From Serinicoccus sediminis (lineage in GTDB: Bacteria; Actinomycetota; Actinomycetes; Actinomycetales; Dermatophilaceae): 64,000 nt of DNA. The notes beneath the pieces are model-generated. The model worked only from the letters and a program-made list of their open reading frames with translations. It made no database searches and was not told the DNA's origin. The DNA lies in the NCBI RefSeq assembly GCF_004153545.1, contig NZ_SDVA01000004.1, forward strand, positions 124,001 through 188,000. The letters run 5' to 3'. The translations under genes and the position numbers were made by a program. Below are positions 1-64,000 of this stretch, piece by piece; position 1 is the first letter of the stretch, and the number at the start of each line of letters is the position of its first letter.

Positions 1-16
1 TGTGCCGGGGCGCGGG

Positions 17-1351
17 TCAGACCTGGCCCTCCTCCCGCCCCGAGCCGACCACGACGTCGACCTCGTTGCCCTCGGGGTCGGCCAGGGTCCACCCGGCAGG
101 GCCGCGGTCGCGCACGACGGAGCCTCCGGCCCGCAGCGCCGTCGACGTCCGGGCCTCGGCGTCGTCGTGGGCGACGACGGCCTCCAGATGGAGGCGGTTG
201 CGCTGCGCACGACGCGCCGTGTCCTCGCGGTCCAGGGGCTGGAAGAAGAGGACCGGTCCGAGCCGGCGTGGATCGACGAGGTCGGTGACGTCCTGCCGGG
301 GGTCGGGCTCGTAGCCCAGGACCGCCTGCCAGAAGGACCGGGTCGCCGGCACGTCGGCGGCGTCGATGCCGACCTGGACGAACCGCGCCCGCTCCGGGGT
401 AGCGGTGAGCCCCAGCGTCCGGGCCTCACGCTGGATCTGCTGGCACAGCGTGAGGTAGCGCTCGTCCATCTCCCAGCGGTCCTTGCCCGTGTCGAGCACC
501 ACGACCGCCTGGGGCCTCTCGTCATCGTGGTGTCGAGGCGTGCCGGTACCTCGCACGTCGACCAACAGCGGGAGACTCGCCCGGTCGGCGAGCTCGGCGG
601 ACACCCTCACGAGCTGGGCGGTCGCTACGGGAGTGGCGGTCGGGTAGACGGCGACGGCGGAGAAGACCAACCTCCAGTCGTCGGTGTCGGGCTCACCCCA
701 GCGGTCGGCATCCGTCGGCAGGGGGAGCACATCGACCTCGTTCCCCTCCCCGTCCGCGAGCGTCGCGTAGTAGCCGTGGTGGGCGACCTGGGCGCCTGCC
801 CGGGCCAGGTGGTCCACCGTCCCGGAGGCGACCGGCTGGGCGGCCACGGAGTCGAGGTGCAGCCTGTTCCGCAACGGCCGGGGGGAGTCCAACGGCTGGA
901 ACCGGAGCGGCAGGTGGCGACGCAGCGGGTCGACGAGACCGTGCCGGCCGTCCCGGTCGTAGCCGAGCGCAGACTGCCAGAAGGCCGACACGTCGTCCTC
1001 GTGTCCGGTGTCGACCACGAGCCCCACCTCCAGCAGGACCTCCGGCTGCGGCTCCAGGCCGAGGCGGCGGGCGGCGGTCGAGACCGCCGTGGCCAGGTCT
1101 GCACGTGCGGCGACCGACCCGTCGCCGTCGCGGAGCCGGATACGGACACCGGTGTCGCGTACGTCGACGTCGGGCAGGGCCGCTCCGGCACCGGTGCACA
1201 GGTCCAGCACGTCGCACGCCAGCGACCCTGGCTGCGCGTGGGAACCGGCGGAGAACCACGCGACGGCACCGTCGCCGAGGACGCTCCACTCCGCGGTGCC
1301 GGGATGGTCGGGGATGTCTGCGCCGGTCGTCGACGGTGAAGGGGGTGTCAT
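17..1351 (-). CDS. VOC-family protein with two glyoxalase-like domains
   Basis: About 444 residues. Two tandem glyoxalase/bleomycin-resistance-fold (VOC) units are visible in the second half: 'EVGLVVDTGHEDDVSAFW...ALGYDRDGR' near residue 110 and 'VQVGIDAADVPATRSFW...VLGYEPDP' near residue 305. Each is followed by an 'NRLHLDS/NRLHLEA' strand and an 'EGNEVDV' strand, typical of the Glyoxalase_6 type in actinobacteria. The N-terminal ~100 residues resemble a pterin-dehydratase-like fold seen in such fusions (inference). Enzymatic substrate unknown; the family includes lyases, dioxygenases and antibiotic-binding proteins. Start chosen at ATG 1351; a GTG three codons upstream (1360) is equally possible, as neither has a clear ribosome-binding site. 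It stands alone, with the next gene on the same strand ending 93 bp before its start. Confidence 0.8.
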   Translation of the reverse strand: MTPPSPSTTGADIPDHPGTAEWSVLGDGAVAWFSAGSHAQPGSLACDVLDLCTGAGAALPDVDVRDTGVRIRLRDGDGSVAARADLATAVSTAARRLGLEPQPEVLLEVGLVVDTGHEDDVSAFWQSALGYDRDGRHGLVDPLRRHLPLRFQPLDSPRPLRNRLHLDSVAAQPVASGTVDHLARAGAQVAHHGYYATLADGEGNEVDVLPLPTDADRWGEPDTDDWRLVFSAVAVYPTATPVATAQLVRVSAELADRASLPLLVDVRGTGTPRHHDDERPQAVVVLDTGKDRWEMDERYLTLCQQIQREARTLGLTATPERARFVQVGIDAADVPATRSFWQAVLGYEPDPRQDVTDLVDPRRLGPVLFFQPLDREDTARRAQRNRLHLEAVVAHDDAEARTSTALRAGGSVVRDRGPAGWTLADPEGNEVDVVVGSGREEGQV

Positions 1352-1444
1352 GGGACCCACGCTGTCACCGCACCCCCGACCGCGTCAGCAGTCCGGAGTT
1401 CTCATCGGACAGAGAGCGTCCGCGTCGTCGTCATGGCACCGACC

Positions 1445-2479
1445 TCAGGAGGCCATCTCGACGGGGGAGGCGGAGGACAGGCCCCAGGCGTCGGCGAGCA
1501 TTCGGTAGCTGCGGCGGCGCATCTGCGGGTCGAAGGTGTACGTCGTCACGATGAGCTCGTCCAGCTCGTGGGTGGCGGCGAAGGTCTCGAGCTGGTCGAC
1601 CACGGTGTGCGGGGTGCCGACCATCCGCACCGACTGGTGGGCGTTCGCCAGGGGCAGCAGCTCGGTCGGCACGACAGCGGCCAGGCTTTCCACCGGCGGG
1701 TCGAGCGGCGCCGGCTGACCGGAGCGGATGCGGATGGCCATGAGCTGTGCGGTGGTGAAGAGGTGGTCCGCCTCCTCCTGCGTGGGTGCCACCAACACGT
1801 TCACGCCTGCCATGGTGGTGGGCCGGTCGACCTCGGCGGTCGCGGCGTCGGCGCGGAACCGGTCCCGGTAGATCGTCAGCGCCTCCTTGAGCTGGTCCGG
1901 GGCGAAGTGCGACGCGAAGGAGAAGGGAAGTCCCAGCGCTGCTGCGACCTGCGCGCCCCCGGTCGAGGAGCCCAGCATCCACAGCGGCACCCGGGTCCCC
2001 TCACCCGGCAGGGCCCGGACGCGCGCGCCGGCGCGGGGCTCCCCGAGGTAGCCCTGCAGGTCCGCGACCTCGGACGCGAAGTCCGGGAGGTGCCCGCTGG
2101 ACCGGGACAGCGCAGCGGCCGTCATCGGGTCGGTCCCCGGCGCCCGCCCGAGACCGAGGTCGAAACGGTCCCCATGGATCGTGGCCAGGGTGCCGTAGTA
2201 CTCCGCGACCATGAGCGGCGAGTGGTTGGGCAGCATCACCCCACCCGAGCCGAGGCGGATGCGGTCGGTGGCCTGAGCCACGTGGCCGAGCAGCAGCGCG
2301 GTGGCGGAGGACATGAAGGCCTCCGACCCGTGGTGCTCGGCCATCCAGAACCGGCGGTAGCCGAGCTCGTCGACCTCCCGGGCCAGCGCGACCGACTCCT
2401 CGATGGCGGTGGCCGCCGTCATCCCCTGGGAACGGGGGACGAGGTCGAGCACGGACAGCGGGATGCGTGTGGTGGGCAT
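1445..2479 (-). CDS. LLM-class flavin-dependent oxidoreductase (luciferase-like)
   Basis: 344 residues, a normal length for bacterial luciferase-like TIM-barrel monooxygenases. It begins 'MPTTRIPLSVLDLVPRSQG' and continues with 'VDELGYRRFWMAEHHG', 'GSGGVMLPNHSPLMVAEYYG' and 'RFDLGLGRAPGTDP', the pattern of the MsnO8-type LLM subgroup. Members bind FMNH2 delivered by a partner reductase and oxidise small organic substrates; the substrate is not deducible here. The reading frame is open 48 codons further upstream, but that part is not protein-like and the family start matches ATG 2479. The gene is separated from the DUF222 gene upstream by a terminator hairpin (2659-2692), so it is probably transcribed on its own. 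Confidence 0.88.
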   Translation of the reverse strand: MPTTRIPLSVLDLVPRSQGMTAATAIEESVALAREVDELGYRRFWMAEHHGSEAFMSSATALLLGHVAQATDRIRLGSGGVMLPNHSPLMVAEYYGTLATIHGDRFDLGLGRAPGTDPMTAAALSRSSGHLPDFASEVADLQGYLGEPRAGARVRALPGEGTRVPLWMLGSSTGGAQVAAALGLPFSFASHFAPDQLKEALTIYRDRFRADAATAEVDRPTTMAGVNVLVAPTQEEADHLFTTAQLMAIRIRSGQPAPLDPPVESLAAVVPTELLPLANAHQSVRMVGTPHTVVDQLETFAATHELDELIVTTYTFDPQMRRRSYRMLADAWGLSSASPVEMAS

Positions 2480-2658
2480 GTGACCTGAACGCCGAACGGA
2501 CGGCGGGTATGCCTCTACGCCCGCGTCAGCACCTCTCTGCGTCGAGGATGCGCCGTGCCATGAGGCCGCCCCCACCCGATCCCACTGGCCAGCGTCACCG
2601 GGGCCACCCTCACCTGACCCCACCAGGTCGACCCGGCCCCGGGCCCTCAGGAAAGAAG

Positions 2659-2692
2659 CGCTGCCCTCGCAGGCTCCGGTCCCAGGGCAGCG
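2659..2692 (-). terminator. Rho-independent terminator of the DUF222-HNH gene
   Basis: Perfect 9-bp inverted repeat CGCTGCCCT (2659-2667) / AGGGCAGCG (2684-2692) with a 16-base loop. Read on the minus strand it is followed by a pyrimidine run CTTCTTTCC, placing it 43 bp after the stop of the gene ending at 2735. Confidence 0.7.
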
Positions 2693-2734
2693 GTCCGGGC
2701 CGACCCCGTCAGGGCCGGCTCCGGAGCGGGGGCC

Positions 2735-4144
2735 CTAGACGTGCCAGGTCACGGTGCCCCCGTCGACCGAGGCGCTCAGGTCGTGCTGGTGCACGACGGT
2801 GTGGTGCCGCCCGCAGAGCAGCGCCATCCGGCTGACATCGGTCTCGCCACCGCGGCTCCACCAGTCCACGTGGTGGCTGTCGCACCACTGGGGGAGGGCG
2901 CTGCACCCGGGATAGCTGCACCCCTTGTCCCGAGCAACGAGCGCGAGCCACTGCGACGGTGTGGCGTAGCGGGCCTTGTGCCCCAGCGCGAGCGGCTCAC
3001 CGTCGGCTGCCATCCACACAGGGGTGAGCTCGGCCGAGCACGCCATCTCCGAGGCCTGCCGCGGTGGCACGTATCCGCCGTCCGCGGTCGTGGCGGGTCC
3101 GGACGGCAGGCCTCGCTCGGGGTCGAAGGGGATGGTGAGGATGACAGTGGCTCGGGCGGTCGACGGAGGCGCGCCGGGGCGGCTGATGCCCCGGTTGATG
3201 ACGCTCGTCAGCGCGTCGAAGCGACGCTGCGTGGCGGTCCGGGGGTCAGGTTCCTGTGTGGTCTCGTCTGGAGCCGGCGCCGCCAGCTGGGAGGTGAGCA
3301 CGCCGTTGATGGTGGCTGCCGCTCCGTCGGGTGCGTCGATGGTGAAGCGCGTGAGCCCCGGCGCGATCCGCCGTGATGTGACGCCGCGCAGGGCGATCGC
3401 CGCCCGTTCGCGCTCACCCGGCGCCTTCTCGTGCAGCAGGTCCTCGATGAGCCGGTGGCAGACGGTGGAGAGGTCCTTGTCGGAGACGTCCGTGCGCCCC
3501 GCAGCGGCCGTGGCGATGCGGGTGTAGGACTCCTGCTGGTCCGGGTCCAGCGATTCCTGGAGCCGCGTCATCGTCCGTGCCACGGTCGCCGCGCGGTGCA
3601 GCGGCACGTCACCGCTCGCGACCGCCTCGCCGATCTGCGCTCCCGCTGGGGCGTCGGACGCCGCGACCACGGCCGTGACCTGGCTCGCGTCCTGGGTGCT
3701 CAGCCAGGGGCACCGCACGCGCAGCCAGTCCAGCAGCGTCATCCCCGACTCCCGGTGCAGACCTCTGGCTGCCGCCTGCTGGGCCAGCCGGAAGCCGATC
3801 GCCCCCAGCTGCGTCTGCAGCCTCCCCACCGCCTCTATCGCCGCCGTCAGCCCCTCGTCCTGCACCATGACGACGTCGCCCGCTCCCAGAGCCGCACGCC
3901 CCAGCGAGAGCGAGGCGCCGTCGAGGCCAGCCGCCAGCTCCTCCTCCGGCAGGCCCGCACCGTCGTGCCCGTGCATCTCACCCAGCGCCACGCATACCTC
4001 GGCCATCAGCGCCTGGTAGTCCGCCGCACCCATCGCGTCCAGCTCGTCCAGTGCCTCGCCCCACCCCTCGTCCACCACGAAGGACGCGCCCTCGGCAAGC
4101 GACGCCCCCGCGCCGCCCCGCTCGCCCCCCGAGAAGTACTCCAT
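2735..4144 (-). CDS. DUF222 domain protein with C-terminal HNH endonuclease (13E12-type)
   Basis: 469 residues. The long alpha-helical N-terminal and central part (roughly residues 60-330) is the DUF222 domain common in multiple copies in actinobacterial genomes. The C-terminus carries an HNH nuclease: 'ARDKGCSYPGCSALPQWCDSHHV' with two Cys pairs, then 'WWSRGGETDVSRMALLCGRHHTVVH'. The HNH histidines, the central Asp/Asn equivalent and the zinc cysteines look intact, so it is predicted to be catalytically able. Its role is not established in the family; copies of the related '13E12' repeat behave as dispersed selfish or repeated elements in mycobacteria. ATG 4144 is the first in-frame start. 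The gene is divergent from the histidine kinase at 4246. Confidence 0.88.
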   Translation of the reverse strand: MEYFSGGERGGAGASLAEGASFVVDEGWGEALDELDAMGAADYQALMAEVCVALGEMHGHDGAGLPEEELAAGLDGASLSLGRAALGAGDVVMVQDEGLTAAIEAVGRLQTQLGAIGFRLAQQAAARGLHRESGMTLLDWLRVRCPWLSTQDASQVTAVVAASDAPAGAQIGEAVASGDVPLHRAATVARTMTRLQESLDPDQQESYTRIATAAAGRTDVSDKDLSTVCHRLIEDLLHEKAPGERERAAIALRGVTSRRIAPGLTRFTIDAPDGAAATINGVLTSQLAAPAPDETTQEPDPRTATQRRFDALTSVINRGISRPGAPPSTARATVILTIPFDPERGLPSGPATTADGGYVPPRQASEMACSAELTPVWMAADGEPLALGHKARYATPSQWLALVARDKGCSYPGCSALPQWCDSHHVDWWSRGGETDVSRMALLCGRHHTVVHQHDLSASVDGGTVTWHV

Positions 4145-4245
4145 ACCCCCACTGAAGCACCCCCCACCGACAGACCCGCTGACCTGCGCCGACGCCCATG
4201 ACAGACGTCACGCGCCCGCGCGCGCCGCAGTGGCAGGCTGGTGGC

Positions 4246-5337
4246 ATGACATCAGAGCAGCCGAGCGCCGACCCGTGGGCCAGGTGGGGCTGGCTCTTCG
4301 GCGGCATTTGGCTGTTCTTCTTCGCCTTCCCGCTCACCCACATCTGGACCACCGAGGCATCGACCCTGTGGCGGGTGCTCGCGACCGGGCTGGTGGTGGC
4401 CTTCATGGCGGCCTACCTGGTCACCGTGCGCCAGGCGACCCGTCTCGTCGCCGCCGGGAGGTACTCCAGCGCCGCCCGCGGTGGGCTCGAAGGGCTGGCC
4501 GCCATGGTGGTCATCGCCGTCGTGCTGGCGGTGCAGATCGGCCCGTACTCGATGACCGCCTTCCCGTTCATCGTGGCGGTGCCGGTGTTCTTCCTGCCCT
4601 GGCGCGGGGTGTGGATCACGTCGCTGTCCCTCTTCGCGGTCGGGGTGGTCGCCAGCACCCTCGCCTGGGGCGCGCGTCCGTCCGCGATGCTCTGGGCCAT
4701 CGCGCTCCTCGTCCTCAGCACGAGCGTGCTGTCCCGCCACCTCGAGGAGCGCCAGGAGTCGACGCGCGAGGTCGAGGGGCAGCTCGCGCTCACCGAGGAG
4801 CGCGAGCGCGTCGCTCGGGACGTGCACGACGTGCTGGGGCACTCGCTCACCGTGGTGACCATCAAGACCGAGCTCGCGCAGCGCCTCATCGACGTCGACC
4901 CCGCTGCGGCGAAGCGTGAGCTCGCCGACGTGCAGGACCTCTCCCGACAGGCGCTCGCCGAGATCCGCGCCACCGTGGGTGGGCTCAGGGTGGCGCGGCT
5001 GGCCGACGAGCTCGAGGCGGCGCACGTCGCCCTGGCGGGGGCGGGGATCGAGGCCGAGGTATGCGGTGCGGTCACCGACGTCGACCCTCGTCACCGCATC
5101 ACCCTGGCCTGGGTGCTGCGGGAGGCGGTGACCAACGTGGTGCGGCACAGCGGCGCACGCAGGTGCACGGTCGAGTTCGGCGACGCCTGGCTGCGGGTGA
5201 GTGACGACGGGGTGGGCGGCGTGGTCGAGGGCAACGGCCTGTGTGGCGCGCGCGAGCGGGTGCGCGAGACGGGTGGACAGCTGGCCGTCGGCCCGGGCGG
5301 GCACGGCGCCGGCACGGTGCTGGAGGTGCGGTGGTGA
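4246..5337 (+). CDS. Sensor histidine kinase, DesK/NarL class
   Basis: 363 residues. The N-terminal half has about five hydrophobic segments (residues ~14-165). A HisKA_3 dimerisation/phosphoacceptor helix follows, with 'ERVARDVHDVLGHS' and His194 as the predicted phosphorylated residue. The C-terminal HATPase has N-box 'REAVTNVVRHSGA' and G-box 'DDGVGG...GNGLCGARERV'. Membrane-bound sensor of unknown stimulus that should phosphorylate the adjacent regulator. ATG 4246 was chosen over an upstream in-frame ATG at 4198 because the region between is not protein-like. It overlaps the response regulator by four bases (GTGA), indicating translational coupling. The DesK relationship (membrane fluidity sensing) rests only on topology. 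Confidence 0.92.
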   Translation: MTSEQPSADPWARWGWLFGGIWLFFFAFPLTHIWTTEASTLWRVLATGLVVAFMAAYLVTVRQATRLVAAGRYSSAARGGLEGLAAMVVIAVVLAVQIGPYSMTAFPFIVAVPVFFLPWRGVWITSLSLFAVGVVASTLAWGARPSAMLWAIALLVLSTSVLSRHLEERQESTREVEGQLALTEERERVARDVHDVLGHSLTVVTIKTELAQRLIDVDPAAAKRELADVQDLSRQALAEIRATVGGLRVARLADELEAAHVALAGAGIEAEVCGAVTDVDPRHRITLAWVLREAVTNVVRHSGARRCTVEFGDAWLRVSDDGVGGVVEGNGLCGARERVRETGGQLAVGPGGHGAGTVLEVRW

Positions 5338-5939
5338 TCCGGTTGCTGCTGGCCGACGACCAGGCCCTGGTGCGTGGCGCCCTGGCCGCGCTCCTCGACC
5401 TGGAGCGCGACATGCAGGTCGTCGCGCAGGTGGGCCGCGGTGACGAGGTGCTTCAGGCGGTTCGCACCGCCGCACCTGATGTGTGCCTGCTCGACATCGA
5501 GATGCCGGGGAACGACGGCATCGGCGTCCTCGAGCAGCTGCGCGCCGAGGGTATGCCGACCCGTTGCCTCATGGTGACGACGTTCGGCCGGCCGGGTTAC
5601 CTGAGGCGGGCGATGGACGCCGGCGCGAGAGGGTTCGTCGTCAAGGACACACCGGCATCAGAGCTGGCCGAGGCGGTGCGCCGGGTGCACGCCGGCGTGC
5701 GGGTGGTCGACCCCGCGCTGGCCACCGAGTCGCTGCTGGGCGGCCCGAACCCGCTCACCGACCGTGAGCGGGAGGCCCTGCGCGCGGCCCTCGACGGCTC
5801 ACCCATCCAGGTCATCGCCGGCCGGCTCTTCCTCTCGCCGGGGACCGTGCGGAACTATCTGTCCTCGGCGATCGGCAAGACGGGCACGACGACCAGGGTG
5901 GAGGCGGCCAAGTTCGCCGAGGACCGCGGCTGGCTCTGA
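5334..5939 (+). CDS. LuxR/NarL-family response regulator
   Basis: 201 residues, starting with a GTG that overlaps the stop of the kinase gene. The receiver domain begins 'VIRLLLADDQ', has the phospho-acceptor Asp in 'VCLLDIEMPGNDG' (about residue 53) and the conserved Lys in 'FVVKDTPASE'. The C-terminal helix-turn-helix 'LTDREREALRAALDG...SPGTVRNYLSSAIGKTG' is the LuxR type. It is predicted to bind DNA once phosphorylated by the partner kinase. Target genes are not visible; DesR-like regulators often control a neighbouring transporter or desaturase, and none is present. It converges on the exported-protein gene 14 bases downstream. Confidence 0.93.
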   Translation: MIRLLLADDQALVRGALAALLDLERDMQVVAQVGRGDEVLQAVRTAAPDVCLLDIEMPGNDGIGVLEQLRAEGMPTRCLMVTTFGRPGYLRRAMDAGARGFVVKDTPASELAEAVRRVHAGVRVVDPALATESLLGGPNPLTDREREALRAALDGSPIQVIAGRLFLSPGTVRNYLSSAIGKTGTTTRVEAAKFAEDRGWL

Positions 5940-5952
5940 GGCCGTTCGGGTG

Positions 5953-6891
5953 TCAGCCGTCGTTGCTGTAGAGCCGGTTCCTCGAGGTCAGGACCTCGAG
6001 GGGAGTGGCCGGTCCGTCGATGGTGACGCTGCTGGGGATGGTGCTCCACTCACCGCCGTCGACACTGACCTCGCCGCCGTACTCGACGGAGATGTAGGGG
6101 CTGACCTCCGCGGCAGCGGCGTATTCGTGGGTGATGTCACCATTGGGGTAGGGGCCGCCAAGGCTGGTCGTCGGGCCGAGCACGGCGCCGTCCCCGGTGA
6201 CATAGGTGGCCCCGATGAGGGTCGGCCTGATGCGCACCTCGTGGCCGATGAGCGTCGTGACGTCGACCTCCTGCGGCTCGAACCCGCCCTCAGGCCAGGC
6301 CAGCTCGAAGTAGACCGGCAAATTGACCAGTGTGCGGTTGCCCGGCGGCTCCATCACCGTCTGCGGCAGCGCGAACTGGGTGCGGTGGAACTGCTCGATG
6401 ATCATGGCCTCAGTGAGTTCTTCGTCGGCTTGTTCCCCAGAACGCGGCGGGACTGAGTCTGTGAAGCACGTTTGCCCGTCGCGCTCCCACGAGGTCTGGG
6501 GACCCTCGGCCGAAACGACGCGCCTGTAAATGATCGACATAGCGAGGGAGGGCTCCGGTTGACTTAGGCACGCGTCGATAGCCGCTTGGCAGATGTCCAG
6601 GCGCGGTTCATCGACTGAGTTTGGTGGCATGCAATCGATAACCGCGCGGTACTCGTACCAGGACCGCGGAGAATCAGCGCTGCTTCCGGGCGGCCAGTAG
6701 TTGGCTTTCGCCCTAGTTTCGGCGACCGTCAAGCCGACCTCAGTCCCGCCGCCGTCGCGAATCTTCTTCTTGAACCCGCCCGGTGGTGGGTCCGTGCCGG
6801 GTGGCTCTGCTAGTAGGGTCGGGCCGGGGGTAGACAAAACTATTGACAGAAGAGAAGTACCAATGATGCTGAGTCTTGAGTGGTTTCCCAC
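5953..6891 (-). CDS. Secreted protein of unknown function
   Basis: 312 residues with a GTG start two bases after the stop of the lipoprotein gene, so the two are co-transcribed. A plausible signal peptide is 'MGNHSRLSIIGTSLLSIVLS' followed by a Pro/Gly-rich stretch. The mature part has no motif I recognise; it contains several Cys ('IDCMPPN', 'DICQAAIDACLSQ', 'GQTCFTD') that could form disulfides and a beta-rich C-terminus. Base composition is a little less GC-rich than its neighbours. DUF6318-type lipoproteins in related actinobacteria are often paired with such a protein (from memory, not checked). Confidence 0.7.
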   Translation of the reverse strand: MGNHSRLSIIGTSLLSIVLSTPGPTLLAEPPGTDPPPGGFKKKIRDGGGTEVGLTVAETRAKANYWPPGSSADSPRSWYEYRAVIDCMPPNSVDEPRLDICQAAIDACLSQPEPSLAMSIIYRRVVSAEGPQTSWERDGQTCFTDSVPPRSGEQADEELTEAMIIEQFHRTQFALPQTVMEPPGNRTLVNLPVYFELAWPEGGFEPQEVDVTTLIGHEVRIRPTLIGATYVTGDGAVLGPTTSLGGPYPNGDITHEYAAAAEVSPYISVEYGGEVSVDGGEWSTIPSSVTIDGPATPLEVLTSRNRLYSNDG

Positions 6892-6893
6892 AA

Positions 6894-7454
6894 CTACTCC
6901 ACTAACGTAATTTCATCAACGATCCAATTCGATTGGCGGGGAGTCAGTCGAACGACGATATCCGCATTCCCGGCGCCGGGTCCTGACAGCTGCTCGATCT
7001 CGAGTTCTACCCGTGCTCCATCACTTGAGAGGAGGCCTCTCGCATCCTTCGCGATGACATAATCGCCGGTGGTCTGATACTGACTGGCCTCCTCAATGAG
7101 GCCGGAACACGAGTCGCACTCTGAGCCGCTGAGTTCCTCTGCCGGCCCGGTTTCGCCTGTCCTGTAGGCCCAATTCAGAACATCGATGTAGTGCTGGGCA
7201 AACGCCTCCGCCCCCTCCTCGGTCTGCTCCCGAGCCTCAGCCGGCATCTCCGGAGGCCCCTCGGCCGCGGGATCCTCCGTCGGCTCCTCCGTCGCCGTCT
7301 CAGCGGGCGCAGACGTCACAGCCACGTCGTCCGGCTCCTGGGTGGCCGTCGTCAACGCCTCCTCGGGCGTCGGCATGGGGGAGGGCTCACTCTCCTGCGT
7401 GCAGGCGGTGAGCAGTGCGAGACCAGCTACGACGGCGATGGCGGTGCGTCTCAC
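6894..7454 (-). CDS. DUF6318-type lipoprotein
   Basis: 186 residues, GTG start. The N-terminus 'MRRTAIAVVAGLALLTAC' is a lipoprotein signal with Cys18 in a good lipobox (LTAC). A Thr/Glu/Pro/Ala-rich linker (residues ~20-85) should hold the globular domain away from the membrane. That domain begins 'AFAQHYIDVLNWAYRTGE' and contains a Cys pair 'SECDSCSGLIEEASQY', the signature of DUF6318, a SnoaL/NTF2-like extracytoplasmic domain of unknown function in actinobacteria. It is first gene of a two-gene unit with the secreted protein downstream. Confidence 0.82.
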   Translation of the reverse strand: MRRTAIAVVAGLALLTACTQESEPSPMPTPEEALTTATQEPDDVAVTSAPAETATEEPTEDPAAEGPPEMPAEAREQTEEGAEAFAQHYIDVLNWAYRTGETGPAEELSGSECDSCSGLIEEASQYQTTGDYVIAKDARGLLSSDGARVELEIEQLSGPGAGNADIVVRLTPRQSNWIVDEITLVE

Positions 7455-7687
7455 GGCATACCCCTTCTGGATCCTGCAGCCGCGACTCCCCAGCGACCGT
7501 GGTCTGGCCCCAGTCTGCCCCAGCTCGGACCTCCAGAACCGTTGTCCACAGTAGAGACTCCCGCTTGGTCTGACCAGACCTCGGCGCCCCCGATTCGTCG
7601 AGATCCGCGTCGTTCAGGGCTTCGCGCCGACCGGCGCCAACCGCGACACGCGGGACCCTTGCATCTGGTAGCCGACTGACCTACGCT
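7455..7687. other. Intergenic region between lipoprotein and nrdR
   Basis: Non-coding stretch between divergent genes. The only order I see is a short perfect palindrome TGGTC-T-GACCA near 7566-7576, roughly 115 bp upstream of the lipoprotein start. An 80-codon minus-strand frame here (7451-7693) has Arg/Gly-rich, non-protein-like composition and I do not call it. Confidence 0.5.
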
Positions 7688-7736
7688 CCCCATATCTAGT
7701 AGTTACAGGCCTGTGGTTCGTCCACATCTTGTGCAC
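7688..7736 (+). promoter_or_regulatory. Two NrdR-box-like operators upstream of nrdR-nrdJ
   Basis: Two similar sites, CCATATCTAGTAG (7690-7702) and CCACATCTTGTGC (7722-7734), align base for base around a shared ATCT core. The cores are 32 bp apart, three helical turns. NrdR boxes of actinobacteria are degenerate 16-mers of the acAc-ATATcTaGTgt kind, usually paired with 31-32 bp spacing in ribonucleotide-reductase promoters. They lie 115-165 bp ahead of the nrdR start and would give NrdR auto- and nrdJ-repression. Confidence 0.68.
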
Positions 7737-7851
7737 AACCGGGTAGCGTGTATGCACACGTCATCCACACACAGTCCCCAGATCCACCCACAGAACGCCC
7801 GTCACAGGGGGCGTTCGCGCCGCGCTGCCGCGAGACCGAAGGAGGCGAGTC

Positions 7852-8331
7852 ATGCACTGCCCGTTCTGCCGTCATACCGACTCCAAGGTCGTCGACAGCC
7901 GCGTCCAGGAGGAGGGGACCGTCATCCGCCGGCGTCGCCAGTGCCCCGAGTGCGGGCGCCGCTTCGGCACCGTCGAGACCGCGACGCTCTCGGTCATCAA
8001 GCGCTCCGGCGCGACCGAGCCGTTCAGCCGCGACAAGGTCATCTCCGGCGCGCGGAAGGCCTGCCAGGGTCGCCCCGTCTCCGACGCCCAGCTGCAGCTC
8101 CTCGCGCAGCAGGTGGAGGAGTCGATCCGCTCGCTCGGTCAGGCCGAGGTGGACGCGCACGAGGTGGGCCTGGCCATCCTCGAGCCGCTCAAGGCGCTCG
8201 ACGAGGTCGCCTACCTGCGGTTCGCGTCCGTCTACCAGGCGTTCGACAACCTCGACGACTTCGAGTCGGCCATCACGCTGCTGCGCTCCGAGCGCGACGT
8301 GGCGGCCGCCTCACCAGGGCAGACGCCCTAG
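7852..8331 (+). CDS. nrdR: Transcriptional repressor NrdR
   Basis: 159 residues, the family's usual length. An N-terminal zinc ribbon (Cys3, Cys6, and Cys31/Cys34 in '[10 protein letters not shown]') is followed by an ATP-cone domain from about residue 47 ('[20 protein letters not shown]') to residue 140. NrdR senses ATP/dATP through the cone and represses ribonucleotide reductase genes. ATG 7852 follows a GGAGGCG ribosome-binding site. nrdJ follows after 78 bp on the same strand, as in other actinobacteria. Confidence 0.98.
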
Positions 8332-8409
8332 ACACGGGTATGTCAGTACCCACCGCTTGACTCATATCAGCAACTCCGAGCACGACACCACACACAGGGA
8401 GAGCTAGTC

Positions 8410-11298
8410 ATGACAGAGACGACCGGGGCGAAGACGCGCGCACGCCGGGGCGACAAGGGCCTCACCATCGAGCGCATCTTCACCACGCCTGGTGTCCACC
8501 CCTACGACCAGGTGACCTGGGAGAAGCGGGACGTCGTCCAGACCAACTGGAAGACGGGGGAGACGATCTTCGAGCAGCGCGGTGTGGAGTACCCCGACTT
8601 CTGGTCGGCCAACGCCTCGACCATCGTCACGACGAAGTACTTCCGCGGCGCCGTCGGCACCGACGCCCGCGAGACCGGCCTCAAGCAGCTCATCGACCGC
8701 GTCGTCCTCACCTACGTCAAGGCGGGCAAGGAGCACGGCTACTTCGCGACCGACGAGGACGCCGAGATCTTCGAGCACGAGCTGACGTATGCCCTCGTGC
8801 ACCAGGTCTTCTCCTTCAACTCTCCCGTGTGGTTCAACGTCGGCACCCAGAGCCCGCAGCAGGTCAGCGCCTGCTTCATCCTCTCGGTCGACGACTCGAT
8901 GGACTCGATCCTCAACTGGTACAAGGAGGAGGGCTTCATCTTCAAGGGCGGCTCGGGCGCCGGCCTCAACCTCTCCCGCATCCGCTCCTCCAAGGAGCTG
9001 CTGTCCTCCGGCGGCACCGCCTCCGGCCCGGTCTCCTTCATGCGCGGCGCCGACGCCTCCGCGGGCACCATCAAGTCCGGTGGCGCCACCCGCCGCGCGG
9101 CCAAGATGGTCGTCCTCGACGTCGACCACCCCGACATCGAGGAGTTCATCGACACCAAGGCGCGCGAGGAGGACAAGATCCGCGCCCTCCGCGACGCCGG
9201 CTTCGACATGGACCTGGGCGGCAACGACATCGTCTCGGTGCAGTACCAGAACGCCAACAACTCCGTCCGCGTCTCCGACGAGTTCATGCGTGCGGTGGAG
9301 GAGGAGGCCGAGTTCGGCCTCACCTCCCGCAAGGACGGCTCGGTGGTCACCACCGTCGACGCCAAGCACCTCTTCACCAAGATGGCGCAGGCCGCGTGGG
9401 AGTGCGCCGACCCGGGCATCCAGTACGACGGCACCATCAACGACTGGCACACCAACCCCGAGACCGGCCGCATCACCGCGTCCAACCCCTGCTCGGAGTA
9501 CATGTCGCTGGACAACTCCAGCTGCAACCTCGCCTCGCTCAACCTCATGAAGTTCCTGCGCGAGGACGACACCTTCGACGTGGAGACCTACCAGAAGGTC
9601 GCCGAGCTGGTCATCACCGCGATGGACATCTCGATCTGCTTCGCGGACTTCCCGACCGACCCGATCGGCGAGACCACCCGCAACTACCGCCAGCTCGGCA
9701 TCGGCTACGCCAACCTCGGCGCGCTGCTCATGGCGACCGGCCACGGCTACGACTCCGAGGGTGGCCGCGCGCTCGCCGCGTCGCTCACCTCACTGCTCAC
9801 CGGCGCGGCCTACAAGCGTTCCGCCGAGCTCGCCGGCGTCGTCGGCCCCTACAACGGGTATGCCCGGAACGCCGACGCGCACAAGCGCGTCATGCGCAAG
9901 CACCAGGCGGCGAACGACGAGATCCGCACGCTGCACACGATGGACTCCGCGGTCCACAAGGCCGCGACCAAGGCCTGGGACGCCGTCGTCAAGACGGGGG
10001 AGAAGCACGGCTACCGCAACGCGCAGGCCTCCGTCCTCGCCCCCACCGGCACCATCGGCTTCATGATGGACTGCGACACCACCGGCATCGAGCCCGACTT
10101 CTCGCTGGTGAAGTTCAAGAAGCTCGTCGGTGGCGGCTCGATGCAGATCGTCAACCAGACCATCCCGCGGGCGCTCAACCGCCTGGGGTATGCCGACGAG
10201 ACCATCGAGGCGATCGTCGAGTTCATCGCCGAGAACGGCCACGTGATCGACGCCCCGGGCCTCAAGCCGGAGCACTACGAGGTCTTCGACTGCGCCATGG
10301 GCGCCCGCGCGATCCGCCCGATGGGCCACGTGCGGATGATGGCCGCGGTGCAGCCGTTCCTGTCCGGTGCCATCTCCAAGACCGTCAACCTGCCGGAGTC
10401 GGCCACCGTCGAGGACATCGCCGAGGTCTACCTGCAGGGCTGGAAGCTCGGCCTCAAGGCGCTGGCCGTCTACCGCGACAACTGCAAGGTCGGTCAGCCG
10501 CTGTCCGACGGCAAGGCGGACAAGGAGAAGAAGACCGACGAGGTCGAGGCCCCGGTCGAGAAGGTCGTCGAGTACCGGCCCGTCCGCAAGCGGCTCCCCA
10601 AGCGCCGGTCCAGCCAGACCACGAGCTTCGCCGTGGGCGGCGCGGAGGGTTACCTCACCGCCGGCACCTACGAGAGTGGTGACCTGGGCGAGCTGTTCCT
10701 CAAGTTCGGCAAGCAGGGCTCGACCCTCGCCGGTGTCATGGACGCCTTCTCCATCGCGGTGTCGATCGGACTGCAGTACGGCGTGCCGCTGGAGACCTTC
10801 GTCGAGAAGTTCACCAACCTGCGCTTCGAGCCGGCCGGTATGACGGACGACCCGGACGTGCGCATGGCGCAGTCGATCATGGACTACGTCTTCCGCCGCC
10901 TGGCGCTGGACTACCTGGACTTCGAGACCCGGTCGTTCATGGGCATCCACACCGCGGAGGAGCGGGCCCGCCAGCTCGAAACCGGGTCGTACGCCCCGCT
11001 CGAGCCGTCGAACGACGACGACGACTACGAGGACGAGCTGGAGAATTACAGCCAGACCGCGGCCACCACGCCGGCCAAGAAGGCCGACAAGGTGGAGAAG
11101 GTCGCCGACCAGTTCGGTGCCGGTGCCGCTGACGCTCGCAAGGTCGACGCGGAGATCCACTCCTCGGCCGAGCTGCTCGAGCAGTTCCAGGGCAAGGTTG
11201 CCGACGCACCGATCTGCATGACCTGCGGGACGAAGATGCGTCCGGCTGGGTCCTGCTACGTCTGCGAGGGCTGCGGTAGCACCAGCGGCTGCAGCTGA
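8410..11298 (+). CDS. nrdJ: Vitamin B12-dependent (class II) ribonucleoside-diphosphate reductase
   Basis: 962 residues, normal for actinobacterial NrdJ and without an intein. Reduces ribonucleotides to deoxyribonucleotides using adenosylcobalamin as radical source. Visible landmarks are 'FNSPVWFNVG', a flexible loop with 'FKGGSGAGLNLSRIRSS', the active-site strand 'NPCSEYMSLDNSSCNL' near residue 360, the phosphate-binding 'APTGTIGFMMDCDTTG' near residue 545, and a C-terminal zinc ribbon 'CMTCGTKM...CYVCEGCG' ending in a Cys-containing tail for thioredoxin reduction. A Lys/Glu-rich linker precedes the ribbon. It probably shares the NrdR-controlled promoter ahead of nrdR. No cobalamin riboswitch was recognised upstream. 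Confidence 0.98.
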   Translation: MTETTGAKTRARRGDKGLTIERIFTTPGVHPYDQVTWEKRDVVQTNWKTGETIFEQRGVEYPDFWSANASTIVTTKYFRGAVGTDARETGLKQLIDRVVLTYVKAGKEHGYFATDEDAEIFEHELTYALVHQVFSFNSPVWFNVGTQSPQQVSACFILSVDDSMDSILNWYKEEGFIFKGGSGAGLNLSRIRSSKELLSSGGTASGPVSFMRGADASAGTIKSGGATRRAAKMVVLDVDHPDIEEFIDTKAREEDKIRALRDAGFDMDLGGNDIVSVQYQNANNSVRVSDEFMRAVEEEAEFGLTSRKDGSVVTTVDAKHLFTKMAQAAWECADPGIQYDGTINDWHTNPETGRITASNPCSEYMSLDNSSCNLASLNLMKFLREDDTFDVETYQKVAELVITAMDISICFADFPTDPIGETTRNYRQLGIGYANLGALLMATGHGYDSEGGRALAASLTSLLTGAAYKRSAELAGVVGPYNGYARNADAHKRVMRKHQAANDEIRTLHTMDSAVHKAATKAWDAVVKTGEKHGYRNAQASVLAPTGTIGFMMDCDTTGIEPDFSLVKFKKLVGGGSMQIVNQTIPRALNRLGYADETIEAIVEFIAENGHVIDAPGLKPEHYEVFDCAMGARAIRPMGHVRMMAAVQPFLSGAISKTVNLPESATVEDIAEVYLQGWKLGLKALAVYRDNCKVGQPLSDGKADKEKKTDEVEAPVEKVVEYRPVRKRLPKRRSSQTTSFAVGGAEGYLTAGTYESGDLGELFLKFGKQGSTLAGVMDAFSIAVSIGLQYGVPLETFVEKFTNLRFEPAGMTDDPDVRMAQSIMDYVFRRLALDYLDFETRSFMGIHTAEERARQLETGSYAPLEPSNDDDDYEDELENYSQTAATTPAKKADKVEKVADQFGAGAADARKVDAEIHSSAELLEQFQGKVADAPICMTCGTKMRPAGSCYVCEGCGSTSGCS

Positions 11299-11311
11299 CA
11301 CTGTTTGTCGA

Positions 11312-11350
11312 CCACATGGGCTGTCCGGAGTTTCCGGGCAGCCCATGTGG
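11312..11350 (+). terminator. Strong hairpin terminator after nrdJ
   Basis: A 17-bp stem (11312-11328 with 11334-11350, one G-T wobble) and a 5-base loop AGTTT begins 13 bp after the nrdJ stop. There is no long T-run, as is common in high-GC actinobacteria. Confidence 0.82.
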
Positions 11351-11711
11351 CGTCAGGTAGAGCGAGGTGAGGCTCGGACGTCGGCTGGTGGCAAATGCGT
11401 CCCGAAGCGATGGAAATAGAAGCGCGAGGCTGCTGCACAGTCAGGTGGCATCTGATCTGTGACGCTGTGAGGCGTCTTGGAGGATGTGCATAGTGCTCAA
11501 GCCCTCCCCCAGAAACTCCGCGACGAGAGGGACAACGTCACGGGAAACTGTGAGCCTGGACAGACGATGAAGCAGACTGGCCGCTCACGCAATCTGATCT
11601 ATCCTGTCCTCAACCCGTGGAGTCACCGACCCACCATCGGCATTCGATCGGCGTCGGCTGGAACAAGGCCGTTGTCGGCTGGAACAAGGCCGTTGTGCCA
11701 AGCTGTGCATC
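11351..11711. other. Gene-free left edge of the island
   Basis: About 360 bases with no convincing gene. An 81-codon frame starting at 11477 has no protein-like features and reads through the tandem repeat at its end. The promoter of the HNH gene must lie here, but I cannot assign a -10/-35 pair with confidence. Confidence 0.5.
11653..11694 (+). repeat. Perfect tandem duplication of 21 bp
   Basis: The unit GTCGGCTGGAACAAGGCCGTT occurs twice back to back (11653-11673 and 11674-11694), ending 17 bases before the HNH gene's ATG. It sits where promoter or operator elements would be expected. Confidence 0.9.
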
Positions 11712-12692
11712 ATGGACAGTAGCGTTCCTCAGCGAGCGTGGCTACTCATGGCTGCGGGGGACAAACGCGGACACGGGGGCAACGCAGGATACGACGACCA
11801 GTACGACGCGCATTACTCATGGGACAGCAACGTTCCGAACTACAGCAAGCTTCGGGTGGGCGATCCTGTCGCTCTATGGGACAAAGAGCGCCTACTCGGC
11901 ATCTCGGTGCTCGAGGAGATTGAGATCACGCGCGGTTCGAAACTTCTTTACCGTTGCCCCGCATGCAACACCACTCGAATCAGTGAGCGAAAGAAAGTCG
12001 AGCCCCGGTATCGTTGCATGAAATGTCGCTATGAGTTCGTGAAACCCCTTGTCGACATTGTCGAAGTTGACCTATATAGAGGGAGGTACGACGCGGCATG
12101 GGTGTCGCTCGATGGGCTATTTGACCAAAAAGCAGTTCGGTCCTACGCGGTGAATAAGGGTGACATCAACGCAATGCGTCCGATCGATTGGGCAGCCTTC
12201 GGAAACGCGCTCATTGCGAAGGGAGCTGGACGTGCGGTCGACCGAGTGGCAGCACGCGTAGACAACAGTTGGGCGTCCTCTCGTGGGCTGCCCATGGCAC
12301 CTCAAGGGTTTATGCAATCCCTTGTCCGAGTCCGCAGGGGACAGCGGCATTTTCGTGAGCATCTTCTAGCAGCCCAGGGAAACCTTTGCGCTTTCACTGG
12401 GGGTGCACCTAGCCAGGTCCTAGAGGCAGGGCATCTGTACAGCTACGCCCAGGTCGGTACTCACTTCGAACACGGCGGAATGATGCTTCGTAGAGACATC
12501 CATCGCTTATTCGACGATGGGATGCTTGCAGTCCAGCCGTCAAACATGAGAATCGACGTCGCTCCGACCCTTGAGAGGTTTCCTCAATACGCTCGACTGC
12601 ATAACCAACCACTGACCTTGCGCCTACGGGACGAGCAGGTGGACTGGCTGAGCATGCATTGGCGGGAGCACCAGCTAATGCACTTGGGCTGA
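11712..12692 (+). CDS. HNH endonuclease with N-terminal PUA/EVE-like domain and zinc ribbon
   Basis: 326 residues in three parts. Residues ~8-75 ('RAWLLMAAGDKRGHGGNAGY', 'LRVGDPVALWDKERLLGISV') look like a PUA/EVE-type beta-barrel. Residues ~85-115 hold a four-Cys zinc ribbon ('CPACNTTR...RYRCMKCRYEF'). The C-terminus is an HNH_2-type nuclease: 'NLCAFTGG', 'EAGHLYSYAQVG', 'GGMMLRRDIHRLFDDGML', with the catalytic His residues present. EVE/YTH-like domains fused to HNH nucleases are known as modified-base readers in modification-dependent restriction, so a role in cutting modified phage DNA is inferred. It has its own transcript, convergent with the methyltransferase gene. No good ribosome-binding site is visible ahead of ATG 11712. 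Confidence 0.78.
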   Translation: MDSSVPQRAWLLMAAGDKRGHGGNAGYDDQYDAHYSWDSNVPNYSKLRVGDPVALWDKERLLGISVLEEIEITRGSKLLYRCPACNTTRISERKKVEPRYRCMKCRYEFVKPLVDIVEVDLYRGRYDAAWVSLDGLFDQKAVRSYAVNKGDINAMRPIDWAAFGNALIAKGAGRAVDRVAARVDNSWASSRGLPMAPQGFMQSLVRVRRGQRHFREHLLAAQGNLCAFTGGAPSQVLEAGHLYSYAQVGTHFEHGGMMLRRDIHRLFDDGMLAVQPSNMRIDVAPTLERFPQYARLHNQPLTLRLRDEQVDWLSMHWREHQLMHLG

Positions 12693-12801
12693 GAAGCAAC
12701 CGTATCCTCGGAGAAGTGACGCTCTATGGGAACTGGAAACCTCACTTGTAAAGAACCAACTCGGCTGGGATTAACCCATCCCTACGCCTCTCAGTTGGCT
12801 C

Positions 12802-13872
12802 TTAGGCGGCGCGGCGCAGAATGTGCTTGGCCAAGAGATTGCCTATGGAAAGCGCCATCGGAGGTGGAACGGCATTGCCGATCTGGCGCGCAATGGCTGC
12901 TTTGGACCCGACCCACCGGAAGTCTTCTCGGAATCCCTGGATCAGCGCAGCTTCGTAGTGCGTTATCGCTCGGTCAGCACTTGGGTGAAGGTAACGTCCC
13001 TTCTCAGGCTTGAAAAACTCGGTACGGATCGTGACGGAGGGCTTGTCCCATGTCAGCCTCCCCATCACATCGCCAGCACCCGAGGTGTGGCGTCGCCAAC
13101 AGTCCATCTGAAGTTCGTCGGGGAGGTCGCGTCGATTCCCGCCAGGTGGTATCGCCTGATAGCGCGCCAGCGAGATGGGGGTAGGCTGACGAGTGAAATG
13201 CAACTCATGAGTGAAATAGGCGCCTGGGTAAGCATTGCCCCTGAACTCAATCGCTCGGGGCGATGGGGGGTTTATGGCACTCACGTCGGGCGACACTTTC
13301 GCCAGCGCATCGCGAACCGTGGGGATGCGCAAGTGGGGCATTGGAGCGCCAAGGGGTGGCAAGTCTTTGGGGCGACCTACGACGATGGCGCGGCGTCGTA
13401 CTTGAGCAGTACCGTAATCGCTAGCGCGCAAGATATGCGTCTCTAGTCTCCACTGACGCAGATTGCCCTTGGGGCTTGTGGTTTCTCTCTCAAGCAGGGC
13501 ATACTGACCAGACTTGAGAAACTGTGGAACATTCTCAATGACGAAAAAGACTGGCCTGATGCGTCGGATTGCATCGACATACTGTAGCCACAGATTATTT
13601 CGGGGATCATCGGGATCCTGCTTGCCGAGTGGGGAGAAGCCCTGACAAGGGGGGCCGCCTATCACGACCTCAGCGAGCGGCAGTGGACCCTGCACCCAGT
13701 CCCTGATGTCACCCACATGGACGTGGTCCCCAAAATTCTGCGCGTAGGTCGCGGCAGCCGACGCGTCCATCTCAACAGCGGCGACTGGCACGTAGCGCCC
13801 TGTCTGCATAAAGCCGTCCGTCAGGCCACCGCAACCGCTGAAGAGATCGACGAGGCGCAGCAGCTCTGACAT
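12802..13872 (-). CDS. DNA (cytosine-5)-methyltransferase, DrmMII-like
   Basis: 356 residues with the ordered motifs of m5C methyltransferases: I 'LVDLFSGCGGLTDGF' (residues 7-21), IV 'GGPPCQGFSPLG' with catalytic Cys76, VI 'VIENVPQF' (Glu113), VIII 'AQVRRRA' (Gln157, Arg159, Arg161), and X 'ARQIGNAVPPP' near the C-terminus. A target-recognition domain of about 100 residues lies between VIII and X. In class 2 DISARM a methyltransferase of this type marks host DNA as self. The frame is open upstream to 14250, but the family start is ATG 13872, with GAGAAGGTAGGAGG just ahead. It is transcribed away from the helicase operon; a divergent control region of about 250 bp separates them. Recognition sequence unknown; the neighbouring vsr gene hints at a Dcm-like site. 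Confidence 0.93.
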   Translation of the reverse strand: MSELLRLVDLFSGCGGLTDGFMQTGRYVPVAAVEMDASAAATYAQNFGDHVHVGDIRDWVQGPLPLAEVVIGGPPCQGFSPLGKQDPDDPRNNLWLQYVDAIRRIRPVFFVIENVPQFLKSGQYALLERETTSPKGNLRQWRLETHILRASDYGTAQVRRRAIVVGRPKDLPPLGAPMPHLRIPTVRDALAKVSPDVSAINPPSPRAIEFRGNAYPGAYFTHELHFTRQPTPISLARYQAIPPGGNRRDLPDELQMDCWRRHTSGAGDVMGRLTWDKPSVTIRTEFFKPEKGRYLHPSADRAITHYEAALIQGFREDFRWVGSKAAIARQIGNAVPPPMALSIGNLLAKHILRRAA

Positions 13873-13993
13873 GCCTCCTACCTTCTCACGGGTCAGCAGG
13901 CGGTCACGAGAGGCTCGCCATGGCTGGGGATGACCGTTTACGGGACCCCGCTCTGCAATCGCAGTCCACCCCAGGTAGCATCCAAGCCAGCTG

Positions 13994-14011
13994 TCGACGC
14001 GGACGCGTCGA
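13994..14011. promoter_or_regulatory. 18-bp palindrome between methyltransferase and defence operon
   Basis: TCGACGCG-GA-CGCGTCGA is a perfect 8-2-8 inverted repeat, about 120 bp upstream of both divergent starts. It is a candidate operator coordinating methyltransferase and effector expression. No dedicated regulator gene is in the island, so the binder could be the methyltransferase itself or a host factor. Confidence 0.5.
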
Positions 14012-14124
14012 TGTTCATGGCTAGCCTGAGGGGTAAGGCTCGTTTTAACGCTGCCAGGCGAGGCAGACGGCGGGTTGGATGACGCTTGGGGTGGTCGGCG
14101 CTGACCCGAGGAGCGTGCGCGCGA

Positions 14125-17100
14125 GTGACATTCGACCCCCAGTCGTGGAAACCTGACGCAGGCCTTGCTCGCGAGGTCGAGGCCCAGTTTGGCAGGACGA
14201 TCGAGTCCTACCGGATACATCCTGACCTCGTCTCCGAGCACGCGAATCACGAGGAATCCATCCGTACCGGCGGCTATTCCAGCCGAACGCTTCTCGAGCT
14301 TGTGCAGAACGCTGCAGATGCGTTAGCCGGCACGGGAGAGCCAGGAGTCCCTTTCGCAGGTAGAGTGGAGATCGTCCTCGACACCGATCAGGGAGTGCTG
14401 TACTGCGCGAACGCGGGACGTCCTTTTTCTGCAAAGGGGATCGTAGCCATAAGTATGGCGCATCTGTCCGACAAGCGCGGGGACGAAATCGGTCGGTTTG
14501 GCCTGGGCTTCAAATCCGTGCTTGCTGTAACCGAAGCTCCCCAGGTCTTCAGCCAGTCTGTCTCTTTCGAGTTCAACTCGCTCCGCGCACGCACCGAACT
14601 TCAGAAGTTGGCAGCAGCGAAGCGGTATCCCGTGCTTCGCACGGCAACGCTGATCGACGCCGCCGCGGCCTTCGGAACCGACCCAGTGCTGGCAGGCCTG
14701 GCCTCTTGGGCGACGACGATCATCAAGCTCCCCGCTGTGACAAACATCGAGAGGCTACGGAGCGAGATCGAGAGCTTCCAGTCTGAGTTCCTTTTGTTTG
14801 TTGCTGCAGTTCGAGAGGTGAGGCTGCGTGTCATCGGCTCCGAACCGTTCGAAACACGGCATCTCTCTCGCGATCTCGGCGGCGACCTTTTCCGAATTGA
14901 GCGGCCCGAGGGTGAGGGCGACGACTGGATTGTCAAGAGTCGAATGCATGCTCCCTCGACGGAGGCGCGCAGGCAAGTCGGAGAGGCTGTCTCGCGCTCC
15001 GTGGTAAAGGTGACTGTCGCTGTGCCAACACGGTTCAGTCAGTTGGGGTTGGGTGAGTTTTGGTCCTACTTCCCCCTGCAAGACCGGACGACAGCTACCG
15101 GGCTTTTTAATGCGCCGTGGAGCGTCAACGACGACCGTACAACACTGCTGGAAAATGATTACAACCGGGAGATTCTCCGCTGCCTTAGTGAGATGTTCGT
15201 CGGGCTGCTGCCGAGGCTTTCGCACACCACGGATCCAGCGGCGCATCTCGATTACATGCCTGCCCGAGGCAAAGAGATTCGTGGCTTCGGGGACCGCCTG
15301 CTGACGATCAACGTTCCTAAACTAGCTGCCGTTCGAGCACTGATACCCGATGCGCGTGGAGCCCTCCGGAACGGTGCTGATCTCAAGCCGCTCGACTTCC
15401 GTGTTGGCTTCGATGTTGACGTCCATCAAGCGTGGATCAGGTCACCCAACACGGGCGATGACGTCCCTCACTGGCGCTGCTACTCTACGCCCACTCGAGC
15501 CACGCGTCTTCGTGATCTGTTCACCTCGGTGGTCGCGGGCGACGTCGACGCCAGTTCGCGTGACGTCAAGCGCGCGCTCGACACGCTGCCCAAGCGCGGA
15601 CTGCTGTCTTGGCTTCGAGAGTGGGCAGAGGGGGATGACCCTCAGTCGGCGGCCAACGCCTTCCGCACCGTGGCCCGTAATTCTGGTATCGATGGCATCG
15701 AAGGGGCCAAAGTCATCCCGACTACCGACGGCATGCGGCCTCTGACTGATCGCAACGTTGTATTTCTGAGCCGCGAGGCCGACCTCGAGGTTGATGGGGC
15801 TGTTTTCGTCGACACTGCCTTCCTCGCTGAGAAAGACGTAGAGAGGCTGCTGCGAGACCGCGGCTTCCGCAATCTCGACCCTCAGGCAATCCTCAATGCG
15901 CGGCTGGCCACACTATCGGTTACCGCGGGCGACGAGGCTTACACGAAAGTCTGGGACGCCGTTCTCGATTTGTCCGTTCACGAGGCCGTTAAGACGATAC
16001 GCGCCTCCACTGCACCGATCATGGTGCCCACTCAGGACGGCGGATGGGCCTGGCCGCGCCAAGTGATAGACGTGGACGTCGACCTGGGCGAGCAGTTTGC
16101 CTCGAAACTGCTCCATCGAAATCGCTGCGTGCCTGACGTCGCCACAGGGATCGGAGTGATTCGGCACCCGGTGAAGGATTTCCCTCTCGAGGACGAGCCG
16201 TTCTTGGAGCTGTACCAGCAGGGGGTGCTTACCGACCTGAATGCTCAGTTGGGCCCCGGTGACCGCCCCATCGACTCGATCGAACTGACTCCCGGCGAGG
16301 GGCCTGGCCCGTTCTCTGTGCTGTTCATGCTCCGCGATGCCGGCGCTCCCGCTCCGGTCCGGGAGGCCTGGACCACGGCTATGCTTGCTTTCGGCGACGA
16401 AGAGTGGATCTGCGAGGACCGAGACACACAGCGGACCTACTCTGTCACCTCGCCCCTCCGCTGGGCCGTGGAGCAGGCTGGCCTGCTCAGAACAGGCCGC
16501 GGATTTCGGCCGCCACCGGACGTTGTGGCCCCGTCGCTCGTCCGCTACAGCGGATTGCTCCCCTTGTATCAGGGTCCAAGGCAGGCAGTGGATCTGCTTC
16601 GCCTGCCGGACGAGCTTGAGTCTGTGTCTCCACGCGTGCTGCGGGAGATGCTCGAGGGTGAAGTCTTCCCTCGTGTCGACGACGACGTACTTGTCGAGTT
16701 CGTTGTGACCGCCAGCCGCATCGGTCTGGGGGGTGGCAAGCCCGCGAGCATCCCGGCACGCGTCAAGCAGATGGTCGAGCCCCGTCCACCCAACGCCGTG
16801 TACGTCGCGACGACCGAAGAGCAGGAGGAGTTTCTGCGCTTGAGGCAACGCCCCTACCTACGGGCATCCTCGGGCGAGGTCGAGGAACTGGTGCAGGTCG
16901 TGGGCTGCCGCCGGTTCGAGGACAGCTTCTCCTTCTCGATGGTCATCGAGGGGCAGCGGGACGGCGAGCCAATCACAGACAAGTTCACGGGGTTGCGCAA
17001 CGGCCTGTGGAGGGAGCGCGTAGCAAACTCGAAGGTAGCCCGTGCCCTTACTATCGCTCGGCGCGTGACGACAGAGGACGGCGTCGAGGACCAGCCGGCG

Positions 17101-18831
17101 GACTGGTACGTCGATGGTGTCGACCTCGTTGTGCGAAGCGACGCCGATGATAAGCAGGTGCTGCAGTTCGTCAGCGATGCATTCGACCTGAGCCTAGACA
17201 ACGCCCAGATTTCCAATGTGATGGAAGTCGGACTCAATTACAAATTGGAAGTTCTCCGCCAGCAGGCGCGCTCCGTGGAGTCGGACGCTGAGCGGCTAGA
17301 CCTCTATATCGGGCCAGACGACCTCAAGGAGGCCCTGCCCAAAGGCCTTTGGTCGGCTTTGGCCGCGCAGGGGCTCGTGGACGATGACACACCTGTGGCC
17401 GATCTGCTCCTCACCGTCTATGGATCCGACTCACTGCGTATCCTCGCGGATCGTTTCCGGGACGAGGGGTACTCGGATGTGCCATCTGCCTGGGCAGGGA
17501 CGCCAGCGGCAATCTCCTGGGTCCGCAAGATGGGATTTGGTGCCGAGTACGCCGGGCAGCGGCGACAGGCACAGCCCGAGGAGTTTGTTGTCCCAGGCGC
17601 CGTCCGTCTCAACAAGCTACACGGTTACCAGAAGAAGATCGGCGAAGATCTCCGAACTGTGTTGACTCAACCTTCGGCGAACGGCCCTGCTCAGAAAGGC
17701 ATGGTCGAACTTCCAACCGGCGCGGGCAAGACGCGCGTCGCGACAGAGACGATGCTCAAGCTTCTGATTGACGAGGTACTTGCGGGGACGGTCCTGTGGA
17801 TCGCCCAGTCGGTTGAACTCTGTGAGCAGGCCGTTCAGACTTTCCAGACGGTGTGGCGGTACCTTGGCGACGAGCGGCCGCTCACCATCGGCCGCCTATG
17901 GGAGGGAAACACTGTCCACGAGCCCGACACGGAGTTCGCCGTCGTGGTTGCGACGGACGCCAAGCTGGAAGCCGTCATGGGCCTGCCGGAATACGGGTGG
18001 CTCAAGTTTCCGGTAGCAGTGTTCATCGACGAGGCGCATCGGGCCGGAGGATCCAGCAGATACACCCGGATCCTGCGGTGGCTCGGTGTCGATGGACGGA
18101 GCTGGGAGCGTCCGCTTGTCGGTCTATCAGCGACGCCGTTCAAAGGCAGCGTCGAGAACGCGGAGGGGACCAGGGATCTGGCTGCTCGTTTCGGCCACAA
18201 TCGTTTAGCCGCATTCCAGACCAACGCGTACCAGGAACTGGTGAGGCTCGGCGTGCTCGCGAGGGTCGAGCATGAGATTTTGCCGACGGGCTTTGAGATC
18301 CCTCTCAATTCCGTCGAGCGAGCCACGCTCCAATCCACGCGACTCATCGACCGAAACCTCTACGAGCGGATCGGTCGCAGTGAAGCTCGCATGAAAGTCC
18401 TGGTGGAGCACATCATTGATCAAGACCCCGACTGGCCGATACTTGTCTTCACTCCCAGCGTCCTGTCAGCTCAGGTACTCGCCGCATCCCTGAGGTACCG
18501 CGGCCATAAAGCAAAATCAGTAAGCGGTCAGACGGGCCGTCAGGAGAGACGCAGTGTCATTCGAGACTTCCAAGAGGGCAAGATTCAAGTGCTTGCGAAC
18601 TGCGATCTGCTCGTGCAGGGTTTCGACGCCCCTGGCGTCCGGGCCCTATACATCGCCCGTCCGACGTTCAGCCCGAGTGCCTATATCCAGATGGCGGGAC
18701 GAGGGCTGCGCGGAAAGGAGAACGGCGGCAAGGAGCAGTGCCGCATCGTTGACGTGGCCGACAACTGGGGAGCAATGAACGACTTTCTAGGTTATCGGGA
18801 GTATGAAGACCTCTGGAAGGAGCAAGGCTGA
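14125..18831 (+). CDS. Giant GHKL-ATPase / SF2 helicase fusion protein
   Basis: 1568 residues. Residues ~50-180 form a sacsin/Hsp90-like GHKL ATPase: N-box 'LLELVQNAADALAG' (Glu58, Asn62, Asp65), 'CANAGRPFSAKGI' and 'GRFGLGFKSVLAVTE'. A central region of ~1000 residues has no motif I recognise. From ~1180 a superfamily-2 helicase follows: Walker A 'ELPTGAGKTRVATE' (~1198), DEAH box 'FIDEAHRAGG' (~1301), 'LVGLSATPFKG', and motifs V/VI 'LVQGFDAPGVRALYIARP' and 'QMAGRGLRG'. Both catalytic units look intact. This is first gene of the coupled operon and overlaps the next gene by one base. GTG 14125 was preferred to an upstream start at 14086 because GAGGAG lies ahead of it and the upstream part is not protein-like. 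Not a standard DISARM subunit; it occupies the place of drmE/drmD. Confidence 0.85.
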   Translation: MTFDPQSWKPDAGLAREVEAQFGRTIESYRIHPDLVSEHANHEESIRTGGYSSRTLLELVQNAADALAGTGEPGVPFAGRVEIVLDTDQGVLYCANAGRPFSAKGIVAISMAHLSDKRGDEIGRFGLGFKSVLAVTEAPQVFSQSVSFEFNSLRARTELQKLAAAKRYPVLRTATLIDAAAAFGTDPVLAGLASWATTIIKLPAVTNIERLRSEIESFQSEFLLFVAAVREVRLRVIGSEPFETRHLSRDLGGDLFRIERPEGEGDDWIVKSRMHAPSTEARRQVGEAVSRSVVKVTVAVPTRFSQLGLGEFWSYFPLQDRTTATGLFNAPWSVNDDRTTLLENDYNREILRCLSEMFVGLLPRLSHTTDPAAHLDYMPARGKEIRGFGDRLLTINVPKLAAVRALIPDARGALRNGADLKPLDFRVGFDVDVHQAWIRSPNTGDDVPHWRCYSTPTRATRLRDLFTSVVAGDVDASSRDVKRALDTLPKRGLLSWLREWAEGDDPQSAANAFRTVARNSGIDGIEGAKVIPTTDGMRPLTDRNVVFLSREADLEVDGAVFVDTAFLAEKDVERLLRDRGFRNLDPQAILNARLATLSVTAGDEAYTKVWDAVLDLSVHEAVKTIRASTAPIMVPTQDGGWAWPRQVIDVDVDLGEQFASKLLHRNRCVPDVATGIGVIRHPVKDFPLEDEPFLELYQQGVLTDLNAQLGPGDRPIDSIELTPGEGPGPFSVLFMLRDAGAPAPVREAWTTAMLAFGDEEWICEDRDTQRTYSVTSPLRWAVEQAGLLRTGRGFRPPPDVVAPSLVRYSGLLPLYQGPRQAVDLLRLPDELESVSPRVLREMLEGEVFPRVDDDVLVEFVVTASRIGLGGGKPASIPARVKQMVEPRPPNAVYVATTEEQEEFLRLRQRPYLRASSGEVEELVQVVGCRRFEDSFSFSMVIEGQRDGEPITDKFTGLRNGLWRERVANSKVARALTIARRVTTEDGVEDQPADWYVDGVDLVVRSDADDKQVLQFVSDAFDLSLDNAQISNVMEVGLNYKLEVLRQQARSVESDAERLDLYIGPDDLKEALPKGLWSALAAQGLVDDDTPVADLLLTVYGSDSLRILADRFRDEGYSDVPSAWAGTPAAISWVRKMGFGAEYAGQRRQAQPEEFVVPGAVRLNKLHGYQKKIGEDLRTVLTQPSANGPAQKGMVELPTGAGKTRVATETMLKLLIDEVLAGTVLWIAQSVELCEQAVQTFQTVWRYLGDERPLTIGRLWEGNTVHEPDTEFAVVVATDAKLEAVMGLPEYGWLKFPVAVFIDEAHRAGGSSRYTRILRWLGVDGRSWERPLVGLSATPFKGSVENAEGTRDLAARFGHNRLAAFQTNAYQELVRLGVLARVEHEILPTGFEIPLNSVERATLQSTRLIDRNLYERIGRSEARMKVLVEHIIDQDPDWPILVFTPSVLSAQVLAASLRYRGHKAKSVSGQTGRQERRSVIRDFQEGKIQVLANCDLLVQGFDAPGVRALYIARPTFSPSAYIQMAGRGLRGKENGGKEQCRIVDVADNWGAMNDFLGYREYEDLWKEQG

Positions 18832-20351
18832 TGATCCTCGTTCCCGCGCTCGCCGACATCGAACAACGCGCCACGAGTCCCGCTGAACGCGCATTCGCCC
18901 GTCTGCTGCGAGATGTCGTCGGAGACGCCGACGCGGTGGCATTCCATTCCGTCGACCTGCGTTCGCACTCCTACAAGCAGCAGGCCGAGGCTGATTTCGT
19001 CGTGCTTTGGAAGGGGACCGTCGTGGTTATCGAGATCAAGGGCGGCGGTGTGCGGAGGCACGACGGTATCTGGTACTCGGTGGACCGCCGCGGTGATTGG
19101 CACAAGCTGATCGGCTCACCGATGGAGCAGGCGCGGTCGGCGGCCTTCGCGTTGCGTGACATCCTGCGCGAGGAGGGCATCGGCTGGTTTGCACATGAGT
19201 CCGTCGTCGTGACGCCAGACATCGACGCTCCTCCACACGCGGTCGGCTGGCTACCGACACATTGGCTCGCGCGTGACGACATGACGATCGCCAAGCTCAC
19301 AGCGTCGCTCGACGCCGTCGTCGCCGGCGCGCGAACACCGCCGTCCAGCCAGAGGCGTGCGCGCACTAGTGACCTGCGGACCCGGCTGTTCGGCGAGTTT
19401 ACGCGCATGCCCGTCATCGATGCACAGCGTGGCGCCGTGATCGAGGAGCAGACACGCGCGACAGCGGGCCAGGCCCGAGTCCTCGCCGCCTTGGCCCGGA
19501 ACCAGCGCGTGCTTGTCTTCGGTGGCGCCGGAACCGGCAAGTCGCTTGTCCTTGTCGAGGCCGCTAAGCAGGAGGCAGACCAGGGCAGATCGGTTCTGAT
19601 CACTTTCCGGTCGCCAGGTCTTGTGCAGTTCTTCTCCCCGCACATCGCTGATCGTGACATCGATCTAGTTCCCTTCGAGAACCTCGCACGTGTCCATCCG
19701 CACGACGTCGTGCTGGTCGATGAGGCGCAGGACCTGATGACAGCTGAGGCCATGGACAGAATCGACACTGTGATTGACGGTGGGCGTGCGGCAGGACGTT
19801 GGCGCATGTTCCTCGACCCGAACAATCAGGCGCACGTGGATGGTGGTTACGACGAGGACGTCGCCGCCCTGGTAGCTGACGAAGCCATCTCGGTCGACCT
19901 GGATCTCAACGTCCGTAACACTCGCGCGATCGTTCACGTCGTCCAGGAATACCTCGGCGCCGACATCGGCGACCCCGGCATCGTCCATGGCGAGAAGGTC
20001 GCGTGGCACACGACCCCGGGGGACGCATCCGTTGCAGACGCAGAAGCCCTGGCGAAGGAGCTCCTCGCAGACGGTGCACGTCGGGATCAGACCTGGATCA
20101 TCGATGTCGCGTCCAGCGATGCCCCACGCACCAGCGCGGCAGGATTCACCGTTACCAGCCCGAGGTACGCGAAGGGGCTAGAGGTGGAGCATGCTCTCGT
20201 GTGTGGGCTCCCGGTCGACTTCGATAGGGCGAGCATCGCCGCTTTCTACGTTGCTGTCACTCGCGCCCGGGTCTCGCTGCACATCCTGGCGTCGAAGGAC
20301 GACAAGAAGCGCCTCCAGAAGCTTGTTCGACAGCGGATGGTGACCGAATGA
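18831..20351 (+). CDS. NERD-domain nuclease / superfamily-1 helicase
   Basis: 506 residues. The N-terminal ~130 residues match the NERD (nuclease-related) domain: 'SPAERAFARLLRD', then 'EADFVVLWKGTVVVIEIKGG' carrying the Asp and Glu-x-Lys metal-site pattern of restriction-endonuclease folds. From ~220 an UvrD/DUF2075-like helicase core is present: Walker A 'VFGGAGTGKSLVLVE', Walker B 'VVLVDEAQDLM', and motif VI 'FYVAVTRARVSLHILAS'. The combination suggests coupled DNA translocation and cutting (inference). It lies between the giant helicase (TGATG, 1-base overlap) and the DrmA-like gene (ATGA, 4-base overlap), so all are translated together. In this locus it is the best candidate for the nuclease function that the phospholipase-D protein DrmC may supply in DISARM. 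Confidence 0.85.
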   Translation: MILVPALADIEQRATSPAERAFARLLRDVVGDADAVAFHSVDLRSHSYKQQAEADFVVLWKGTVVVIEIKGGGVRRHDGIWYSVDRRGDWHKLIGSPMEQARSAAFALRDILREEGIGWFAHESVVVTPDIDAPPHAVGWLPTHWLARDDMTIAKLTASLDAVVAGARTPPSSQRRARTSDLRTRLFGEFTRMPVIDAQRGAVIEEQTRATAGQARVLAALARNQRVLVFGGAGTGKSLVLVEAAKQEADQGRSVLITFRSPGLVQFFSPHIADRDIDLVPFENLARVHPHDVVLVDEAQDLMTAEAMDRIDTVIDGGRAAGRWRMFLDPNNQAHVDGGYDEDVAALVADEAISVDLDLNVRNTRAIVHVVQEYLGADIGDPGIVHGEKVAWHTTPGDASVADAEALAKELLADGARRDQTWIIDVASSDAPRTSAAGFTVTSPRYAKGLEVEHALVCGLPVDFDRASIAAFYVAVTRARVSLHILASKDDKKRLQKLVRQRMVTE

Positions 20352-23300
20352 CCCTCACCCGTGCGCAGAAGGCAGTACTCGATCATCTTCGCTCCGCCTA
20401 CGTCGGGCCAGACGGTGGCGATGACGAGACAATCGAGAATCTCCCCAACAGGCAGTACGCCGTGGGTTTGCTTTTCCCTCGAGAGAACGGCCAGCCCGTC
20501 ACCGACGACGGTGCGGGGCACGCCCTCTCGAACGAGGACCAAGACATCAAGGCAGACGTCGCGGCGACAGGCGAGGTCGAGGAACAGGGTGCTGGCGTGC
20601 CGATCGCCGAAGACTGGCGACCATCGTCGATCGCGATCTCGTTCGTCACAGACCGTCCTTCGGTCCGCTGCGACTTGAGTGGAGCCACTTATGCTCAGGT
20701 GGATGACGACGGTCCGCCGCGCTGGCGAAGGCACGCCTTCGCTTTCGAAGGGCTCGAGTTGGGCGAGGGTGCTGGCCCTAAGGAGCGAAACGCTGGCGCG
20801 GTACCGATCGAGGTGGGCGCCCGCTGGCGCGATCTCGGTGACCACCACCTGGTTACCGTCCACGCCCGCGTACTTGCCAAAGCGTCGGGTGAAGCCCGCG
20901 CAGATGCTGCCGCGAGCCTCTATCAGGTGGCCCTCAGTGTGCAACCCACCGAAGGTGGGACCATTTACGAGTACGACACCAACCGTTCCTTCGACCTCGA
21001 CGACGAGGCGGCCGAGCTGCGCCTCCGGTACCGGGAGCGGAAGGTATACGCCGTCGGCCACGGTATGGCCGCAGACTGGCATTTCACGGATAATCGGTGC
21101 ACCAGGGTGTGGCTCGACCCTGTCCCTTCCTTCGTTGTGCCCGCAATCGAGACGACTGGCTTCAAGAGCGGTACCACCGAAGCACGTGCCCTGCGCCTGG
21201 ACCACCTCGCAGACATCGACACCGCAACCGATGACGTCCTCGTTTCCCTCGACGCCTTCGTTGAGGCCTTCGCAAGTTGGGTCGCTGCGGAACGCGGACG
21301 CGTCGCCGCATTCGGGAACAGCAGCCAGGTCGCGGAGCAGATCGTTCGCCGTTCGGAGACAGCGTTAACCCGAATGCGTGAGTCTGTGGACCTGCTCCGT
21401 TGTCCAGCTCAAACGGACCTGCGCACCGCCTTCGCGCTCGGCATGGAAGCAATGCGCCTGCAGATGCACCAGGCCGCGCTTGGCCGCGGTGAGGAGTCTC
21501 CGCCTGCGTGGCGTCCGTTCCAGCTTGGTTTCCTCCTCCTCGCGCTTCCCTCCACCATCGACGACACGCATGTGGATCGAGGGCTTGTCGACCTCATCTG
21601 GTTCCCCACGGGCGGCGGAAAGACTGAGGCATACCTCGGTCTGGCTGCCATCGAGATCTTTTATCGTCGCCTCCTTCACGGGGCGTCTGGCGGTGGCACC
21701 GCGGTCATCACCCGCTACACCCTCCGACTCCTTACGGCGCAGCAGTTCCAACGTGCTGCGTCGCTCATTTGCGCAATGGAGCTGCTGCGTCGCCCGGATC
21801 GGTTGGCCGATCAGCGGGCGCGTGGCATGCTCCCTTTTACAATCGGTCTCTGGGTTGGCAATGAAGTAACGCCAGGCACCCGCAGAGACGCGAAGGCGGC
21901 ACTTGAGCGACTGCATAAGGCGGCACGGCCCGAGGAGGCAAATCAGTTCCAGGTCGAATCGTGCCCGTGGTGCAGTGCCGCGCTGCTGCCGGCGAACCGT
22001 ACGGCAAACCGTGCCGCATACGGTCTTCGGCTCGTGGGAAACGACGTCGTCGTCCACTGCACTCGGCCGAGCTGTGAGTTCAAAGACGAGCTGCCAGTCG
22101 CGGTGGTCGACGAGTCTCTCTACGAGGATCCCCCAACGTTCCTCCTGGCGACCGTAGACAAGTTCGCCCGACTGCAGTACCGTCCCGAGGCCGGGAAATT
22201 GCTTGGACTCAATACCGCATTCCGGCAGCCGTCGATGATCATCCAGGACGAGCTTCACCTGTTGTCAGGTCCACTCGGAACCACCGTCGCGGTCTTCGAC
22301 GCCGTGATCCAGATCCTGCTGGCCAGTGGCGGATCTACCCCTAAGATCGTGGCTTCCACCGCAACGATTCGGGCCTCGGACGAACAGGTTCGAGGACTCT
22401 ACGGTCGGTCCGTCGCACTGTACCCACCGTCTGGCCTCGACGACGACCGCACCTTCTTCTCTCGGCCGGTGTCGAGTGGCGAGGGTCGTTTGTACGTCGG
22501 CCTGATGCCCCAGTCCCTCTCGCAGGTGTCCGCGGTGGTCTCTGCCGCGTCACCCCTGATCGAGATCCCCGAGGTCCTCCCTTCAATTGCAGGAGTCGAC
22601 ACAACGCGCGATGCATACTGGACCGCCGTTTTTTACCACAACAGCCTGCGGGAGCTGGGTCGCACCGGCACGCTGGTGGTCGACGACGTCAATGGTCGCC
22701 TAGAGCCGCGTGCCGAACGACTCGGTCTACGGTTGCGGCGGGTACGCGCCGACAGAGTGCTGGAGCTCACCAGCCGGCGAGGTCCTGAGGAGTTGCCTAA
22801 CGATCTGCGTGCGCTGAAGCGCACCGCGGACTCCGAGGAGGCAATCGACGTTGTGCTGTCCTCCAACATGCTATCGGTCGGCATCGACATACCGCGCCTC
22901 GCACTGATGCTCATGGTCGGCCAGCCTAAGACGACGGCCGAGTACATTCAGGCCACCAGCCGCGTCGGGCGGGGTCAGGTCAAGGGCGTCATTACCACGC
23001 TGTTCCGTGCAAACCGTGCCCGCGACAGATCCCATTTCGAGACATTCCGGGGCTACCATGAGGCGCTTTACCGCAGCGTTGAACCGACTTCTGTCACGCC
23101 CTGGTCTCTGGCCTCACGCGACCGCTCTCTGGCTGGAGCGCTCGTGGTCTTGATACGGAACACGATCCCAATGCTTGCGCCGAACGACTCGGCGAGGAGA
23201 CTGGATCTGGAGGACCCGTCGCAGCTGACCACGATCGAGGCCCTCGTGGAGCGCTTGCTCAACCAAGTTGGGCTCGCGGACCCGCTAGAGACCGACGAGG

Positions 23301-23542
23301 CGCGTGCCCAGCTATGGGCGCTAATGCGTGACTGGGACCGACGAGCCAGCAACGCCCGCATCACGAGCGAGACCCTGCAGTACGACCGGCAGAAGGTCGA
23401 TGACCTGGCCCTGCTCAAGCGATTCGCGCAGGCCGGCGAGGGATGGGTCGTGGCCGACTCCATGCGGTCAGTCGAGCCAAATGTTGCAGTGGCGGTGCGT
23501 GAGCCATTCGAAGAGGAGTCCCGTGGAACGCATCCTGCATGA
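20348..23542 (+). CDS. drmA: DrmA-like DISARM helicase
   Basis: 1064 residues. The helicase core shows Walker A 'FPTGGGKTEAYLGLAAIE' (~residue 419), an unusual DEAD-box variant in 'MIIQDELHLLSGPLGT' (DELH, ~634), motif III 'VASTATIRAS' (~669), and motifs V/VI 'SVGIDIPRLALMLMVGQP' and 'YIQATSRVGRGQ'. This set, especially DELH-LLSGPLG, is characteristic of DrmA, the DISARM helicase. The N-terminal 400 residues are beta-rich with no motif known to me. A CxxC...C pair ('CPWCSAAL', 'CTRPSCEF') near residues 540-580 forms a likely zinc finger inside the core, as in DUF1998-linked helicases. DrmA works with DrmB as a DNA-binding, ATP-dependent complex that blocks incoming unmethylated DNA (published for other DISARM systems). 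Confidence 0.85.
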   Translation: MTLTRAQKAVLDHLRSAYVGPDGGDDETIENLPNRQYAVGLLFPRENGQPVTDDGAGHALSNEDQDIKADVAATGEVEEQGAGVPIAEDWRPSSIAISFVTDRPSVRCDLSGATYAQVDDDGPPRWRRHAFAFEGLELGEGAGPKERNAGAVPIEVGARWRDLGDHHLVTVHARVLAKASGEARADAAASLYQVALSVQPTEGGTIYEYDTNRSFDLDDEAAELRLRYRERKVYAVGHGMAADWHFTDNRCTRVWLDPVPSFVVPAIETTGFKSGTTEARALRLDHLADIDTATDDVLVSLDAFVEAFASWVAAERGRVAAFGNSSQVAEQIVRRSETALTRMRESVDLLRCPAQTDLRTAFALGMEAMRLQMHQAALGRGEESPPAWRPFQLGFLLLALPSTIDDTHVDRGLVDLIWFPTGGGKTEAYLGLAAIEIFYRRLLHGASGGGTAVITRYTLRLLTAQQFQRAASLICAMELLRRPDRLADQRARGMLPFTIGLWVGNEVTPGTRRDAKAALERLHKAARPEEANQFQVESCPWCSAALLPANRTANRAAYGLRLVGNDVVVHCTRPSCEFKDELPVAVVDESLYEDPPTFLLATVDKFARLQYRPEAGKLLGLNTAFRQPSMIIQDELHLLSGPLGTTVAVFDAVIQILLASGGSTPKIVASTATIRASDEQVRGLYGRSVALYPPSGLDDDRTFFSRPVSSGEGRLYVGLMPQSLSQVSAVVSAASPLIEIPEVLPSIAGVDTTRDAYWTAVFYHNSLRELGRTGTLVVDDVNGRLEPRAERLGLRLRRVRADRVLELTSRRGPEELPNDLRALKRTADSEEAIDVVLSSNMLSVGIDIPRLALMLMVGQPKTTAEYIQATSRVGRGQVKGVITTLFRANRARDRSHFETFRGYHEALYRSVEPTSVTPWSLASRDRSLAGALVVLIRNTIPMLAPNDSARRLDLEDPSQLTTIEALVERLLNQVGLADPLETDEARAQLWALMRDWDRRASNARITSETLQYDRQKVDDLALLKRFAQAGEGWVVADSMRSVEPNVAVAVREPFEEESRGTHPA

Positions 23543-25364
23543 CCTACGCCTGTCCGAGACCGTCTCTCCTTTCGGCGTCGGTGCGATCGTCGACATCCGC
23601 GGGGAGTCCCTGATCGCACCCGACACGTCGTGGTGGGACAAGCAGTTCGCACCTGAGGTCCATTGCGAACGCCTGGTGCGTCGCCTTGGCCCTAGCACGC
23701 TGCGAGAAGCCCCATCGCACTCTGGTCGTGCCGCCAGGGAGACCCGTGGCCTACTGTATTGGCGCTTTCCTGAGTGGCGCTTCTGCGAGCGATGCACAAG
23801 CCTTTCGCGCATAACTGGTCGTAAGAAGGGGAAATGGACGAACACCTGCGGGTGTGGGGGATCACTCGTCCCTATGCGCTACGTGGCGGTCTGCCAGACG
23901 GGTAGCCACATTCAAGACATCGAGTGGTTCAAGTGGTCCCACCGAGGGCAGGACGCGGGCGTCACCGAGGCCGTGCGGCATTGCCGCTCCTTCAAGGAGC
24001 TGAAGTTCGTTCGGTCTTCGAAGCATGGTGAAGGGCTGGGGTCGTTGCGGGTCGCCTGCAGCGGGTGCAAACGCACACGTTCTTTGAGCGACCTTGTGAC
24101 CAAGGAATCACTCCGTCGCGATGGCATTCGCTGCAATGGCACCCAACCATGGGAGGACGTCACGCCTTCTGAACCGTGCGAGTCCCCATTGACCGCTGTG
24201 CAGCGCGGCGCAACGGGGAACTATCTCGCAGAACGGATCTCCGCTCTCGACATCCCCGAGGAGCGCCCACGCTCCTCCCGCAAGGCCGAACGGATCCGTG
24301 GGCATATGTTCTTTGAGAAAGTTGTCGCTGACAACGGAGGACCGCAGGCTGAGATGGTCGCAGGTTGGATCGCCAACGAGCTTGGCGTGACTCCCGAAGA
24401 TGTGCTCAAGGTGGCCGCAGACGGAAACGACGCCGCCGAAGATGACGTGCTCCTGGACCTCAAGGACGGCGAATGGGCCGCATTCTTGAAGAAGTTCGAG
24501 AGGGGAGGTCGCGACCGTGGCGGGGGAGACTTCGTGGTCGACGGGTGGCGGTTCGCTGATCATCCCGAGGCGCCTGATGCCCTAACGCACGCAGTGGTAG
24601 CCGTTGGGCAAGTCCACCGCGTGCGCGAGGTGCGTGCCCTCAAGGGCTTTCGTCGGCACTCTGCCGCCGCCGAGCTTATCTCCGCCGACCTAAGCATTGA
24701 CGGCAAGCGTAAGCCTGTCTATCCGGCAACCGAGATGTTTGGCGAGGGCATCTTTCTCCAGTTCAACGAAGAGCACCTCGCCAGGTGGGAGTCCCTACCG
24801 GAGGTTCAGGCGCGCGCCGCAATCCTCACCAACCGACGTCGAGAAACGATGTGGGCCCAGCGACTCGACATCCCGGAGGCGAGGTATTTAGCCCTGCACA
24901 CCATTGCGCACCTGCTCATACGCCGCCTCGCCTACGCGAGCGGATACTCTTCCGCGTCACTCCAGGAGCGGGTCTATGCGCGCTCCGATCGGCCAGACCC
25001 AACCGCTGGCATCCTGATATTCACAGCGGCGGGTGACGCGCAAGGCACTCTGGGCGGGCTGGTACGTCTCGCCGATCCCGTCAAACTAATTCCCCTGTTG
25101 ATTGCCGCGCTCGACGACGCTGACGTCTGCTCCAATGACCCTGTCTGCATCGAGAGCGACCGTCAGGGTTCTTCAAGTCTCAATCTCTCTGCGTGTCACG
25201 GTTGTTCGCTGGTCAGCGAGACCTCATGCGAGACGTCGAACAGGCTTCTCGACCGGCAGTTGGTGCTCGGCGGAGGAAACGTGCCTGGGTTGCTGGACGC
25301 TGTGTTAGCGCAGGTGAGGGCACGCGGGGTTCAGTCAGCGCTCAAGGCGGAACGATTGGGGTGA
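23523..25364 (+). CDS. drmB: DrmB-like DUF1998 protein
   Basis: 613 residues. It begins 'VERILHDLRLSETVSPFGVG', followed by a Cys cluster ('FCERCTSL', 'TNTCGCGGSLVP') that should bind zinc. The C-terminal DUF1998 domain carries 'LALHTIAHLLIRRLAYASGY' with 'SSASLQERVYA' (~residues 457-485) and the Cys-rich end 'SACHGCSLVSETSCE' (~558). DrmB partners DrmA in DISARM and the pair is the invariant core of the system. The GTG start lies 20 bases inside the drmA-like gene and has GAGGAG at proper spacing, so translation is coupled; there is no upstream in-frame alternative that is protein-like. It is the last gene of the operon and converges on vsr, 89 bp away. Confidence 0.86.
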   Translation: MERILHDLRLSETVSPFGVGAIVDIRGESLIAPDTSWWDKQFAPEVHCERLVRRLGPSTLREAPSHSGRAARETRGLLYWRFPEWRFCERCTSLSRITGRKKGKWTNTCGCGGSLVPMRYVAVCQTGSHIQDIEWFKWSHRGQDAGVTEAVRHCRSFKELKFVRSSKHGEGLGSLRVACSGCKRTRSLSDLVTKESLRRDGIRCNGTQPWEDVTPSEPCESPLTAVQRGATGNYLAERISALDIPEERPRSSRKAERIRGHMFFEKVVADNGGPQAEMVAGWIANELGVTPEDVLKVAADGNDAAEDDVLLDLKDGEWAAFLKKFERGGRDRGGGDFVVDGWRFADHPEAPDALTHAVVAVGQVHRVREVRALKGFRRHSAAAELISADLSIDGKRKPVYPATEMFGEGIFLQFNEEHLARWESLPEVQARAAILTNRRRETMWAQRLDIPEARYLALHTIAHLLIRRLAYASGYSSASLQERVYARSDRPDPTAGILIFTAAGDAQGTLGGLVRLADPVKLIPLLIAALDDADVCSNDPVCIESDRQGSSSLNLSACHGCSLVSETSCETSNRLLDRQLVLGGGNVPGLLDAVLAQVRARGVQSALKAERLG

Positions 25365-25453
25365 AGTCGTCAAGCACTCTTGCCGTCCTTGCGGTGATCG
25401 AGACTATGGCGTCACCGCGAGGTGCTTCACCTTTGGCCACACTGGACACACGG

Positions 25454-25894
25454 TCAGTCTGTATCCTGACCACGTCCGCGCACGATGAAGGCCACACGGT
25501 TGGCGGCCTCCTCCGGGTCTGTGTGCTCCCATACCCGAATCGAAACCCAACCCACGGCAGCCAACCGAAAATCGGTGTCTCGATCGCGCTCGATATTGCG
25601 CATCGCCTTGCTGGCCCAGAATTCAGCGTTGCTCTTTGCGACGGTGAAGTGCTCGGGACAGCCGTGCCAGAAGCAGCCGTCGAGGAAGACTGCGATCTTC
25701 ACTCGGGTGAAGGCCAAGTCAGCTCGGCGTCTAACACCCGGGAGCGGGAGTCGGTAATCCACGCGGTACCGGAGGCCCAGTCCATGGACCGCCCTACGCA
25801 GTGCCAGCTCGGGCGCCGTGTCCCGTTGCTTGTTGGCGCGCATGCTACTGCGGACAGCCGGCGAGGTGGCCCACGATGCGCACGAATCGACCAC
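25454..25894 (-). CDS. vsr: Very short patch repair (Vsr) mismatch endonuclease
   Basis: 146 residues, usual Vsr length. Motifs are 'DTAPELALRRAVHGLGLRYR', 'RRADLAFTRVKIAVFLDGCF' with the catalytic Asp, and 'WHGCPEHFTVAKSNAEFWASK' with the active-site His and zinc ligands. Vsr nicks 5' of the T in T:G mismatches that arise when 5-methylcytosine deaminates, so it protects the genome from the mutagenic effect of an m5C methyltransferase; here that is presumably the one at 12802. GTG 25894 is the first usable start before an in-frame stop. It is transcribed towards the drmB-like gene. Confidence 0.93.
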   Translation of the reverse strand: MVDSCASWATSPAVRSSMRANKQRDTAPELALRRAVHGLGLRYRVDYRLPLPGVRRRADLAFTRVKIAVFLDGCFWHGCPEHFTVAKSNAEFWASKAMRNIERDRDTDFRLAAVGWVSIRVWEHTDPEEAANRVAFIVRGRGQDTD

Positions 25895-26279
25895 GGTGTC
25901 GACGATGCCATGGAGTGCTCAAGGCAACAACCCGCAGGGCCAGCACCCCGGGAGGTTAAGCCCCGACCGGCGCAGTCCAGGGGCGGCAGTTCATCTACTC
26001 GACGAGTGAGTCCAGGACGGTGGCGATCCGGGATACCTGGGACTCAATCGTGAGTCGATACCCGGGTCCTTAACTAGCCCCAGGCGACGTTGCCCCCCGC
26101 GGCGATGGTGTCGGCGGCAGATGGTGATGAGCGCGGACTAGCCTGCTTGCGCGCCGCTCGAGGAGCCACTCTCGAAAGAGCAGATATGCTTGCGCGGCCA
26201 GGGAACCGTGACAGCCTTGGTGGCTAATCTCTTCGCAGACGCGAGAGCGGCAGCCGGGTGGAGTCTGTCGGGCCCGATG
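25895..26279. other. Gene-free right edge of the island
   Basis: 385 bases upstream of vsr and downstream of the ROK gene. No protein-like frame on either strand, no tRNA and no recognisable att duplication. It contains one imperfect hairpin (26028-26065) listed separately. This is where composition returns to the high GC of the host. Confidence 0.5.
26028..26065 (-). terminator. Imperfect hairpin downstream of the ROK gene
   Basis: Perfect inner stem GACTCA-ATCG-TGAGTC (26041-26056) flanked by imperfectly pairing CCGGGATACC / GATACCCGG. It is placed to end leftward transcription from the ROK gene before vsr. Confidence 0.45.
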
Positions 26280-27437
26280 TCACGCCACCGTCACGCTGGC
26301 CGCCTCAATCGCCTCGGGGGAGAGCACGTGCTCGGCCGCCATGGTGGCAGCACCGAGCACGCCAGCCTGCGCCCCCGCCTTGGACGCCACGATCCGCAGG
26401 TGCTCGGTCGCCAAGGGCAACGACCGCTGATAAACGACCTCGCGAATCCCCGCCAGCAGGTGCTCGCCGGCCTCAGCGAGGCGCCCGCCGATGACGACGG
26501 CGGAGGGGTTCATGAGGTTGACCATGGTTGCCAGCACCTCGCCGATGTCACGCCCGGCCCGCCGCACCTCCTGCACGGCAGCAGCATTCCCCGCGCGCAC
26601 CAGCTCGACGACCCCCGCGGTCGAGTCGACCGCCACGCCGCCCGCGGCCAAGGCGGTCGCCAGCGCCGGGCCGGCCGCGATGGCCTCGAGGCACCCTTCG
26701 TTGCCGCACCGGCACATGACACCCTCGCCGCTGCTGACCCGCACGTGACCGAGGTCGCCGGCCGTGCCCTGCGCGCCCCGCTGCAGCCGTGAGCCCGAGA
26801 TGATCCCGGCGCCGATGCCGGTGGCCACCTTGACGAAGATGAGGTCGTCCACCGACGGCAGGTAGGCGCCCCGCTCGCCCAGGGCCATGATGTTGACGTC
26901 GTTGTCGACGAGCACGGGCACGGCATACGTCCGCTGGAGGTGGGCGGGCACGTCATACCGGTCCCACCCGGGCATGATCGGCGGGTTGATCGGCCGGCCG
27001 GTCGAGTGCTCGACCGGTCCCGGCAGTCCCAGCCCCACCGCCGCCAGCTCACCCACCGGCCGCCGCGCGTCCTCCAGCAGCTCACCGACCACCGACGTCA
27101 CCCACCCCAGCACCGCCTCCGGGCCGTCGGCCACGTCGAGCTCGGCCCGCCGCTCACCGAGCACCGTCCCGGCCAGGTCGGTCAGCGCCGCCACGGCGTG
27201 CGTCGCACCGACGTCCACCCCGGCCACGACCCGTGCAGCCGGGTTCATCGCGATGAGCGCCGGCGGCCGCCCTCCCGTCGACCGCGCCCCGCCCACCGGC
27301 GCCACCAGGCCCATCCGCAGCAGCACGTCCACCCGTGCCGCGACGGTGCTGCGCGCCATACCGGTCTCCTCGGCCAGCTGCGCACGCGTGCGCGGACGCC
27401 CGTCCCTCAGGAGCTCGAAGACATCGCTGGTGCGCAC
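26280..27437 (-). CDS. ROK-family transcriptional repressor of the sugar operon
   Basis: 385 residues. An N-terminal winged helix ('RTRAQLAEETGMARSTVAAR') precedes a ROK (sugar-kinase-fold) domain: 'VVAGVDVGATHAVAALTD', 'AVGLGLPGPVEHSTG' and the zinc motif 'CRCGNEGCLEAIAAG'. ROK repressors such as NagC/XylR release DNA on binding a sugar or sugar phosphate. Divergent from the ABC transporter gene with 93 bp between starts, which points to local control of that operon. GTG 27437 was chosen as the start that keeps the family's short arm before the helix-turn-helix; the frame stays open far upstream, across the transporter gene, but that part is an antisense shadow. Confidence 0.9.
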   Translation of the reverse strand: MRTSDVFELLRDGRPRTRAQLAEETGMARSTVAARVDVLLRMGLVAPVGGARSTGGRPPALIAMNPAARVVAGVDVGATHAVAALTDLAGTVLGERRAELDVADGPEAVLGWVTSVVGELLEDARRPVGELAAVGLGLPGPVEHSTGRPINPPIMPGWDRYDVPAHLQRTYAVPVLVDNDVNIMALGERGAYLPSVDDLIFVKVATGIGAGIISGSRLQRGAQGTAGDLGHVRVSSGEGVMCRCGNEGCLEAIAAGPALATALAAGGVAVDSTAGVVELVRAGNAAAVQEVRRAGRDIGEVLATMVNLMNPSAVVIGGRLAEAGEHLLAGIREVVYQRSLPLATEHLRIVASKAGAQAGVLGAATMAAEHVLSPEAIEAASVTVA

Positions 27438-27441
27438 CCCG

Positions 27442-27461
27442 GAAGTGAACCACGCCACTTC
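27442..27461. promoter_or_regulatory. Inverted repeat in the ROK/ABC divergent promoter
   Basis: GAAGTG (27442-27447) and CACTTC (27456-27461) are separated by 8 bases, just ahead of the ROK start. Candidate ROK operator covering the divergent promoters. Confidence 0.4.
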
Positions 27462-27530
27462 GACACGCTCAACCAACAACTTCTGCCGAACTATCGACAA
27501 AAGCCTCGGAACCGTGCCATAGTCCAGACC

Positions 27531-29069
27531 GTGACGTCCAACGACGCCGTCGCACCGACGGCCAGCACCCCGACGCAGCCCGTGCTGCGCGCGACCGGGG
27601 TGACCAAGCGCTTCTTCGGCAACGCCGTCCTCGAGGACGTGACCCTCGAGCTGCACCCCGGCCAGGTCCACGGCCTGGTGGGGGAGAACGGCGCCGGCAA
27701 GTCCACCCTCATGAAGGTCCTCGCCGGGGTGCACCAGCCCGACGAGGGCAGCGTCGAGATCGGCGGTGAGACCCAGCACTTCACCCACCCGATCCAGGCG
27801 CAGCAGGCCGGCCTGTCCACGGTCTTCCAGGAGTTCAACCTCCTGCCCGACCGCACGGTGGCGGAGAACATCTACCTCGGTCGCGAGCCGCGCAGGGGGC
27901 CGCTCGTCGACACCGCCGCGATGCGCCGCGCCACCGCCGAGCTGCTCGACGGCCTCGGCGTCACCGGCCTCGACCCGGATCGCACCGTGCGCTCCCTGTC
28001 GGTCGCCGAGCAGCAGATCGTCGAGATCGCCAAGGCGGTCAGCTACGACTCGCGCATCATCTCGATGGACGAGCCGACCGCCGCGCTCGCCGACCACGAG
28101 GTCGAGCTGCTCTACGCCATCATCCGCCGGCTCCTCGACCGCGACGTCGCGATCCTCTACGTCTCCCACCGGCTCAAGGAGATCTTCGACCTCTGCGACA
28201 CCATCACCGTCCTCAAGGACGGCCAGCAGGTCACCACCCAGCCGGCCTCCGAGCTCGACGAAGGCGCCCTCGTGCGCCTCATGGTCGGCCGCGAGATGTC
28301 CGCCTTCTTCCCCGAGCCCACCCCCGGCACCGAGGTGGGGGAGCCGCTGCTCACCCTCTCCGGCGCCGGCAACGGGTATGTCGACGGCATCGACCTCACG
28401 TTGCGCGCCGGCGAGATCGTCGGTCTGGCCGGGCTGCAGGGCTCGGGCCGCACCGAGCTCGTCGAGTCGGTCTTCGGCGTCACCCCGCTCACCCGCGGCA
28501 CCCTCACCCTCGACGGCGAGACCACGACCATCGGCTCACCCCGGCAGGCGATCCGCCGCGGCCTCGCCCTCATCACCGAGGACCGCAAGGCCAAGGGGCT
28601 CGCGCTCGGCCAGTCCGTCCTCGACAACGCCCTCGGCGTCGTCCGCTCCGTCTTCCCCGGTCGCACCGGCGACGCCCGCTCCGGTATGCCGGGGGTCCTG
28701 TCCTCCCTCGAGGTCGCCGCCCGCTCGCTGGACCAGGAGGTGCAGTTCCTCTCCGGCGGCAACCAGCAGAAGGTCGTCCTGGCTCGCTGGCTCTCGGTCG
28801 ACCCCCGCGTCATGCTCATGGACGAGCCCACCCGCGGCATCGACGTCGGGGCCAAGCACGCGATCTACGAGCTCATGCGCGGCCTGGCCGCCGACGGCGT
28901 CGGCATCCTCATGGTCTCCAGCGAGCTGCCCGAGGTCATCGGCATGTCCGACCGCATCCTCGTCATGCGTGACGGCCGCCTCGCCGGGGAGCTGCCCCGC
29001 GGCGCCACCGAGGAGGACGTCCTCGCCCTGGCCACCGGCGCGGCCGAGCACGAGGAGATCGTCGCGTGA
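27531..29069 (+). CDS. Ribose-type sugar ABC transporter ATP-binding protein (two ABC domains)
   Basis: 512 residues. First ATPase unit: Walker A 'GENGAGKSTLMKVLAG', signature 'LSVAEQQIVEIAKA', Walker B 'IISMDEPTAAL'. Second unit has the degenerate Walker A typical of this family, 'GLQGSGRTELVESVFG', with 'LSGGNQQKVVLARWL' and 'VMLMDEPTRGIDVG'. This is the RbsA/MglA/XylG class of carbohydrate importers. GTG 27531 follows the divergent promoter region. It overlaps the first permease by four bases (GTGA). Confidence 0.95.
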   Translation: MTSNDAVAPTASTPTQPVLRATGVTKRFFGNAVLEDVTLELHPGQVHGLVGENGAGKSTLMKVLAGVHQPDEGSVEIGGETQHFTHPIQAQQAGLSTVFQEFNLLPDRTVAENIYLGREPRRGPLVDTAAMRRATAELLDGLGVTGLDPDRTVRSLSVAEQQIVEIAKAVSYDSRIISMDEPTAALADHEVELLYAIIRRLLDRDVAILYVSHRLKEIFDLCDTITVLKDGQQVTTQPASELDEGALVRLMVGREMSAFFPEPTPGTEVGEPLLTLSGAGNGYVDGIDLTLRAGEIVGLAGLQGSGRTELVESVFGVTPLTRGTLTLDGETTTIGSPRQAIRRGLALITEDRKAKGLALGQSVLDNALGVVRSVFPGRTGDARSGMPGVLSSLEVAARSLDQEVQFLSGGNQQKVVLARWLSVDPRVMLMDEPTRGIDVGAKHAIYELMRGLAADGVGILMVSSELPEVIGMSDRILVMRDGRLAGELPRGATEEDVLALATGAAEHEEIVA

Positions 29070-30106
29070 ACGCCCTCGCCCGCCTCCGGCCCACCCAGCT
29101 CACGAGCACCGGCATCGTCTACCTCGTCCTCGTGCTGGTCCTCGTCCTGGGTGCGGTCATCACCGCCGCCTCGGGCCGCAACTTCTTCAGCGGCGGCAAC
29201 ATCTCGGCGATCCTCACCGGCACGAGCATCCTCGGCTTCATCGCCATCGGCCAGACCCTCGTCATCCTCGCCGGCAGCCTGGACCTCTCGGTGCCCTACG
29301 TCGCCAGCCTCGCCAGCCTCCTCGGCGGCGTCACGATGGCCGGCCAGACCGGCAACATCCCGCTGGCCGTCGTCACCGCCCTCGGCGTCGCCGCGCTCAT
29401 CGGCCTGGTCAACGGCCTCGTCGTCGCCTACCTCCACGTCCACGGCTTCATCGCCACCCTCGGCATGGGCCTCATCCTCGCCGGCTACCTCGGCACCACC
29501 TACAAGGGCTCGGCCGGCTCCGCGCCCCGCGACTTCCGCCTCATCGGCGCCCTCAACATCGGCCCGGTGCCGCTGTCGACGATCATCATGCTCGGCTGCG
29601 CGGTCCTGGTGATCCTGCTGCTGCGCCGCACCCGCATCGGCCACCACCTGTATGCCGTGGGCGGCAACAAGGACGTCGCCCGCCTCTCCGGGGTCCGCAC
29701 CCAGCCGCCGGTCGTCCTCGCGCACGTCCTGTGCTCGGTGCTCGCCGGGATGGCGGGTCTGCTGCTGCTGGCCCGCCTCTCGGTCGGCAGCCCCACCATC
29801 GGCACCCAGGGCGGCTACGACCTCATGTCCATCGCCGCCGTCGTGCTCGGCGGCACCGTCCTCGCGGGTGGCAAGGGCAACATCCTCGGCACCCTCGGCG
29901 GCGTCGCGATCTTCGCGGTCATGGACAACGTCATGAGCGTCATGCAGCTCAACGCCTTCCTCCAGGACGTCGTCCGCGGCCTGGTCATCGTCATCGCGGT
30001 CGCGGTCTACGCCCGCCGCAACGCCGACCTGCGCCCGGCCCGCTTCGAGCGGTCCGGCGCGGCACGGCATACCCCCGCCCCCACGACCGCGGGAGGTGCC
30101 GCATGA
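29066..30106 (+). CDS. Sugar ABC transporter permease (RbsC-like), first
   Basis: 346 residues, GTG start overlapping the ATPase stop. About nine hydrophobic segments are visible. Family landmarks are 'GTSILGFIAIGQTLVILAGSLDLSVPYVA', the cytoplasmic 'ALGVAALIGLVNGLVVAYLHVHGFIATLGMG' region and the ATPase-contact loop 'YAVGGNKDVARLSGV'. The C-terminus extends about 25 residues beyond the last membrane span. It forms the membrane channel with the second permease. ATGA overlap with the next gene. Confidence 0.93.
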   Translation: MNALARLRPTQLTSTGIVYLVLVLVLVLGAVITAASGRNFFSGGNISAILTGTSILGFIAIGQTLVILAGSLDLSVPYVASLASLLGGVTMAGQTGNIPLAVVTALGVAALIGLVNGLVVAYLHVHGFIATLGMGLILAGYLGTTYKGSAGSAPRDFRLIGALNIGPVPLSTIIMLGCAVLVILLLRRTRIGHHLYAVGGNKDVARLSGVRTQPPVVLAHVLCSVLAGMAGLLLLARLSVGSPTIGTQGGYDLMSIAAVVLGGTVLAGGKGNILGTLGGVAIFAVMDNVMSVMQLNAFLQDVVRGLVIVIAVAVYARRNADLRPARFERSGAARHTPAPTTAGGAA

Positions 30107-31215
30107 CGACCGCCGACGCCACCACGACCCGGGGCGCCACCCTGCCCATGAGCGAGGGCGGGACCGCCGCCCGTCTGGGCCGCACCCTGCGCACCCCCGG
30201 CGGCGCCGTCTTCGTCCTCGTCGCCGTCCTGCTCGTCGGCGTCGTCGCGGCCAACCCCAGCTTCGGCGAGCCCGGCTCGCTCATCCGGTTCATCGGTCGC
30301 ACCGCGCCCATCGCCATCGCCGCCATGGGGCAGTACTTCGTCATCGTCTCCGGCGAGTTCGACCTGTCCATGGGCTCGGTCGTGACCATGCAGGTCGTCA
30401 TCGCCGGCAACTTCATCGGCCAGGACGAGAGCCGGATCCTGCCCGTCATGCTGCTGATGCTCGTCCTCGGCGCGCTCGTCGGGGTCGTCAACGGGCTCGC
30501 CACGACGATGCTCAAGGTCCCCAGCTTCATCGTCACCCTCGGCACGATGCTCGCGCTGTCCGGCCTGGTCCTCTACCTCACCGGCGGCGCCGCCACCGGC
30601 AACCCGGTCGACTCCTTCCGGCAGATCGGCCGCGGCGGCATCGAGGGCGTCCCCGTCCTCGACGTCATCCCCTACCCGGCGATCATCCTGCTGGTCCTCG
30701 CCGTCGCGGCGGTCTGGCTGATGCGCCGCCCCTTCGGCCGCACCCTGGTCGCCGTCGGCGACAACCCGCAGGCCGTGCACCTGTCCGGCTCGGCCACGTG
30801 GTGGCTCAAGACCCGCGCGTTCGTCCTGTCCTCGCTGGCCGCGACGGTCGCCGGCATCATCCTCGTCGGGTATGCCGGGGTGCACCCCTCCGTCGGCCAG
30901 GGCTACGAGTTCACCGCCATCACCGCGGTCGTCGTCGGCGGCGTCGTCCTCGGCGGCGGACGCGGCTGGGTGCTCTCCGCCGCCGCCGGCGCCTTCGCCC
31001 TCGAGCTGCTCTTCACCCTGCTCAACTTCGTCGGCGTCGCCTCCACCTGGAGGGACACCGTGCAGGGCGTCATCATCATCGTCGCCGTCGCGATCGGGGC
31101 CCGCGCCTGGCAGGGCGGCCGCCGACGACGCAACACCGAACCGACCACCCCCGGTGCCGAGCCACGGCATACCGGGTCCGCACCCACCACCCCGCCCGAC
31201 CCGGGCACCACCTAA
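30103..31215 (+). CDS. Sugar ABC transporter permease (RbsC-like), second
   Basis: 370 residues. Same family as the preceding permease: 'IAIAAMGQYFVIVSGEFDLS', 'VPSFIVTLGTMLALSGLVLY', contact loop 'VAVGDNPQAVHLSG' and 'VVVGGVVLGGGRGWVLSAAA'. It therefore gives a heterodimeric channel rather than the homodimer of the classical ribose system. A hydrophilic N-terminal ~30 residues and a Pro/Thr-rich C-terminal tail of about 30 are extra. The start overlaps the previous stop (ATGA). Confidence 0.93.
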   Translation: MTTADATTTRGATLPMSEGGTAARLGRTLRTPGGAVFVLVAVLLVGVVAANPSFGEPGSLIRFIGRTAPIAIAAMGQYFVIVSGEFDLSMGSVVTMQVVIAGNFIGQDESRILPVMLLMLVLGALVGVVNGLATTMLKVPSFIVTLGTMLALSGLVLYLTGGAATGNPVDSFRQIGRGGIEGVPVLDVIPYPAIILLVLAVAAVWLMRRPFGRTLVAVGDNPQAVHLSGSATWWLKTRAFVLSSLAATVAGIILVGYAGVHPSVGQGYEFTAITAVVVGGVVLGGGRGWVLSAAAGAFALELLFTLLNFVGVASTWRDTVQGVIIIVAVAIGARAWQGGRRRRNTEPTTPGAEPRHTGSAPTTPPDPGTT

Positions 31216-31226
31216 GGGAGAGATCA

Positions 31227-32483
31227 ATGCGCAGGACGACGATCGGCCGCAGCGTCGCGGCCCTGAGCGCGCTGGCCATGCTGGCGGCATGCTCCACCGA
31301 CGAGTCCCTCGACGAGCCGGCCACCGAGAGCGCCGCGGAGGGCGCTGACGAGGGCGCCGAGGAGGGCGAGGGCTCGGACGACGGTGCCGAGGCCGGCAGC
31401 GACGACGAGTGGTTCGACCAGAGCGAGTACGACGAGCAGGACGAGCAGCGCTCGGCCACCTTCGAGGGCGACCCCGAGCAGCCCTACCTGCAGTACATCG
31501 ACGGCGAGATGACCGACACCTCCGAGTTCGCCTCCGACGGCGCCAAGAAGGTCTGCTTCTCCAACGCCAGCATCGACAACCCGTGGCGGCAGACCGGCTG
31601 GATCACCATGAACCAGCAGCTCCAGGTCCTGCAGGACGACGGCGTCATCTCCGAGATGGAGACCCGCGACGCGCAGGCGGACGACAACACCCAGATCGCC
31701 GACATCGACTACTTCATCAGCGAGGGCAACTGCGACGCCTTCGTCATCTCGCCCAACTCCACCGCCGCGCTCACGCCGGCCGTCGAACGGGCCTGCGACA
31801 CGGGCCTGCCGGTCGTCGTCTTCGACCGCGGGGTCGAGACCGACTGCCCGACCACCTTCATCCACCCCATCGGCGGGTATGCCTGGGGCATCGACACCGC
31901 CGAGTTCCTCGTCGAGAACCTCGAGGAGGGCGACAAGGTCGTCGCGCTGCGCATCCTGCCCGGCGTCGACGTGCTGGAGCACCGCTGGGCCGCGGCCGAG
32001 CGGATCTTCGAGGAGAACGGCATCGAGGCGGTCGACTTCTTCACCGGCGCCGACCCGACCGAGATCAAGAACTTCATCTCCGACGAGCTCGCCACCGGCG
32101 AGATCCAGGGCGTGTGGATGGACGCCGGCGACGGCGCCGTCGCGGCCATCGAGGCTTTCGAGGACGCCGGCCAGGACTACCCGGTCATGACCGGGGAGGA
32201 CGAGATGAGCTTCCTGCGCAAGTGGGACGACACCGGCCTCACCGGCCTCGCCCCCGTCTACTCCAACTTCCAGTGGCGCACCCCGCTGCTCGCGGTGGAG
32301 CAGATCTTCGCCGGCGAGGAGGTGCCCACCGAGTGGGTGCTCCCGCAGGTGCCGATCACCGAGGACGAGCGCGCCGACTTCCTCGAGGCCAACGACGGCA
32401 TGCCCGACGGGCACTACGCCAAGTTCGGCGGCGAGGACCTGCCCGGCTACCCCGACGTCTGGCAGGAGCGGGTCATCCCGTGA
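31227..32483 (+). CDS. Sugar-binding lipoprotein of the ABC transporter
   Basis: 418 residues with RBS AAGGGAGAG. Signal peptide and lipobox 'ALSALAMLAAC' give a lipid-anchored Cys. About 55 very acidic residues (Asp/Glu/Ala/Ser/Gly) then form a spacer before the periplasmic-binding-protein type 1 domain: 'KVCFSNASIDNPWRQTGW', 'DYFISEGNCDAFVISPN', 'GLPVVVFDRGV', 'GVWMDAGDGAVAAIEAF'. It captures the sugar outside the cell and delivers it to the two permeases. It ends with TGATG, one base shared with the epimerase gene. Confidence 0.93.
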   Translation: MRRTTIGRSVAALSALAMLAACSTDESLDEPATESAAEGADEGAEEGEGSDDGAEAGSDDEWFDQSEYDEQDEQRSATFEGDPEQPYLQYIDGEMTDTSEFASDGAKKVCFSNASIDNPWRQTGWITMNQQLQVLQDDGVISEMETRDAQADDNTQIADIDYFISEGNCDAFVISPNSTAALTPAVERACDTGLPVVVFDRGVETDCPTTFIHPIGGYAWGIDTAEFLVENLEEGDKVVALRILPGVDVLEHRWAAAERIFEENGIEAVDFFTGADPTEIKNFISDELATGEIQGVWMDAGDGAVAAIEAFEDAGQDYPVMTGEDEMSFLRKWDDTGLTGLAPVYSNFQWRTPLLAVEQIFAGEEVPTEWVLPQVPITEDERADFLEANDGMPDGHYAKFGGEDLPGYPDVWQERVIP

Positions 32484-33355
32484 TGATCGGCGTCAACACC
32501 TGGGTCTGGGCGTCGCCGCTGCGCGACGCCCAGGCCCCGGGCCTGCTGCAGCACGTCGCCGACCTCGGCTTCGAGGCGGTCGAGCTGCCGCTGGAGCAGC
32601 CCGGCGACCTCACCGTCGCCGCCACCCGGGCCGCGCTCGCCGACACCGGGCTCACCCCGTGCGTCGTGGGGGCGATGGCCCCCGGGCGCGACCTCGTGGA
32701 CGCCGACGCCGCCACCGTCCGGTCCACCCAGGACTACCTCAAGGCCTGCGTCGACCTCGCCGAGGGCATCGGCGCCGCCGCCGTCTGCGGGCCCTTCTAC
32801 GCCGCGACCGGGAGGGTATGGCGCATGTCGCCCGACCAGCGCCAGGACGCCTACGCGCAGTGGCGGGAGCGCCTCGTGCCGGTGCTCGAGCACGCCGCGG
32901 CCGCCGGGGTGCGGATCGGGATCGAGCCGCTCAACCGCTACGAGACGTCGCTGGTCAACACGGTCGACCAGGCGCTCGAGGGTCTGGGGGAGCTGCTCGA
33001 CGGGCCGCTCGGTGCCCACGTCGGGCTGGCGCTCGACACCTACCACCTCAACATCGAGGAGCGCTCCAGCGCCGACGCGATCCGCCGCGCCGGCGACCAC
33101 CTCGTGCACGTGCAGGTCTGCGGCAACGACCGCGGCGCCCCCGGCGGCGACCAGACCGACTGGCCGGCCGTGCTGGCCGCGCTGGTGGACGTGGGGTACC
33201 ACGGCCCGCTCGTCATCGAGTCCTTCACCGCCGACAACGACACCATCGCCACGGCCGCCTCGATCTGGCGGCCGCTGGCCCCGACCCAGGACGACCTGGC
33301 CGCCGACGGCCTCGCCTTCCTCCGCCGCCTCACCCAGGGGGAGCACCATGCCTGA
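32483..33355 (+). CDS. Ketose 3-epimerase-like sugar isomerase (TIM barrel)
   Basis: 290 residues. The xylose-isomerase-like TIM barrel shows the D-tagatose/D-psicose 3-epimerase signature 'GIEPLNRYETSLVNTVDQAL' (metal-binding Glu), 'GLALDTYHLNIEE' (Asp, His), 'HVQVCGNDRG' and 'PLVIESF' (second catalytic Glu). The family interconverts ketoses at C3 with a divalent metal. In this operon it should act on the imported sugar or its oxidation product; the exact sugar is unknown. Start ATG 32483 overlaps the transporter stop by one base; an in-frame GTG directly before it is possible. Confidence 0.88.
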   Translation: MIGVNTWVWASPLRDAQAPGLLQHVADLGFEAVELPLEQPGDLTVAATRAALADTGLTPCVVGAMAPGRDLVDADAATVRSTQDYLKACVDLAEGIGAAAVCGPFYAATGRVWRMSPDQRQDAYAQWRERLVPVLEHAAAAGVRIGIEPLNRYETSLVNTVDQALEGLGELLDGPLGAHVGLALDTYHLNIEERSSADAIRRAGDHLVHVQVCGNDRGAPGGDQTDWPAVLAALVDVGYHGPLVIESFTADNDTIATAASIWRPLAPTQDDLAADGLAFLRRLTQGEHHA

Positions 33356-34637
33356 CCGCAGCAGCACCGGCGCCGCCACGACGGCCCCCGCTGCCACCGC
33401 GACCGTCGGCCGAGCCGCGGTCCGGGAGCCCTCCGCCGCCCCGACGCCGTCCACAGCGCCCGCGCCGTCCAGCGCGACATCTTCCGCCGCGGCCGAGCCG
33501 CCGGCCGCGGCGGACCCCTCCGCGACCCTCGGGGTCGCCGTCATCGGCTACTCCTTCATGGGGCAGGCCCACTCCAACGCCTGGCGCAACGTCAACGCCT
33601 TCTACGACGACCTGCCGCAGGTGCGCATGCAGACCCTCGTCGGGCGTGACGCGGCCCGGGTGGGCGCGGCCGCCGAGCAGCTCGGCTGGGCCGACGCCGC
33701 CACCGACTGGCGGGAGGTCCTGGAGCGCGACGACGTCGACGTCGTGGACGTCTGCACCCCCGGCCACCTGCACGCCGAGGTCGCGCTCGCCGCGCTCGCC
33801 GCCGGCAAGCACGTGCTCGTCGAGAAGCCGCTGGCCAACACGGTGGCCGACTGTGAGCGACTGGTCGAGGCGGCCCGCGCGCCCGGCGCCGGCCGGTCCA
33901 TGCTCGGCCACAACTACCGCCGGGTGCCCGCCCTGGCGCTCGCCCGCGACCTCGTCGCGCAGGGCCGGGTCGGACAGGTCCGTCAGGTGCGGCTGTCCTA
34001 CCTGCAGGACTGGCTCGCCGACGACCAGGCCCCGATGAGCTGGCGGCTGCGCAAGGACACCGCCGGGTCCGGGGTGCTCGGCGACCTCGGCTCGCACGCC
34101 GTGGACCAGCTGCGTTTCCTCCTCGGCGAGGAGGTCACCCGCGCCAGCGGACACCTGCGGACCTTCGTCACCGAGCGGCCGTCCGCGGACGGCGACCACC
34201 GGGAGCAGGTGGACGTCGACGACGCGGCCTGGGCGACGCTGCATACCTCCTCGGGGGCGGTGGCCAGCCTGGAGGTGAGCCGCATGGCCACCGGCCGCAA
34301 GAACGCGCTGCAGATCGAGGTCTACGGCTCGGCCGGGTCCCTGCGCTTCGACCTCGAGCGGCTCAACGAGCTCGTCGTGACCGGAGCCACCGGGGGAGCG
34401 GAGACGGTGCTCGTCACCGAGCCCGACCATCCCTACCTCGGCGCCTGGTGGCCGGCCGGACACGTCCTGGGCTGGGACAGCACGTTCACCTCGCAGGCCG
34501 CGGACTTCCTGCGCGCCATCGCCACCGGCGACGACATCCACCCGAGCTTCGCCGACGGCCTCGCGGTCCAGCGGGTGCTGGAGGCGATCGAGACGAGCAG
34601 CGGGCGCGGCGGCATACCCGTCGACATCCCCGCCTGA
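33348..34637 (+). CDS. Gfo/Idh/MocA-family sugar dehydrogenase
   Basis: 429 residues. After about 60 residues rich in Ala, Pro, Ser and Thr comes the Rossmann start 'LGVAVIGYSFMGQAHSNAW', the 'EKPLANTVADCERLVEAA' motif with the conserved Glu-Lys-Pro, 'DLGSHAVDQLRFLLGEEV' with the catalytic-region His, and the beta-sheet C-terminal domain. The family oxidises or reduces sugars and cyclitols with NAD(P). Its start overlaps the epimerase gene by eight bases. The long low-complexity N-terminus is unusual for the family; a start further in, near the Rossmann strand, cannot be excluded. Confidence 0.9.
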   Translation: MPDRSSTGAATTAPAATATVGRAAVREPSAAPTPSTAPAPSSATSSAAAEPPAAADPSATLGVAVIGYSFMGQAHSNAWRNVNAFYDDLPQVRMQTLVGRDAARVGAAAEQLGWADAATDWREVLERDDVDVVDVCTPGHLHAEVALAALAAGKHVLVEKPLANTVADCERLVEAARAPGAGRSMLGHNYRRVPALALARDLVAQGRVGQVRQVRLSYLQDWLADDQAPMSWRLRKDTAGSGVLGDLGSHAVDQLRFLLGEEVTRASGHLRTFVTERPSADGDHREQVDVDDAAWATLHTSSGAVASLEVSRMATGRKNALQIEVYGSAGSLRFDLERLNELVVTGATGGAETVLVTEPDHPYLGAWWPAGHVLGWDSTFTSQAADFLRAIATGDDIHPSFADGLAVQRVLEAIETSSGRGGIPVDIPA

Positions 34638-34667
34638 CACGCTGACCTGACGACGAAGGAGACGCAC

Positions 34668-35669
34668 ATGGCACGCAGGTTCACCCTCTTCACCGGCCAG
34701 TGGGCCGACCTCACCCTGGAGGAGGTCGCCGGGCTGGCGGCCGGCTGGGGCTACGACGGGCTCGAGATCGCCGTGTCCGGGGAGCACCTGGACGCGTGGC
34801 GCTGGGACGACGAGGAGTACGTCGAGGGGCGGCTGGAGATCCTGCGCCGCCACGGGCTCGGGGTCTGGGCGATCTCCAACCACCTCAAGGGGCAGGCCGT
34901 CTGCGACGACCCCATCGACGAGCGGCACCGCTCCATCGTCGGGGCGAAGGTGTGGGGTGACGGTGACCCCGAGGGGGTGCGGCAGCGGGCCGCGGAGGAG
35001 CTGAAGCTCACCGCCCGGCTGGCGCAGCGGATGGGGGTGGACACCGTCGTGGGCTTCACCGGTTCCTCGATCTGGCCGTACGTCGCGATGTTCCCGCCCG
35101 TGCCCGCCGACCGGATCGAGGCGGGCTACCAGGACTTCGCCGACCGGTGGAACCCCATCCTCGACGTCTTCGACGAGTGCGGCGTCCGCTTCGCGCACGA
35201 GGTGCACCCCAGCGAGATCGCCTACGACTACTGGACCACCGTGCGCACCCTCGAGGCCATCGGGCACCGCGAGGCGTTCGGGCTCAACTGGGACCCGAGC
35301 CACATGATGTGGCAGGACATCGACCCGGTCGCCTTCATCACCGACTTCGCCGACCGGATCTACCACGTCGACTGCAAGGACACCCGGATGCGGGTCGGCG
35401 GCGGGCGCAACGGGCGGATGGGCTCGCACCTGCCGTGGGGCGACCAGCGCCGCGGGTGGGACTTCGTCTCCGCCGGCCGCGGCGACGTGCCGTGGGAGGA
35501 CTGCTTCCGGGCGCTCGCCGGCGCGGGCTACGAGGGGCCGATCTCGGTGGAGTGGGAGGACGCCGGCATGGATCGCCTGCACGGCGCCAAGGAGGCGCTG
35601 GACTACCTGCGCGCCCTCGACTTCCCGCCCTCCACGGCCTCCTTCGACGCCGCCTTCGACCAGGGGTAG
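34668..35669 (+). CDS. Sugar phosphate isomerase/epimerase (TIM barrel), second
   Basis: 333 residues, preceded by an AAGGAGA site. AP-endonuclease-2/xylose-isomerase-like barrel: 'WGYDGLEIAVSGEHLDAW', 'VRFAHEVHPSEIAYDYW' (metal Glu/His), 'FGLNWDPSHMMWQDID' (Asp, His), 'YHVDCKDTRMR' and 'PISVEWEDAGMDR'. It differs clearly from the epimerase at 32483, so the operon encodes two distinct barrel enzymes. Proteins of this subgroup typically sit beside Gfo/Idh/MocA dehydrogenases in sugar or inositol pathways. Last gene of the operon; a hairpin follows at 35707. Confidence 0.9.
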   Translation: MARRFTLFTGQWADLTLEEVAGLAAGWGYDGLEIAVSGEHLDAWRWDDEEYVEGRLEILRRHGLGVWAISNHLKGQAVCDDPIDERHRSIVGAKVWGDGDPEGVRQRAAEELKLTARLAQRMGVDTVVGFTGSSIWPYVAMFPPVPADRIEAGYQDFADRWNPILDVFDECGVRFAHEVHPSEIAYDYWTTVRTLEAIGHREAFGLNWDPSHMMWQDIDPVAFITDFADRIYHVDCKDTRMRVGGGRNGRMGSHLPWGDQRRGWDFVSAGRGDVPWEDCFRALAGAGYEGPISVEWEDAGMDRLHGAKEALDYLRALDFPPSTASFDAAFDQG

Positions 35670-35706
35670 CGCCAGACAAAGCTCGGCGCGGCCGGTGCCG
35701 GGCCGG

Positions 35707-35736
35707 GCACGAGCACCCTTGTGCATCTGCTCGTGC
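35707..35736 (+). terminator. Hairpin terminator of the sugar operon
   Basis: Perfect 9-bp stem GCACGAGCA / TGCTCGTGC with a 12-base loop, 38 bp after the last stop. The remaining ~180 bases up to the convergent APC permease gene hold no gene. Confidence 0.65.
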
Positions 35737-35915
35737 GGTAGCTCGTGTCACGAGGTCGTCAGAGGCACGCGCGCGTCACGACATACCGCACGACGAACCG
35801 CACAAGCGTGCGCTAGAGGTATGGCGTGCCCGGCGCCTCGTGCGCTCTCCGTGCGGCGTGGGGCCGGGTCGCCGCCGGAGGTGAGGTATGCCGACCGCCT
35901 GGGCGCCGCCTTCGC

Positions 35916-37334
35916 TCAGGAGGCCTCCCGCCGGGCCAGCACCTTCTCCTCGGCGTCCGGGCCCCCGGACACGGCCGGGACCCGCAGCAGCAGCACCAGC
36001 CCCAGCAGCCACCACAGCCCGAAGAGCACCCACGGCTCGAGCGGCAGCGACGAGGGCATCCCCGGCAGGTAGAGCGAGGCCAGCCCGGCGGCCAGCACGA
36101 GGGCCACGACACCGATGACCACGCCACCGCCACCGCTGCCGCCGATCCGCAGCGGCCGGTCCATCTCCGGCTCGCGCCGGCGCAGCACGAGGAAGGCGAC
36201 CGTGACGAGCAGGTACCCCAGCACGATCGAGGGCGACCCGGAGTCGACCAGCCAGCCGAGCGCGTCCGCCCCCAGCCAGGGCGCCGCCGCGGACAGCACG
36301 CCGATGAAGAGGAGCGCGGCCGTGGGCGTGCGGAACCGCGGGTGCAGCCGCCCGAACGCCGCGGGCAGCATGCCCGACCGGCCCATCGCGTAGAGCAGCC
36401 GGGACCCGCCGATGAGGAAGGCGTTCCAAGAGGTGAGGATGCCAGCCAGCCCTCCCGCCACGAGGATGGTCCCGAAGGTCTGCGAGCCCCAGAGGGCCGC
36501 CATCGCGTCGGCCGTGGCCAGGTCGGAGTCGACCAGCTCCTGATGGTCCATCGCCAGCCCCGAGGCGCCCACCATGACGATGTAGAACAGGCTTGCCAGC
36601 GCCACCGAGAGCACGATGAGCTTGCCGATGAGCGGGAACGGCAGGTCGATCTCCTCGGCGGACTGCGGGATGACGTCGAAGCCGACGAAGAGGAAGGGCA
36701 CCACCACGAGCACCGCCGCGAAGCCGGCGAAGCCTCCGGTGACCAGCGGCTCGGCATACTCCAGCGACCCGCCGACGCCGACTCCCACGAGCATGAGCAC
36801 GGCGATGATGACGAGGAAGAGCACGATGAAGGTCTGCACGACCGACGCGGGTCGGATGCCGACGACGTTGATGACGGTGAGGACGACGGCGGCCGCGGTG
36901 CCGATGACGCCCCAGCCGAGGTAGACGGGGGAGCCGGCGACCGACCACAGCTCCACCGACTCCAGCGCCGGCCAGAGGTATGCCGCGGTGCGGGGCAGCG
37001 CGACCGCCTCGAAGGCGGCGATGGTCACATAGCCGCCGACCAGGGCCCAGGACGCCACGAACGCCCACCGCGACCCCATCGCCCGCATGACGTAGTTGTG
37101 CTCGCCCCCGGCGTGCGGCATCGCGGCGACGAGCTCGGCATACGTCAGCCCGACGAGCGCCATGATGACCCCGCCGACCACGAAGGCCAGCACCGCGCCC
37201 AGGGTGCCGGCCGCGACCAGCCACTCCCCGGTGAGCACCACCCAGCCGAAGCCGATCATCGCCCCGAACCCGATCGCGAGGGCGTCCCAGCGCCCGAGCT
37301 GCCGGATGAACCCCTGCCCCGTCTGCGTGCTCAT
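35916..37334 (-). CDS. APC-superfamily amino acid/polyamine permease
   Basis: 472 residues with about 12 hydrophobic segments. The start 'LGRWDALAIGFGAMIGFGWVV' carries the GAMIG substrate-binding bend of APC transporters in TM1, and 'YAELVAAMPHAGGEHNYVMR' is the conserved TM2-TM3 region. The C-terminal tail is short and charged. It imports or exchanges an amino acid or amine, substrate unknown. Divergent from the alcohol dehydrogenase gene, with three palindromes in between that may control one or both. No operon partner. Confidence 0.92.
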   Translation of the reverse strand: MSTQTGQGFIRQLGRWDALAIGFGAMIGFGWVVLTGEWLVAAGTLGAVLAFVVGGVIMALVGLTYAELVAAMPHAGGEHNYVMRAMGSRWAFVASWALVGGYVTIAAFEAVALPRTAAYLWPALESVELWSVAGSPVYLGWGVIGTAAAVVLTVINVVGIRPASVVQTFIVLFLVIIAVLMLVGVGVGGSLEYAEPLVTGGFAGFAAVLVVVPFLFVGFDVIPQSAEEIDLPFPLIGKLIVLSVALASLFYIVMVGASGLAMDHQELVDSDLATADAMAALWGSQTFGTILVAGGLAGILTSWNAFLIGGSRLLYAMGRSGMLPAAFGRLHPRFRTPTAALLFIGVLSAAAPWLGADALGWLVDSGSPSIVLGYLLVTVAFLVLRRREPEMDRPLRIGGSGGGGVVIGVVALVLAAGLASLYLPGMPSSLPLEPWVLFGLWWLLGLVLLLRVPAVSGGPDAEEKVLARREAS

Positions 37335-37368
37335 GGCCCGACGCTAGACCTCCGTGAGGGTCACCGGT

Positions 37369-37380
37369 GCACGATCGTGC
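37369..37380. promoter_or_regulatory. 12-bp palindrome near the APC permease start
   Basis: GCACGATCGTGC is a perfect palindrome 35 bp upstream of the permease ATG on its strand. Candidate operator; the binding protein is unknown. Confidence 0.4.
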
Positions 37381-37396
37381 GGACACGCCCGGAGGA

Positions 37397-37412
37397 GTGA
37401 GCGAACGCTCAC
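37397..37412. promoter_or_regulatory. TetR-type operator palindrome
   Basis: GTGAGCG-AA-CGCTCAC, a perfect 7-2-7 inverted repeat in the divergent APC/alcohol dehydrogenase promoter region. Its form (GAGCG..CGCTC arms, short spacer) is typical of TetR-family operators. No tetR gene is adjacent. Confidence 0.6.
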
Positions 37413-37484
37413 CCGGCTCGGGAATATCTGCGGGCCGGGCTGCACGGGAATCCGCGTCAGCGCCCACGTGGTTGGAGCGGGGGT

Positions 37485-37508
37485 GAGCCACGGCGCCTGT
37501 CGTGGCTC
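37485..37508 (+). promoter_or_regulatory. Leader hairpin upstream of the alcohol dehydrogenase gene
   Basis: GAGCCACG / CGTGGCTC, 8-bp perfect arms with an 8-base loop, ending 32 bases before the GTG start. It could be a second operator or a 5'-leader structure. Confidence 0.4.
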
Positions 37509-37540
37509 TGCTGTTCACCGAACCCCACAGAGGAGCATCA

Positions 37541-38599
37541 GTGACGACCACCACGCCAGCACTCGCCGCCGCCTCGGCCGGAGCCGACTTCGAGCGGGTG
37601 CAGATCGAGCGCCGCGACCTGCGACCGGACGACGTGCGCATCGACATCCGCTGGGCCGGCATCTGCCACACCGACATCCACATCACCCGTGAGGAGTGGG
37701 GCGGCACCGTCTACCCGCTCACCCCCGGCCACGAGATCCTCGGGACCGTGACCGAGGTCGGTGCGGACGTGACCGGCCACGCGGTCGGCGACGTCGTCGG
37801 CGTCGGCTGCCTCGTCGACTCCTGCGGCGAGTGCCAGCCCTGCCAGGACGGCGAGGAGCAGTACTGCCTCAAGGGCGCCGTCCAGACCTACGGCCAGGAG
37901 GACTACCACGGCGAGGTCACCAAGGGTGGCTACAGCGGGGAGGTCGTCGTCCGGGACCACTTCGTCGTGAAGATCCCCGACTCCTACGACGAGGCGGACT
38001 ACGCGGGCGTGACGCCGCTCCTGTGCGCCGGCATCACGACCTACCACCCGCTCAAGGAGGCCGGTGTCGGCCCGGGCTCGCGCGTCGGCGTCATCGGCAT
38101 GGGCGGCCTCGGGCACGTCGCGGTCAAGATCGCCGCGGCCATGGGTGCCGACGTCACCGTGCTGAGCCGAACCGACAGCAAGAAGCAGGACGGTATGTCG
38201 TTCGGGGCCAAGGACTTCCGCGCCACCGAGGACGGCACCGCGTTCGAGGAGCTCGCCGGGAGCTTCGACCTGCTCGTCAACACCGTCGGCTCGGGCATCC
38301 CGCTGGACTCCTACATGGGCCTCCTGGACCGCGGCGGGGTCCTGGCCAATGTCGGCGCGCCGGAGGACTCGCTGCAGGTCAGCGCCTTCTCGCTGCTCGC
38401 CAACCGTCGCTCGATCAAGGGCAACATGATCGGCGGCCTGCCCGAGCACCAGGAGATGATCGACTTCTGCGCCGAGCACGGCATCACCGCCACGGTCGAG
38501 GTCATCGACGCCGGCCAGGTCGACGACTACTACGACAAGGTCGTGGCCGGCGACGTGCGCTACCGCGCCGTCATCGACACCGCGACGCTGGCGGGCTGA
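37541..38599 (+). CDS. Zinc-dependent NAD(P) alcohol dehydrogenase (YahK/cinnamyl type)
   Basis: 352 residues, GTG start after GAGGAG. Catalytic zinc ligands are in 'WAGICHTDIHITREEW' (Cys-His) and 'PGHEILGTVTEVG' (Glu-His region). The structural zinc is bound by four Cys in 'CGECQPCQDGEEQYC'. The Rossmann motif is 'RVGVIGMGGLGHVAVKIA'. YahK/AdhC-like enzymes reduce aldehydes with NADPH. Alone on its transcript, ended by the strong hairpin at 38621. Confidence 0.94.
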   Translation: MTTTTPALAAASAGADFERVQIERRDLRPDDVRIDIRWAGICHTDIHITREEWGGTVYPLTPGHEILGTVTEVGADVTGHAVGDVVGVGCLVDSCGECQPCQDGEEQYCLKGAVQTYGQEDYHGEVTKGGYSGEVVVRDHFVVKIPDSYDEADYAGVTPLLCAGITTYHPLKEAGVGPGSRVGVIGMGGLGHVAVKIAAAMGADVTVLSRTDSKKQDGMSFGAKDFRATEDGTAFEELAGSFDLLVNTVGSGIPLDSYMGLLDRGGVLANVGAPEDSLQVSAFSLLANRRSIKGNMIGGLPEHQEMIDFCAEHGITATVEVIDAGQVDDYYDKVVAGDVRYRAVIDTATLAG

Positions 38600-38620
38600 C
38601 CCCGCCCCACGGCATACCCC

Positions 38621-38651
38621 GGGCGCCCGCACCGACACGGTGCGGGCGCCC
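38621..38651. terminator. Bidirectional terminator between convergent genes
   Basis: Perfect 14-bp stem GGGCGCCCGCACCG / CGGTGCGGGCGCCC with a three-base loop, between the alcohol dehydrogenase stop (38599) and the stop of the DUF5129 gene (38670). It can serve both strands. Confidence 0.85.
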
Positions 38652-38669
38652 GCGCGCGCCGTCGCCCGG

Positions 38670-40142
38670 TCAGAACCGGGAGGAGCTCCCGGCCCCGCTG
38701 AAGCTGCCGCCGCCGGAGTAGCCCGACGTGGCCCCGCTCGAGCTCGCCCGTGACTGCTCCACGGCGGCGGAGCCGGAGTGCAGGCCGCTCTGGAACGCAC
38801 CCAGGTGGTACCAGCCCCACGACGGGTAGGCGGCGCCGATGATCGAGGGCTCCGCCCGGCGGCGTCCGCGCTCACCGCGCATCGCCTCGCTCATCGCCTC
38901 CCGCTCCTCCGCGGTGTCGCCGACCTCCTCGGCCACCGCGCCGGCGAGCCGGTCCAGCCGCTCGCTCAACCCGTCGCGGGTGGAGCGGAGCACGTCCAGC
39001 GCGTCGTCGGGGGAGACCTCCTGGGCCTCCAACCGTCCGCGCAGCCGGTCCAGCTCGGCCAGGGCGTCGCTCGCGAACTCCCGGAGCTCCTGCGCCTCGG
39101 GCAGCCCGCGCGCCTCGGCCGGGACGTCGTCGCTCAGCACCGTGTCGACCTGCTCGAGGTCCTCGCGCAGCGGGCCCTCCTGGCGGGCCCAGGCCTCGTT
39201 CCAGGTCGGTTCGCGGCCCAGGAAGACGGCCGTGTCGGCGATGACGTCGTCGAGGTCGTCCAGCTCGGCCGCCTTGTCCCGGTATGCCGTCAGCCGGGTC
39301 TGCGACGCCTTCCGGTTGTAGGCGGACCCGGGGATGGCGCGCGCCTCGTTGCCCAGCTCGGTGAGCTCCCGCACCCCGCGGGTGAACTCGTCGTAGCGCC
39401 GCAGGACGCGCCCGCCGTAGCGGGAGTCCTCCGGGATGAGCCGCGCGCGCAGCTCGGTCTCGTCCATCGACCCGATCACGTCAGCCATCCTGCGGTCCCC
39501 TTCGGCCCGCATGTCGCGGCTGACCCGGGCACGGTGCACCCCGACCCCCAGCCAGCTGCCAAGGCCGACCGCGGTGAGCAACGACAGCAGCCCTGCGACG
39601 ACGACCCCACCGGCCGACCGCACGAAGGGCCGCTCGATGCGGTCCGCCCCGGCCTCGAGACCGGCCAGCGTGCCGTCGGTCCAGTCCGCGGCGCGGAAGT
39701 CGTCCTTGGCCGCGTCCTGGATCTCCAGCTGCTCCTCCGGGTCCACCGTGCGGTTCTCCCCGAAGTACGTGCCCACCAGCCGACCCTCGGGGTCGACCGC
39801 GAAGACGAACAGGTCGTCGGCCCACGTCTGTCCGTCGGCGGAGAGCCACTCGGTCCGCTCGGCCCGCGCGTGCTCGAGCACCGCCGTGTTGAGCGCCAGG
39901 TCGTCGGTGCGCGCCGCCTCACCACCCAGGGTGGTGAAGACGGCGACGTCGGTGGGCTCGTGGAAGCGCAGCTCCTCCGCCCCCGCCTCCAGGGTCGGCA
40001 GGTCCAGCACCTGGGCGCCGTCGTCGACGACGAGGCTGCTCGCAGCGTGCTCCGGGGCCTGCGCGACGAAGAGCCCCACGCTGGTCCCCACCACCCCCAG
40101 CAGCGCGACTCCACCCACCACCGCACGGTGCACGTTCGACAT
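38670..40142 (-). CDS. DUF5129 (TPM-like) membrane protein
   Basis: 490 residues. An N-terminal signal or anchor 'AVVGGVALLGVVGTSVGLFV' is followed by an extracytoplasmic TPM-like domain ('DDGAQVLDLPTLEAG', 'TDVAVFTTLGG', 'DDLFVFAVDPEGRLVGTYFG'). A second membrane span near 'GGVVVAGLLSLLTAVGLGSW' leads to a cytoplasmic, charged, largely coiled-coil region of about 250 residues and a Gly/Ser-rich tail ('SGYSGGGSFSGAG'). This is the DUF5129 layout, of unknown role. ATG 40142 has GGAGGAGGGA upstream; 63 extra codons further up are not protein-like. Confidence 0.82.
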   Translation of the reverse strand: MSNVHRAVVGGVALLGVVGTSVGLFVAQAPEHAASSLVVDDGAQVLDLPTLEAGAEELRFHEPTDVAVFTTLGGEAARTDDLALNTAVLEHARAERTEWLSADGQTWADDLFVFAVDPEGRLVGTYFGENRTVDPEEQLEIQDAAKDDFRAADWTDGTLAGLEAGADRIERPFVRSAGGVVVAGLLSLLTAVGLGSWLGVGVHRARVSRDMRAEGDRRMADVIGSMDETELRARLIPEDSRYGGRVLRRYDEFTRGVRELTELGNEARAIPGSAYNRKASQTRLTAYRDKAAELDDLDDVIADTAVFLGREPTWNEAWARQEGPLREDLEQVDTVLSDDVPAEARGLPEAQELREFASDALAELDRLRGRLEAQEVSPDDALDVLRSTRDGLSERLDRLAGAVAEEVGDTAEEREAMSEAMRGERGRRRAEPSIIGAAYPSWGWYHLGAFQSGLHSGSAAVEQSRASSSGATSGYSGGGSFSGAGSSSRF

Positions 40143-40363
40143 GTCCCTCCTCCTCCCGGCGTCCCGGCCGGGATCCTCGACGGCGTCCTCACCGTACCGA
40201 CGCCGGCGGGGCCGGTCCGGTTCCTTTCGGGCGTGGCTCGCCCCGTCCCGGCGACCGGGACAGACCCGGGACATCTGCTGCCCTGCTGTCCCTGCCGCAG
40301 GGGACAACCCGCGGGCCAGAGTTGGTCTCACCGCACCACCCCACCGATGAGAAGGAACACCTC

Positions 40364-41077
40364 ATGACCACCATCACCACCACCAACCCGGTCCGGTCGG
40401 ACGTCGCCGTCGAGCCGACCCCCGGCCGTCTGCGGCAGAGCCGGCTCTGGGCCGTCGCCGGTGTCGCCGCCGCGCTCGCCGGCATGGGCACGATCGTCAC
40501 CAGCAGCGCCGTCGACGCCGTCTACGACCCCACCCTCGTGAACCAGCCGGTCGAGCTGGCGGCACGGCTCGAGGAGCTCGCCCCGTGGATGTTCGCCTTC
40601 CACTCGATCACCGTCGTCGGCGCGCTGCTCATGGTCGTCTTCGCCGCCGGGCTCTTCCGTCGGCTGACCGCGTCCCTGCCGTCGGGCAGCGCGCTGCCTC
40701 TCGTGGCGTTCGCCGGTCTGGTCGGCACCAGCGTGGTCTCGATCCTGGGCTCGGGTCTGGACACCGAGTTCATGATGACCTTCGCCTTCGCCGACGGCGC
40801 CGTCGCACCCTCCAGCGCGGCGATGTACAACCACTGGATCGGGACGATCCCGTGGCTGTGGACCCTCGCCGGGCTCACCGGTGTGAGCGTCTTCCTCGCC
40901 GCCCGGGCTCGCGCCGTGCCGCGCTGGCTGGGCACCGTCGGGCTGGTCCTGGGCGGGCTCACGCTGCTGCTGGGCATCTCGCCGCTGGAGTACCTGTCCG
41001 GCGCCGCCGGCGTCCTGTGGCTGCTCGTCACCGCCGTCGGCTTCACCGCCGGCGACCGGGCATTCCGCAACGCCTGA
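40364..41077 (+). CDS. Membrane protein of unknown function
   Basis: 237 residues with about five to six hydrophobic segments ('WAVAGVAAALAGMGTIVTSS', 'FHSITVVGALLMVVFAAGLF', 'LPLVAFAGLVGTSVVSILGS' and others). I do not recognise a named family; the layout resembles small DUF4386-like or DoxX-like integral proteins. GAAGGAAC precedes ATG 40364. It lies 12 bases ahead of the histidine kinase gene and is probably co-transcribed with that two-component pair. Confidence 0.75.
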   Translation: MTTITTTNPVRSDVAVEPTPGRLRQSRLWAVAGVAAALAGMGTIVTSSAVDAVYDPTLVNQPVELAARLEELAPWMFAFHSITVVGALLMVVFAAGLFRRLTASLPSGSALPLVAFAGLVGTSVVSILGSGLDTEFMMTFAFADGAVAPSSAAMYNHWIGTIPWLWTLAGLTGVSVFLAARARAVPRWLGTVGLVLGGLTLLLGISPLEYLSGAAGVLWLLVTAVGFTAGDRAFRNA

Positions 41078-41089
41078 TCGACTGACAGA

Positions 41090-43147
41090 GTGAGCACCGT
41101 GCTGCTCGCCCGCTCGCCGGAGCCGGCCGTCGCCCGTGGGGCGGGGGCCGGCTTCGTGCTGGTCACCGGGGCGGTCCTCGTCGCCAGCGTGGTGCTCGAC
41201 CTGCGCACCGACCCGACCGGCCCGGGAGCGGTTCTCGCGCTCGGCCCCGGGTGGCCCTACGCGCTCCTCGGCCCGATCCTCGCGGCTTGCGCGACGGTCA
41301 TCCTCGTCCGCGACCCGCGCCAGGGCTTCGGCTGGGGGCTCGCCTGGCTCGGCTGCTTCTGGGCCCTCGACGGGCTCGCCCAGTCCTGGGTCCGCTTCGC
41401 CATCGGGGATGACGAGGTGCTGGCGGGCGCCAACCTGGCCCTCTGGTTCCTCAACCGGGTCGGGGCGTTCCTGCCGGCCACCGTGGCGCTGCTGCTCCTG
41501 CTCTTCCCGACCGGACGCTTCCTGCCCGGACGCTGGCGGGTCGCGTCGTGGGCCGCGGCGCTGGCCATGCTCCTCTCCGCCCTGGTCGTCGTCGTCGCGC
41601 CCGTGCGGGGCGTCCCGCAGGCCGAGGTCCCCGGCGTCGACGTCAACCTCGGCGCCCTGGCCCTGCCGCGCGCGGTCACCGACGTCGCCCTGCCGCTGAC
41701 CATCGTCGCCTCGGTCGCCGGGCTGGCCGTGGCCATGCTCAGCGTCGTGGTCCGCTACCGCCGGTCGAGCGGCCTCGACCGGGACCGGATGCGCTGGCTG
41801 CTCTGGGCGGTGCTCGCGATGACCGTCCTGATCGCCGTCTCGTTCGTCGCCGACGTCGGTGCGCTGCAGGATGTCACCGTCATCCTCGTCATGGCCGTCC
41901 CCGCCGCCGCCATGACGGTCGCCATCGTCGATCCCACTCTCGTCTCGATCGAGGAGCTCCTCGGCCGCACCGTCCTCTACGGCGCGCTGGGGGCCATCCT
42001 CGTCGTCGTCGACCTCGTCGGGCTCGGCCTGCTCAGCACCCTCCTCGGCGACCGGCTCGAGCCGCGCCAGGCCGTGCTCGCGGTCGTCCTCCTCACCGTC
42101 CTCGTCTACCTTCCGGTGAGGGGGCGTCTCACCCGCTGGGTCCGCCGTCTCGTCCTGGGGTCTCGGGCCGACCGGTATGACGCGGTCTCCGGTCTGGCCG
42201 CCACCCTCGAGACCACTGACGAGGGCAGCGAGCAGCTGGCCGCGGTCGCGCGTGCGGTGGCGGACGCCTTCCGGGTGCCGTTCGTGAGCGTCGAGGTCGA
42301 TCGGGGCAGGGGTGAGCGCCTGGTGACGACGGTGGGGGACCGACCGGCCGAGACGCGCAGCCTTCCGATCTCCTACCGCGGCGAGTCCGTCGGGCGTCTC
42401 GTGCTGCCCGCCCGTGGGCTCCGCAGCCGCCTCACCGCCCGGGACGAGGAGCTGCTCGGTGACCTCGTCCGACAGGCCGCCACGGCCGCCCGCAACAGCC
42501 GGCTCGCCGAGGAGCTGCAGGCCAGCCGGGAGCGCCTCGTCCTGGCCCGGGAGGAGGAGCGGCGCCGCATCCGCCGCGACCTGCACGACGGGCTGGGCCC
42601 GGCGCTCGGGGGAGTGGTGTTCCAGCTGGAGTCGGCCCGTCTGCTGCTGGAGCGGGAGCCAGAGCGGGCCAGGGAGCAGCTGGCCACCACCACGACGTTG
42701 GTCCAGGACGTGGTCGCCGACGTCCGGCGGCTCGTCCACGACCTGCGGCCGCCTGCCCTCGACGACCGAGGTCTGGTCGGTGCCCTCGGCCAGCAGGCCG
42801 AGCGCATGAGCGTGGCCGGCCCCGTGACCACCGTGTGCGCCGAGGACCTCGGCACTCTGCCCGCCGCCGTCGAGGTGGCCGCCTACCGGATCGTCGGCGA
42901 GGCGCTGACCAACGTCACCCGCCACGCCGGGGCCACCCGCGTCGAGGTCCGACTCGCCGTCGAGGGGCCCTCGCTGGTGGCGACCGTGCGGGACGACGGC
43001 GTCGGCATCGCCGACGACACCGAGTCCGGGGTCGGCCTGCTGTCGATGCGTGAGCGGGCTGCCGAGCTCGGAGGCCTCGCCGAGGTCACCTGCCCACCCG
43101 ACGGCGGCACGCTGGTCCGTGCCGAGCTGCCCCTGGAGGAGCCATGA
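41090..43147 (+). CDS. Sensor histidine kinase with GAF-like region (HisKA_3)
   Basis: 685 residues, GTG start. The first ~350 residues contain about 8-9 membrane spans. A soluble GAF-like segment (~360-470) is followed by the HisKA_3 helix 'EEERRRIRRDLHDGLGPALG' with the phosphoacceptor His and an HATPase domain ending 'DDGVGI...GVGLLSMRERAAELGG'. It phosphorylates the regulator encoded next, whose ATG overlaps its stop by four bases. The signal is unknown; the membrane protein just upstream may be an accessory sensor. Confidence 0.93.
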   Translation: MSTVLLARSPEPAVARGAGAGFVLVTGAVLVASVVLDLRTDPTGPGAVLALGPGWPYALLGPILAACATVILVRDPRQGFGWGLAWLGCFWALDGLAQSWVRFAIGDDEVLAGANLALWFLNRVGAFLPATVALLLLLFPTGRFLPGRWRVASWAAALAMLLSALVVVVAPVRGVPQAEVPGVDVNLGALALPRAVTDVALPLTIVASVAGLAVAMLSVVVRYRRSSGLDRDRMRWLLWAVLAMTVLIAVSFVADVGALQDVTVILVMAVPAAAMTVAIVDPTLVSIEELLGRTVLYGALGAILVVVDLVGLGLLSTLLGDRLEPRQAVLAVVLLTVLVYLPVRGRLTRWVRRLVLGSRADRYDAVSGLAATLETTDEGSEQLAAVARAVADAFRVPFVSVEVDRGRGERLVTTVGDRPAETRSLPISYRGESVGRLVLPARGLRSRLTARDEELLGDLVRQAATAARNSRLAEELQASRERLVLAREEERRRIRRDLHDGLGPALGGVVFQLESARLLLEREPERAREQLATTTTLVQDVVADVRRLVHDLRPPALDDRGLVGALGQQAERMSVAGPVTTVCAEDLGTLPAAVEVAAYRIVGEALTNVTRHAGATRVEVRLAVEGPSLVATVRDDGVGIADDTESGVGLLSMRERAAELGGLAEVTCPPDGGTLVRAELPLEEP

Positions 43148-43788
43148 TCCGCGTCGCCGTCGTCGACGACCACCAGATCGTCCGGGACGGGCTCGTCGCC
43201 CTCCTCGGCGCGCTCGACGGGATCGAGGTCGTCGGGTCCGCCGCCGACGGACGCGAGGCGTTGCACCTCGTCGCCCAGACCACCCCGGACGTCGTCGTCA
43301 TGGACATCCAGATGCCGCGCCTGGACGGGGTCGAGGCGACCCGGTTCATCGCCGGGCGGCACCCGGGTGTGCGTGTCCTCATGCTGACGATGAACGAGGA
43401 CGACGACACCATCCTCGCCGCCGTCCGCGCCGGCGCCAGCGGCTACCTGCTGAAGGGGTCCGGTGCCGAGGAGGTGGAGCGCGCGATCCGCGCGACGGCC
43501 GCCGGCGGTATGGTCTTCGGCGCCTCGCTCGCCGCCCGGGTGGCCGACGTCTTCGGCCGGGCGGGCGGGGCGCGACCGGCCGACCTGCCGTTCCCCGAGC
43601 TGACCGAGCGCGAACGTGAGGTCCTGGACAGGTTGGCGGCGGGGCGGACCAACGACGCCATCGCCGGGGAGCTCTACGTCTCCGGCAAGACCGTCCGCAA
43701 CGTCGTCTCGTCCATCTACGCCAAGCTGCACGCCGGCAGCCGGGCGGAGGCGATCGCCCGGGCGCGCGAGGCGGGGATGGGCCGCTAG
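43144..43788 (+). CDS. LuxR/NarL-family response regulator
   Basis: 214 residues. Receiver domain 'IRVAVVDDHQIVRDGLVALL' with acceptor Asp in 'DVVVMDIQMPRLDG' and Lys in 'SGYLLKGSGAEE'. The LuxR helix-turn-helix is 'LTEREREVLDRLAAGRTNDA...SGKTVRNVVSSI'. It partners the preceding kinase through an ATGA overlap. Targets not visible; the cupin gene 40 bp downstream could be one. Confidence 0.94.
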   Translation: MIRVAVVDDHQIVRDGLVALLGALDGIEVVGSAADGREALHLVAQTTPDVVVMDIQMPRLDGVEATRFIAGRHPGVRVLMLTMNEDDDTILAAVRAGASGYLLKGSGAEEVERAIRATAAGGMVFGASLAARVADVFGRAGGARPADLPFPELTEREREVLDRLAAGRTNDAIAGELYVSGKTVRNVVSSIYAKLHAGSRAEAIARAREAGMGR

Positions 43789-43828
43789 GTTGGGTGCGAG
43801 AACCCACCAGCACGAGAGGACGCGCACC

Positions 43829-44302
43829 ATGGTCGACGACCCCGGACCCCGCCCCAACGCCTTCGACATCGAGACCGCCACCCGGGACAACGACACCTAC
43901 CGCACCGTCGCGTGGACCGGGAAGTACCTCCAGGTCACCCTCATGTCCATCCCGCCCGGCCAGTCGATCGGGCTGGAGGCGCACCCCGAGACCGACCAGT
44001 TCCTGCGGGTCGACGCCGGCCGGGGCCGCTGCGTCATGGGGCCCGCCGAGGACGACCTCGACTTCACCCAGGACGTCTCCGACGGCTGGTCGATCCAGGT
44101 GCCGGCCGGCGCGTGGCACGACGTCGTCAACACCGGTGACGAGCCGCTGCAGCTGTATGCCGTCTACGCCCCCTCGCACCACGCGCAGGGCATCGTGCAG
44201 CAGACGTCGCAGGACGCCGAGGCCGACGAGGACTCGGGCAAGGACGTCCCCCCGGAGTGGACGGTCCAGCCCGGCAGCGGCGAGGACGACCTCAAGGCCT
44301 GA
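43829..44302 (+). CDS. Cupin-domain protein
   Basis: 157 residues. A single cupin beta-barrel: 'SIPPGQSIGLEAHPETDQFL' gives motif 1 with one His and a Glu, and 'QVPAGAWHDVVNTGDEPLQL' gives motif 2 with its His, so a metal site is likely. The C-terminal 35 residues are acidic and probably flexible. No enzymatic function can be assigned. ATG 43829 has GAGAGGA upstream, and it follows the response regulator by 40 bp. Confidence 0.85.
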   Translation: MVDDPGPRPNAFDIETATRDNDTYRTVAWTGKYLQVTLMSIPPGQSIGLEAHPETDQFLRVDAGRGRCVMGPAEDDLDFTQDVSDGWSIQVPAGAWHDVVNTGDEPLQLYAVYAPSHHAQGIVQQTSQDAEADEDSGKDVPPEWTVQPGSGEDDLKA

Positions 44303-44379
44303 CCGCCGCAGGCACCGGGGAGCCCCGGCGGTGCTGCGTGCACCGTTGACACGGGTATGCCCTGGTGGGACCTTGAGCC

Positions 44380-45144
44380 ATGAGGTCTCTGCTCAGGGGC
44401 GGTGGCGGGGAAGGCGGCCTGTCCCCCCTCACGGGTCTGGTCGTCGCGCTCGGGATCATCTCCTTCGGCCTCGGTGTCCTGGCCGTCTTCGTCACCAGCA
44501 AGGACACCGGTGCCGCCACGCTCATCGCCGCCGGCGTGGGGCTGCTGCTCGTCGCCGTCTTCGGGGACCGGGTCTCCACGGTGGAGGCCGCCGGGGTCAA
44601 GCTCGGCCTGCTGGCGCTGCAGCGGGCCGAGAAGGCCGAGCAGGACGGCCGCCCCGAGGAGGCCGAGCAGCTGCGTTCCTCCGGCGTCCAGCTCCTGACC
44701 GCCGCCGGCGACGTCTCCCGGGACATCAACACCCTGCGCACAGCGATGCCGTCCAGCTGGCGGCGCACGGCCGAGCTCGAGCGGCTGATGGCGCAGGTGC
44801 GGGGCAGCGAGATGCCGACCCAAGCGTCCCGGGAGCAGGTGATCCAGCTCTTCGCCAGGAGCACCGAGGGTGACCGGGCCACGGCGCTCGCGCTGATGCA
44901 GGCTCGCCCCCAGCTGTTCGACCTCGCCAGCGTGCGTGACGCACTGTTGTCCTCGCGCAGCGGGTTCGAGCAGTACCAGGCCCTTCGCGCGGCACAGGAG
45001 GCCGTGCGGACGCAGGCCATGCACCCCGCAGAACGGTCCGCACTGGTGGGGGTCGTCCAGGAGGCATTGGACATCGACGCCTTCCAGGGCGGCGGCGACC
45101 GCATCGCCCTGGCCCGCGCCGTCGTCGACGAGGGCAGCCGATGA
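44380..45144 (+). CDS. Membrane-anchored helical protein of unknown function
   Basis: 254 residues. Two adjacent hydrophobic segments near the N-terminus ('LTGLVVALGIISFGLGVLAVF' and 'ATLIAAGVGLLLVAVFGDRV') are followed by ~180 residues of charged alpha-helix with coiled-coil character ('ALQRAEKAEQDGRPEEAEQL'). No family recognised. It starts with ATG 44380 and ends 79 bp ahead of the SDR gene. Confidence 0.65.
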   Translation: MRSLLRGGGGEGGLSPLTGLVVALGIISFGLGVLAVFVTSKDTGAATLIAAGVGLLLVAVFGDRVSTVEAAGVKLGLLALQRAEKAEQDGRPEEAEQLRSSGVQLLTAAGDVSRDINTLRTAMPSSWRRTAELERLMAQVRGSEMPTQASREQVIQLFARSTEGDRATALALMQARPQLFDLASVRDALLSSRSGFEQYQALRAAQEAVRTQAMHPAERSALVGVVQEALDIDAFQGGGDRIALARAVVDEGSR

Positions 45145-45223
45145 GCTCTGGGCGCCCGGTGGGGCGCGACTAGCCGGGCACCTTGACGCTGCGCGGGGGC
45201 CGCGCCCGGGGGAGGATCGGGGC

Positions 45224-46126
45224 ATGGCCAAGGACACCGACCAGCTGACCTTCGACGACCCGACGACCCGGCACCCCCGCGTCTCCCCGCCCGAGCAGAA
45301 CCAGCCCATGCCCGGCCTGGACGCCGAGCTGGACCCGCCCGCCGACCGGGGCGAGACGTCATACCGCGGCACCGGCCGGCTGGAGGGGCGTCGGGCGCTC
45401 GTCACCGGCGGCGACTCCGGGATCGGCGGCGCCGTCGCGATCGCGTATGCCCGGGAGGGTGCCGACGTCGCGATCAACTACCTGCCCGACGAGCAGGAGG
45501 ACGCCGACCGCATCCGCGAGCTGGTCGAGGCCGAGGGGCGCACCTGCGTGCAGCTGCCCGGGGACCTCACCAACCGGGAGACCGCCGAGCGCGTCGTCGA
45601 CCAGGCCGCCGAGAAGCTGGGCGGGCTCGACGTGCTGGTCGTCAACGCCGGCAAGCAGGTGAGCACGCCGTCGATCGAGGAGATCAGCGACGAGCAGTTC
45701 GACCTGACCGTCAAGACCAACGTCTACGCCATGTTCTGGATGTGCCGGGCCGCGGTCAAGCACCTCGGGGCGGGGTCGACGATCATCCTGTCCACCTCGA
45801 TCCAGGCCTACAGCCCCAGCGAGCACCTCCTCGACTACGCCATGACCAAGAGCGCCATCAACACCTTCGGCAAGGGCCTGGCCAAGCAGCTCGCGCCGAA
45901 GGGCGTGCGGGTCAACATGGTCGCGCCGGGGCCGATCTGGACCCCGCTGCAGGTCGTCGCGGGCCAGCCCAAGGAGGCCATCCCGGAGTTCGGCCTCGGC
46001 CAGCCCCTCGGCCGCGCCGGCCAGCCGGTCGAGCTGGCCCCGGCCTACGTCTTCCTGGCGTCCGCCGAGAGCAGCTACGTCGTGGGGGAGACGCTCAACG
46101 TCAACGGCGGTGCCGACAGCCCCTGA
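45224..46126 (+). CDS. Short-chain dehydrogenase/reductase (YghA-like)
   Basis: 300 residues. The cofactor motif is 'ALVTGGDSGIGGAVAIAYAREGADVAINY' (TGxxxGIG), followed by 'VVNAGKQ' (NAG), a catalytic Ser in 'IILSTSIQAY', and 'YAMTKSAI' (YxxxK). The N-terminal ~45-residue arm ending in 'YRGTGRLEGRRAL' is typical of the YghA/glucose-dehydrogenase-like subgroup often annotated as general stress SDR oxidoreductases. Substrate unknown. ATG 45224 has GGGGGAGGA ahead. It converges with the M1 peptidase gene across a terminator. Confidence 0.93.
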   Translation: MAKDTDQLTFDDPTTRHPRVSPPEQNQPMPGLDAELDPPADRGETSYRGTGRLEGRRALVTGGDSGIGGAVAIAYAREGADVAINYLPDEQEDADRIRELVEAEGRTCVQLPGDLTNRETAERVVDQAAEKLGGLDVLVVNAGKQVSTPSIEEISDEQFDLTVKTNVYAMFWMCRAAVKHLGAGSTIILSTSIQAYSPSEHLLDYAMTKSAINTFGKGLAKQLAPKGVRVNMVAPGPIWTPLQVVAGQPKEAIPEFGLGQPLGRAGQPVELAPAYVFLASAESSYVVGETLNVNGGADSP

Positions 46127-46148
46127 CCGCCACCCCGCGTGCGGTGCC

Positions 46149-46182
46149 CGTGCCCCGGTCGGCTCCCGCCGGCCGGGGCACG
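46149..46182. terminator. Bidirectional terminator between SDR and M1 peptidase genes
   Basis: 14-bp stem CGTGCCCCGGTCGG / CCGGCCGGGGCACG (one wobble) with a six-base loop, 22 bp after the SDR stop and just before the stop of the convergent gene. Confidence 0.82.
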
Positions 46183-46189
46183 GTGCTGC

Positions 46190-47620
46190 TCACCAGTCGG
46201 TCGGCTTCTCCGGGGTGTCCAGCCAGACCGTGAAGAAGGTGTCGAGGTCCTGGCCGGAGATCTCGGCGGCCAGCTCGCGGTACTCGCTGGTCGAGATGTC
46301 CGAGCCGGCGTAGTCCTCGACCACCGTGCGGGTGAGCTCCCAGAAGGCGTCCTCACCGATCTCGGCGCGCAGCGCGTGCAGCATGGCCGCGGAGCGGCTG
46401 TAGATCGCGGGGTGGAAGAGGTTCAGCGGGCCCGGGTCGCCGATCTCCAGCGCCCAGAAGTCGTCGTCCGCGGGGATGGCCATGACCGACTCGAAACGCG
46501 CCTGGGCCGTGGCGCCGCCCTGCTCCTCCGCCCACAGCCAGCTGCCGTAGGTCGCCCAGCCCTCGTTGTGCCAGATGTCGGCCCACCGGTGGACCGCCAC
46601 GTCGTCGCCGATCCACTGGTGCACCAGCTCGTGCGCGACGGTGCTCTCGTTGGCGCGCCGGGAGAAGAACGAGCGGGTCTGCGTCTCCAGGGCGTAGCCC
46701 ACCGAGTCGTCGTCGACGATCGCGCCGTAGGCCACGAACGGGTACTCGCCGAAGAGCCCCTCGTAGAAGGTCATCATCTCCCCGGTCAGCGCCAGGTTGG
46801 CCGACGCGGAGTCCGGCAGGTCGGCGTCCACCGCGTCGATGATGGGCACCCCGCTGCGCGAGGTGGAGGTGCTGAGCTCGAAGTTCCCGACCGACGCCGT
46901 CGCGAGGTAGGCGGCCATCGGGTCGGGCGCGTCCCAGGACCAGGTGGTCCAGCCGTCCTCGGTCTCAGACCCCTCCAGCAGCCCGTTGGCCACGGCGACC
47001 AGGCCGTCCGGCACGGTCACCTCGAAGGTGTAGCTCGCCTTGTCGGTGGGGTGGTCGCTGACCGGGAACCAGGTCGCCGAGCCGTCGGGCTGGCTGACCA
47101 CCATCGCGCCGTCGCGGGTCGTCACCCAGCCGTAGAGGGCACCCTCGAGGTCGGTGGGCCGGCCGGTCGTGCCGCCGTAGGTGACCTCGACCTCCACGGT
47201 GTCCCCCGCCTTGAGCTTGGGCCGCGGGGTGATGACCAGCTCGTTGCCCTGCTCGGCGTCGATCCGGGCCCGCTTGCCGTCCACGGTCACCGAGGAGGCC
47301 CGCAGCCCGCGCAGGTCCAGGTTGAACGAGCGCAGGTCCTGGGTGGCGGTCACGGTCAGGGTGGCCACCCCGTCCAGACGACCCTCCAGCGGCCCGTCCG
47401 CGGCGGGCGGCTCGTAGCGCAGGTCCAGGTCGTAGTGCTCGACGTCGATGCCGCCGTTGCCGGCGAGCGGCAGGTAGGGGTCGCCCGCGCCGGCGGCCCC
47501 CTCGACATACCTCGGCTCACCGGGCCGGTCGGGCGCCGCGCCGGCGGCCACGGGGGCCGCCACGAGCGCGCCGAGCGCGAGGGTGGCCGGGACGATCCTG
47601 CGGGTGGTGCGAGGGTGCAT
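46190..47620 (-). CDS. Secreted M1-family metallopeptidase
   Basis: 476 residues with a Sec signal peptide 'IVPATLALGALVAAPVAAGAA'. The beta-rich N-terminal domain is followed by the gluzincin active site: 'STVAHELVHQWIGDD' (HExxH near residue 330) and 'WHNEGWATYGSW' with the third zinc ligand Glu about 18 residues later. The usual exopeptidase motif GAMEN is replaced by 'FVAYGAIVDDD', as in many short secreted actinobacterial M1 proteins. It lacks the large C-terminal domain of aminopeptidase N. Presumably it digests external peptides. AGGACAGGAGAG precedes ATG 47620. Confidence 0.9.
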   Translation of the reverse strand: MHPRTTRRIVPATLALGALVAAPVAAGAAPDRPGEPRYVEGAAGAGDPYLPLAGNGGIDVEHYDLDLRYEPPAADGPLEGRLDGVATLTVTATQDLRSFNLDLRGLRASSVTVDGKRARIDAEQGNELVITPRPKLKAGDTVEVEVTYGGTTGRPTDLEGALYGWVTTRDGAMVVSQPDGSATWFPVSDHPTDKASYTFEVTVPDGLVAVANGLLEGSETEDGWTTWSWDAPDPMAAYLATASVGNFELSTSTSRSGVPIIDAVDADLPDSASANLALTGEMMTFYEGLFGEYPFVAYGAIVDDDSVGYALETQTRSFFSRRANESTVAHELVHQWIGDDVAVHRWADIWHNEGWATYGSWLWAEEQGGATAQARFESVMAIPADDDFWALEIGDPGPLNLFHPAIYSRSAAMLHALRAEIGEDAFWELTRTVVEDYAGSDISTSEYRELAAEISGQDLDTFFTVWLDTPEKPTDW

Positions 47621-47706
47621 CGTGCTCTCCTGTCCTTCGAGGTATGACGTCGGTGTCGTCCGCGCTCCCGCGGCGGTCGGCGGTCGTCCGGGTCGCGACG
47701 GCCGGG

Positions 47707-48474
47707 TCAGTCGCGGCGGTAGGGGTCGCGCGGGTCCTGGCCGGGAGGCGGCGTGGGGCCCTCGCCCGGCCTCCCCTGCCCGTAGCCCGGCTCGCCGGAG
47801 GGCGGCTGGCCGTAGCCCTGCTGGGGCGCCTGCGGGTAGCCGCTGTCCTGCGGCGGGCCGTAGCCCTGCTGCGGGTAGGCGTGGCCGGTGCCGTAGCCGT
47901 AGCCACCGGGCGGCCCGTCCACGGCCTTCTTGTCGCGGCTGCGGCCGACCAGCCACATGACGAGGCCGACGACCGTGATGATGAGCAGCGGGATGAGCAG
48001 CAGCAGGCCCAGGGCGGCCACCCCCAGGGCGACCGTGGCGCCGAGGCTGACGTTGGGGGAGAGGCTTGTGGTGGCCTCGCCCTCGCAGGTGAAGGTGTGC
48101 TCGCCGGCGACGGTGGCCTGGTAGGTCCCGACCACCGCGGCGTCGGCCTGCGGGTCGCCGGTGTCGAAGGTGCCGTCCTGCGTCAGCGCCGACTCGGTGC
48201 CGTCGGGGGCGGTGACCGTGCAGGTCGGGGTGGCTCCGGAGGCCTCGGTCGTGACCAGCCGGAAGTCCCCCTCGTCCATCGCGACGGTCGCCTGCCCGCC
48301 CTCCATGGGGGTCCCGCCGTCCTGGAAGCCGCTGATCATCCGGGCCCCCTGCACGCCACCCCAGACGACGGCGATCCCGACGACGACCGACAGGACCAGG
48401 CCGATGATGAACATCCACTTGCCGGCCGTGGTCAGGCCGCTGCGCCGGCGCACCGGCGGGCTCGCATAGCTCAT
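47707..48474 (-). CDS. Membrane protein with low-complexity Gly/Tyr/Pro/Gln tail
   Basis: 255 residues. One span near the N-terminus ('WMFIIGLVLSVVVGIAVVWG'), an exported domain of ~110 residues with two Cys ('TPTCTVTAPDG', 'AGEHTFTCEG'), a second hydrophobic region of about 50 residues ('LGLLLLIPLLIITVVGLVMW'), then a cytoplasmic tail of ~75 residues of Gly, Tyr, Pro and Gln repeats. The exported domain shares the 'VVG-x3-AT-x2-GEH-x3-CEG' pattern with the protein encoded next upstream (48528-49382), so the two are paralogues. Function unknown; possibly accessory to the kinase operon upstream on the same strand. Confidence 0.78.
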   Translation of the reverse strand: MSYASPPVRRRSGLTTAGKWMFIIGLVLSVVVGIAVVWGGVQGARMISGFQDGGTPMEGGQATVAMDEGDFRLVTTEASGATPTCTVTAPDGTESALTQDGTFDTGDPQADAAVVGTYQATVAGEHTFTCEGEATTSLSPNVSLGATVALGVAALGLLLLIPLLIITVVGLVMWLVGRSRDKKAVDGPPGGYGYGTGHAYPQQGYGPPQDSGYPQAPQQGYGQPPSGEPGYGQGRPGEGPTPPPGQDPRDPYRRD

Positions 48475-48527
48475 GGCACGACCTTAGCCGCAGCCGCCGT
48501 GGCGGCGCGGGCCCCGCGTCCGTCGGG

Positions 48528-49382
48528 TCAGGACCGGGCGCTGTCGTCCTCGTCGTCGTCCACGAAGACGAGCTGCCCCGAGGCCACGAGCTCGGCGATC
48601 TGCTCGTCCGAGAGAGCCTCGAGCTCCTCGTCGGTGAGGTCGACGAAGTCGCCGTCGTCCGCGCCGGTCGGCCCGTCGGGCCCACCGTCGGCGCCAGCCG
48701 CCCCGTCACCGGCCTCGTCCTCCCACCACTCGTCGGCGCCCTCGGCGGGTGGGGCGTCGTCGACGATCTCGTCGGCGCCCTCACCGTCCTGCGGAGCACG
48801 GACGAGCAGCAGCAGGACGCCCCCGATGAGCAGCATCGACAGCCCGACGAAGCTCCCGAGGGTGCCCAGGGCGAGCCCGCCCAGCCGCAGCAGAGCGTTG
48901 GCCGGGCCCACCTCGGGCGCCACGACGACCCCCAGGCCCTCGCAGTCGATCCGGTGCTCGCCGGTGTCGGTGGCGGTGAACTCGCCCACCACCTGGAAGC
49001 GGGCGAGCGCGGTGTCGATCCCGACCCGGCGGCCCTGCTCGGCGAGGGTCGTGAACGGCAGCTCCCCGCCCGGGCCGGTGATGGTGCAGCTGATCTGCTC
49101 GACCGGTGTGGGGGCGATCTCGCCGGGCGCGACGAGGCCACCGGTGACGTAGAGGGTGCGTTGCGTGCCCTCGGTCAGCGAGACCGTCGCGGTGCCGTCC
49201 AGCAGCTCGGCCGAGTTGGACTGCAGGTGCTCGAGCAGCGAGCGGGTCGCCCACCCCCCGACCAGGGTCACGACGAGGGAGACCACGGCGAGCAGGCTGC
49301 CGAGGCGCACCAGGTGACGACCGGAGCGACGCAGCCGCGCCCGGCTGCTGCGGGACGTCGGGGCCGGGGGGTCGGTGGGCAT
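48528..49382 (-). CDS. Membrane protein, paralogue of the next gene, acidic tail
   Basis: 284 residues. An Arg-rich N-terminus precedes a span 'LGSLLAVVSLVVTLVGGWA'. The exported domain has Cys in 'EQISCTITGPGG' and 'TGEHRIDCEGLG', and a double span follows ('LGTLGSFVGLSMLLIGGVLLLL'). The ~95-residue C-terminus is strongly acidic (Asp/Glu/Gly). Its domain order matches the gene at 47707, but the cytoplasmic tail is acidic instead of Gly/Tyr-rich. It lies 72 bp after the FHA gene, probably in the same transcript. Confidence 0.78.
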   Translation of the reverse strand: MPTDPPAPTSRSSRARLRRSGRHLVRLGSLLAVVSLVVTLVGGWATRSLLEHLQSNSAELLDGTATVSLTEGTQRTLYVTGGLVAPGEIAPTPVEQISCTITGPGGELPFTTLAEQGRRVGIDTALARFQVVGEFTATDTGEHRIDCEGLGVVVAPEVGPANALLRLGGLALGTLGSFVGLSMLLIGGVLLLLVRAPQDGEGADEIVDDAPPAEGADEWWEDEAGDGAAGADGGPDGPTGADDGDFVDLTDEELEALSDEQIAELVASGQLVFVDDDEDDSARS

Positions 49383-49454
49383 GGGGACGACTCTAGGCGC
49401 AGCGGCCGGGCTGACGCAGGGTGCGGCACGCCCGCCGAGCGCGCCGGCCGGCGC

Positions 49455-50438
49455 TCAGCCCTGGCCGGCACGCTCGGCGGGCGTCGCCTGCCGCAGCACC
49501 AGCCGGGTCCAGGCCCCGACGTAGATGCGGTCGTCCCGGTCGATCTCCACCCGCTGCCCGGGGGTGAGCGCCTGCGTCGGCAACGGCTCACCCACCACGC
49601 CCACGTAGGTCCCGTTGCTGCTGCCGAGGTCCTCGATCCACCACCGGGTCCCGTCGCTGGTCAGCTGGGCGTGGCGCCGGGAGACGGCGCTGTCGGCCCC
49701 CGCGTCGACCTCGGGCCGCACCCCGAGGCTGCCGGAGGGCCGCCCGACCATGACCACGCTGCGCCGCACGACCACGACGTCCGGCACGCCCGCGCTCGGG
49801 CACGCCTCCGCGGTCTGCTGCACGGCATACCAGTCCGGGTCGACCCAGACCTCGACGACCCAGGTGTCCGCGAGGTCGCGGGAGGGCGGGGTATGCCGTG
49901 GCCTCGGGTGCGCCGCCGGGCGCGGCTGCGGTGCCGGCGAGGCGGGAGGCGCCTCGGGCTCCGGGTCAGGCTCGGATTCGGGTTCGGGACGGGCCTCGGG
50001 CTGCGGGTCAGGGCCCGGCTCAGGTTCGGGCTCAGGCCCTGGCTGAGGTGCCTCCTCGGCCTCGGGCTGCGGCGCGGGTCCTGGCCGGGGAGCCGGCTCA
50101 GGTGCGGGTTCGGCAACCGACGTCGGTGCCGGGTCGGGCTCGGGCTCCACCTCCGGCTCGGCCCCCAGCGGGAGCGCACCGGTGGTGAAGTCGTAGCCGC
50201 AGGCCTCGCAGAAGAGGGCGTCCGCGACGTTGACGCCGCCGCAGTGCGGGCAGGTCTGGGTCTGCGCCACCGGCTCGTCGAGGTCGAGGACCGACCCGCC
50301 TCCCGACCCACCAGGCGCCGCGGCGGCCGACCCGCCCGACGGCTCGGAAGCGACCACGGGGGTCGCCCCGATCGGGGTGCCGCACGTGTCGCAGTAGTCG
50401 GTGGCCTGGCTCTCGTGGCCCTCGGGGCACCGCACCAT
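49455..50438 (-). CDS. FHA-domain protein with two zinc ribbons
   Basis: 327 residues. An N-terminal zinc ribbon 'MVRCPEGHESQATDYCDTCG' and a second 'QTCPHCGGVNVADALFCEACGYDF' are followed by ~100 residues dominated by Pro-Glu repeats (about 95-190). The C-terminal FHA domain is 'VVMVGRPSGSLGVRPEV', 'VSRRHAQLTSDG' and 'WWIEDLGSSNGTYVG', with the conserved Arg, Ser-Arg-Arg-His and Asn-Gly intact for phosphothreonine binding. Expected ligand: a protein phosphorylated by the PknG-like kinase of this operon. Start ATG 50438 shares one base with the vWA stop (TGATG). Confidence 0.92.
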   Translation of the reverse strand: MVRCPEGHESQATDYCDTCGTPIGATPVVASEPSGGSAAAAPGGSGGGSVLDLDEPVAQTQTCPHCGGVNVADALFCEACGYDFTTGALPLGAEPEVEPEPDPAPTSVAEPAPEPAPRPGPAPQPEAEEAPQPGPEPEPEPGPDPQPEARPEPESEPDPEPEAPPASPAPQPRPAAHPRPRHTPPSRDLADTWVVEVWVDPDWYAVQQTAEACPSAGVPDVVVVRRSVVMVGRPSGSLGVRPEVDAGADSAVSRRHAQLTSDGTRWWIEDLGSSNGTYVGVVGEPLPTQALTPGQRVEIDRDDRIYVGAWTRLVLRQATPAERAGQG

Positions 50439-51724
50439 CAGCCGGGCCGGACCCGGGTCGTCTTGGTCGAGGCGGTGTCGAGCTCCATCTCGTCGAGCTT
50501 GTCGACGTGACGGCGCAGCCGCACCCGCCCGGTGGCCGCGTCGTCGATGTCGACCACCCGCGAGAGCCGCGACGTCGCCGCGTCGTCACCCGTCTGCCGG
50601 GCCAGCTGCACGGCCCGCCCGAGCCGTGAGGTGGCGGTGACGTCGTCGCCCATGGCCTTGGCCCGCAGACCCTCCTGGATGGCCGACGCCAGCTCGGTCT
50701 GGCCGGTGTAGTGCGCGACCTCGGGGCTGATCTGCGCGGTGAGCACGTCGTCCGAGGACCAGGCCGCCTTGACCAGGCCCTGGGTGCGGACCTCCTCGCC
50801 GACCACCAGCTGCACCCTGGACGCGAGCTGCTCCTGGCCGACCGCCTTGGGGGCCAGCCGCACCGCCACGTGGTAGTCGCGGGTCTCGTCGCCCCAGGCG
50901 CCGGTGTCGTAGCCGCCGGTCAGGGCGTTGACCTCCACCCTGCGGCCGGAGAGGTCCTCCAGGGTGGGGCTGACCTGCTTGACGAAGAGCACCTCCGCGC
51001 CCTGCGGAGCCCACACCCGCAGCTGGGCGTCGCTGACGCCCTTGCCCATCGAGGAGGCCATGAGCGAGCGGAAGTCCTCGCTGAGCCCGTCCCACGTCCG
51101 GATGAGGTCGACGCTGCCGAGCAGCGCCTCGGCGATCCGGCGGACCTCGGCCACCTGCCAGGCCGCGCCGAGACCGCGGCAGTCGGCCTGGAAGCGGCCG
51201 CGCACCTGCTCCAGCGCCCAGCTCAGCTCCTGCGGCGTCTCGTGCTGGTTGGCGCCGTCGGTGAGCAGGATGGCGTGGCGCTTCGACAGCGAGGGCACCG
51301 TGGCGAAGAGCTGCCCGGCGGCCAGCAGCCACCGGCCCATGGCGGTGCCGCCGCCCGGGGTCAGCCGCTGGAGGGAACGCTTGGCCTCCAGCCGGGTCTG
51401 CGGCGACATCCGGGCCATGGCGGCCGACGTGCCGGTGGGGTAGCACAGGGCGGCCTCGTGGTTGCCCGCCACGATGGCGAACCAGACCCCGTCCACGATC
51501 TCGTCCAGCGCGGCGGAGGCGGCATACGCCGCGGCCTGCACGCCCTGGACGTCCATGGAGCCCGACACGTCGACGATGATGACCTCGCCCGCGTCGCCGC
51601 CGGACCCGGTCCACGCGGCCACCTCGCCGGCCCCCGAGCAGGTGACCGACACGATGGCGTGCACGTCGGTCCCGCCGTCGGGCAGGAACTCGTTCTGGTG
51701 GACGGTCGAGGTGAACTCAGCCAT
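50438..51724 (-). CDS. von Willebrand factor A (TerY-like) protein
   Basis: 428 residues. The vWA domain has an intact metal site: 'VIIVDVSGSMDVQG' (DxSxS), the Thr-equivalent region 'MGRWLLAAGQLF', and 'HAILLTDGANQ' (Asp). The remainder is a beta-rich domain (~230-340) and a C-terminal helical region. The vWA/PP2C/kinase order matches TerY-P triads described by comparative genomics for tellurite-type stress systems. It starts within the PP2C gene (8-base overlap). ATG 51724 preferred over an upstream ATG at 51748 because the initial residues there are not protein-like. Confidence 0.9.
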   Translation of the reverse strand: MAEFTSTVHQNEFLPDGGTDVHAIVSVTCSGAGEVAAWTGSGGDAGEVIIVDVSGSMDVQGVQAAAYAASAALDEIVDGVWFAIVAGNHEAALCYPTGTSAAMARMSPQTRLEAKRSLQRLTPGGGTAMGRWLLAAGQLFATVPSLSKRHAILLTDGANQHETPQELSWALEQVRGRFQADCRGLGAAWQVAEVRRIAEALLGSVDLIRTWDGLSEDFRSLMASSMGKGVSDAQLRVWAPQGAEVLFVKQVSPTLEDLSGRRVEVNALTGGYDTGAWGDETRDYHVAVRLAPKAVGQEQLASRVQLVVGEEVRTQGLVKAAWSSDDVLTAQISPEVAHYTGQTELASAIQEGLRAKAMGDDVTATSRLGRAVQLARQTGDDAATSRLSRVVDIDDAATGRVRLRRHVDKLDEMELDTASTKTTRVRPG

Positions 51725-52883
51725 GCGCCCCATCCTGCCTCTCGTCACCGCAGCGGGCGAGGGCGACCGTGATGTTGTCCGCCCCGCCCTGCTCGTTGGC
51801 CCAGTCCACCAGCCCCTGGGCCAGCGCGCCGGGCGACCCGCCCACCCGAGCGGCCACCGCGCGCACGACGGCGGCGAGGTCGGCCGGCTCGGAGGCGTAG
51901 TTCCACAGGCCGTCGCTGGCGAGCAGCAGCCACCCGGGGGCCGAGACGTCGTGCTCGGTCGTCCCCGGCCGGTGGTCGGGGGAGTCCGGGCCGAGCCAGC
52001 GGGTGATGGTGTGTGCCAGCGGGCCCGCCTCGGCCTCGGCCCGCGGTATGCCGGCCCGCACCTGCTCCTCGGCCATCGAGTCGTCGCTGGTGAGCCGCTG
52101 CGGCTCGCCCTGGTCCGGCAGCCAGTAGGCGCGGCTGTCCCCGATCGAGGCGATGCTGGCGCGCCCGCCCTCCACGACGGCGCTCACGTAGGTGCACGAC
52201 GGCGAGTCGCGGGGGTGGTCGGCGGCGACCTCGGCCACGGCGTCCGCCGCGGCGCGCGCCGCCCGCTCGTGCCGTTCGGTGGCGTCGCCGGTGCCGCGCA
52301 GCTGCTCCCGCGCGGCCTCGGCCGCCGCCAGGCTCGCCTCGGCCGACCGCGGCGCGCTGGAGACCCCGTCGCACACCACGAGCACGGCCCGGCCGGGCTC
52401 GTCGTCGTCCGCCCAGAGCGCCATGGCGTCCTCGTTGTCCCGGTGCCGGCGGCCCCGGTCGCACACCCCGGCCACCGCCGCGGACGGGGTCGCGATCACG
52501 TGGTGGCGCGGGTCGGGGCGGCGCTCCCCGCACTGCGTGCACCACCCCTCCTCGTCGTAGGCCCCGCCGCAGGAGGCGCAGGTCCCGTGGTCGGCCGGCC
52601 GGGGAGGGGCTGCGTCCGCCGGGGGCAGCGCGCCGTCCAGGACGAGCATGGGCTCGGGCAGCGGGGGAGGCCCGTCGCTGAACGGCTCCGGCTCCTCCTC
52701 CACCTCGTCGGGGCCCGGCTGCCCGCCCGGCCCCTCCGGCTGCTCGTCCCCTGCCGTCGTGGGAGCCGGCTCCTGCGGCCGCCCACCCGTGCCGGCGCCA
52801 GGCTTGCCGCCCGGGCGGGTGCCGGGTGCCGGGATCGGCTCAGTCGGGTCGTCGGGCATCGGGCCCGGGGTCGGGTCGCTCAT
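51717..52883 (-). CDS. PP2C-family serine/threonine phosphatase with zinc ribbon
   Basis: 388 residues. The first ~105 residues are Pro/Gly/Glu-rich, followed by a zinc ribbon 'CASCGGAYDEEGWCTQCG'. The PP2C catalytic domain then shows 'RRHRDNEDAMALWADD', 'AVLVVCDGVSSAP', 'ASIASIGDSRAYWL', 'LLLASDGLWNYA' and 'GGADNITVALAR', with the metal-binding Asp residues in place. It should reverse phosphorylation by the adjacent kinase. ATGA overlap with pknG upstream and 8-base overlap with the vWA gene downstream. Confidence 0.94.
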   Translation of the reverse strand: MSDPTPGPMPDDPTEPIPAPGTRPGGKPGAGTGGRPQEPAPTTAGDEQPEGPGGQPGPDEVEEEPEPFSDGPPPLPEPMLVLDGALPPADAAPPRPADHGTCASCGGAYDEEGWCTQCGERRPDPRHHVIATPSAAVAGVCDRGRRHRDNEDAMALWADDDEPGRAVLVVCDGVSSAPRSAEASLAAAEAAREQLRGTGDATERHERAARAAADAVAEVAADHPRDSPSCTYVSAVVEGGRASIASIGDSRAYWLPDQGEPQRLTSDDSMAEEQVRAGIPRAEAEAGPLAHTITRWLGPDSPDHRPGTTEHDVSAPGWLLLASDGLWNYASEPADLAAVVRAVAARVGGSPGALAQGLVDWANEQGGADNITVALARCGDERQDGAHG

Positions 52884-55153
52884 GTCCAGCTCCAGGGACG
52901 GACCGCGTTGGCGCGGTCGATGAGCCCGGCCCGCTCCTGCGGGTCGGGGGTGTAGTCGGCGAGCACGCGGTACTCCCGCTCCAGGGCCCGCTGCAGCGCG
53001 TCCCGGGTGAGCGGCACCTCGCCCACCCGCCAGTCCGGCTTCGGGCCGTGCTCGGTGACCTGGTCGAGCGCCTGCTCGTAGATGACCGCGTTGAACTGCG
53101 CCCGCTGGCGGGGGTCGAGGGTGAGCCGCTGGACCGAGTGCATGGACTCGCGCAGGTCGGCCAGACCGCCCCGGCGGCGCAGCAGCTCGGCGCGCAGCCA
53201 GCGCGCCCGCGGGTGGGCGCGGCTGCTCGCCGGCACCGAGTCGAGGGCGCTGATCGCACCGTCGACGTCGCCACGCCGCATCCGCACCCGGTGCAGACCG
53301 AAGGCGGCGGGCGCGACGTACGCCGCGTCCGTCCGCCACGCCCGCTCGTAGTCGAGCTCGGCCGCCTGGTCGTAGCCGGCCAGCTCGGTGGCCAGCGCCA
53401 ACGCCATCCGCGGGGCGATCTCCCCCGGCAGGGCGTCGCGCACGGCGGCGAAGTGACCACCGGCCTCCTGCGCGCGCTGCTGGACGTGCTCGCCCTCGGC
53501 CTGCGAGAGCGCCCACAGCCCGCGCACCCACGACCCGCGCCAGTCCCACGGGTCCTCGGCCAGCAGGCCGCGGACGGCGTCGTCGACCCAGCCGCGCTGC
53601 CCCACCCGGATGCCGGCGCGGGCCCGGGCCAGGAAGACCTCGGGGGTCTCCTCGGGTGCCGCGCCCAGGGCCTCGTAGGTGGTCTGCGGGTCGTTGGTCG
53701 ACCGCCCCGAGATCCAGTCGAGCATCGGGTCGGTGTCGTCCCGCTTGACCTCGGGCAGCTCCCACCACGACAGGGTCTCGCCGGTGGTGACCGGCGGGTC
53801 GAAGGCCGGGCTGTGCGCCGACAGGGTCGCCGGGCGGTCCGGGCCGCTGGCCGCCACCACCTGCCGCAGCACGCCGACCAGCTGGCTGCGCAGCTCCTCC
53901 ACCGACAGGAACCGGTCGTTGGGGTCCGGCGCGCAGCACCGGGCGACGACCCGGTAGAAGGCGTCGTGCTCGGTGAATGCCGGCACCTGGGACATCGGCG
54001 GCAGGGAGTGGACGTACTCGCTCTGGTAGCCGCGGAACTCGAAGGTCAGCACGCACAGGGTGCGCCCGATGGTGTAGATGTCCGAGGCCACCGAGGGGCC
54101 CACCTCGGCCACCTCCGGCGCCTGGTAGCCCACGGTGCCGTAGATGGGGGAGTCGAGGTCGTCCTGCCGGCGCACGCCGCCCAGGTCGATCAGCTTGATG
54201 CCGTCGCCCTCGTGGATGAGGTTGTCCGGCTTGAAGTCGCAGTAGAGCAGGCCCAGCTCGTGCAGGTGGGTGAACGCGGGCAACGCCTCGATGACGTAGG
54301 CCAGCGCCTGGTCGACGGGGAAGGGCGTGTAGCGGCCGGCCTGCCGCATCCGGTCCTGCAGCAGCTGCTTGAGGGAGCGGCCGCCGACGTGCTCCATGAC
54401 GGTGTAGGCGTCGTCGTCGTGCTGGACGGTGTTGTAGATCTCGACGATGAGCGGGTGCTTGACCTGGGCGAGGAACTGCTGCTCGGCCACCGCGGCGTCC
54501 AGCGCGTCCTCGTCGCCGGTGTTGAGCAGGCCCTTGAGCACGACGAAGCGGTCCGAGACGTTCTTGTCCCGGCCCAGGTAGATCCAGCCCATCCCGCCGT
54601 GCGCGAGGGCCCCGACGTTCTCGTACTGCCCGGCGACGAGCTCGCCGGGCTCCAGCTTGGGGGTGAAGGAGTAGGGCGCCCGGCACTGCGGGCAGAAGCC
54701 CTGCTGGCGCCCCTCCGCGTCGCCGGCGGCGCGGCCGACGTCGGCACCGCAGGCGGGGCAGGTCCGCCGGTCCTCGGGGACCCGCGGGTCGACCATGAGC
54801 TTCTCGGTGGGGTCGGTCACCGGCACGTCGGGCACGTCGGTGAGCCCGAGACCCAGCCGGGACCGTCGCCCGGCGGCGCCGGCCCGCTGGCGCCGGACCC
54901 GGGCTGCGCGGACGGCCTGCTGGGTCTGCCCGGGTGCCGGGGTGGCCACCCCCTGCGCCGACCCCCGGGCCGGGTCCGCGGCGGACCCGGACGGAGCGGG
55001 GGTGGGCGCCGAGGCGGCATCCGCGGCGCGGACCGGGTCCGGGTGGGCCGGTGTGGCCTCGATGGGTGCCTGGCGCGGCTCGGGGGAGCCGCACACGTTG
55101 CACCAGCCGTCCTCGTAGTGGCCGGTGCACCCCGGCTCCAGGCAGGCGGTCAC
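52880..55153 (-). CDS. pknG: PknG-type serine/threonine protein kinase
   Basis: 757 residues, GTG start overlapping the previous gene by four bases. Order: zinc ribbon 'CLEPGCTGHYEDGWCNVCG', Ala/Pro-rich linker, rubredoxin-like pair 'RTCPACGADVG...GFCPQCRAPY' (~135-170), kinase domain with 'GALAHGGMGWIYLGRD', catalytic-core 'LLYCDFKPDNLI' and 'KLIDLGGVR' (DLG in place of DFG, as in mycobacterial PknG), and a TPR-like helical C-terminus (~480-757). PknG in mycobacteria controls 2-oxoglutarate metabolism through FHA protein GarA and is encoded with glnX-glnH; here the neighbours are PP2C, vWA and FHA genes instead. The extra N-terminal ribbon is not part of standard PknG. Confidence 0.93.
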   Translation of the reverse strand: MTACLEPGCTGHYEDGWCNVCGSPEPRQAPIEATPAHPDPVRAADAASAPTPAPSGSAADPARGSAQGVATPAPGQTQQAVRAARVRRQRAGAAGRRSRLGLGLTDVPDVPVTDPTEKLMVDPRVPEDRRTCPACGADVGRAAGDAEGRQQGFCPQCRAPYSFTPKLEPGELVAGQYENVGALAHGGMGWIYLGRDKNVSDRFVVLKGLLNTGDEDALDAAVAEQQFLAQVKHPLIVEIYNTVQHDDDAYTVMEHVGGRSLKQLLQDRMRQAGRYTPFPVDQALAYVIEALPAFTHLHELGLLYCDFKPDNLIHEGDGIKLIDLGGVRRQDDLDSPIYGTVGYQAPEVAEVGPSVASDIYTIGRTLCVLTFEFRGYQSEYVHSLPPMSQVPAFTEHDAFYRVVARCCAPDPNDRFLSVEELRSQLVGVLRQVVAASGPDRPATLSAHSPAFDPPVTTGETLSWWELPEVKRDDTDPMLDWISGRSTNDPQTTYEALGAAPEETPEVFLARARAGIRVGQRGWVDDAVRGLLAEDPWDWRGSWVRGLWALSQAEGEHVQQRAQEAGGHFAAVRDALPGEIAPRMALALATELAGYDQAAELDYERAWRTDAAYVAPAAFGLHRVRMRRGDVDGAISALDSVPASSRAHPRARWLRAELLRRRGGLADLRESMHSVQRLTLDPRQRAQFNAVIYEQALDQVTEHGPKPDWRVGEVPLTRDALQRALEREYRVLADYTPDPQERAGLIDRANAVRPWSWT

Positions 55154-56286
55154 GGTCGTCCTCCCATCGCCGCGGCGAAGCTCTCCTGCGCCTGCACGAG
55201 GGCCTGCAACCGGGTGAGGTCGGTGGGCCGGCCCGCGAGCAGGGTGTCGGTCTGGTCGGCCAGCGCCACGATGGCCGGCTCCGGGTCGCCGGGCCCCTCC
55301 GTCAGCCGCTGCCGGACCCGGGCGGCGCGCTCGGTGAGGTCCTCGAGGTGGGCCAGCGCGGCGGCATACTCCGTCTGCGCGATCGTCAGGGCCCGCTCGA
55401 CGCGCTCCAGCCGCGCCCGGTATGCCGTGAGCTCGCCCGGGTCCCCGGGCACCGGCCCGAGGGCGGCGACGTCGGGGACGCCCAGCCGGGGCGCGGGGGT
55501 GACGGTGGCGCGGGCGCGGTGCGCCAGGGCACGGACCGCCTCGCCGCGCGCGGACAGCTCGGCGACCTCCCGGGTGGCCTGGGCGTGGTCGGCCTTGGCG
55601 TGCGCCCGCGCGGAGGCCGCGACGATGAGGTCGCGCTCCACGGTCGCGGCCTGCGACTCCAGCGGCCCGAGGAGCCCGCCGACGTCCGCGCCGCGGGCCG
55701 CCCGGTCGGTGACGTCGGTGAGCCGGTCGTCCAGCTCGCGGTGCGCCCGGGCCGCCGACCCCGCGCGCGCGTCGGGGATGAGCGCGACCTGGTCGGCGAT
55801 CCGCTCCACCTGCTGGCGCAGGGCGCGCAGCCGCCCGGCGAGATCGGGGTCCGCGCCGTCGAGCCGCAGCCGGGAGCGCAGCGAGGAGGCGAGGGAGTCG
55901 GAGAGGCGGCAGGCCTCGGGGAGGGACACGGCCAGCGACTGGGCACCGCGGGTCCCCGGCTGCTCCAGGGTGCCCCACACCAGGGTGGTGATGCGGCGAC
56001 GCTCCTGCTCGCCCACCCGGCCGCTGTCCCACGTCGCCTGGATGAGCGCCAGCCGGTCGGCCACGGCCTGCCACAGCGTCATCGACAGGGTGACGTCGGG
56101 CGTGACCCTGGCCCGCTCGCCCGCGTCCTCGAGGCCCAGGGCCGCCTCGTCGAGGGCGGCCAGCTCGGTGCGCCGGCGGTCCTTCCACCGCAGCATGGCG
56201 TCGAGGTAGGCCAGCAGCTCGGTGTCCGGGACGTCGGCGCCGATGCTGCCCGGGGCCGCGGGCGCGGTCGCGTGCGCGGTGCTCAC
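55150..56286 (-). CDS. Cytoplasmic coiled-coil protein of the kinase operon
   Basis: 378 residues, GTG start with GGAAGGAGGAGG upstream. It is almost wholly alpha-helical and charged, with Arg/Glu/Ala-rich heptads (~100-350), no membrane segment and no enzymatic motif I recognise. Overlaps both neighbours by four bases, so it is produced in fixed ratio with the kinase and the membrane proteins; a scaffold role is plausible but not shown. Confidence 0.78.
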   Translation of the reverse strand: MSTAHATAPAAPGSIGADVPDTELLAYLDAMLRWKDRRRTELAALDEAALGLEDAGERARVTPDVTLSMTLWQAVADRLALIQATWDSGRVGEQERRRITTLVWGTLEQPGTRGAQSLAVSLPEACRLSDSLASSLRSRLRLDGADPDLAGRLRALRQQVERIADQVALIPDARAGSAARAHRELDDRLTDVTDRAARGADVGGLLGPLESQAATVERDLIVAASARAHAKADHAQATREVAELSARGEAVRALAHRARATVTPAPRLGVPDVAALGPVPGDPGELTAYRARLERVERALTIAQTEYAAALAHLEDLTERAARVRQRLTEGPGDPEPAIVALADQTDTLLAGRPTDLTRLQALVQAQESFAAAMGGRP

Positions 56287-57743
56287 GCCTCCTCCTTCCG
56301 ACGTCGGGCGATCGACTCCGCCCCCAGCCCGGCGAAGGGCAGCAGCACGGCCAGCCCGAGCCCGGCGGCCAGGAGCGCGGTGGACGGGCCGGTGGTGGCC
56401 TCGGCGACGACGGCCTCGCGGGCGGTGACGAGGTCGGCCTCCAGCGGGGCCCGCGCCGCGTCGGCCGCGGCGACGAGGTCGAGGGCCGCCGTGCGCTGCG
56501 CCTCCTGGCCGCCCTCCTGCGCGAGGGTGCGGCCCAGGTCGGCGCGGACCTGCGCCACGGTGCCGTCGGGGTCGGCGCCCTCCTCGAGGGCGTAGTGCTG
56601 GTTCCAGTAGCCGTACTCGTCGTCGGCCTCCCACGGCTCGACCGAGCGCAGCCCGACCAGGACCTGCAGGTCGTCCTGGACGACCCTCTGCAGGTCCCCG
56701 GGGCGGTCGGTGGCGTCCTCGTGGGCCGTCACCGCCTCCCGCCACCCCGGCTGGGTGTCCTGGACCACCAGCAGCGACGTCGCCAGGGCGGCCAGCGCGA
56801 CGAAGGCGCCCGCGACCCGGGCGCCGGCCCGCAGCAGGACCACCGCCCCGACCGCGAGGAGGAGGCCGCCGGCCCAGAGGAGGGTGGTGCCGAGGGCCGA
56901 GCCGGGCCGCATCGCCTCCAGCTCCCGCTCGACGTCCCACGACGAGACGGCATACGCCATGTCGAGCCGGGTGTCCCGCCAGACGGTGGCCGCCCGCACC
57001 GGGCTCACGGTGTCGCTGGCCAGCGCCGGCTCGACCTCGGCCAGCCGCTCGGCGGCGAAGGGGTCGAGCCCGTCGCGGGCCAGGACCTCCTGCGCGGTCG
57101 TCACGCTGGGCAGCTGGCCGGCGCCGTCGAGCGGCACGGGCTCACCGGTCGCGTAGCGCACCAGCTCGGTGTCGAGGACCGACACGGCGTCGCGCAGATC
57201 GGCCTGCGCGGTGTCCAGCACCGTCAGCGTCCCGGTCTGCCCGCGCTCGACCCGCTCCGCGGACAGGGCGCTGCCGAGCGCCAGCGAGAGCCCGGCCGCG
57301 AGCGCGAGGGTCGCGGCCAGCCACAGCCGCGGCACCCGGGTGCTCGCCTCCGCCCGGGCCGCGTCGAGCAGGTCGTCGTCGGCGCGGCGGGACCTGCGGC
57401 GCCGCCGCGTCGTCGGCGTCAGGTCCACGCTCGCGCCGGAGCCCGCCCCCTGCCTGCGCAGGCGACGTTCGGTGCGCAGCAGCCGCCGCTCGGCGTCGTC
57501 GATCTCGCGCTGCCGGCGGGCCAGCTCACGCTCGGCCCGGCGGCGCTCGGCGGCCAGCTGCTGCGCGGCGCGTTCGCGCTCCTGCCGGGTGCGGTCGGCC
57601 AGGTCGCGTCGGGCCTGCTCCAGCTGCTCCTGCTGCGCCCGCAGCTCCTCGACCGTGGTGTCCTCGACGTCGGGTCGGTCCTCGCCGAGGATGGTCATCG
57701 GCGGCAGCTCGGGACCGCCGCCGCGCCGACCGTCGCCGCTCAC
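56283..57743 (-). CDS. Coiled-coil membrane protein of the kinase operon
   Basis: 486 residues, GTG start overlapping the previous stop. An N-terminal ~110-residue Arg/Glu/Gln coiled coil ('ELRAQQEQLEQARRDLADRT', 'ELARRQREIDDAERRLLRTE') is cytoplasmic. Then come a span ('LWLAATLALAAGLSLALGSA'), an exported ~150-residue helical domain, two spans ('GTTLLWAGGLLLAVGAVVLL', 'FVALAALATSLLVV'), a second exported domain of ~150 residues and a last span. The layout equals that of the next membrane protein (57740). No family name known to me; it looks like a sensor transmitting to the cytosolic kinase. Confidence 0.75.
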   Translation of the reverse strand: MSGDGRRGGGPELPPMTILGEDRPDVEDTTVEELRAQQEQLEQARRDLADRTRQERERAAQQLAAERRRAERELARRQREIDDAERRLLRTERRLRRQGAGSGASVDLTPTTRRRRRSRRADDDLLDAARAEASTRVPRLWLAATLALAAGLSLALGSALSAERVERGQTGTLTVLDTAQADLRDAVSVLDTELVRYATGEPVPLDGAGQLPSVTTAQEVLARDGLDPFAAERLAEVEPALASDTVSPVRAATVWRDTRLDMAYAVSSWDVERELEAMRPGSALGTTLLWAGGLLLAVGAVVLLRAGARVAGAFVALAALATSLLVVQDTQPGWREAVTAHEDATDRPGDLQRVVQDDLQVLVGLRSVEPWEADDEYGYWNQHYALEEGADPDGTVAQVRADLGRTLAQEGGQEAQRTAALDLVAAADAARAPLEADLVTAREAVVAEATTGPSTALLAAGLGLAVLLPFAGLGAESIARRRKEEA

Positions 57744-58984
57744 CGGTAGTCCCTCAGCCGCTGGGTGACCCCGGCCCAGGCGAGCCCGGCCGCCACGACG
57801 CCGAGCAGCAGCGCCCCGGCCGCGGTGAGGACGGCCGGTGCGCTGACCCCCGGGTCGACGCTGGACAGGTCGTCCGCCACCCGGCCGGACAGCGCGGCCT
57901 CGACCCGTCCGTAGGCCTCGGCGGCGTCCTGCGGCCCCTCCGCGGCGGCGACGGTGGACCAGTCCTGCTCCAGGTCGACGAGGTCCGCCCGCTCCAGCGC
58001 CTCCGTGGCCTCGGTCATGGCGGCGTCGACGTCCACCTGCACGCCCGCGGCCGCGGCGACCTGCGCGGCGCGCGCCTGATAGACCTCCTGCAGGGCCGTC
58101 GTCGAGGCCCGGGTGTCCTGGACGTACTGGTCGTAGTCCAGCGGCAGGGCGCCCGGGTTCACCGAGAGCCAGGTGAGGCCGGCGGTGATGAGGGCGGCGC
58201 CCGCGAGGGGGAGGTTGAGGATGCGCCGGGTGCGGAGCGCCAGCCAGACCATGATGCCGACCAGGACCACCACGCCCAGGGTCCCGACGACCGTGGTGAG
58301 CATGGAGCGCGACCCGGTCAGCAGGTCGTCGGCCCGGGCGTCCGCGACCTCGGCGACCCGCTCGGTGGCCGCCGCTGCCGCGGCGGAGGCCTCGGCATAC
58401 CCCTCGGTGGACTCCTGCGCGGCGGCGCGCTCCACCCCGGTGACGAAGGTGCTCCAGTCCGCGGCGGCCGCCCCCGTGTCGTCTCCTCCCCGGCTGAGGT
58501 CCGTCGCCACCGCCCGCAGCGCCTCGTCGTAGCCCTCCAGCGCCTGCTCGTCGGCCGACGCGGGGTCGGTGACCCGCTGCGCCGCGAGCAGGTCCGCGCG
58601 CGGGATGTCGACGCGGGCCTGCTCCGCCGCGGCCCACTGGTCGGCGACGACGTTGGGCGTCGAGTTGATCCCGTCGGTCGAGAAGGTGCCGGTCGCGACG
58701 ACGCCGGTGAGCAGCGCGGCCGCGGCCGCCCCGGCCCGGGCCAGCCGCAGCAGCCGGGGCGTGCTCGAGACCTCGTCGCGACCCCGCGACCGGGGCTGCC
58801 CTGCGGGCGCGGGGCGGGCGGCTCCCTGCTGGGGATTCGCCGGCTGCCCCTGCTGCTGCGCCGGGCCCTGGGTCTGGGCGACGCCCTGGGTCTGCGGGGC
58901 GGCGGGGCTCGCGGACGCCGCCTGTCCCTGGGTCGTGGAGGCGGGTCGGGCCGACGCCGACGACCCGCCGGCGGGGGCGCTCAC
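57740..58984 (-). CDS. Membrane protein of the kinase operon
   Basis: 414 residues, GTG start. A Gln/Ala/Pro/Gly-rich N-terminus of ~70 residues is followed by span 1 ('LARAGAAAAALLTGVVATG'), an exported helical domain, spans 2-3 ('TVVGTLGVVVLVGIMVWLAL', 'LPLAGAALITAGLTWL'), a second exported domain and span 4 near the C-terminus. Same span/exported-domain order as the protein encoded downstream at 56283, suggesting a duplicated pair. Four-base overlaps on both sides. Confidence 0.75.
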   Translation of the reverse strand: MSAPAGGSSASARPASTTQGQAASASPAAPQTQGVAQTQGPAQQQGQPANPQQGAARPAPAGQPRSRGRDEVSSTPRLLRLARAGAAAAALLTGVVATGTFSTDGINSTPNVVADQWAAAEQARVDIPRADLLAAQRVTDPASADEQALEGYDEALRAVATDLSRGGDDTGAAAADWSTFVTGVERAAAQESTEGYAEASAAAAAATERVAEVADARADDLLTGSRSMLTTVVGTLGVVVLVGIMVWLALRTRRILNLPLAGAALITAGLTWLSVNPGALPLDYDQYVQDTRASTTALQEVYQARAAQVAAAAGVQVDVDAAMTEATEALERADLVDLEQDWSTVAAAEGPQDAAEAYGRVEAALSGRVADDLSSVDPGVSAPAVLTAAGALLLGVVAAGLAWAGVTQRLRDYR

Positions 58985-60573
58985 GGCTGGTCCTGGTCGT
59001 CGGGGCTCGCACCCTCCACGGACAGGTCGACGGCGTCGCGGTCCTCGAAGTCCTCCTGCTCGAGGGTGCGCAGCTGCTCCACGGTGGCGCCGTCGGTGTC
59101 CCGCAGCCGCCACGCGTGCCGGCCGATGGCCGCCTCGAGCATGTTGCGGGCGAACCGGCCGTTGCCGAAGCTGGGGCCGCGCGGGGTGGCGGCGAGGATC
59201 TCGCCGAACCGGGTGAGCGCGTCCTCGCTGAGGTCGTAGTCCATCTGCGCCGCGAGGTGGCGCAGGATCGCGTGCAGCTCGCCGTCGGTGTAGTCGGCGA
59301 AGTCGATGATGGTGCGGAACCGGCTCTCCAGACCCGGGTTGGTCGCGACGAAGTCGGCCATCGGGTCGGGGTAGCCGGCGACGATGACCACGAGGTCGTC
59401 CCGGTGGTCCTCCATCTCCTTGACGAGGGTGTCGATGGCTTCCTTGCCGTACTGGTCGCCACCGAGGCTGTACGCCTCGTCGATGAAGATGACGCCCCCG
59501 TGGGCGCTCCCCACCACCTCGGCGGTCTTCGCGGCGGTCTGCCCGAGGTAGCCCGCGACCAGCTCGCTGCGGTCCACCTCGACGAGCTGGCCCTTGCTGA
59601 GCAGGCCGAGCGCGCGGTAGATGCCGCCGACCAGCCGGGCCACCGTCGTCTTGCCGGTCCCCGGGTTGCCCACGAAGACCAGGTGCCGGGTGAGGGTGGC
59701 CACCTTGAGGCCCGCCTCCTGCCGGCGGGCGTCCATCTTGAGCAGCGCGACCTGCCGGTGGATCTCCGCCTTGACCCGTTCGAGCCCGATGAGCTCGTCC
59801 AGCTCGTCCAGCAGCTCCTCGACCGAGCGCTCCGGCTCGGGCTCGGTCTCGGCGTCGGTCCCGGACCCGTCCTCGGTCCCGTCCTGGGACGCGACCTGTC
59901 CGCCCTCCGGCTCCGGCTCGGGCACCCCCGCCGCCGGGCCACCACCCCCACCGGGCGCCGCGGATGGTTGGCCTGTGTCCCCACCGGGCGCCGCGGATGG
60001 TCGGCCCAGGAGCTCGCCCAGGCGCGCGGACTGCTCCTGGGCCCGCCGCAGCAGCTCGCTGGACCAGGTATGCAGCTGACCCGGGTCGAGCGCGCCCGCG
60101 CCGGTGCCTGATCCGGGGGACGTCGGTCCGACTCCTGGCGGCGTCAGGCCCTCGGTGGGCGTGCCCGGCCCGTGGGCCGGTGCCACCCCGGCGGCCGCCA
60201 GCTGGGTCCGTGCGACCGAGGTCGCCTTGCCCAGGCTCAGCTGCCCCGCCTCGGGCAGCGCGCAGGCCGCGGTCGCCACGTCGGCGAGGGCCTGGGCATA
60301 CCCGGCCGCCCGGGGGCTGCGCTCGGCGACGAGGGTCGCCAGCAGCGGGGTGGGGATCGAGGCGTACCGGCGGCCCCGGGGCACCGCGCCGAAGAAGTCG
60401 CTGGCCGGCCGGTCGAACGCACTGGCCCACAGGGTGTGCGCGCTGCTGGGTCCGGGCTGCTCGAGCACCGCCGCGGCGATGACCTGGCCCTCGGCGCGCG
60501 CCGCCCGCTCGTCCAGGCCGGCCTCCCGGCCGACCCGGGCCAGCAGCTCGACCGCGTCGCCGACCTGACTCAT
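58981..60573 (-). CDS. AAA ATPase of the CbbX/SpoVK/EccA type
   Basis: 530 residues. An N-terminal helical domain (~1-150) and a long Gly/Pro/Glu linker (150-250) precede one AAA domain: Walker A 'VFVGNPGTGKTTVARLVGG' (~295), 'ELVAGYLGQTAAKT' pore-loop region, Walker B 'GVIFIDEAYSLGG', and sensor 'NGRFARNMLEAAIGRHAWR'. This is the CbbX-like family that remodels protein complexes (rubisco activation, ESX secretion EccA). Here it probably remodels the TelA/kinase membrane assembly (inference). The linker contains a 33-bp DNA repeat (see 59948). Confidence 0.92.
   Translation of the reverse strand: MSQVGDAVELLARVGREAGLDERAARAEGQVIAAAVLEQPGPSSAHTLWASAFDRPASDFFGAVPRGRRYASIPTPLLATLVAERSPRAAGYAQALADVATAACALPEAGQLSLGKATSVARTQLAAAGVAPAHGPGTPTEGLTPPGVGPTSPGSGTGAGALDPGQLHTWSSELLRRAQEQSARLGELLGRPSAAPGGDTGQPSAAPGGGGGPAAGVPEPEPEGGQVASQDGTEDGSGTDAETEPEPERSVEELLDELDELIGLERVKAEIHRQVALLKMDARRQEAGLKVATLTRHLVFVGNPGTGKTTVARLVGGIYRALGLLSKGQLVEVDRSELVAGYLGQTAAKTAEVVGSAHGGVIFIDEAYSLGGDQYGKEAIDTLVKEMEDHRDDLVVIVAGYPDPMADFVATNPGLESRFRTIIDFADYTDGELHAILRHLAAQMDYDLSEDALTRFGEILAATPRGPSFGNGRFARNMLEAAIGRHAWRLRDTDGATVEQLRTLEQEDFEDRDAVDLSVEGASPDDQDQP
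59948..60001. repeat. 33-bp-period repeat inside the AAA ATPase linker
   Basis: A 21-base identical segment beginning CCACCGGGCGCCGCGGATGG occurs at 59948-59968 and 59981-60001, giving two copies of 'QPSAAPGG/RPSAAPGG' in the linker. In-frame (11 residues), likely a slippage product. Confidence 0.8.
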
Positions 60574-61199
60574 CGGGTGCCTGCCTGCGGCGGCGCGAGC
60601 GGGCTGACGCCGTCGGCCTCGGCGGAGTCGAGGTGCGGGGTGGCCACGGGGGCCGGGGTCGGCTCCTTCGGCACGGGCGCGTGGTCGTCCTCGTCGAGCC
60701 GCAGCGAGCCGCCGCTGCCGGCGGAGCCGAACTTCTCCGCGATGAACCGGCCCTGCGCGACCAGCTCGCGGGCGTCCTGGCGGTAGACCGCGTCGAAGAC
60801 CCGGTCCATCGTCAGCCCCAGCAGGTCGAGCTGGTCGACGAGCACCATGAGCGAGGTCTTGGCGCCGTCGACCGGGCGCGTGTCGGCATACCGGCGGGGC
60901 AGCCGCTGGTAGGCACCGATCGCCTCGGGCAGGTAGTCGGTCGCGGTCGCGACGACGGTGTAGCCCAGGTCGCTGCCGCTGAGCTTCTCCAGGCGCGGCA
61001 GCGTGTCGCGCACCGTGTCGATGACCCGGGTGCCCCGGGCGACGACGACCGAGGGCAGGGCGCTGGAGCCGAGGAGCTCCTCGGTCGAGGCCAGCGCGTC
61101 GTGCACGTCCTGCGCGGTCGGCGGTGCGGGCAGCGTCAGCCGGTCGTCCGCGGGCGCGGACCGCCCCAGCATGCGGTCCAGCAGGTCGGAGAAGCCCAC
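60570..61199 (-). CDS. XpaC-like partner of TelA
   Basis: 209 residues, GTG start one base after the TelA stop. Core region 'VRDTLPRLEKLSGSDLGYTV', 'YLPEAIGAYQRLPRRYAD' and 'VDQLDLLGLTMDRVFDAVYR' is helical and resembles the XpaC ('5-bromo-4-chloroindolyl phosphate hydrolysis') proteins that commonly sit next to telA. The family's activity is not biochemically settled. The Pro/Glu-rich C-terminus is probably disordered. The frame extends 14 codons further up into the TelA gene; that start is less likely. Confidence 0.68.
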   Translation of the reverse strand: MGFSDLLDRMLGRSAPADDRLTLPAPPTAQDVHDALASTEELLGSSALPSVVVARGTRVIDTVRDTLPRLEKLSGSDLGYTVVATATDYLPEAIGAYQRLPRRYADTRPVDGAKTSLMVLVDQLDLLGLTMDRVFDAVYRQDARELVAQGRFIAEKFGSAGSGGSLRLDEDDHAPVPKEPTPAPVATPHLDSAEADGVSPLAPPQAGTR

Positions 61200-61200
61200 C

Positions 61201-62454
61201 TCAGCGCGGTCCCGACGAGAGCGAGCCGCCCGGCCGGCCACCGTCGAGGTCCAGCTGGCCGCCGGCGAGGCGGATGTCGGTGCGGCGGGCGCGGTCGAGG
61301 TAGCTGCGGGACTTCTCGACCTCGCCCTCGAGCACGCCGATGGTCTGCGACATGCCGTCCAGCGCCTGGACCCGGAACTCGTCGATCGCGTCCATGGTCG
61401 CGTAGATGTTGCCGAACGCCGCCTGCAGCTGCTCCAGCCCGAGGGTCGAGGAGGCCGCCTGCTCCTGGATGGCGACCGAGTTGTCCCGCAGCAGCTCGCT
61501 GGTGCTCTGGATCATCTGCGACGTGGTCTGGTTGAGCGCGGTGATCTGGTCGAGCACGAGCTTCTGGTTGTTCAGCGCCTGGGCGACGAGGACCGCCGTG
61601 CGCAGCGCCGAGACGGTCGTGGTCGAGGCGCGGTCCACGCCCTTGATGAGCTCGATGTTGTTCTTCATGACGATGTCGATGGCCAGGTAGTTCTGGATCG
61701 ACACGGCCAGCTGGGTGAGCAGGTCCTGATGCTTCTGCCGGACGTAGAAGAGCACGTCCTCGCGCATCGCCTTGGCGCGGTCCGGGTCGCTGGCGTCCAG
61801 CTCGGCGATGGTCGCGGCGACCTTGGCGTCCAGCTGCTCGGCGATGTAGACGTACTGGTTGAGCCGCCCCATCGACTCCCACAGCTGCTGCTTCTCCAGG
61901 TTGAGCGCCGCGTTGTCCTTGCCGAGCTCGTCCTGCCCGCTGCGCAGGGCGTGCAGGATGGCGTCGAGGTGCTTCTCCGCGGACTCGTACTTCTGGAAGT
62001 ACTTCGTCATGCGGTCCGAGAACGGCAGCCGCTCGAACCACTTCTTGACCCCGGTGGCCTGCGCCGGGTCGAGGTCCTCCACGGTGTGCCGCAGCTCGGT
62101 CAGCGTCTGGGCGACCTTGGACTCCTTGGAGACCCCGCCCTGCTGGATCGCGCGGACGGGGGACTTGAGCAGCCGGTTCGAGGTCTCGGCGGCGGCCCGG
62201 ATGTCGGCGTCGCCCATCGTGCGGACGTCCGCGGCCCGCTGCGCGAACTCCGGCGACCGGGTCTCGGTCTGGGTCAGCCCGGTGAGGTATGCCTCGACCT
62301 TGGCGTCGAGGGCCGGCATCGCCTCGGGGTCCACCTGCGGCGCCATCCGGGGGGCCGCGGTCTGCGCGACCGGCTCGGACGGGGAGGGGGCGGTCAGCAC
62401 CAGGGGCTCCGCCTGGGGCTCCGGCGCGGCGAGCGGCTGCGGCTGGTCGGTCAT
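61201..62454 (-). CDS. telA: TelA-family toxic-anion-resistance protein
   Basis: 417 residues with GAGGAGAG before ATG 62454. After a ~50-residue Pro/Ala/Gln-rich start come the TelA helices: 'VKKWFERLPFSDRMTKYFQK', 'LNLEKQQLWESMGRLNQYVY', 'KHQDLLTQLAVSIQNYLAID' and 'NNIELIKGVDRASTTTVSAL'. TelA/KlaA proteins are linked to tellurite and cell-envelope stress, with unclear mechanism. First gene of a ten-gene leftward operon in which every junction touches or overlaps; its promoter must lie in 62455-62572. Confidence 0.92.
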   Translation of the reverse strand: MTDQPQPLAAPEPQAEPLVLTAPSPSEPVAQTAAPRMAPQVDPEAMPALDAKVEAYLTGLTQTETRSPEFAQRAADVRTMGDADIRAAAETSNRLLKSPVRAIQQGGVSKESKVAQTLTELRHTVEDLDPAQATGVKKWFERLPFSDRMTKYFQKYESAEKHLDAILHALRSGQDELGKDNAALNLEKQQLWESMGRLNQYVYIAEQLDAKVAATIAELDASDPDRAKAMREDVLFYVRQKHQDLLTQLAVSIQNYLAIDIVMKNNIELIKGVDRASTTTVSALRTAVLVAQALNNQKLVLDQITALNQTTSQMIQSTSELLRDNSVAIQEQAASSTLGLEQLQAAFGNIYATMDAIDEFRVQALDGMSQTIGVLEGEVEKSRSYLDRARRTDIRLAGGQLDLDGGRPGGSLSSGPR

Positions 62455-62572
62455 CGTCTCTCCTCGAGGTGCCTGGTGCGGGGGCCGACGCCCCCGTCGG
62501 GACGCGGGCGCACCCGCTGCGACGTGCCCATTGTGTCCCGAGTTCCACCTTTTCACACGGGGGCCACCACCC

Positions 62573-62872
62573 TCAGGTACGGATCGTCAGTGCCACGGTG
62601 ACGACGTCGCCCAGCTCGATCCCCTCGGCGCGGCGGACGGCGTCCTTCAGCGGCACCCAGAAGGTGCCCTGGCGAGGCCACAGCGAGGTGGTGAAGCCGG
62701 TGCCCCCCACCTGGCCGGTGACCGGGACCATGCCCCACCCGTAGGTGACCTCCCGCATGACCTGGGTCAGCCACGCGGCCTCCTCCTGCGGCACCACGAG
62801 GAAGTGGTACGGCGCCGGCCCGCGCCACTCGACCACCTCGCCGGTGAACTCCAGGTCCGGGGGCTCGTCCAT
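62573..62872 (-). CDS. DUF1905 domain protein
   Basis: 99 residues, full DUF1905 barrel: 'LEFTGEVVEWRGPAPYHFLV', 'GWGMVPVTGQVGGTGFTTSL', 'GTFWVPLKDAVRRAEGIELG' and 'DVVTVALTI'. Small single-domain proteins of this family are widespread in actinobacteria and of unknown function, sometimes linked to YdeI/OmpD-associated domains. ATG 62872 is the only good start. It is separated from telA by about 120 bp and so is likely on its own promoter. Confidence 0.88.
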   Translation of the reverse strand: MDEPPDLEFTGEVVEWRGPAPYHFLVVPQEEAAWLTQVMREVTYGWGMVPVTGQVGGTGFTTSLWPRQGTFWVPLKDAVRRAEGIELGDVVTVALTIRT

Positions 62873-62942
62873 GCCGCCACGCTAGTGCGCCGGGCGGACC
62901 AGGGCTGTCCGTGAGGAGCCGGGAGCCCGCTGCCCAGCCCGC

Positions 62943-62967
62943 CTACGACATGCCGTAGTATGTCGAC
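62943..62967 (+). promoter_or_regulatory. Probable leaderless promoter and operator of the SQR-like gene
   Basis: Two overlapping inverted repeats, CTACG-acatgc-CGTAG (62943-62958) and CGACAT-n8-ATGTCG (62946-62965), cover a -10-like TAGTAT (62956-62961). That hexamer ends six bases before the ATG at 62968, and there is no ribosome-binding site, so the message probably begins at the start codon and is repressible at the palindrome. Confidence 0.5.
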
Positions 62968-64000
62968 ATGAACAGGCTCCTGATCCTGGGGGCGGGCACC
63001 GCGGGCACGATGGCCGCCAACCACCTCGCCAAGGTCCTCGACGACGACTGGTCGATCACCGTGGTGGACCGTGACGTCCACCACCACTACCAACCCGGGT
63101 ACCTCTTCGTGCCGTTCTGGATGGAGCCGGACCGGGTGGTCAAGGACCGCCGCGACTTCCTGCCCGCGCGGGCGACCTTCCGGCAGGAGGCCGTCCGGCT
63201 GGTCCATCCCGAGCGCAGGCAGGTCGAGCTCGCGGGCGGCGACCTGCTGGACTACGACTGGCTGGTCATCGCCAGCGGCACGGTGCCCCGGCCCGACCTC
63301 GTGCCGGGGATGGGCGACGGGGCGCTGTGGCGGGACGCGGTGCACGAGTTCTACACCCACGAGGGCGCGGTCGCGCTGAGGGACGCGCTCGCCGGCTTCG
63401 ACTCCGGTCGGCTGCTCGTCCACGTGAGCGAGATGCCCATCAAGTGCCCGGTCGCGCCGCTGGAGTTCGCGTTCCTGGCCGAGGACCACTACCGCCGGCG
63501 CCGGATCCGGCACCAGGTGGACATCACCTACGTCACCCCGTTGGACGGCGCCTTCACCAAGCCGGTCGCCTCCGCCGAGCTCGGTGGCCTGCTCGAGGAC
63601 CGCAGCATCCGCCTCGCCGCCGACTTCGCCGTCGAGCGGATCGACAACGAGCGTCGACGGCTGGTCGCCTACGACGGCCGGGAGCTGCCCTTCGACCTGC
63701 TCGTGACGGTGCCGCCGCACACCGGCCAGCAGTTCGTCACCGACTCCGGGCTCGGCGACGACGCCGGGTTCGTGCCCGTGGACAAGCACACGCTGCGCAG
63801 CCTCGAGCACGAGCGCATCTTCGTCCTGGGCGACGCGAGCGACATACCCACCTCCAAGGCGGGCTCGGTCGCGCACTTCGCCACCGAGCTGTTCGTCGAC
63901 AACTTCCTGGCCGCCGTCGCCGGGCGGCCGCTGCCGAACTCCTTCGACGGGCACGCGAACTGCTTCGTCGAGTCCGGGCGCGGCCAGGCCCTGCTGCTCG
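62968..64000 (+). CDS. Sulfide:quinone oxidoreductase-like flavoprotein (5' part, runs off the window)
   Basis: 344 residues visible, C-terminus missing. FAD-binding 'LLILGAGTAGTMAANHLAK' begins at residue 4, followed by 'HHHYQPGYLFVPFWMEP', the second dinucleotide region, 'EMPIKCPVAPLEFAF' with Cys160, 'IFVLGDASDIPTSKAGSVAH' with the FAD-contact Asp, and Cys332 in 'ANCFVESG'. The two Cys match the redox pair that oxidises sulfide in SQR enzymes. It would transfer electrons from sulfide to the quinone pool at the membrane, detoxifying or respiring H2S. The short spacing from a -10-like hexamer suggests leaderless translation. The reading frame is open to the end of the window. Confidence 0.86.
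   Translation, partial: MNRLLILGAGTAGTMAANHLAKVLDDDWSITVVDRDVHHHYQPGYLFVPFWMEPDRVVKDRRDFLPARATFRQEAVRLVHPERRQVELAGGDLLDYDWLVIASGTVPRPDLVPGMGDGALWRDAVHEFYTHEGAVALRDALAGFDSGRLLVHVSEMPIKCPVAPLEFAFLAEDHYRRRRIRHQVDITYVTPLDGAFTKPVASAELGGLLEDRSIRLAADFAVERIDNERRRLVAYDGRELPFDLLVTVPPHTGQQFVTDSGLGDDAGFVPVDKHTLRSLEHERIFVLGDASDIPTSKAGSVAHFATELFVDNFLAAVAGRPLPNSFDGHANCFVESGRGQALLL

Follow-up and report, generated by a model that had tools for sequence, protein, structure and literature searches.

The window analysed here (64,000 nucleotides of Serinicoccus sediminis contig NZ_SDVA01000004.1) carries, at 14125-25364, a core of four overlapping plus-strand genes, flanked by genes for an m5C methyltransferase and a Vsr endonuclease. 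The first core gene (14125..18831) encodes a 1568-residue fusion of an Hsp90/sacsin-type GHKL ATPase with a RadD-like SF2 helicase, matched by NF047352, the RadD profile and, at its N-terminus, PADLOC TmtA. The second (18831..20351) encodes a 506-residue fusion of a NERD nuclease (PF08378, 40.2 bits) with an SF1 helicase, the latter recognised by SF1-type helicase profiles. The third (20348..23542) encodes a 1064-residue SF2 helicase of DrmA type, in the YprA family, and the last (23523..25364) a 613-residue DrmB, the DUF1998-type partner of DrmA. Consecutive genes share one base (18831/18831), four bases (20348-20351) and twenty bases (23523-23542, with DrmB read from a GTG start at 23523). 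These open reading frames and overlaps had been claimed in the original prediction, as had the reading of a 1568-residue GHKL/SF2 protein from 14125, and both are borne out by the coordinates; the DrmA-like, DrmB-like, NERD, SF1, SF2, m5C methylase and Vsr domains that it named were all recovered by profile searches. Its start for the methyltransferase, at 14250, needs correction: the frame extends that far, but the gene most likely begins at 13872, behind a good ribosome-binding site, giving a C5-cytosine DNA methyltransferase of 356 residues (12802..13872, minus strand; PF00145 182.8 bits, TIGR00675 above its cut-off). At the other end, also on the minus strand, lies vsr (25454..25894; 146 residues; TIGR00632 118 bits, cut-off 97.85). 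The methyltransferase is the sole PF00145 match found in the host genome, and this vsr the sole one found there.

All of these genes lie in an island (11299..26279, assigned to no strand) bounded by the 3′ ends of nrdJ and of a ROK-family gene, and this island occupies a variable genomic site: in three congeners comparable on both sides (G108, G117 and G125) the alignment ends at 11298-11362 and resumes at 26280-26295, with 2.4, 5.1 and approximately 24 kb of non-matching DNA in between. The GC content of the island is low, at 58-64% in 12001-26000 versus 72-73% in 1-6000 and at least 71% after 26000; the stretch 6001-12000, which holds nrdJ, has 64-67%. The same island encodes an HNH_2 protein (11712..12692, plus strand; Pfam HNH_2, 32.4 bits), with a relative in one other of 95 loci, L050. 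It is possibly a restriction endonuclease partner of the methyltransferase, as in type II restriction-modification, where a clear m5C gene with an adjoining HNH gene would be comparable, the cognate pairing being putative.

The four core genes recur together in other genomes. Of the 77 loci collected with the GHKL protein as query, 70 have same-strand drmA and drmB genes downstream; these 77 derive from the best 80 of 174 matches and are thus biased towards relatives of the window. In the other seven no DrmAB lies downstream: one stops at a contig end, and one has DrmAB in the opposite orientation. In a DrmB-anchored sample of the taxonomic class, 59 of 394 genomes match, the host's own included, and the operon is present in 16 of the 67 loci read. 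A phylum-wide search, which scored two candidates per genome, probably undercounts. When loci were pooled and deduplicated, GHKL, SF1, DrmA and DrmB agree in order and strand in 89 of 90, and at the three core junctions the genes abut or overlap in 84, 71 and 67 of 89. Among the totals used below, 88 is a count before deduplication, a step that took out five loci as duplicates, judged by identity across a central part of DrmA, and both 95 and 88 contain a false positive, L031 (with its duplicate L170), whose GHKL assignment comes from nothing more than a 587-residue helicase. The SF1 gene is missing from two loci, L050 and L105; L070 was scored as lacking it too, but does contain one (489 bits). 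Thus the GHKL loci without DrmAB, and the two without SF1, indicate that the parts can be separate. We found no match in phages; among plasmids, protein and DNA queries matched 15 records each, with coverage below 80% of the query throughout; and of 80 loci kept from viral contigs, L193 alone spans most of it.

The four core genes share one history: in Mantel tests, not adjusted for host kinship, the GHKL protein correlates with DrmA (r 0.93), DrmB (0.915), the NERD protein (0.965) and the UvrD-type SF1 found in other loci (0.928), with 0 of 999 permutations reaching the observed value in each case. Defence islands do accumulate unrelated genes, and a chance gathering is possible for the HNH gene, but for the four core genes the conserved order, the overlaps and the matching histories across tens of species speak against it, making such an origin for the locus barely credible.

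The GHKL domain of the first protein, which the original prediction had left without a family, is of the Hsp90/sacsin kind, as judged from profile and predicted fold: NF047352 scores 73.4 bits against a cut-off of 50, and a model of residues 1-1151 (pLDDT 87.8) has Hsp90-family proteins as 50 of the 50 matches listed. The GHKL boxes are invariant in 92 of 92 alignment rows with letters. Of the PADLOC TmtA models, the best (164 bits) covers residues 15-361, and none aligns past residue 585. The SF1 gene exists in two forms. NERD-SF1 fusions occur in 28 of 95 loci, with residues E19, E53, D55, E68 and K70 invariant in 28 of 28 proteins; in 63 of 95 a GajB-like or UvrD-type SF1 without NERD stands in their place, an assignment made from one representative scanned in each of two profile searches. 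The expectation that GHKL and NERD genes accompany drmAB elsewhere therefore holds as a rule for the former and in a minority of loci for the latter. No nuclease domain was recognised by Pfam or PADLOC in the UvrD-type representatives scanned, which leaves roughly two thirds of the class without an evident core nuclease. These proteins have no lysine among the columns conserved at 80%; their Foldseek matches, taken as whole proteins, include the helicase-nucleases AdnAB, AddAB, RecBCD and Dna2.

The operon might alternatively serve DNA repair and not defence: among solved structures the SF2 part is closest to RadD, the UvrD-type SF1 resembles UvrD1, and relatives of YprA/MrfA, RadD, UvrD and Vsr all function in repair. 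However, the core occurs patchily (10 of 186 genomes of the host family, its own included), sits here in a variable island and often has restriction genes nearby, so that we regard a repair role as highly improbable.

DrmA scores 638 bits with PADLOC DrmA and 797.7 bits with NF038325, under the curated cut-off of 950, and is homologous to chain A of 7s9v over most of its length (E 7e-140); DrmB scores 402 bits with NF038324 (cut-off 240) and matches 7s9v chain B at E 8e-61. In Serratia DrmA, K803, R1294 and V1296 are the published DNA-contact residues and methyl-sensing valine (PMC9142583); by alignment, the equivalent K605, R1040 and V1042 are identical in 95 of 95 loci, while the site matching Serratia R810 has R in 49 loci and K in 20 of the 95. 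Five C-terminal cysteines of DrmB are kept in all 95. An acidic loop, placed in DrmA by alignment (median 41 residues, with means of 11.5 acidic and 3.2 basic), is not specific to the class, as 50 other DrmA proteins also carry one (median 44). In the tree, as in all our trees a single FastTree run, the DrmA proteins of the class do not form one clade.

These clear homologues, with their functional residues kept, could be taken to mean that the locus is an ordinary DISARM with unusual accessory genes, and the lack of drmC would fit, as Bravo et al. (PMC9142583) describe drmC as dispensable for DISARM and commonly absent from it. Against this, drmC is found in 0 of 88 class loci versus 29 of 50 other drmB loci, drmMI-like genes are in 2 and drmD-like genes in 8 of the 88 (counting any match, where a cut of 40 bits applied to the 50), DrmA falls below its curated cut-off and the four-gene core is inherited as a unit of its own. 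We therefore consider ordinary DISARM quite improbable. In the window itself, as predicted, there is no PADLOC match to drmC in the 16 open reading frames scanned (9 + 7, a part of the window's total) and no drmD or drmMI model among the matches listed for its proteins. Nor is the methyltransferase a DrmMII: that model gives 130 bits, and DruM2 (298 bits, the best) and the type II methyltransferase model (248) fit better.

Modification genes are frequent beside the core and vary between loci, whereas the core is constant. Of the 95 pooled loci, 74 have the methyltransferase and 57 have vsr, versus PF00145 in 94 and vsr in 65 of 197 whole genomes of the taxonomic class; the m5C gene is missing from the DNA read in 21 of 95, in some due to contig ends. 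Mantel tests against the core, taking methyltransferases above 300 bits (35 of 74) and vsr above 150 bits (54 loci), gave for NERD-type loci r 0.06 (276 of 999 permutations) and 0.09 (129 of 999), respectively, and for all loci 0.20 (1 of 999) and 0.575 (0 of 999). Thus the methyltransferase, proposed as part of a DISARM core, is present but neither DrmMII-like nor co-inherited with the core in NERD-type loci such as this one; the vsr noted beside the operon is likewise there, but for the same reason is rejected as a fixed subunit. Among UvrD-type loci, vsr is co-inherited with the core (r 0.81), and there it may be an effector or a mere fellow traveller in the same block. Endonucleases near the methyltransferase or vsr comprise NaeI (L033, L102), AspBHI-like (L019, L102), HNH (L043 and the window) and MrcB-NOV (L173) types, with relatives anywhere in the DNA read in 6, 6, 10 and 5 of 95 loci, respectively; these counts are a lower bound, for the four families sought.

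Varied endonucleases and changing modification genes around an unchanging core would also be expected if the core were a degradation module downstream of an adjoining restriction system, in which unmodified DNA is cleaved or nicked by an endonuclease or by Vsr, DrmAB senses ends and not methylation, and the helicases and NERD load on those ends, destroy the DNA and block repair. Yet a recognised endonuclease is seen in a minority of loci (given the lower bound above), and the valine at the published methyl-sensing position, V1042, is kept in 95 of 95 loci of the class though replaced by T or A in 16 of 50 other DrmA proteins; we think this arrangement unlikely, if worth keeping in view.

We propose instead that the locus probably belongs to an unnamed DISARM-like antiphage class, in which a fixed core (Hsp90-type ATPase/SF2 helicase, DrmA, DrmB and an SF1 helicase, joined here to a NERD nuclease), read as a set of helicases indifferent to sequence, is combined with an exchangeable m5C unit. 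That unit comprises the methyltransferase and vsr, to which some loci add a restriction endonuclease. From sequence, we infer antiphage activity and formation of a complex by the four proteins. Host DNA would be marked by the methyltransferase; DrmAB, kept closed by the acidic loop, would load on unmodified single-stranded or 5′-overhang phage DNA; the Hsp90-type ATPase could act as a nucleotide-driven clamp or switch coupling DrmAB to the SF2 motor; and the NERD-SF1 protein would unwind and cut the strand, a task that in NERD-less loci might fall to Vsr, a partner endonuclease or host nucleases. As neither modification gene is co-inherited with the core in NERD-type loci, this self/non-self logic is a guess. 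More tentatively, the core might serve as a portable engine of restriction: a complex of three motors, gated by the Hsp90-type ATPase, without a modification enzyme of its own, the host being spared by whichever m5C methyltransferase adjoins. If so, one sequence-neutral executioner could pair with ever-changing marks. The class would add a widespread actinobacterial member to the DISARM group. Instead of the dispensable DrmC, DrmAB would there have an Hsp90-type ATPase and an SF1 helicase, which here carries a nuclease, as new partners; and a constant core with a naturally changing methyltransferase would make it testable how DISARM kills and yet spares self.

The subunit set matches no named system in PADLOC 2.0.0, NCBIfam 20 or the literature searched, and the GHKL gene regularly accompanies drmAB elsewhere, in keeping with the original prediction of a DISARM-like locus of new composition. 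With DISARM it shares homologous DrmA and DrmB, the methyl-sensor and DNA-contact residues, an acidic stretch resembling the trigger loop and a nearby DNA methyltransferase; it differs in its two extra motor proteins, one bearing the Hsp90-type ATPase, in its exchangeable modification gene and, in the window, in lacking drmC and the class 1 genes drmD and drmMI and having a methyltransferase unlike DrmMII. Bell et al. 2025 (PMC12458937) mention many uncharacterised DISARM-like classes, and the main-text passages compared here do not name this one. ARMADA, BRIGADE and TALON, as described in those passages, also have a YprA-family helicase, and a Vsr-type nuclease domain occurs in ARMADA, a NERD nuclease in TALON and a GajB-like helicase in ARMADA II; in all three, however, YprA carries a fused DUF1998 and has other partners, whereas DrmA and DrmB are separate here, and the PADLOC matches listed for the window proteins scanned include no model of BrxHII or PglX, whose relatives are part of ARMADA. 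TmtA resembles the N-terminal GHKL region, the only part to align, and no paper naming it appeared in the literature searched. Gabija's GajB is of the same UvrD/GajB kind as the more common SF1 form, whose partners here are instead the GHKL-SF2 protein and DrmAB. The MORC/paraMORC restriction-modification operons of Iyer et al. 2008 (PMC2292703), for which the same idea was already predicted, likewise combine a GHKL ATPase with an SF2 helicase, m5C methylase, Vsr and nucleases; DUF1998 and YprA are absent from that text. Their GHKL proteins belong to the MORC/paraMORC families with SF2 helicases as neighbours, whereas the present one is, by NF047352 and predicted fold, Hsp90/sacsin-like, fused to its helicase and accompanied by DrmAB.

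Four plus-strand genes, recognised by profile matches, form the core of the locus. The first (14125-18831) joins a GHKL ATPase of the Hsp90/sacsin type to an SF2 helicase, the second (18831-20351) joins a NERD nuclease to an SF1 helicase, and the last two encode DrmA (20348-23542) and DrmB (23523-25364). The ORF coordinates bear out the predicted overlaps of 1, 4 and 20 bases between them. The m5C methyltransferase (likely start 13872; upstream and divergent) and vsr (downstream and convergent), which the original prediction placed beside the operon, do flank it, and were the only PF00145 and vsr genes found in a search of the genome (97 contigs, 3.55 Mb). The island also holds an HNH gene at 11712-12692.

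Seven stretches from six congeners were compared with the window, three of which (G108, G117 and G125) were comparable on both sides. These align as far as the end of nrdJ (11298 to 11362) and resume at 26280-26295, leaving 2.4, 5.1 and about 24 kb, respectively, between the aligned edges, versus 15 kb in the window; the right-side alignment of G121 covers only 136 bases, and G113 and G116 gave none within the stretch taken. Since the DNA between the aligned edges differs, the island site (11299-26279) is a variable slot. Lying between nrdJ and a ROK-family gene, the slot (stretches L186-L189) carries cargo that differs from one to the next of the three congeners compared on both sides, and is an integration hotspot of the genus.

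We scanned 84,980 species genomes with a GHKL alignment of 11 rows and, out of the best 80 of 174 matches, retained 77 loci; 70 of these 77 have DrmA and DrmB downstream on the same strand; the GHKL gene is thus a regular, not a rare, companion of drmAB. As to the exceptions, L075 ends at a contig end, L104 carries DrmA, DrmB and SF1 on the opposite strand, and DrmAB was not found in the DNA read of L084, L088, L089, L095 and L106. Four of these last (L084, L088, L095 and L106) are GHKL-SF2 relatives from Desulfobacterales and Chloroflexota MAGs, and the fusion may serve other systems too. By record title, Actinomycetota account for 71 of the 77 loci, and the full set also occurs in an Acidobacteriaceae MAG (L071) and a Dehalococcoidia MAG (L085). 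In the family to which the window belongs, 10 of 186 genomes (its own counted) match at E 1e-20; DrmA and DrmB are present in all eight of loci L019-L026, and L027 has only a helicase. The GHKL-helicase gene of L020 (11299-16021) is in two ORFs, its NERD, DrmA and DrmB genes being full-length.

Searched from DrmB, 59 of 394 class genomes (own included) gave a family match, at 70 listed places; 67 were fetched, all but the window's own locus and two fragments that scored under the cut-off, the one of these falling inside a fetched stretch. The GHKL operon is present in 16 of these 67 loci and absent from 50, and L170, scored as GHKL, has only a 587-residue helicase. Five loci (L146, L158, L160, L161 and L168) have a NERD-helicase-like gene ahead of DrmA and DrmB with no GHKL in the DNA read, a methyltransferase in 5/5 and vsr in 4/5; they are further DISARM-like variants.

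Pooling and deduplication gave 95 GHKL+DrmAB loci (L031 among these being false) and the 50 others. Order and strand of the core genes agree in 89 of 90 loci (omitting L020 and four scored as SF1-less). At the three junctions, neighbouring genes abut or overlap in 84, 71 and 67 of the 89, approximate counts with starts set by rule. Distances between the GHKL proteins are closely tracked by those of DrmA (Mantel r 0.93), DrmB (0.915), NERD-SF1 (0.965) and the SF1 of UvrD-type loci (0.928), values reached by 0 of 999 permutations in each case. The proposed NERD-SF1 companion of drmAB stands in 28 of the 95 loci but not in 63, which have a GajB-like SF1 without NERD (UvrD-type) instead; the script scored neither form in four, and in two of those (L050 and L105) an SF1 gene is absent. 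All 28 NERD-type loci fall within one group of 30 in both the DrmA and GHKL trees. The class is not one clade in the DrmA tree, where 20 of the others lie inside a group of 115, which suggests repeated gain or loss of the GHKL gene. One of the 20, L152, shares a contig with L029, whose GHKL-helicase lies about 27 kb from the SF1-DrmA-DrmB genes, a split version of the operon.

The modification genes behave differently. An m5C gene is present in 74 of the 95 loci and vsr in 57, on either side of the core, with endonucleases of varying families nearby. In Mantel tests limited to methyltransferases above 300 bits and vsr above 150 bits, neither tracks the NERD-type core (methyltransferase r 0.06, 276/999 permutations, n=16; vsr r 0.09, 129/999, n=17); at GHKL distances of 0.15-0.35 the median difference is 0.22 for DrmB, versus 0.53 for the methyltransferase (10 pairs) and 0.52 for vsr (7 pairs). 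In UvrD-type loci the methyltransferase tracks the core weakly (r 0.52, n=17) and vsr well (r 0.81, n=34); over all loci the values are 0.20 (1/999) and 0.575 (0/999). For loci like the window's at least, the core is thus constant and the mark can be exchanged. Between methyltransferase and core, on the minus strand, L055 carries a conserved cassette (7040-9238 plus two adjoining genes) encoding an XRE-HTH protein (PADLOC PDC-M33A), an unknown protein and a DUF6339 protein (PDC-M33C), one representative of each having been scanned; relatives occur in 29-31 of the 95 loci, nearly all UvrD-type, and the cassette may be a second system travelling with the class.

The motifs of the parts are intact: no variation was seen in the GHKL N, G1 and G2 boxes (92/92 rows with letters), in the SF2 motifs (all 93-94 rows) or in NERD E19, E53, D55, E68 and K70 (28/28). 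The predicted model of GHKL-SF2 residues 1-1151 is good locally (pLDDT 87.8, pTM 0.53), and all 50 Foldseek matches listed belong to the Hsp90 family (best E 1.5e-7); given their low TM-scores, the kinship is one of fold type, not a close one. Hsp90-type ATPases close on ATP, and this one could clamp or license the SF2 motor and DrmAB, with NERD-SF1 as the natural executioner.

Bravo et al. (PMC9142583) established that the DrmAB of DISARM binds single-stranded and 5'-overhang DNA whatever its sequence and that methylation reduces its ATPase activity, and they tested K803, R1294 and V1296 of Serratia DrmA in vivo. The corresponding K605, R1040 and V1042 are identical in 95/95 class DrmA proteins, and because of this conservation the class DrmA likely senses methylation in the same way. 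The V1296 equivalent is also V in 34/50 others, the R810 equivalent is R in 49/95 and K in 20/95 class proteins, and the trigger-loop region is an acidic loop of 30-58 residues, mostly present in the 50 others too. In UvrD-type loci Vsr is a candidate cutter, since vsr tracks that core and the YprA helicase of ARMADA is described as bearing a Vsr-type nuclease (Bell et al. 2025, PMC12458937).

Bell et al. refer to many DISARM-like classes still to be characterised; their main text makes no mention of GHKL or Hsp90, and no description of the four-gene set was found in searches of open-licence PMC papers. The claim of a DISARM-like locus with a new composition is upheld: this is a real, conserved and probably unnamed class, whose composition and coherence are well shown and whose function we infer. 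The restriction systems predicted by Iyer et al. 2008 (PMC2292703) combine a GHKL ATPase with an SF2 helicase, a methylase and Vsr, but their GHKL families are other than the window's. As for DISARM itself, a check of L112, one of the 50 others, showed drmD, drmMI and drmC, and profiles built from it found drmD-like genes in 8/88 GHKL+DrmAB loci versus 17/50 others and drmMI-like genes in 2/88 versus 24/50; drmC was found with these profiles in 29/50 of the other drmB loci and in 0/88 of the class loci.
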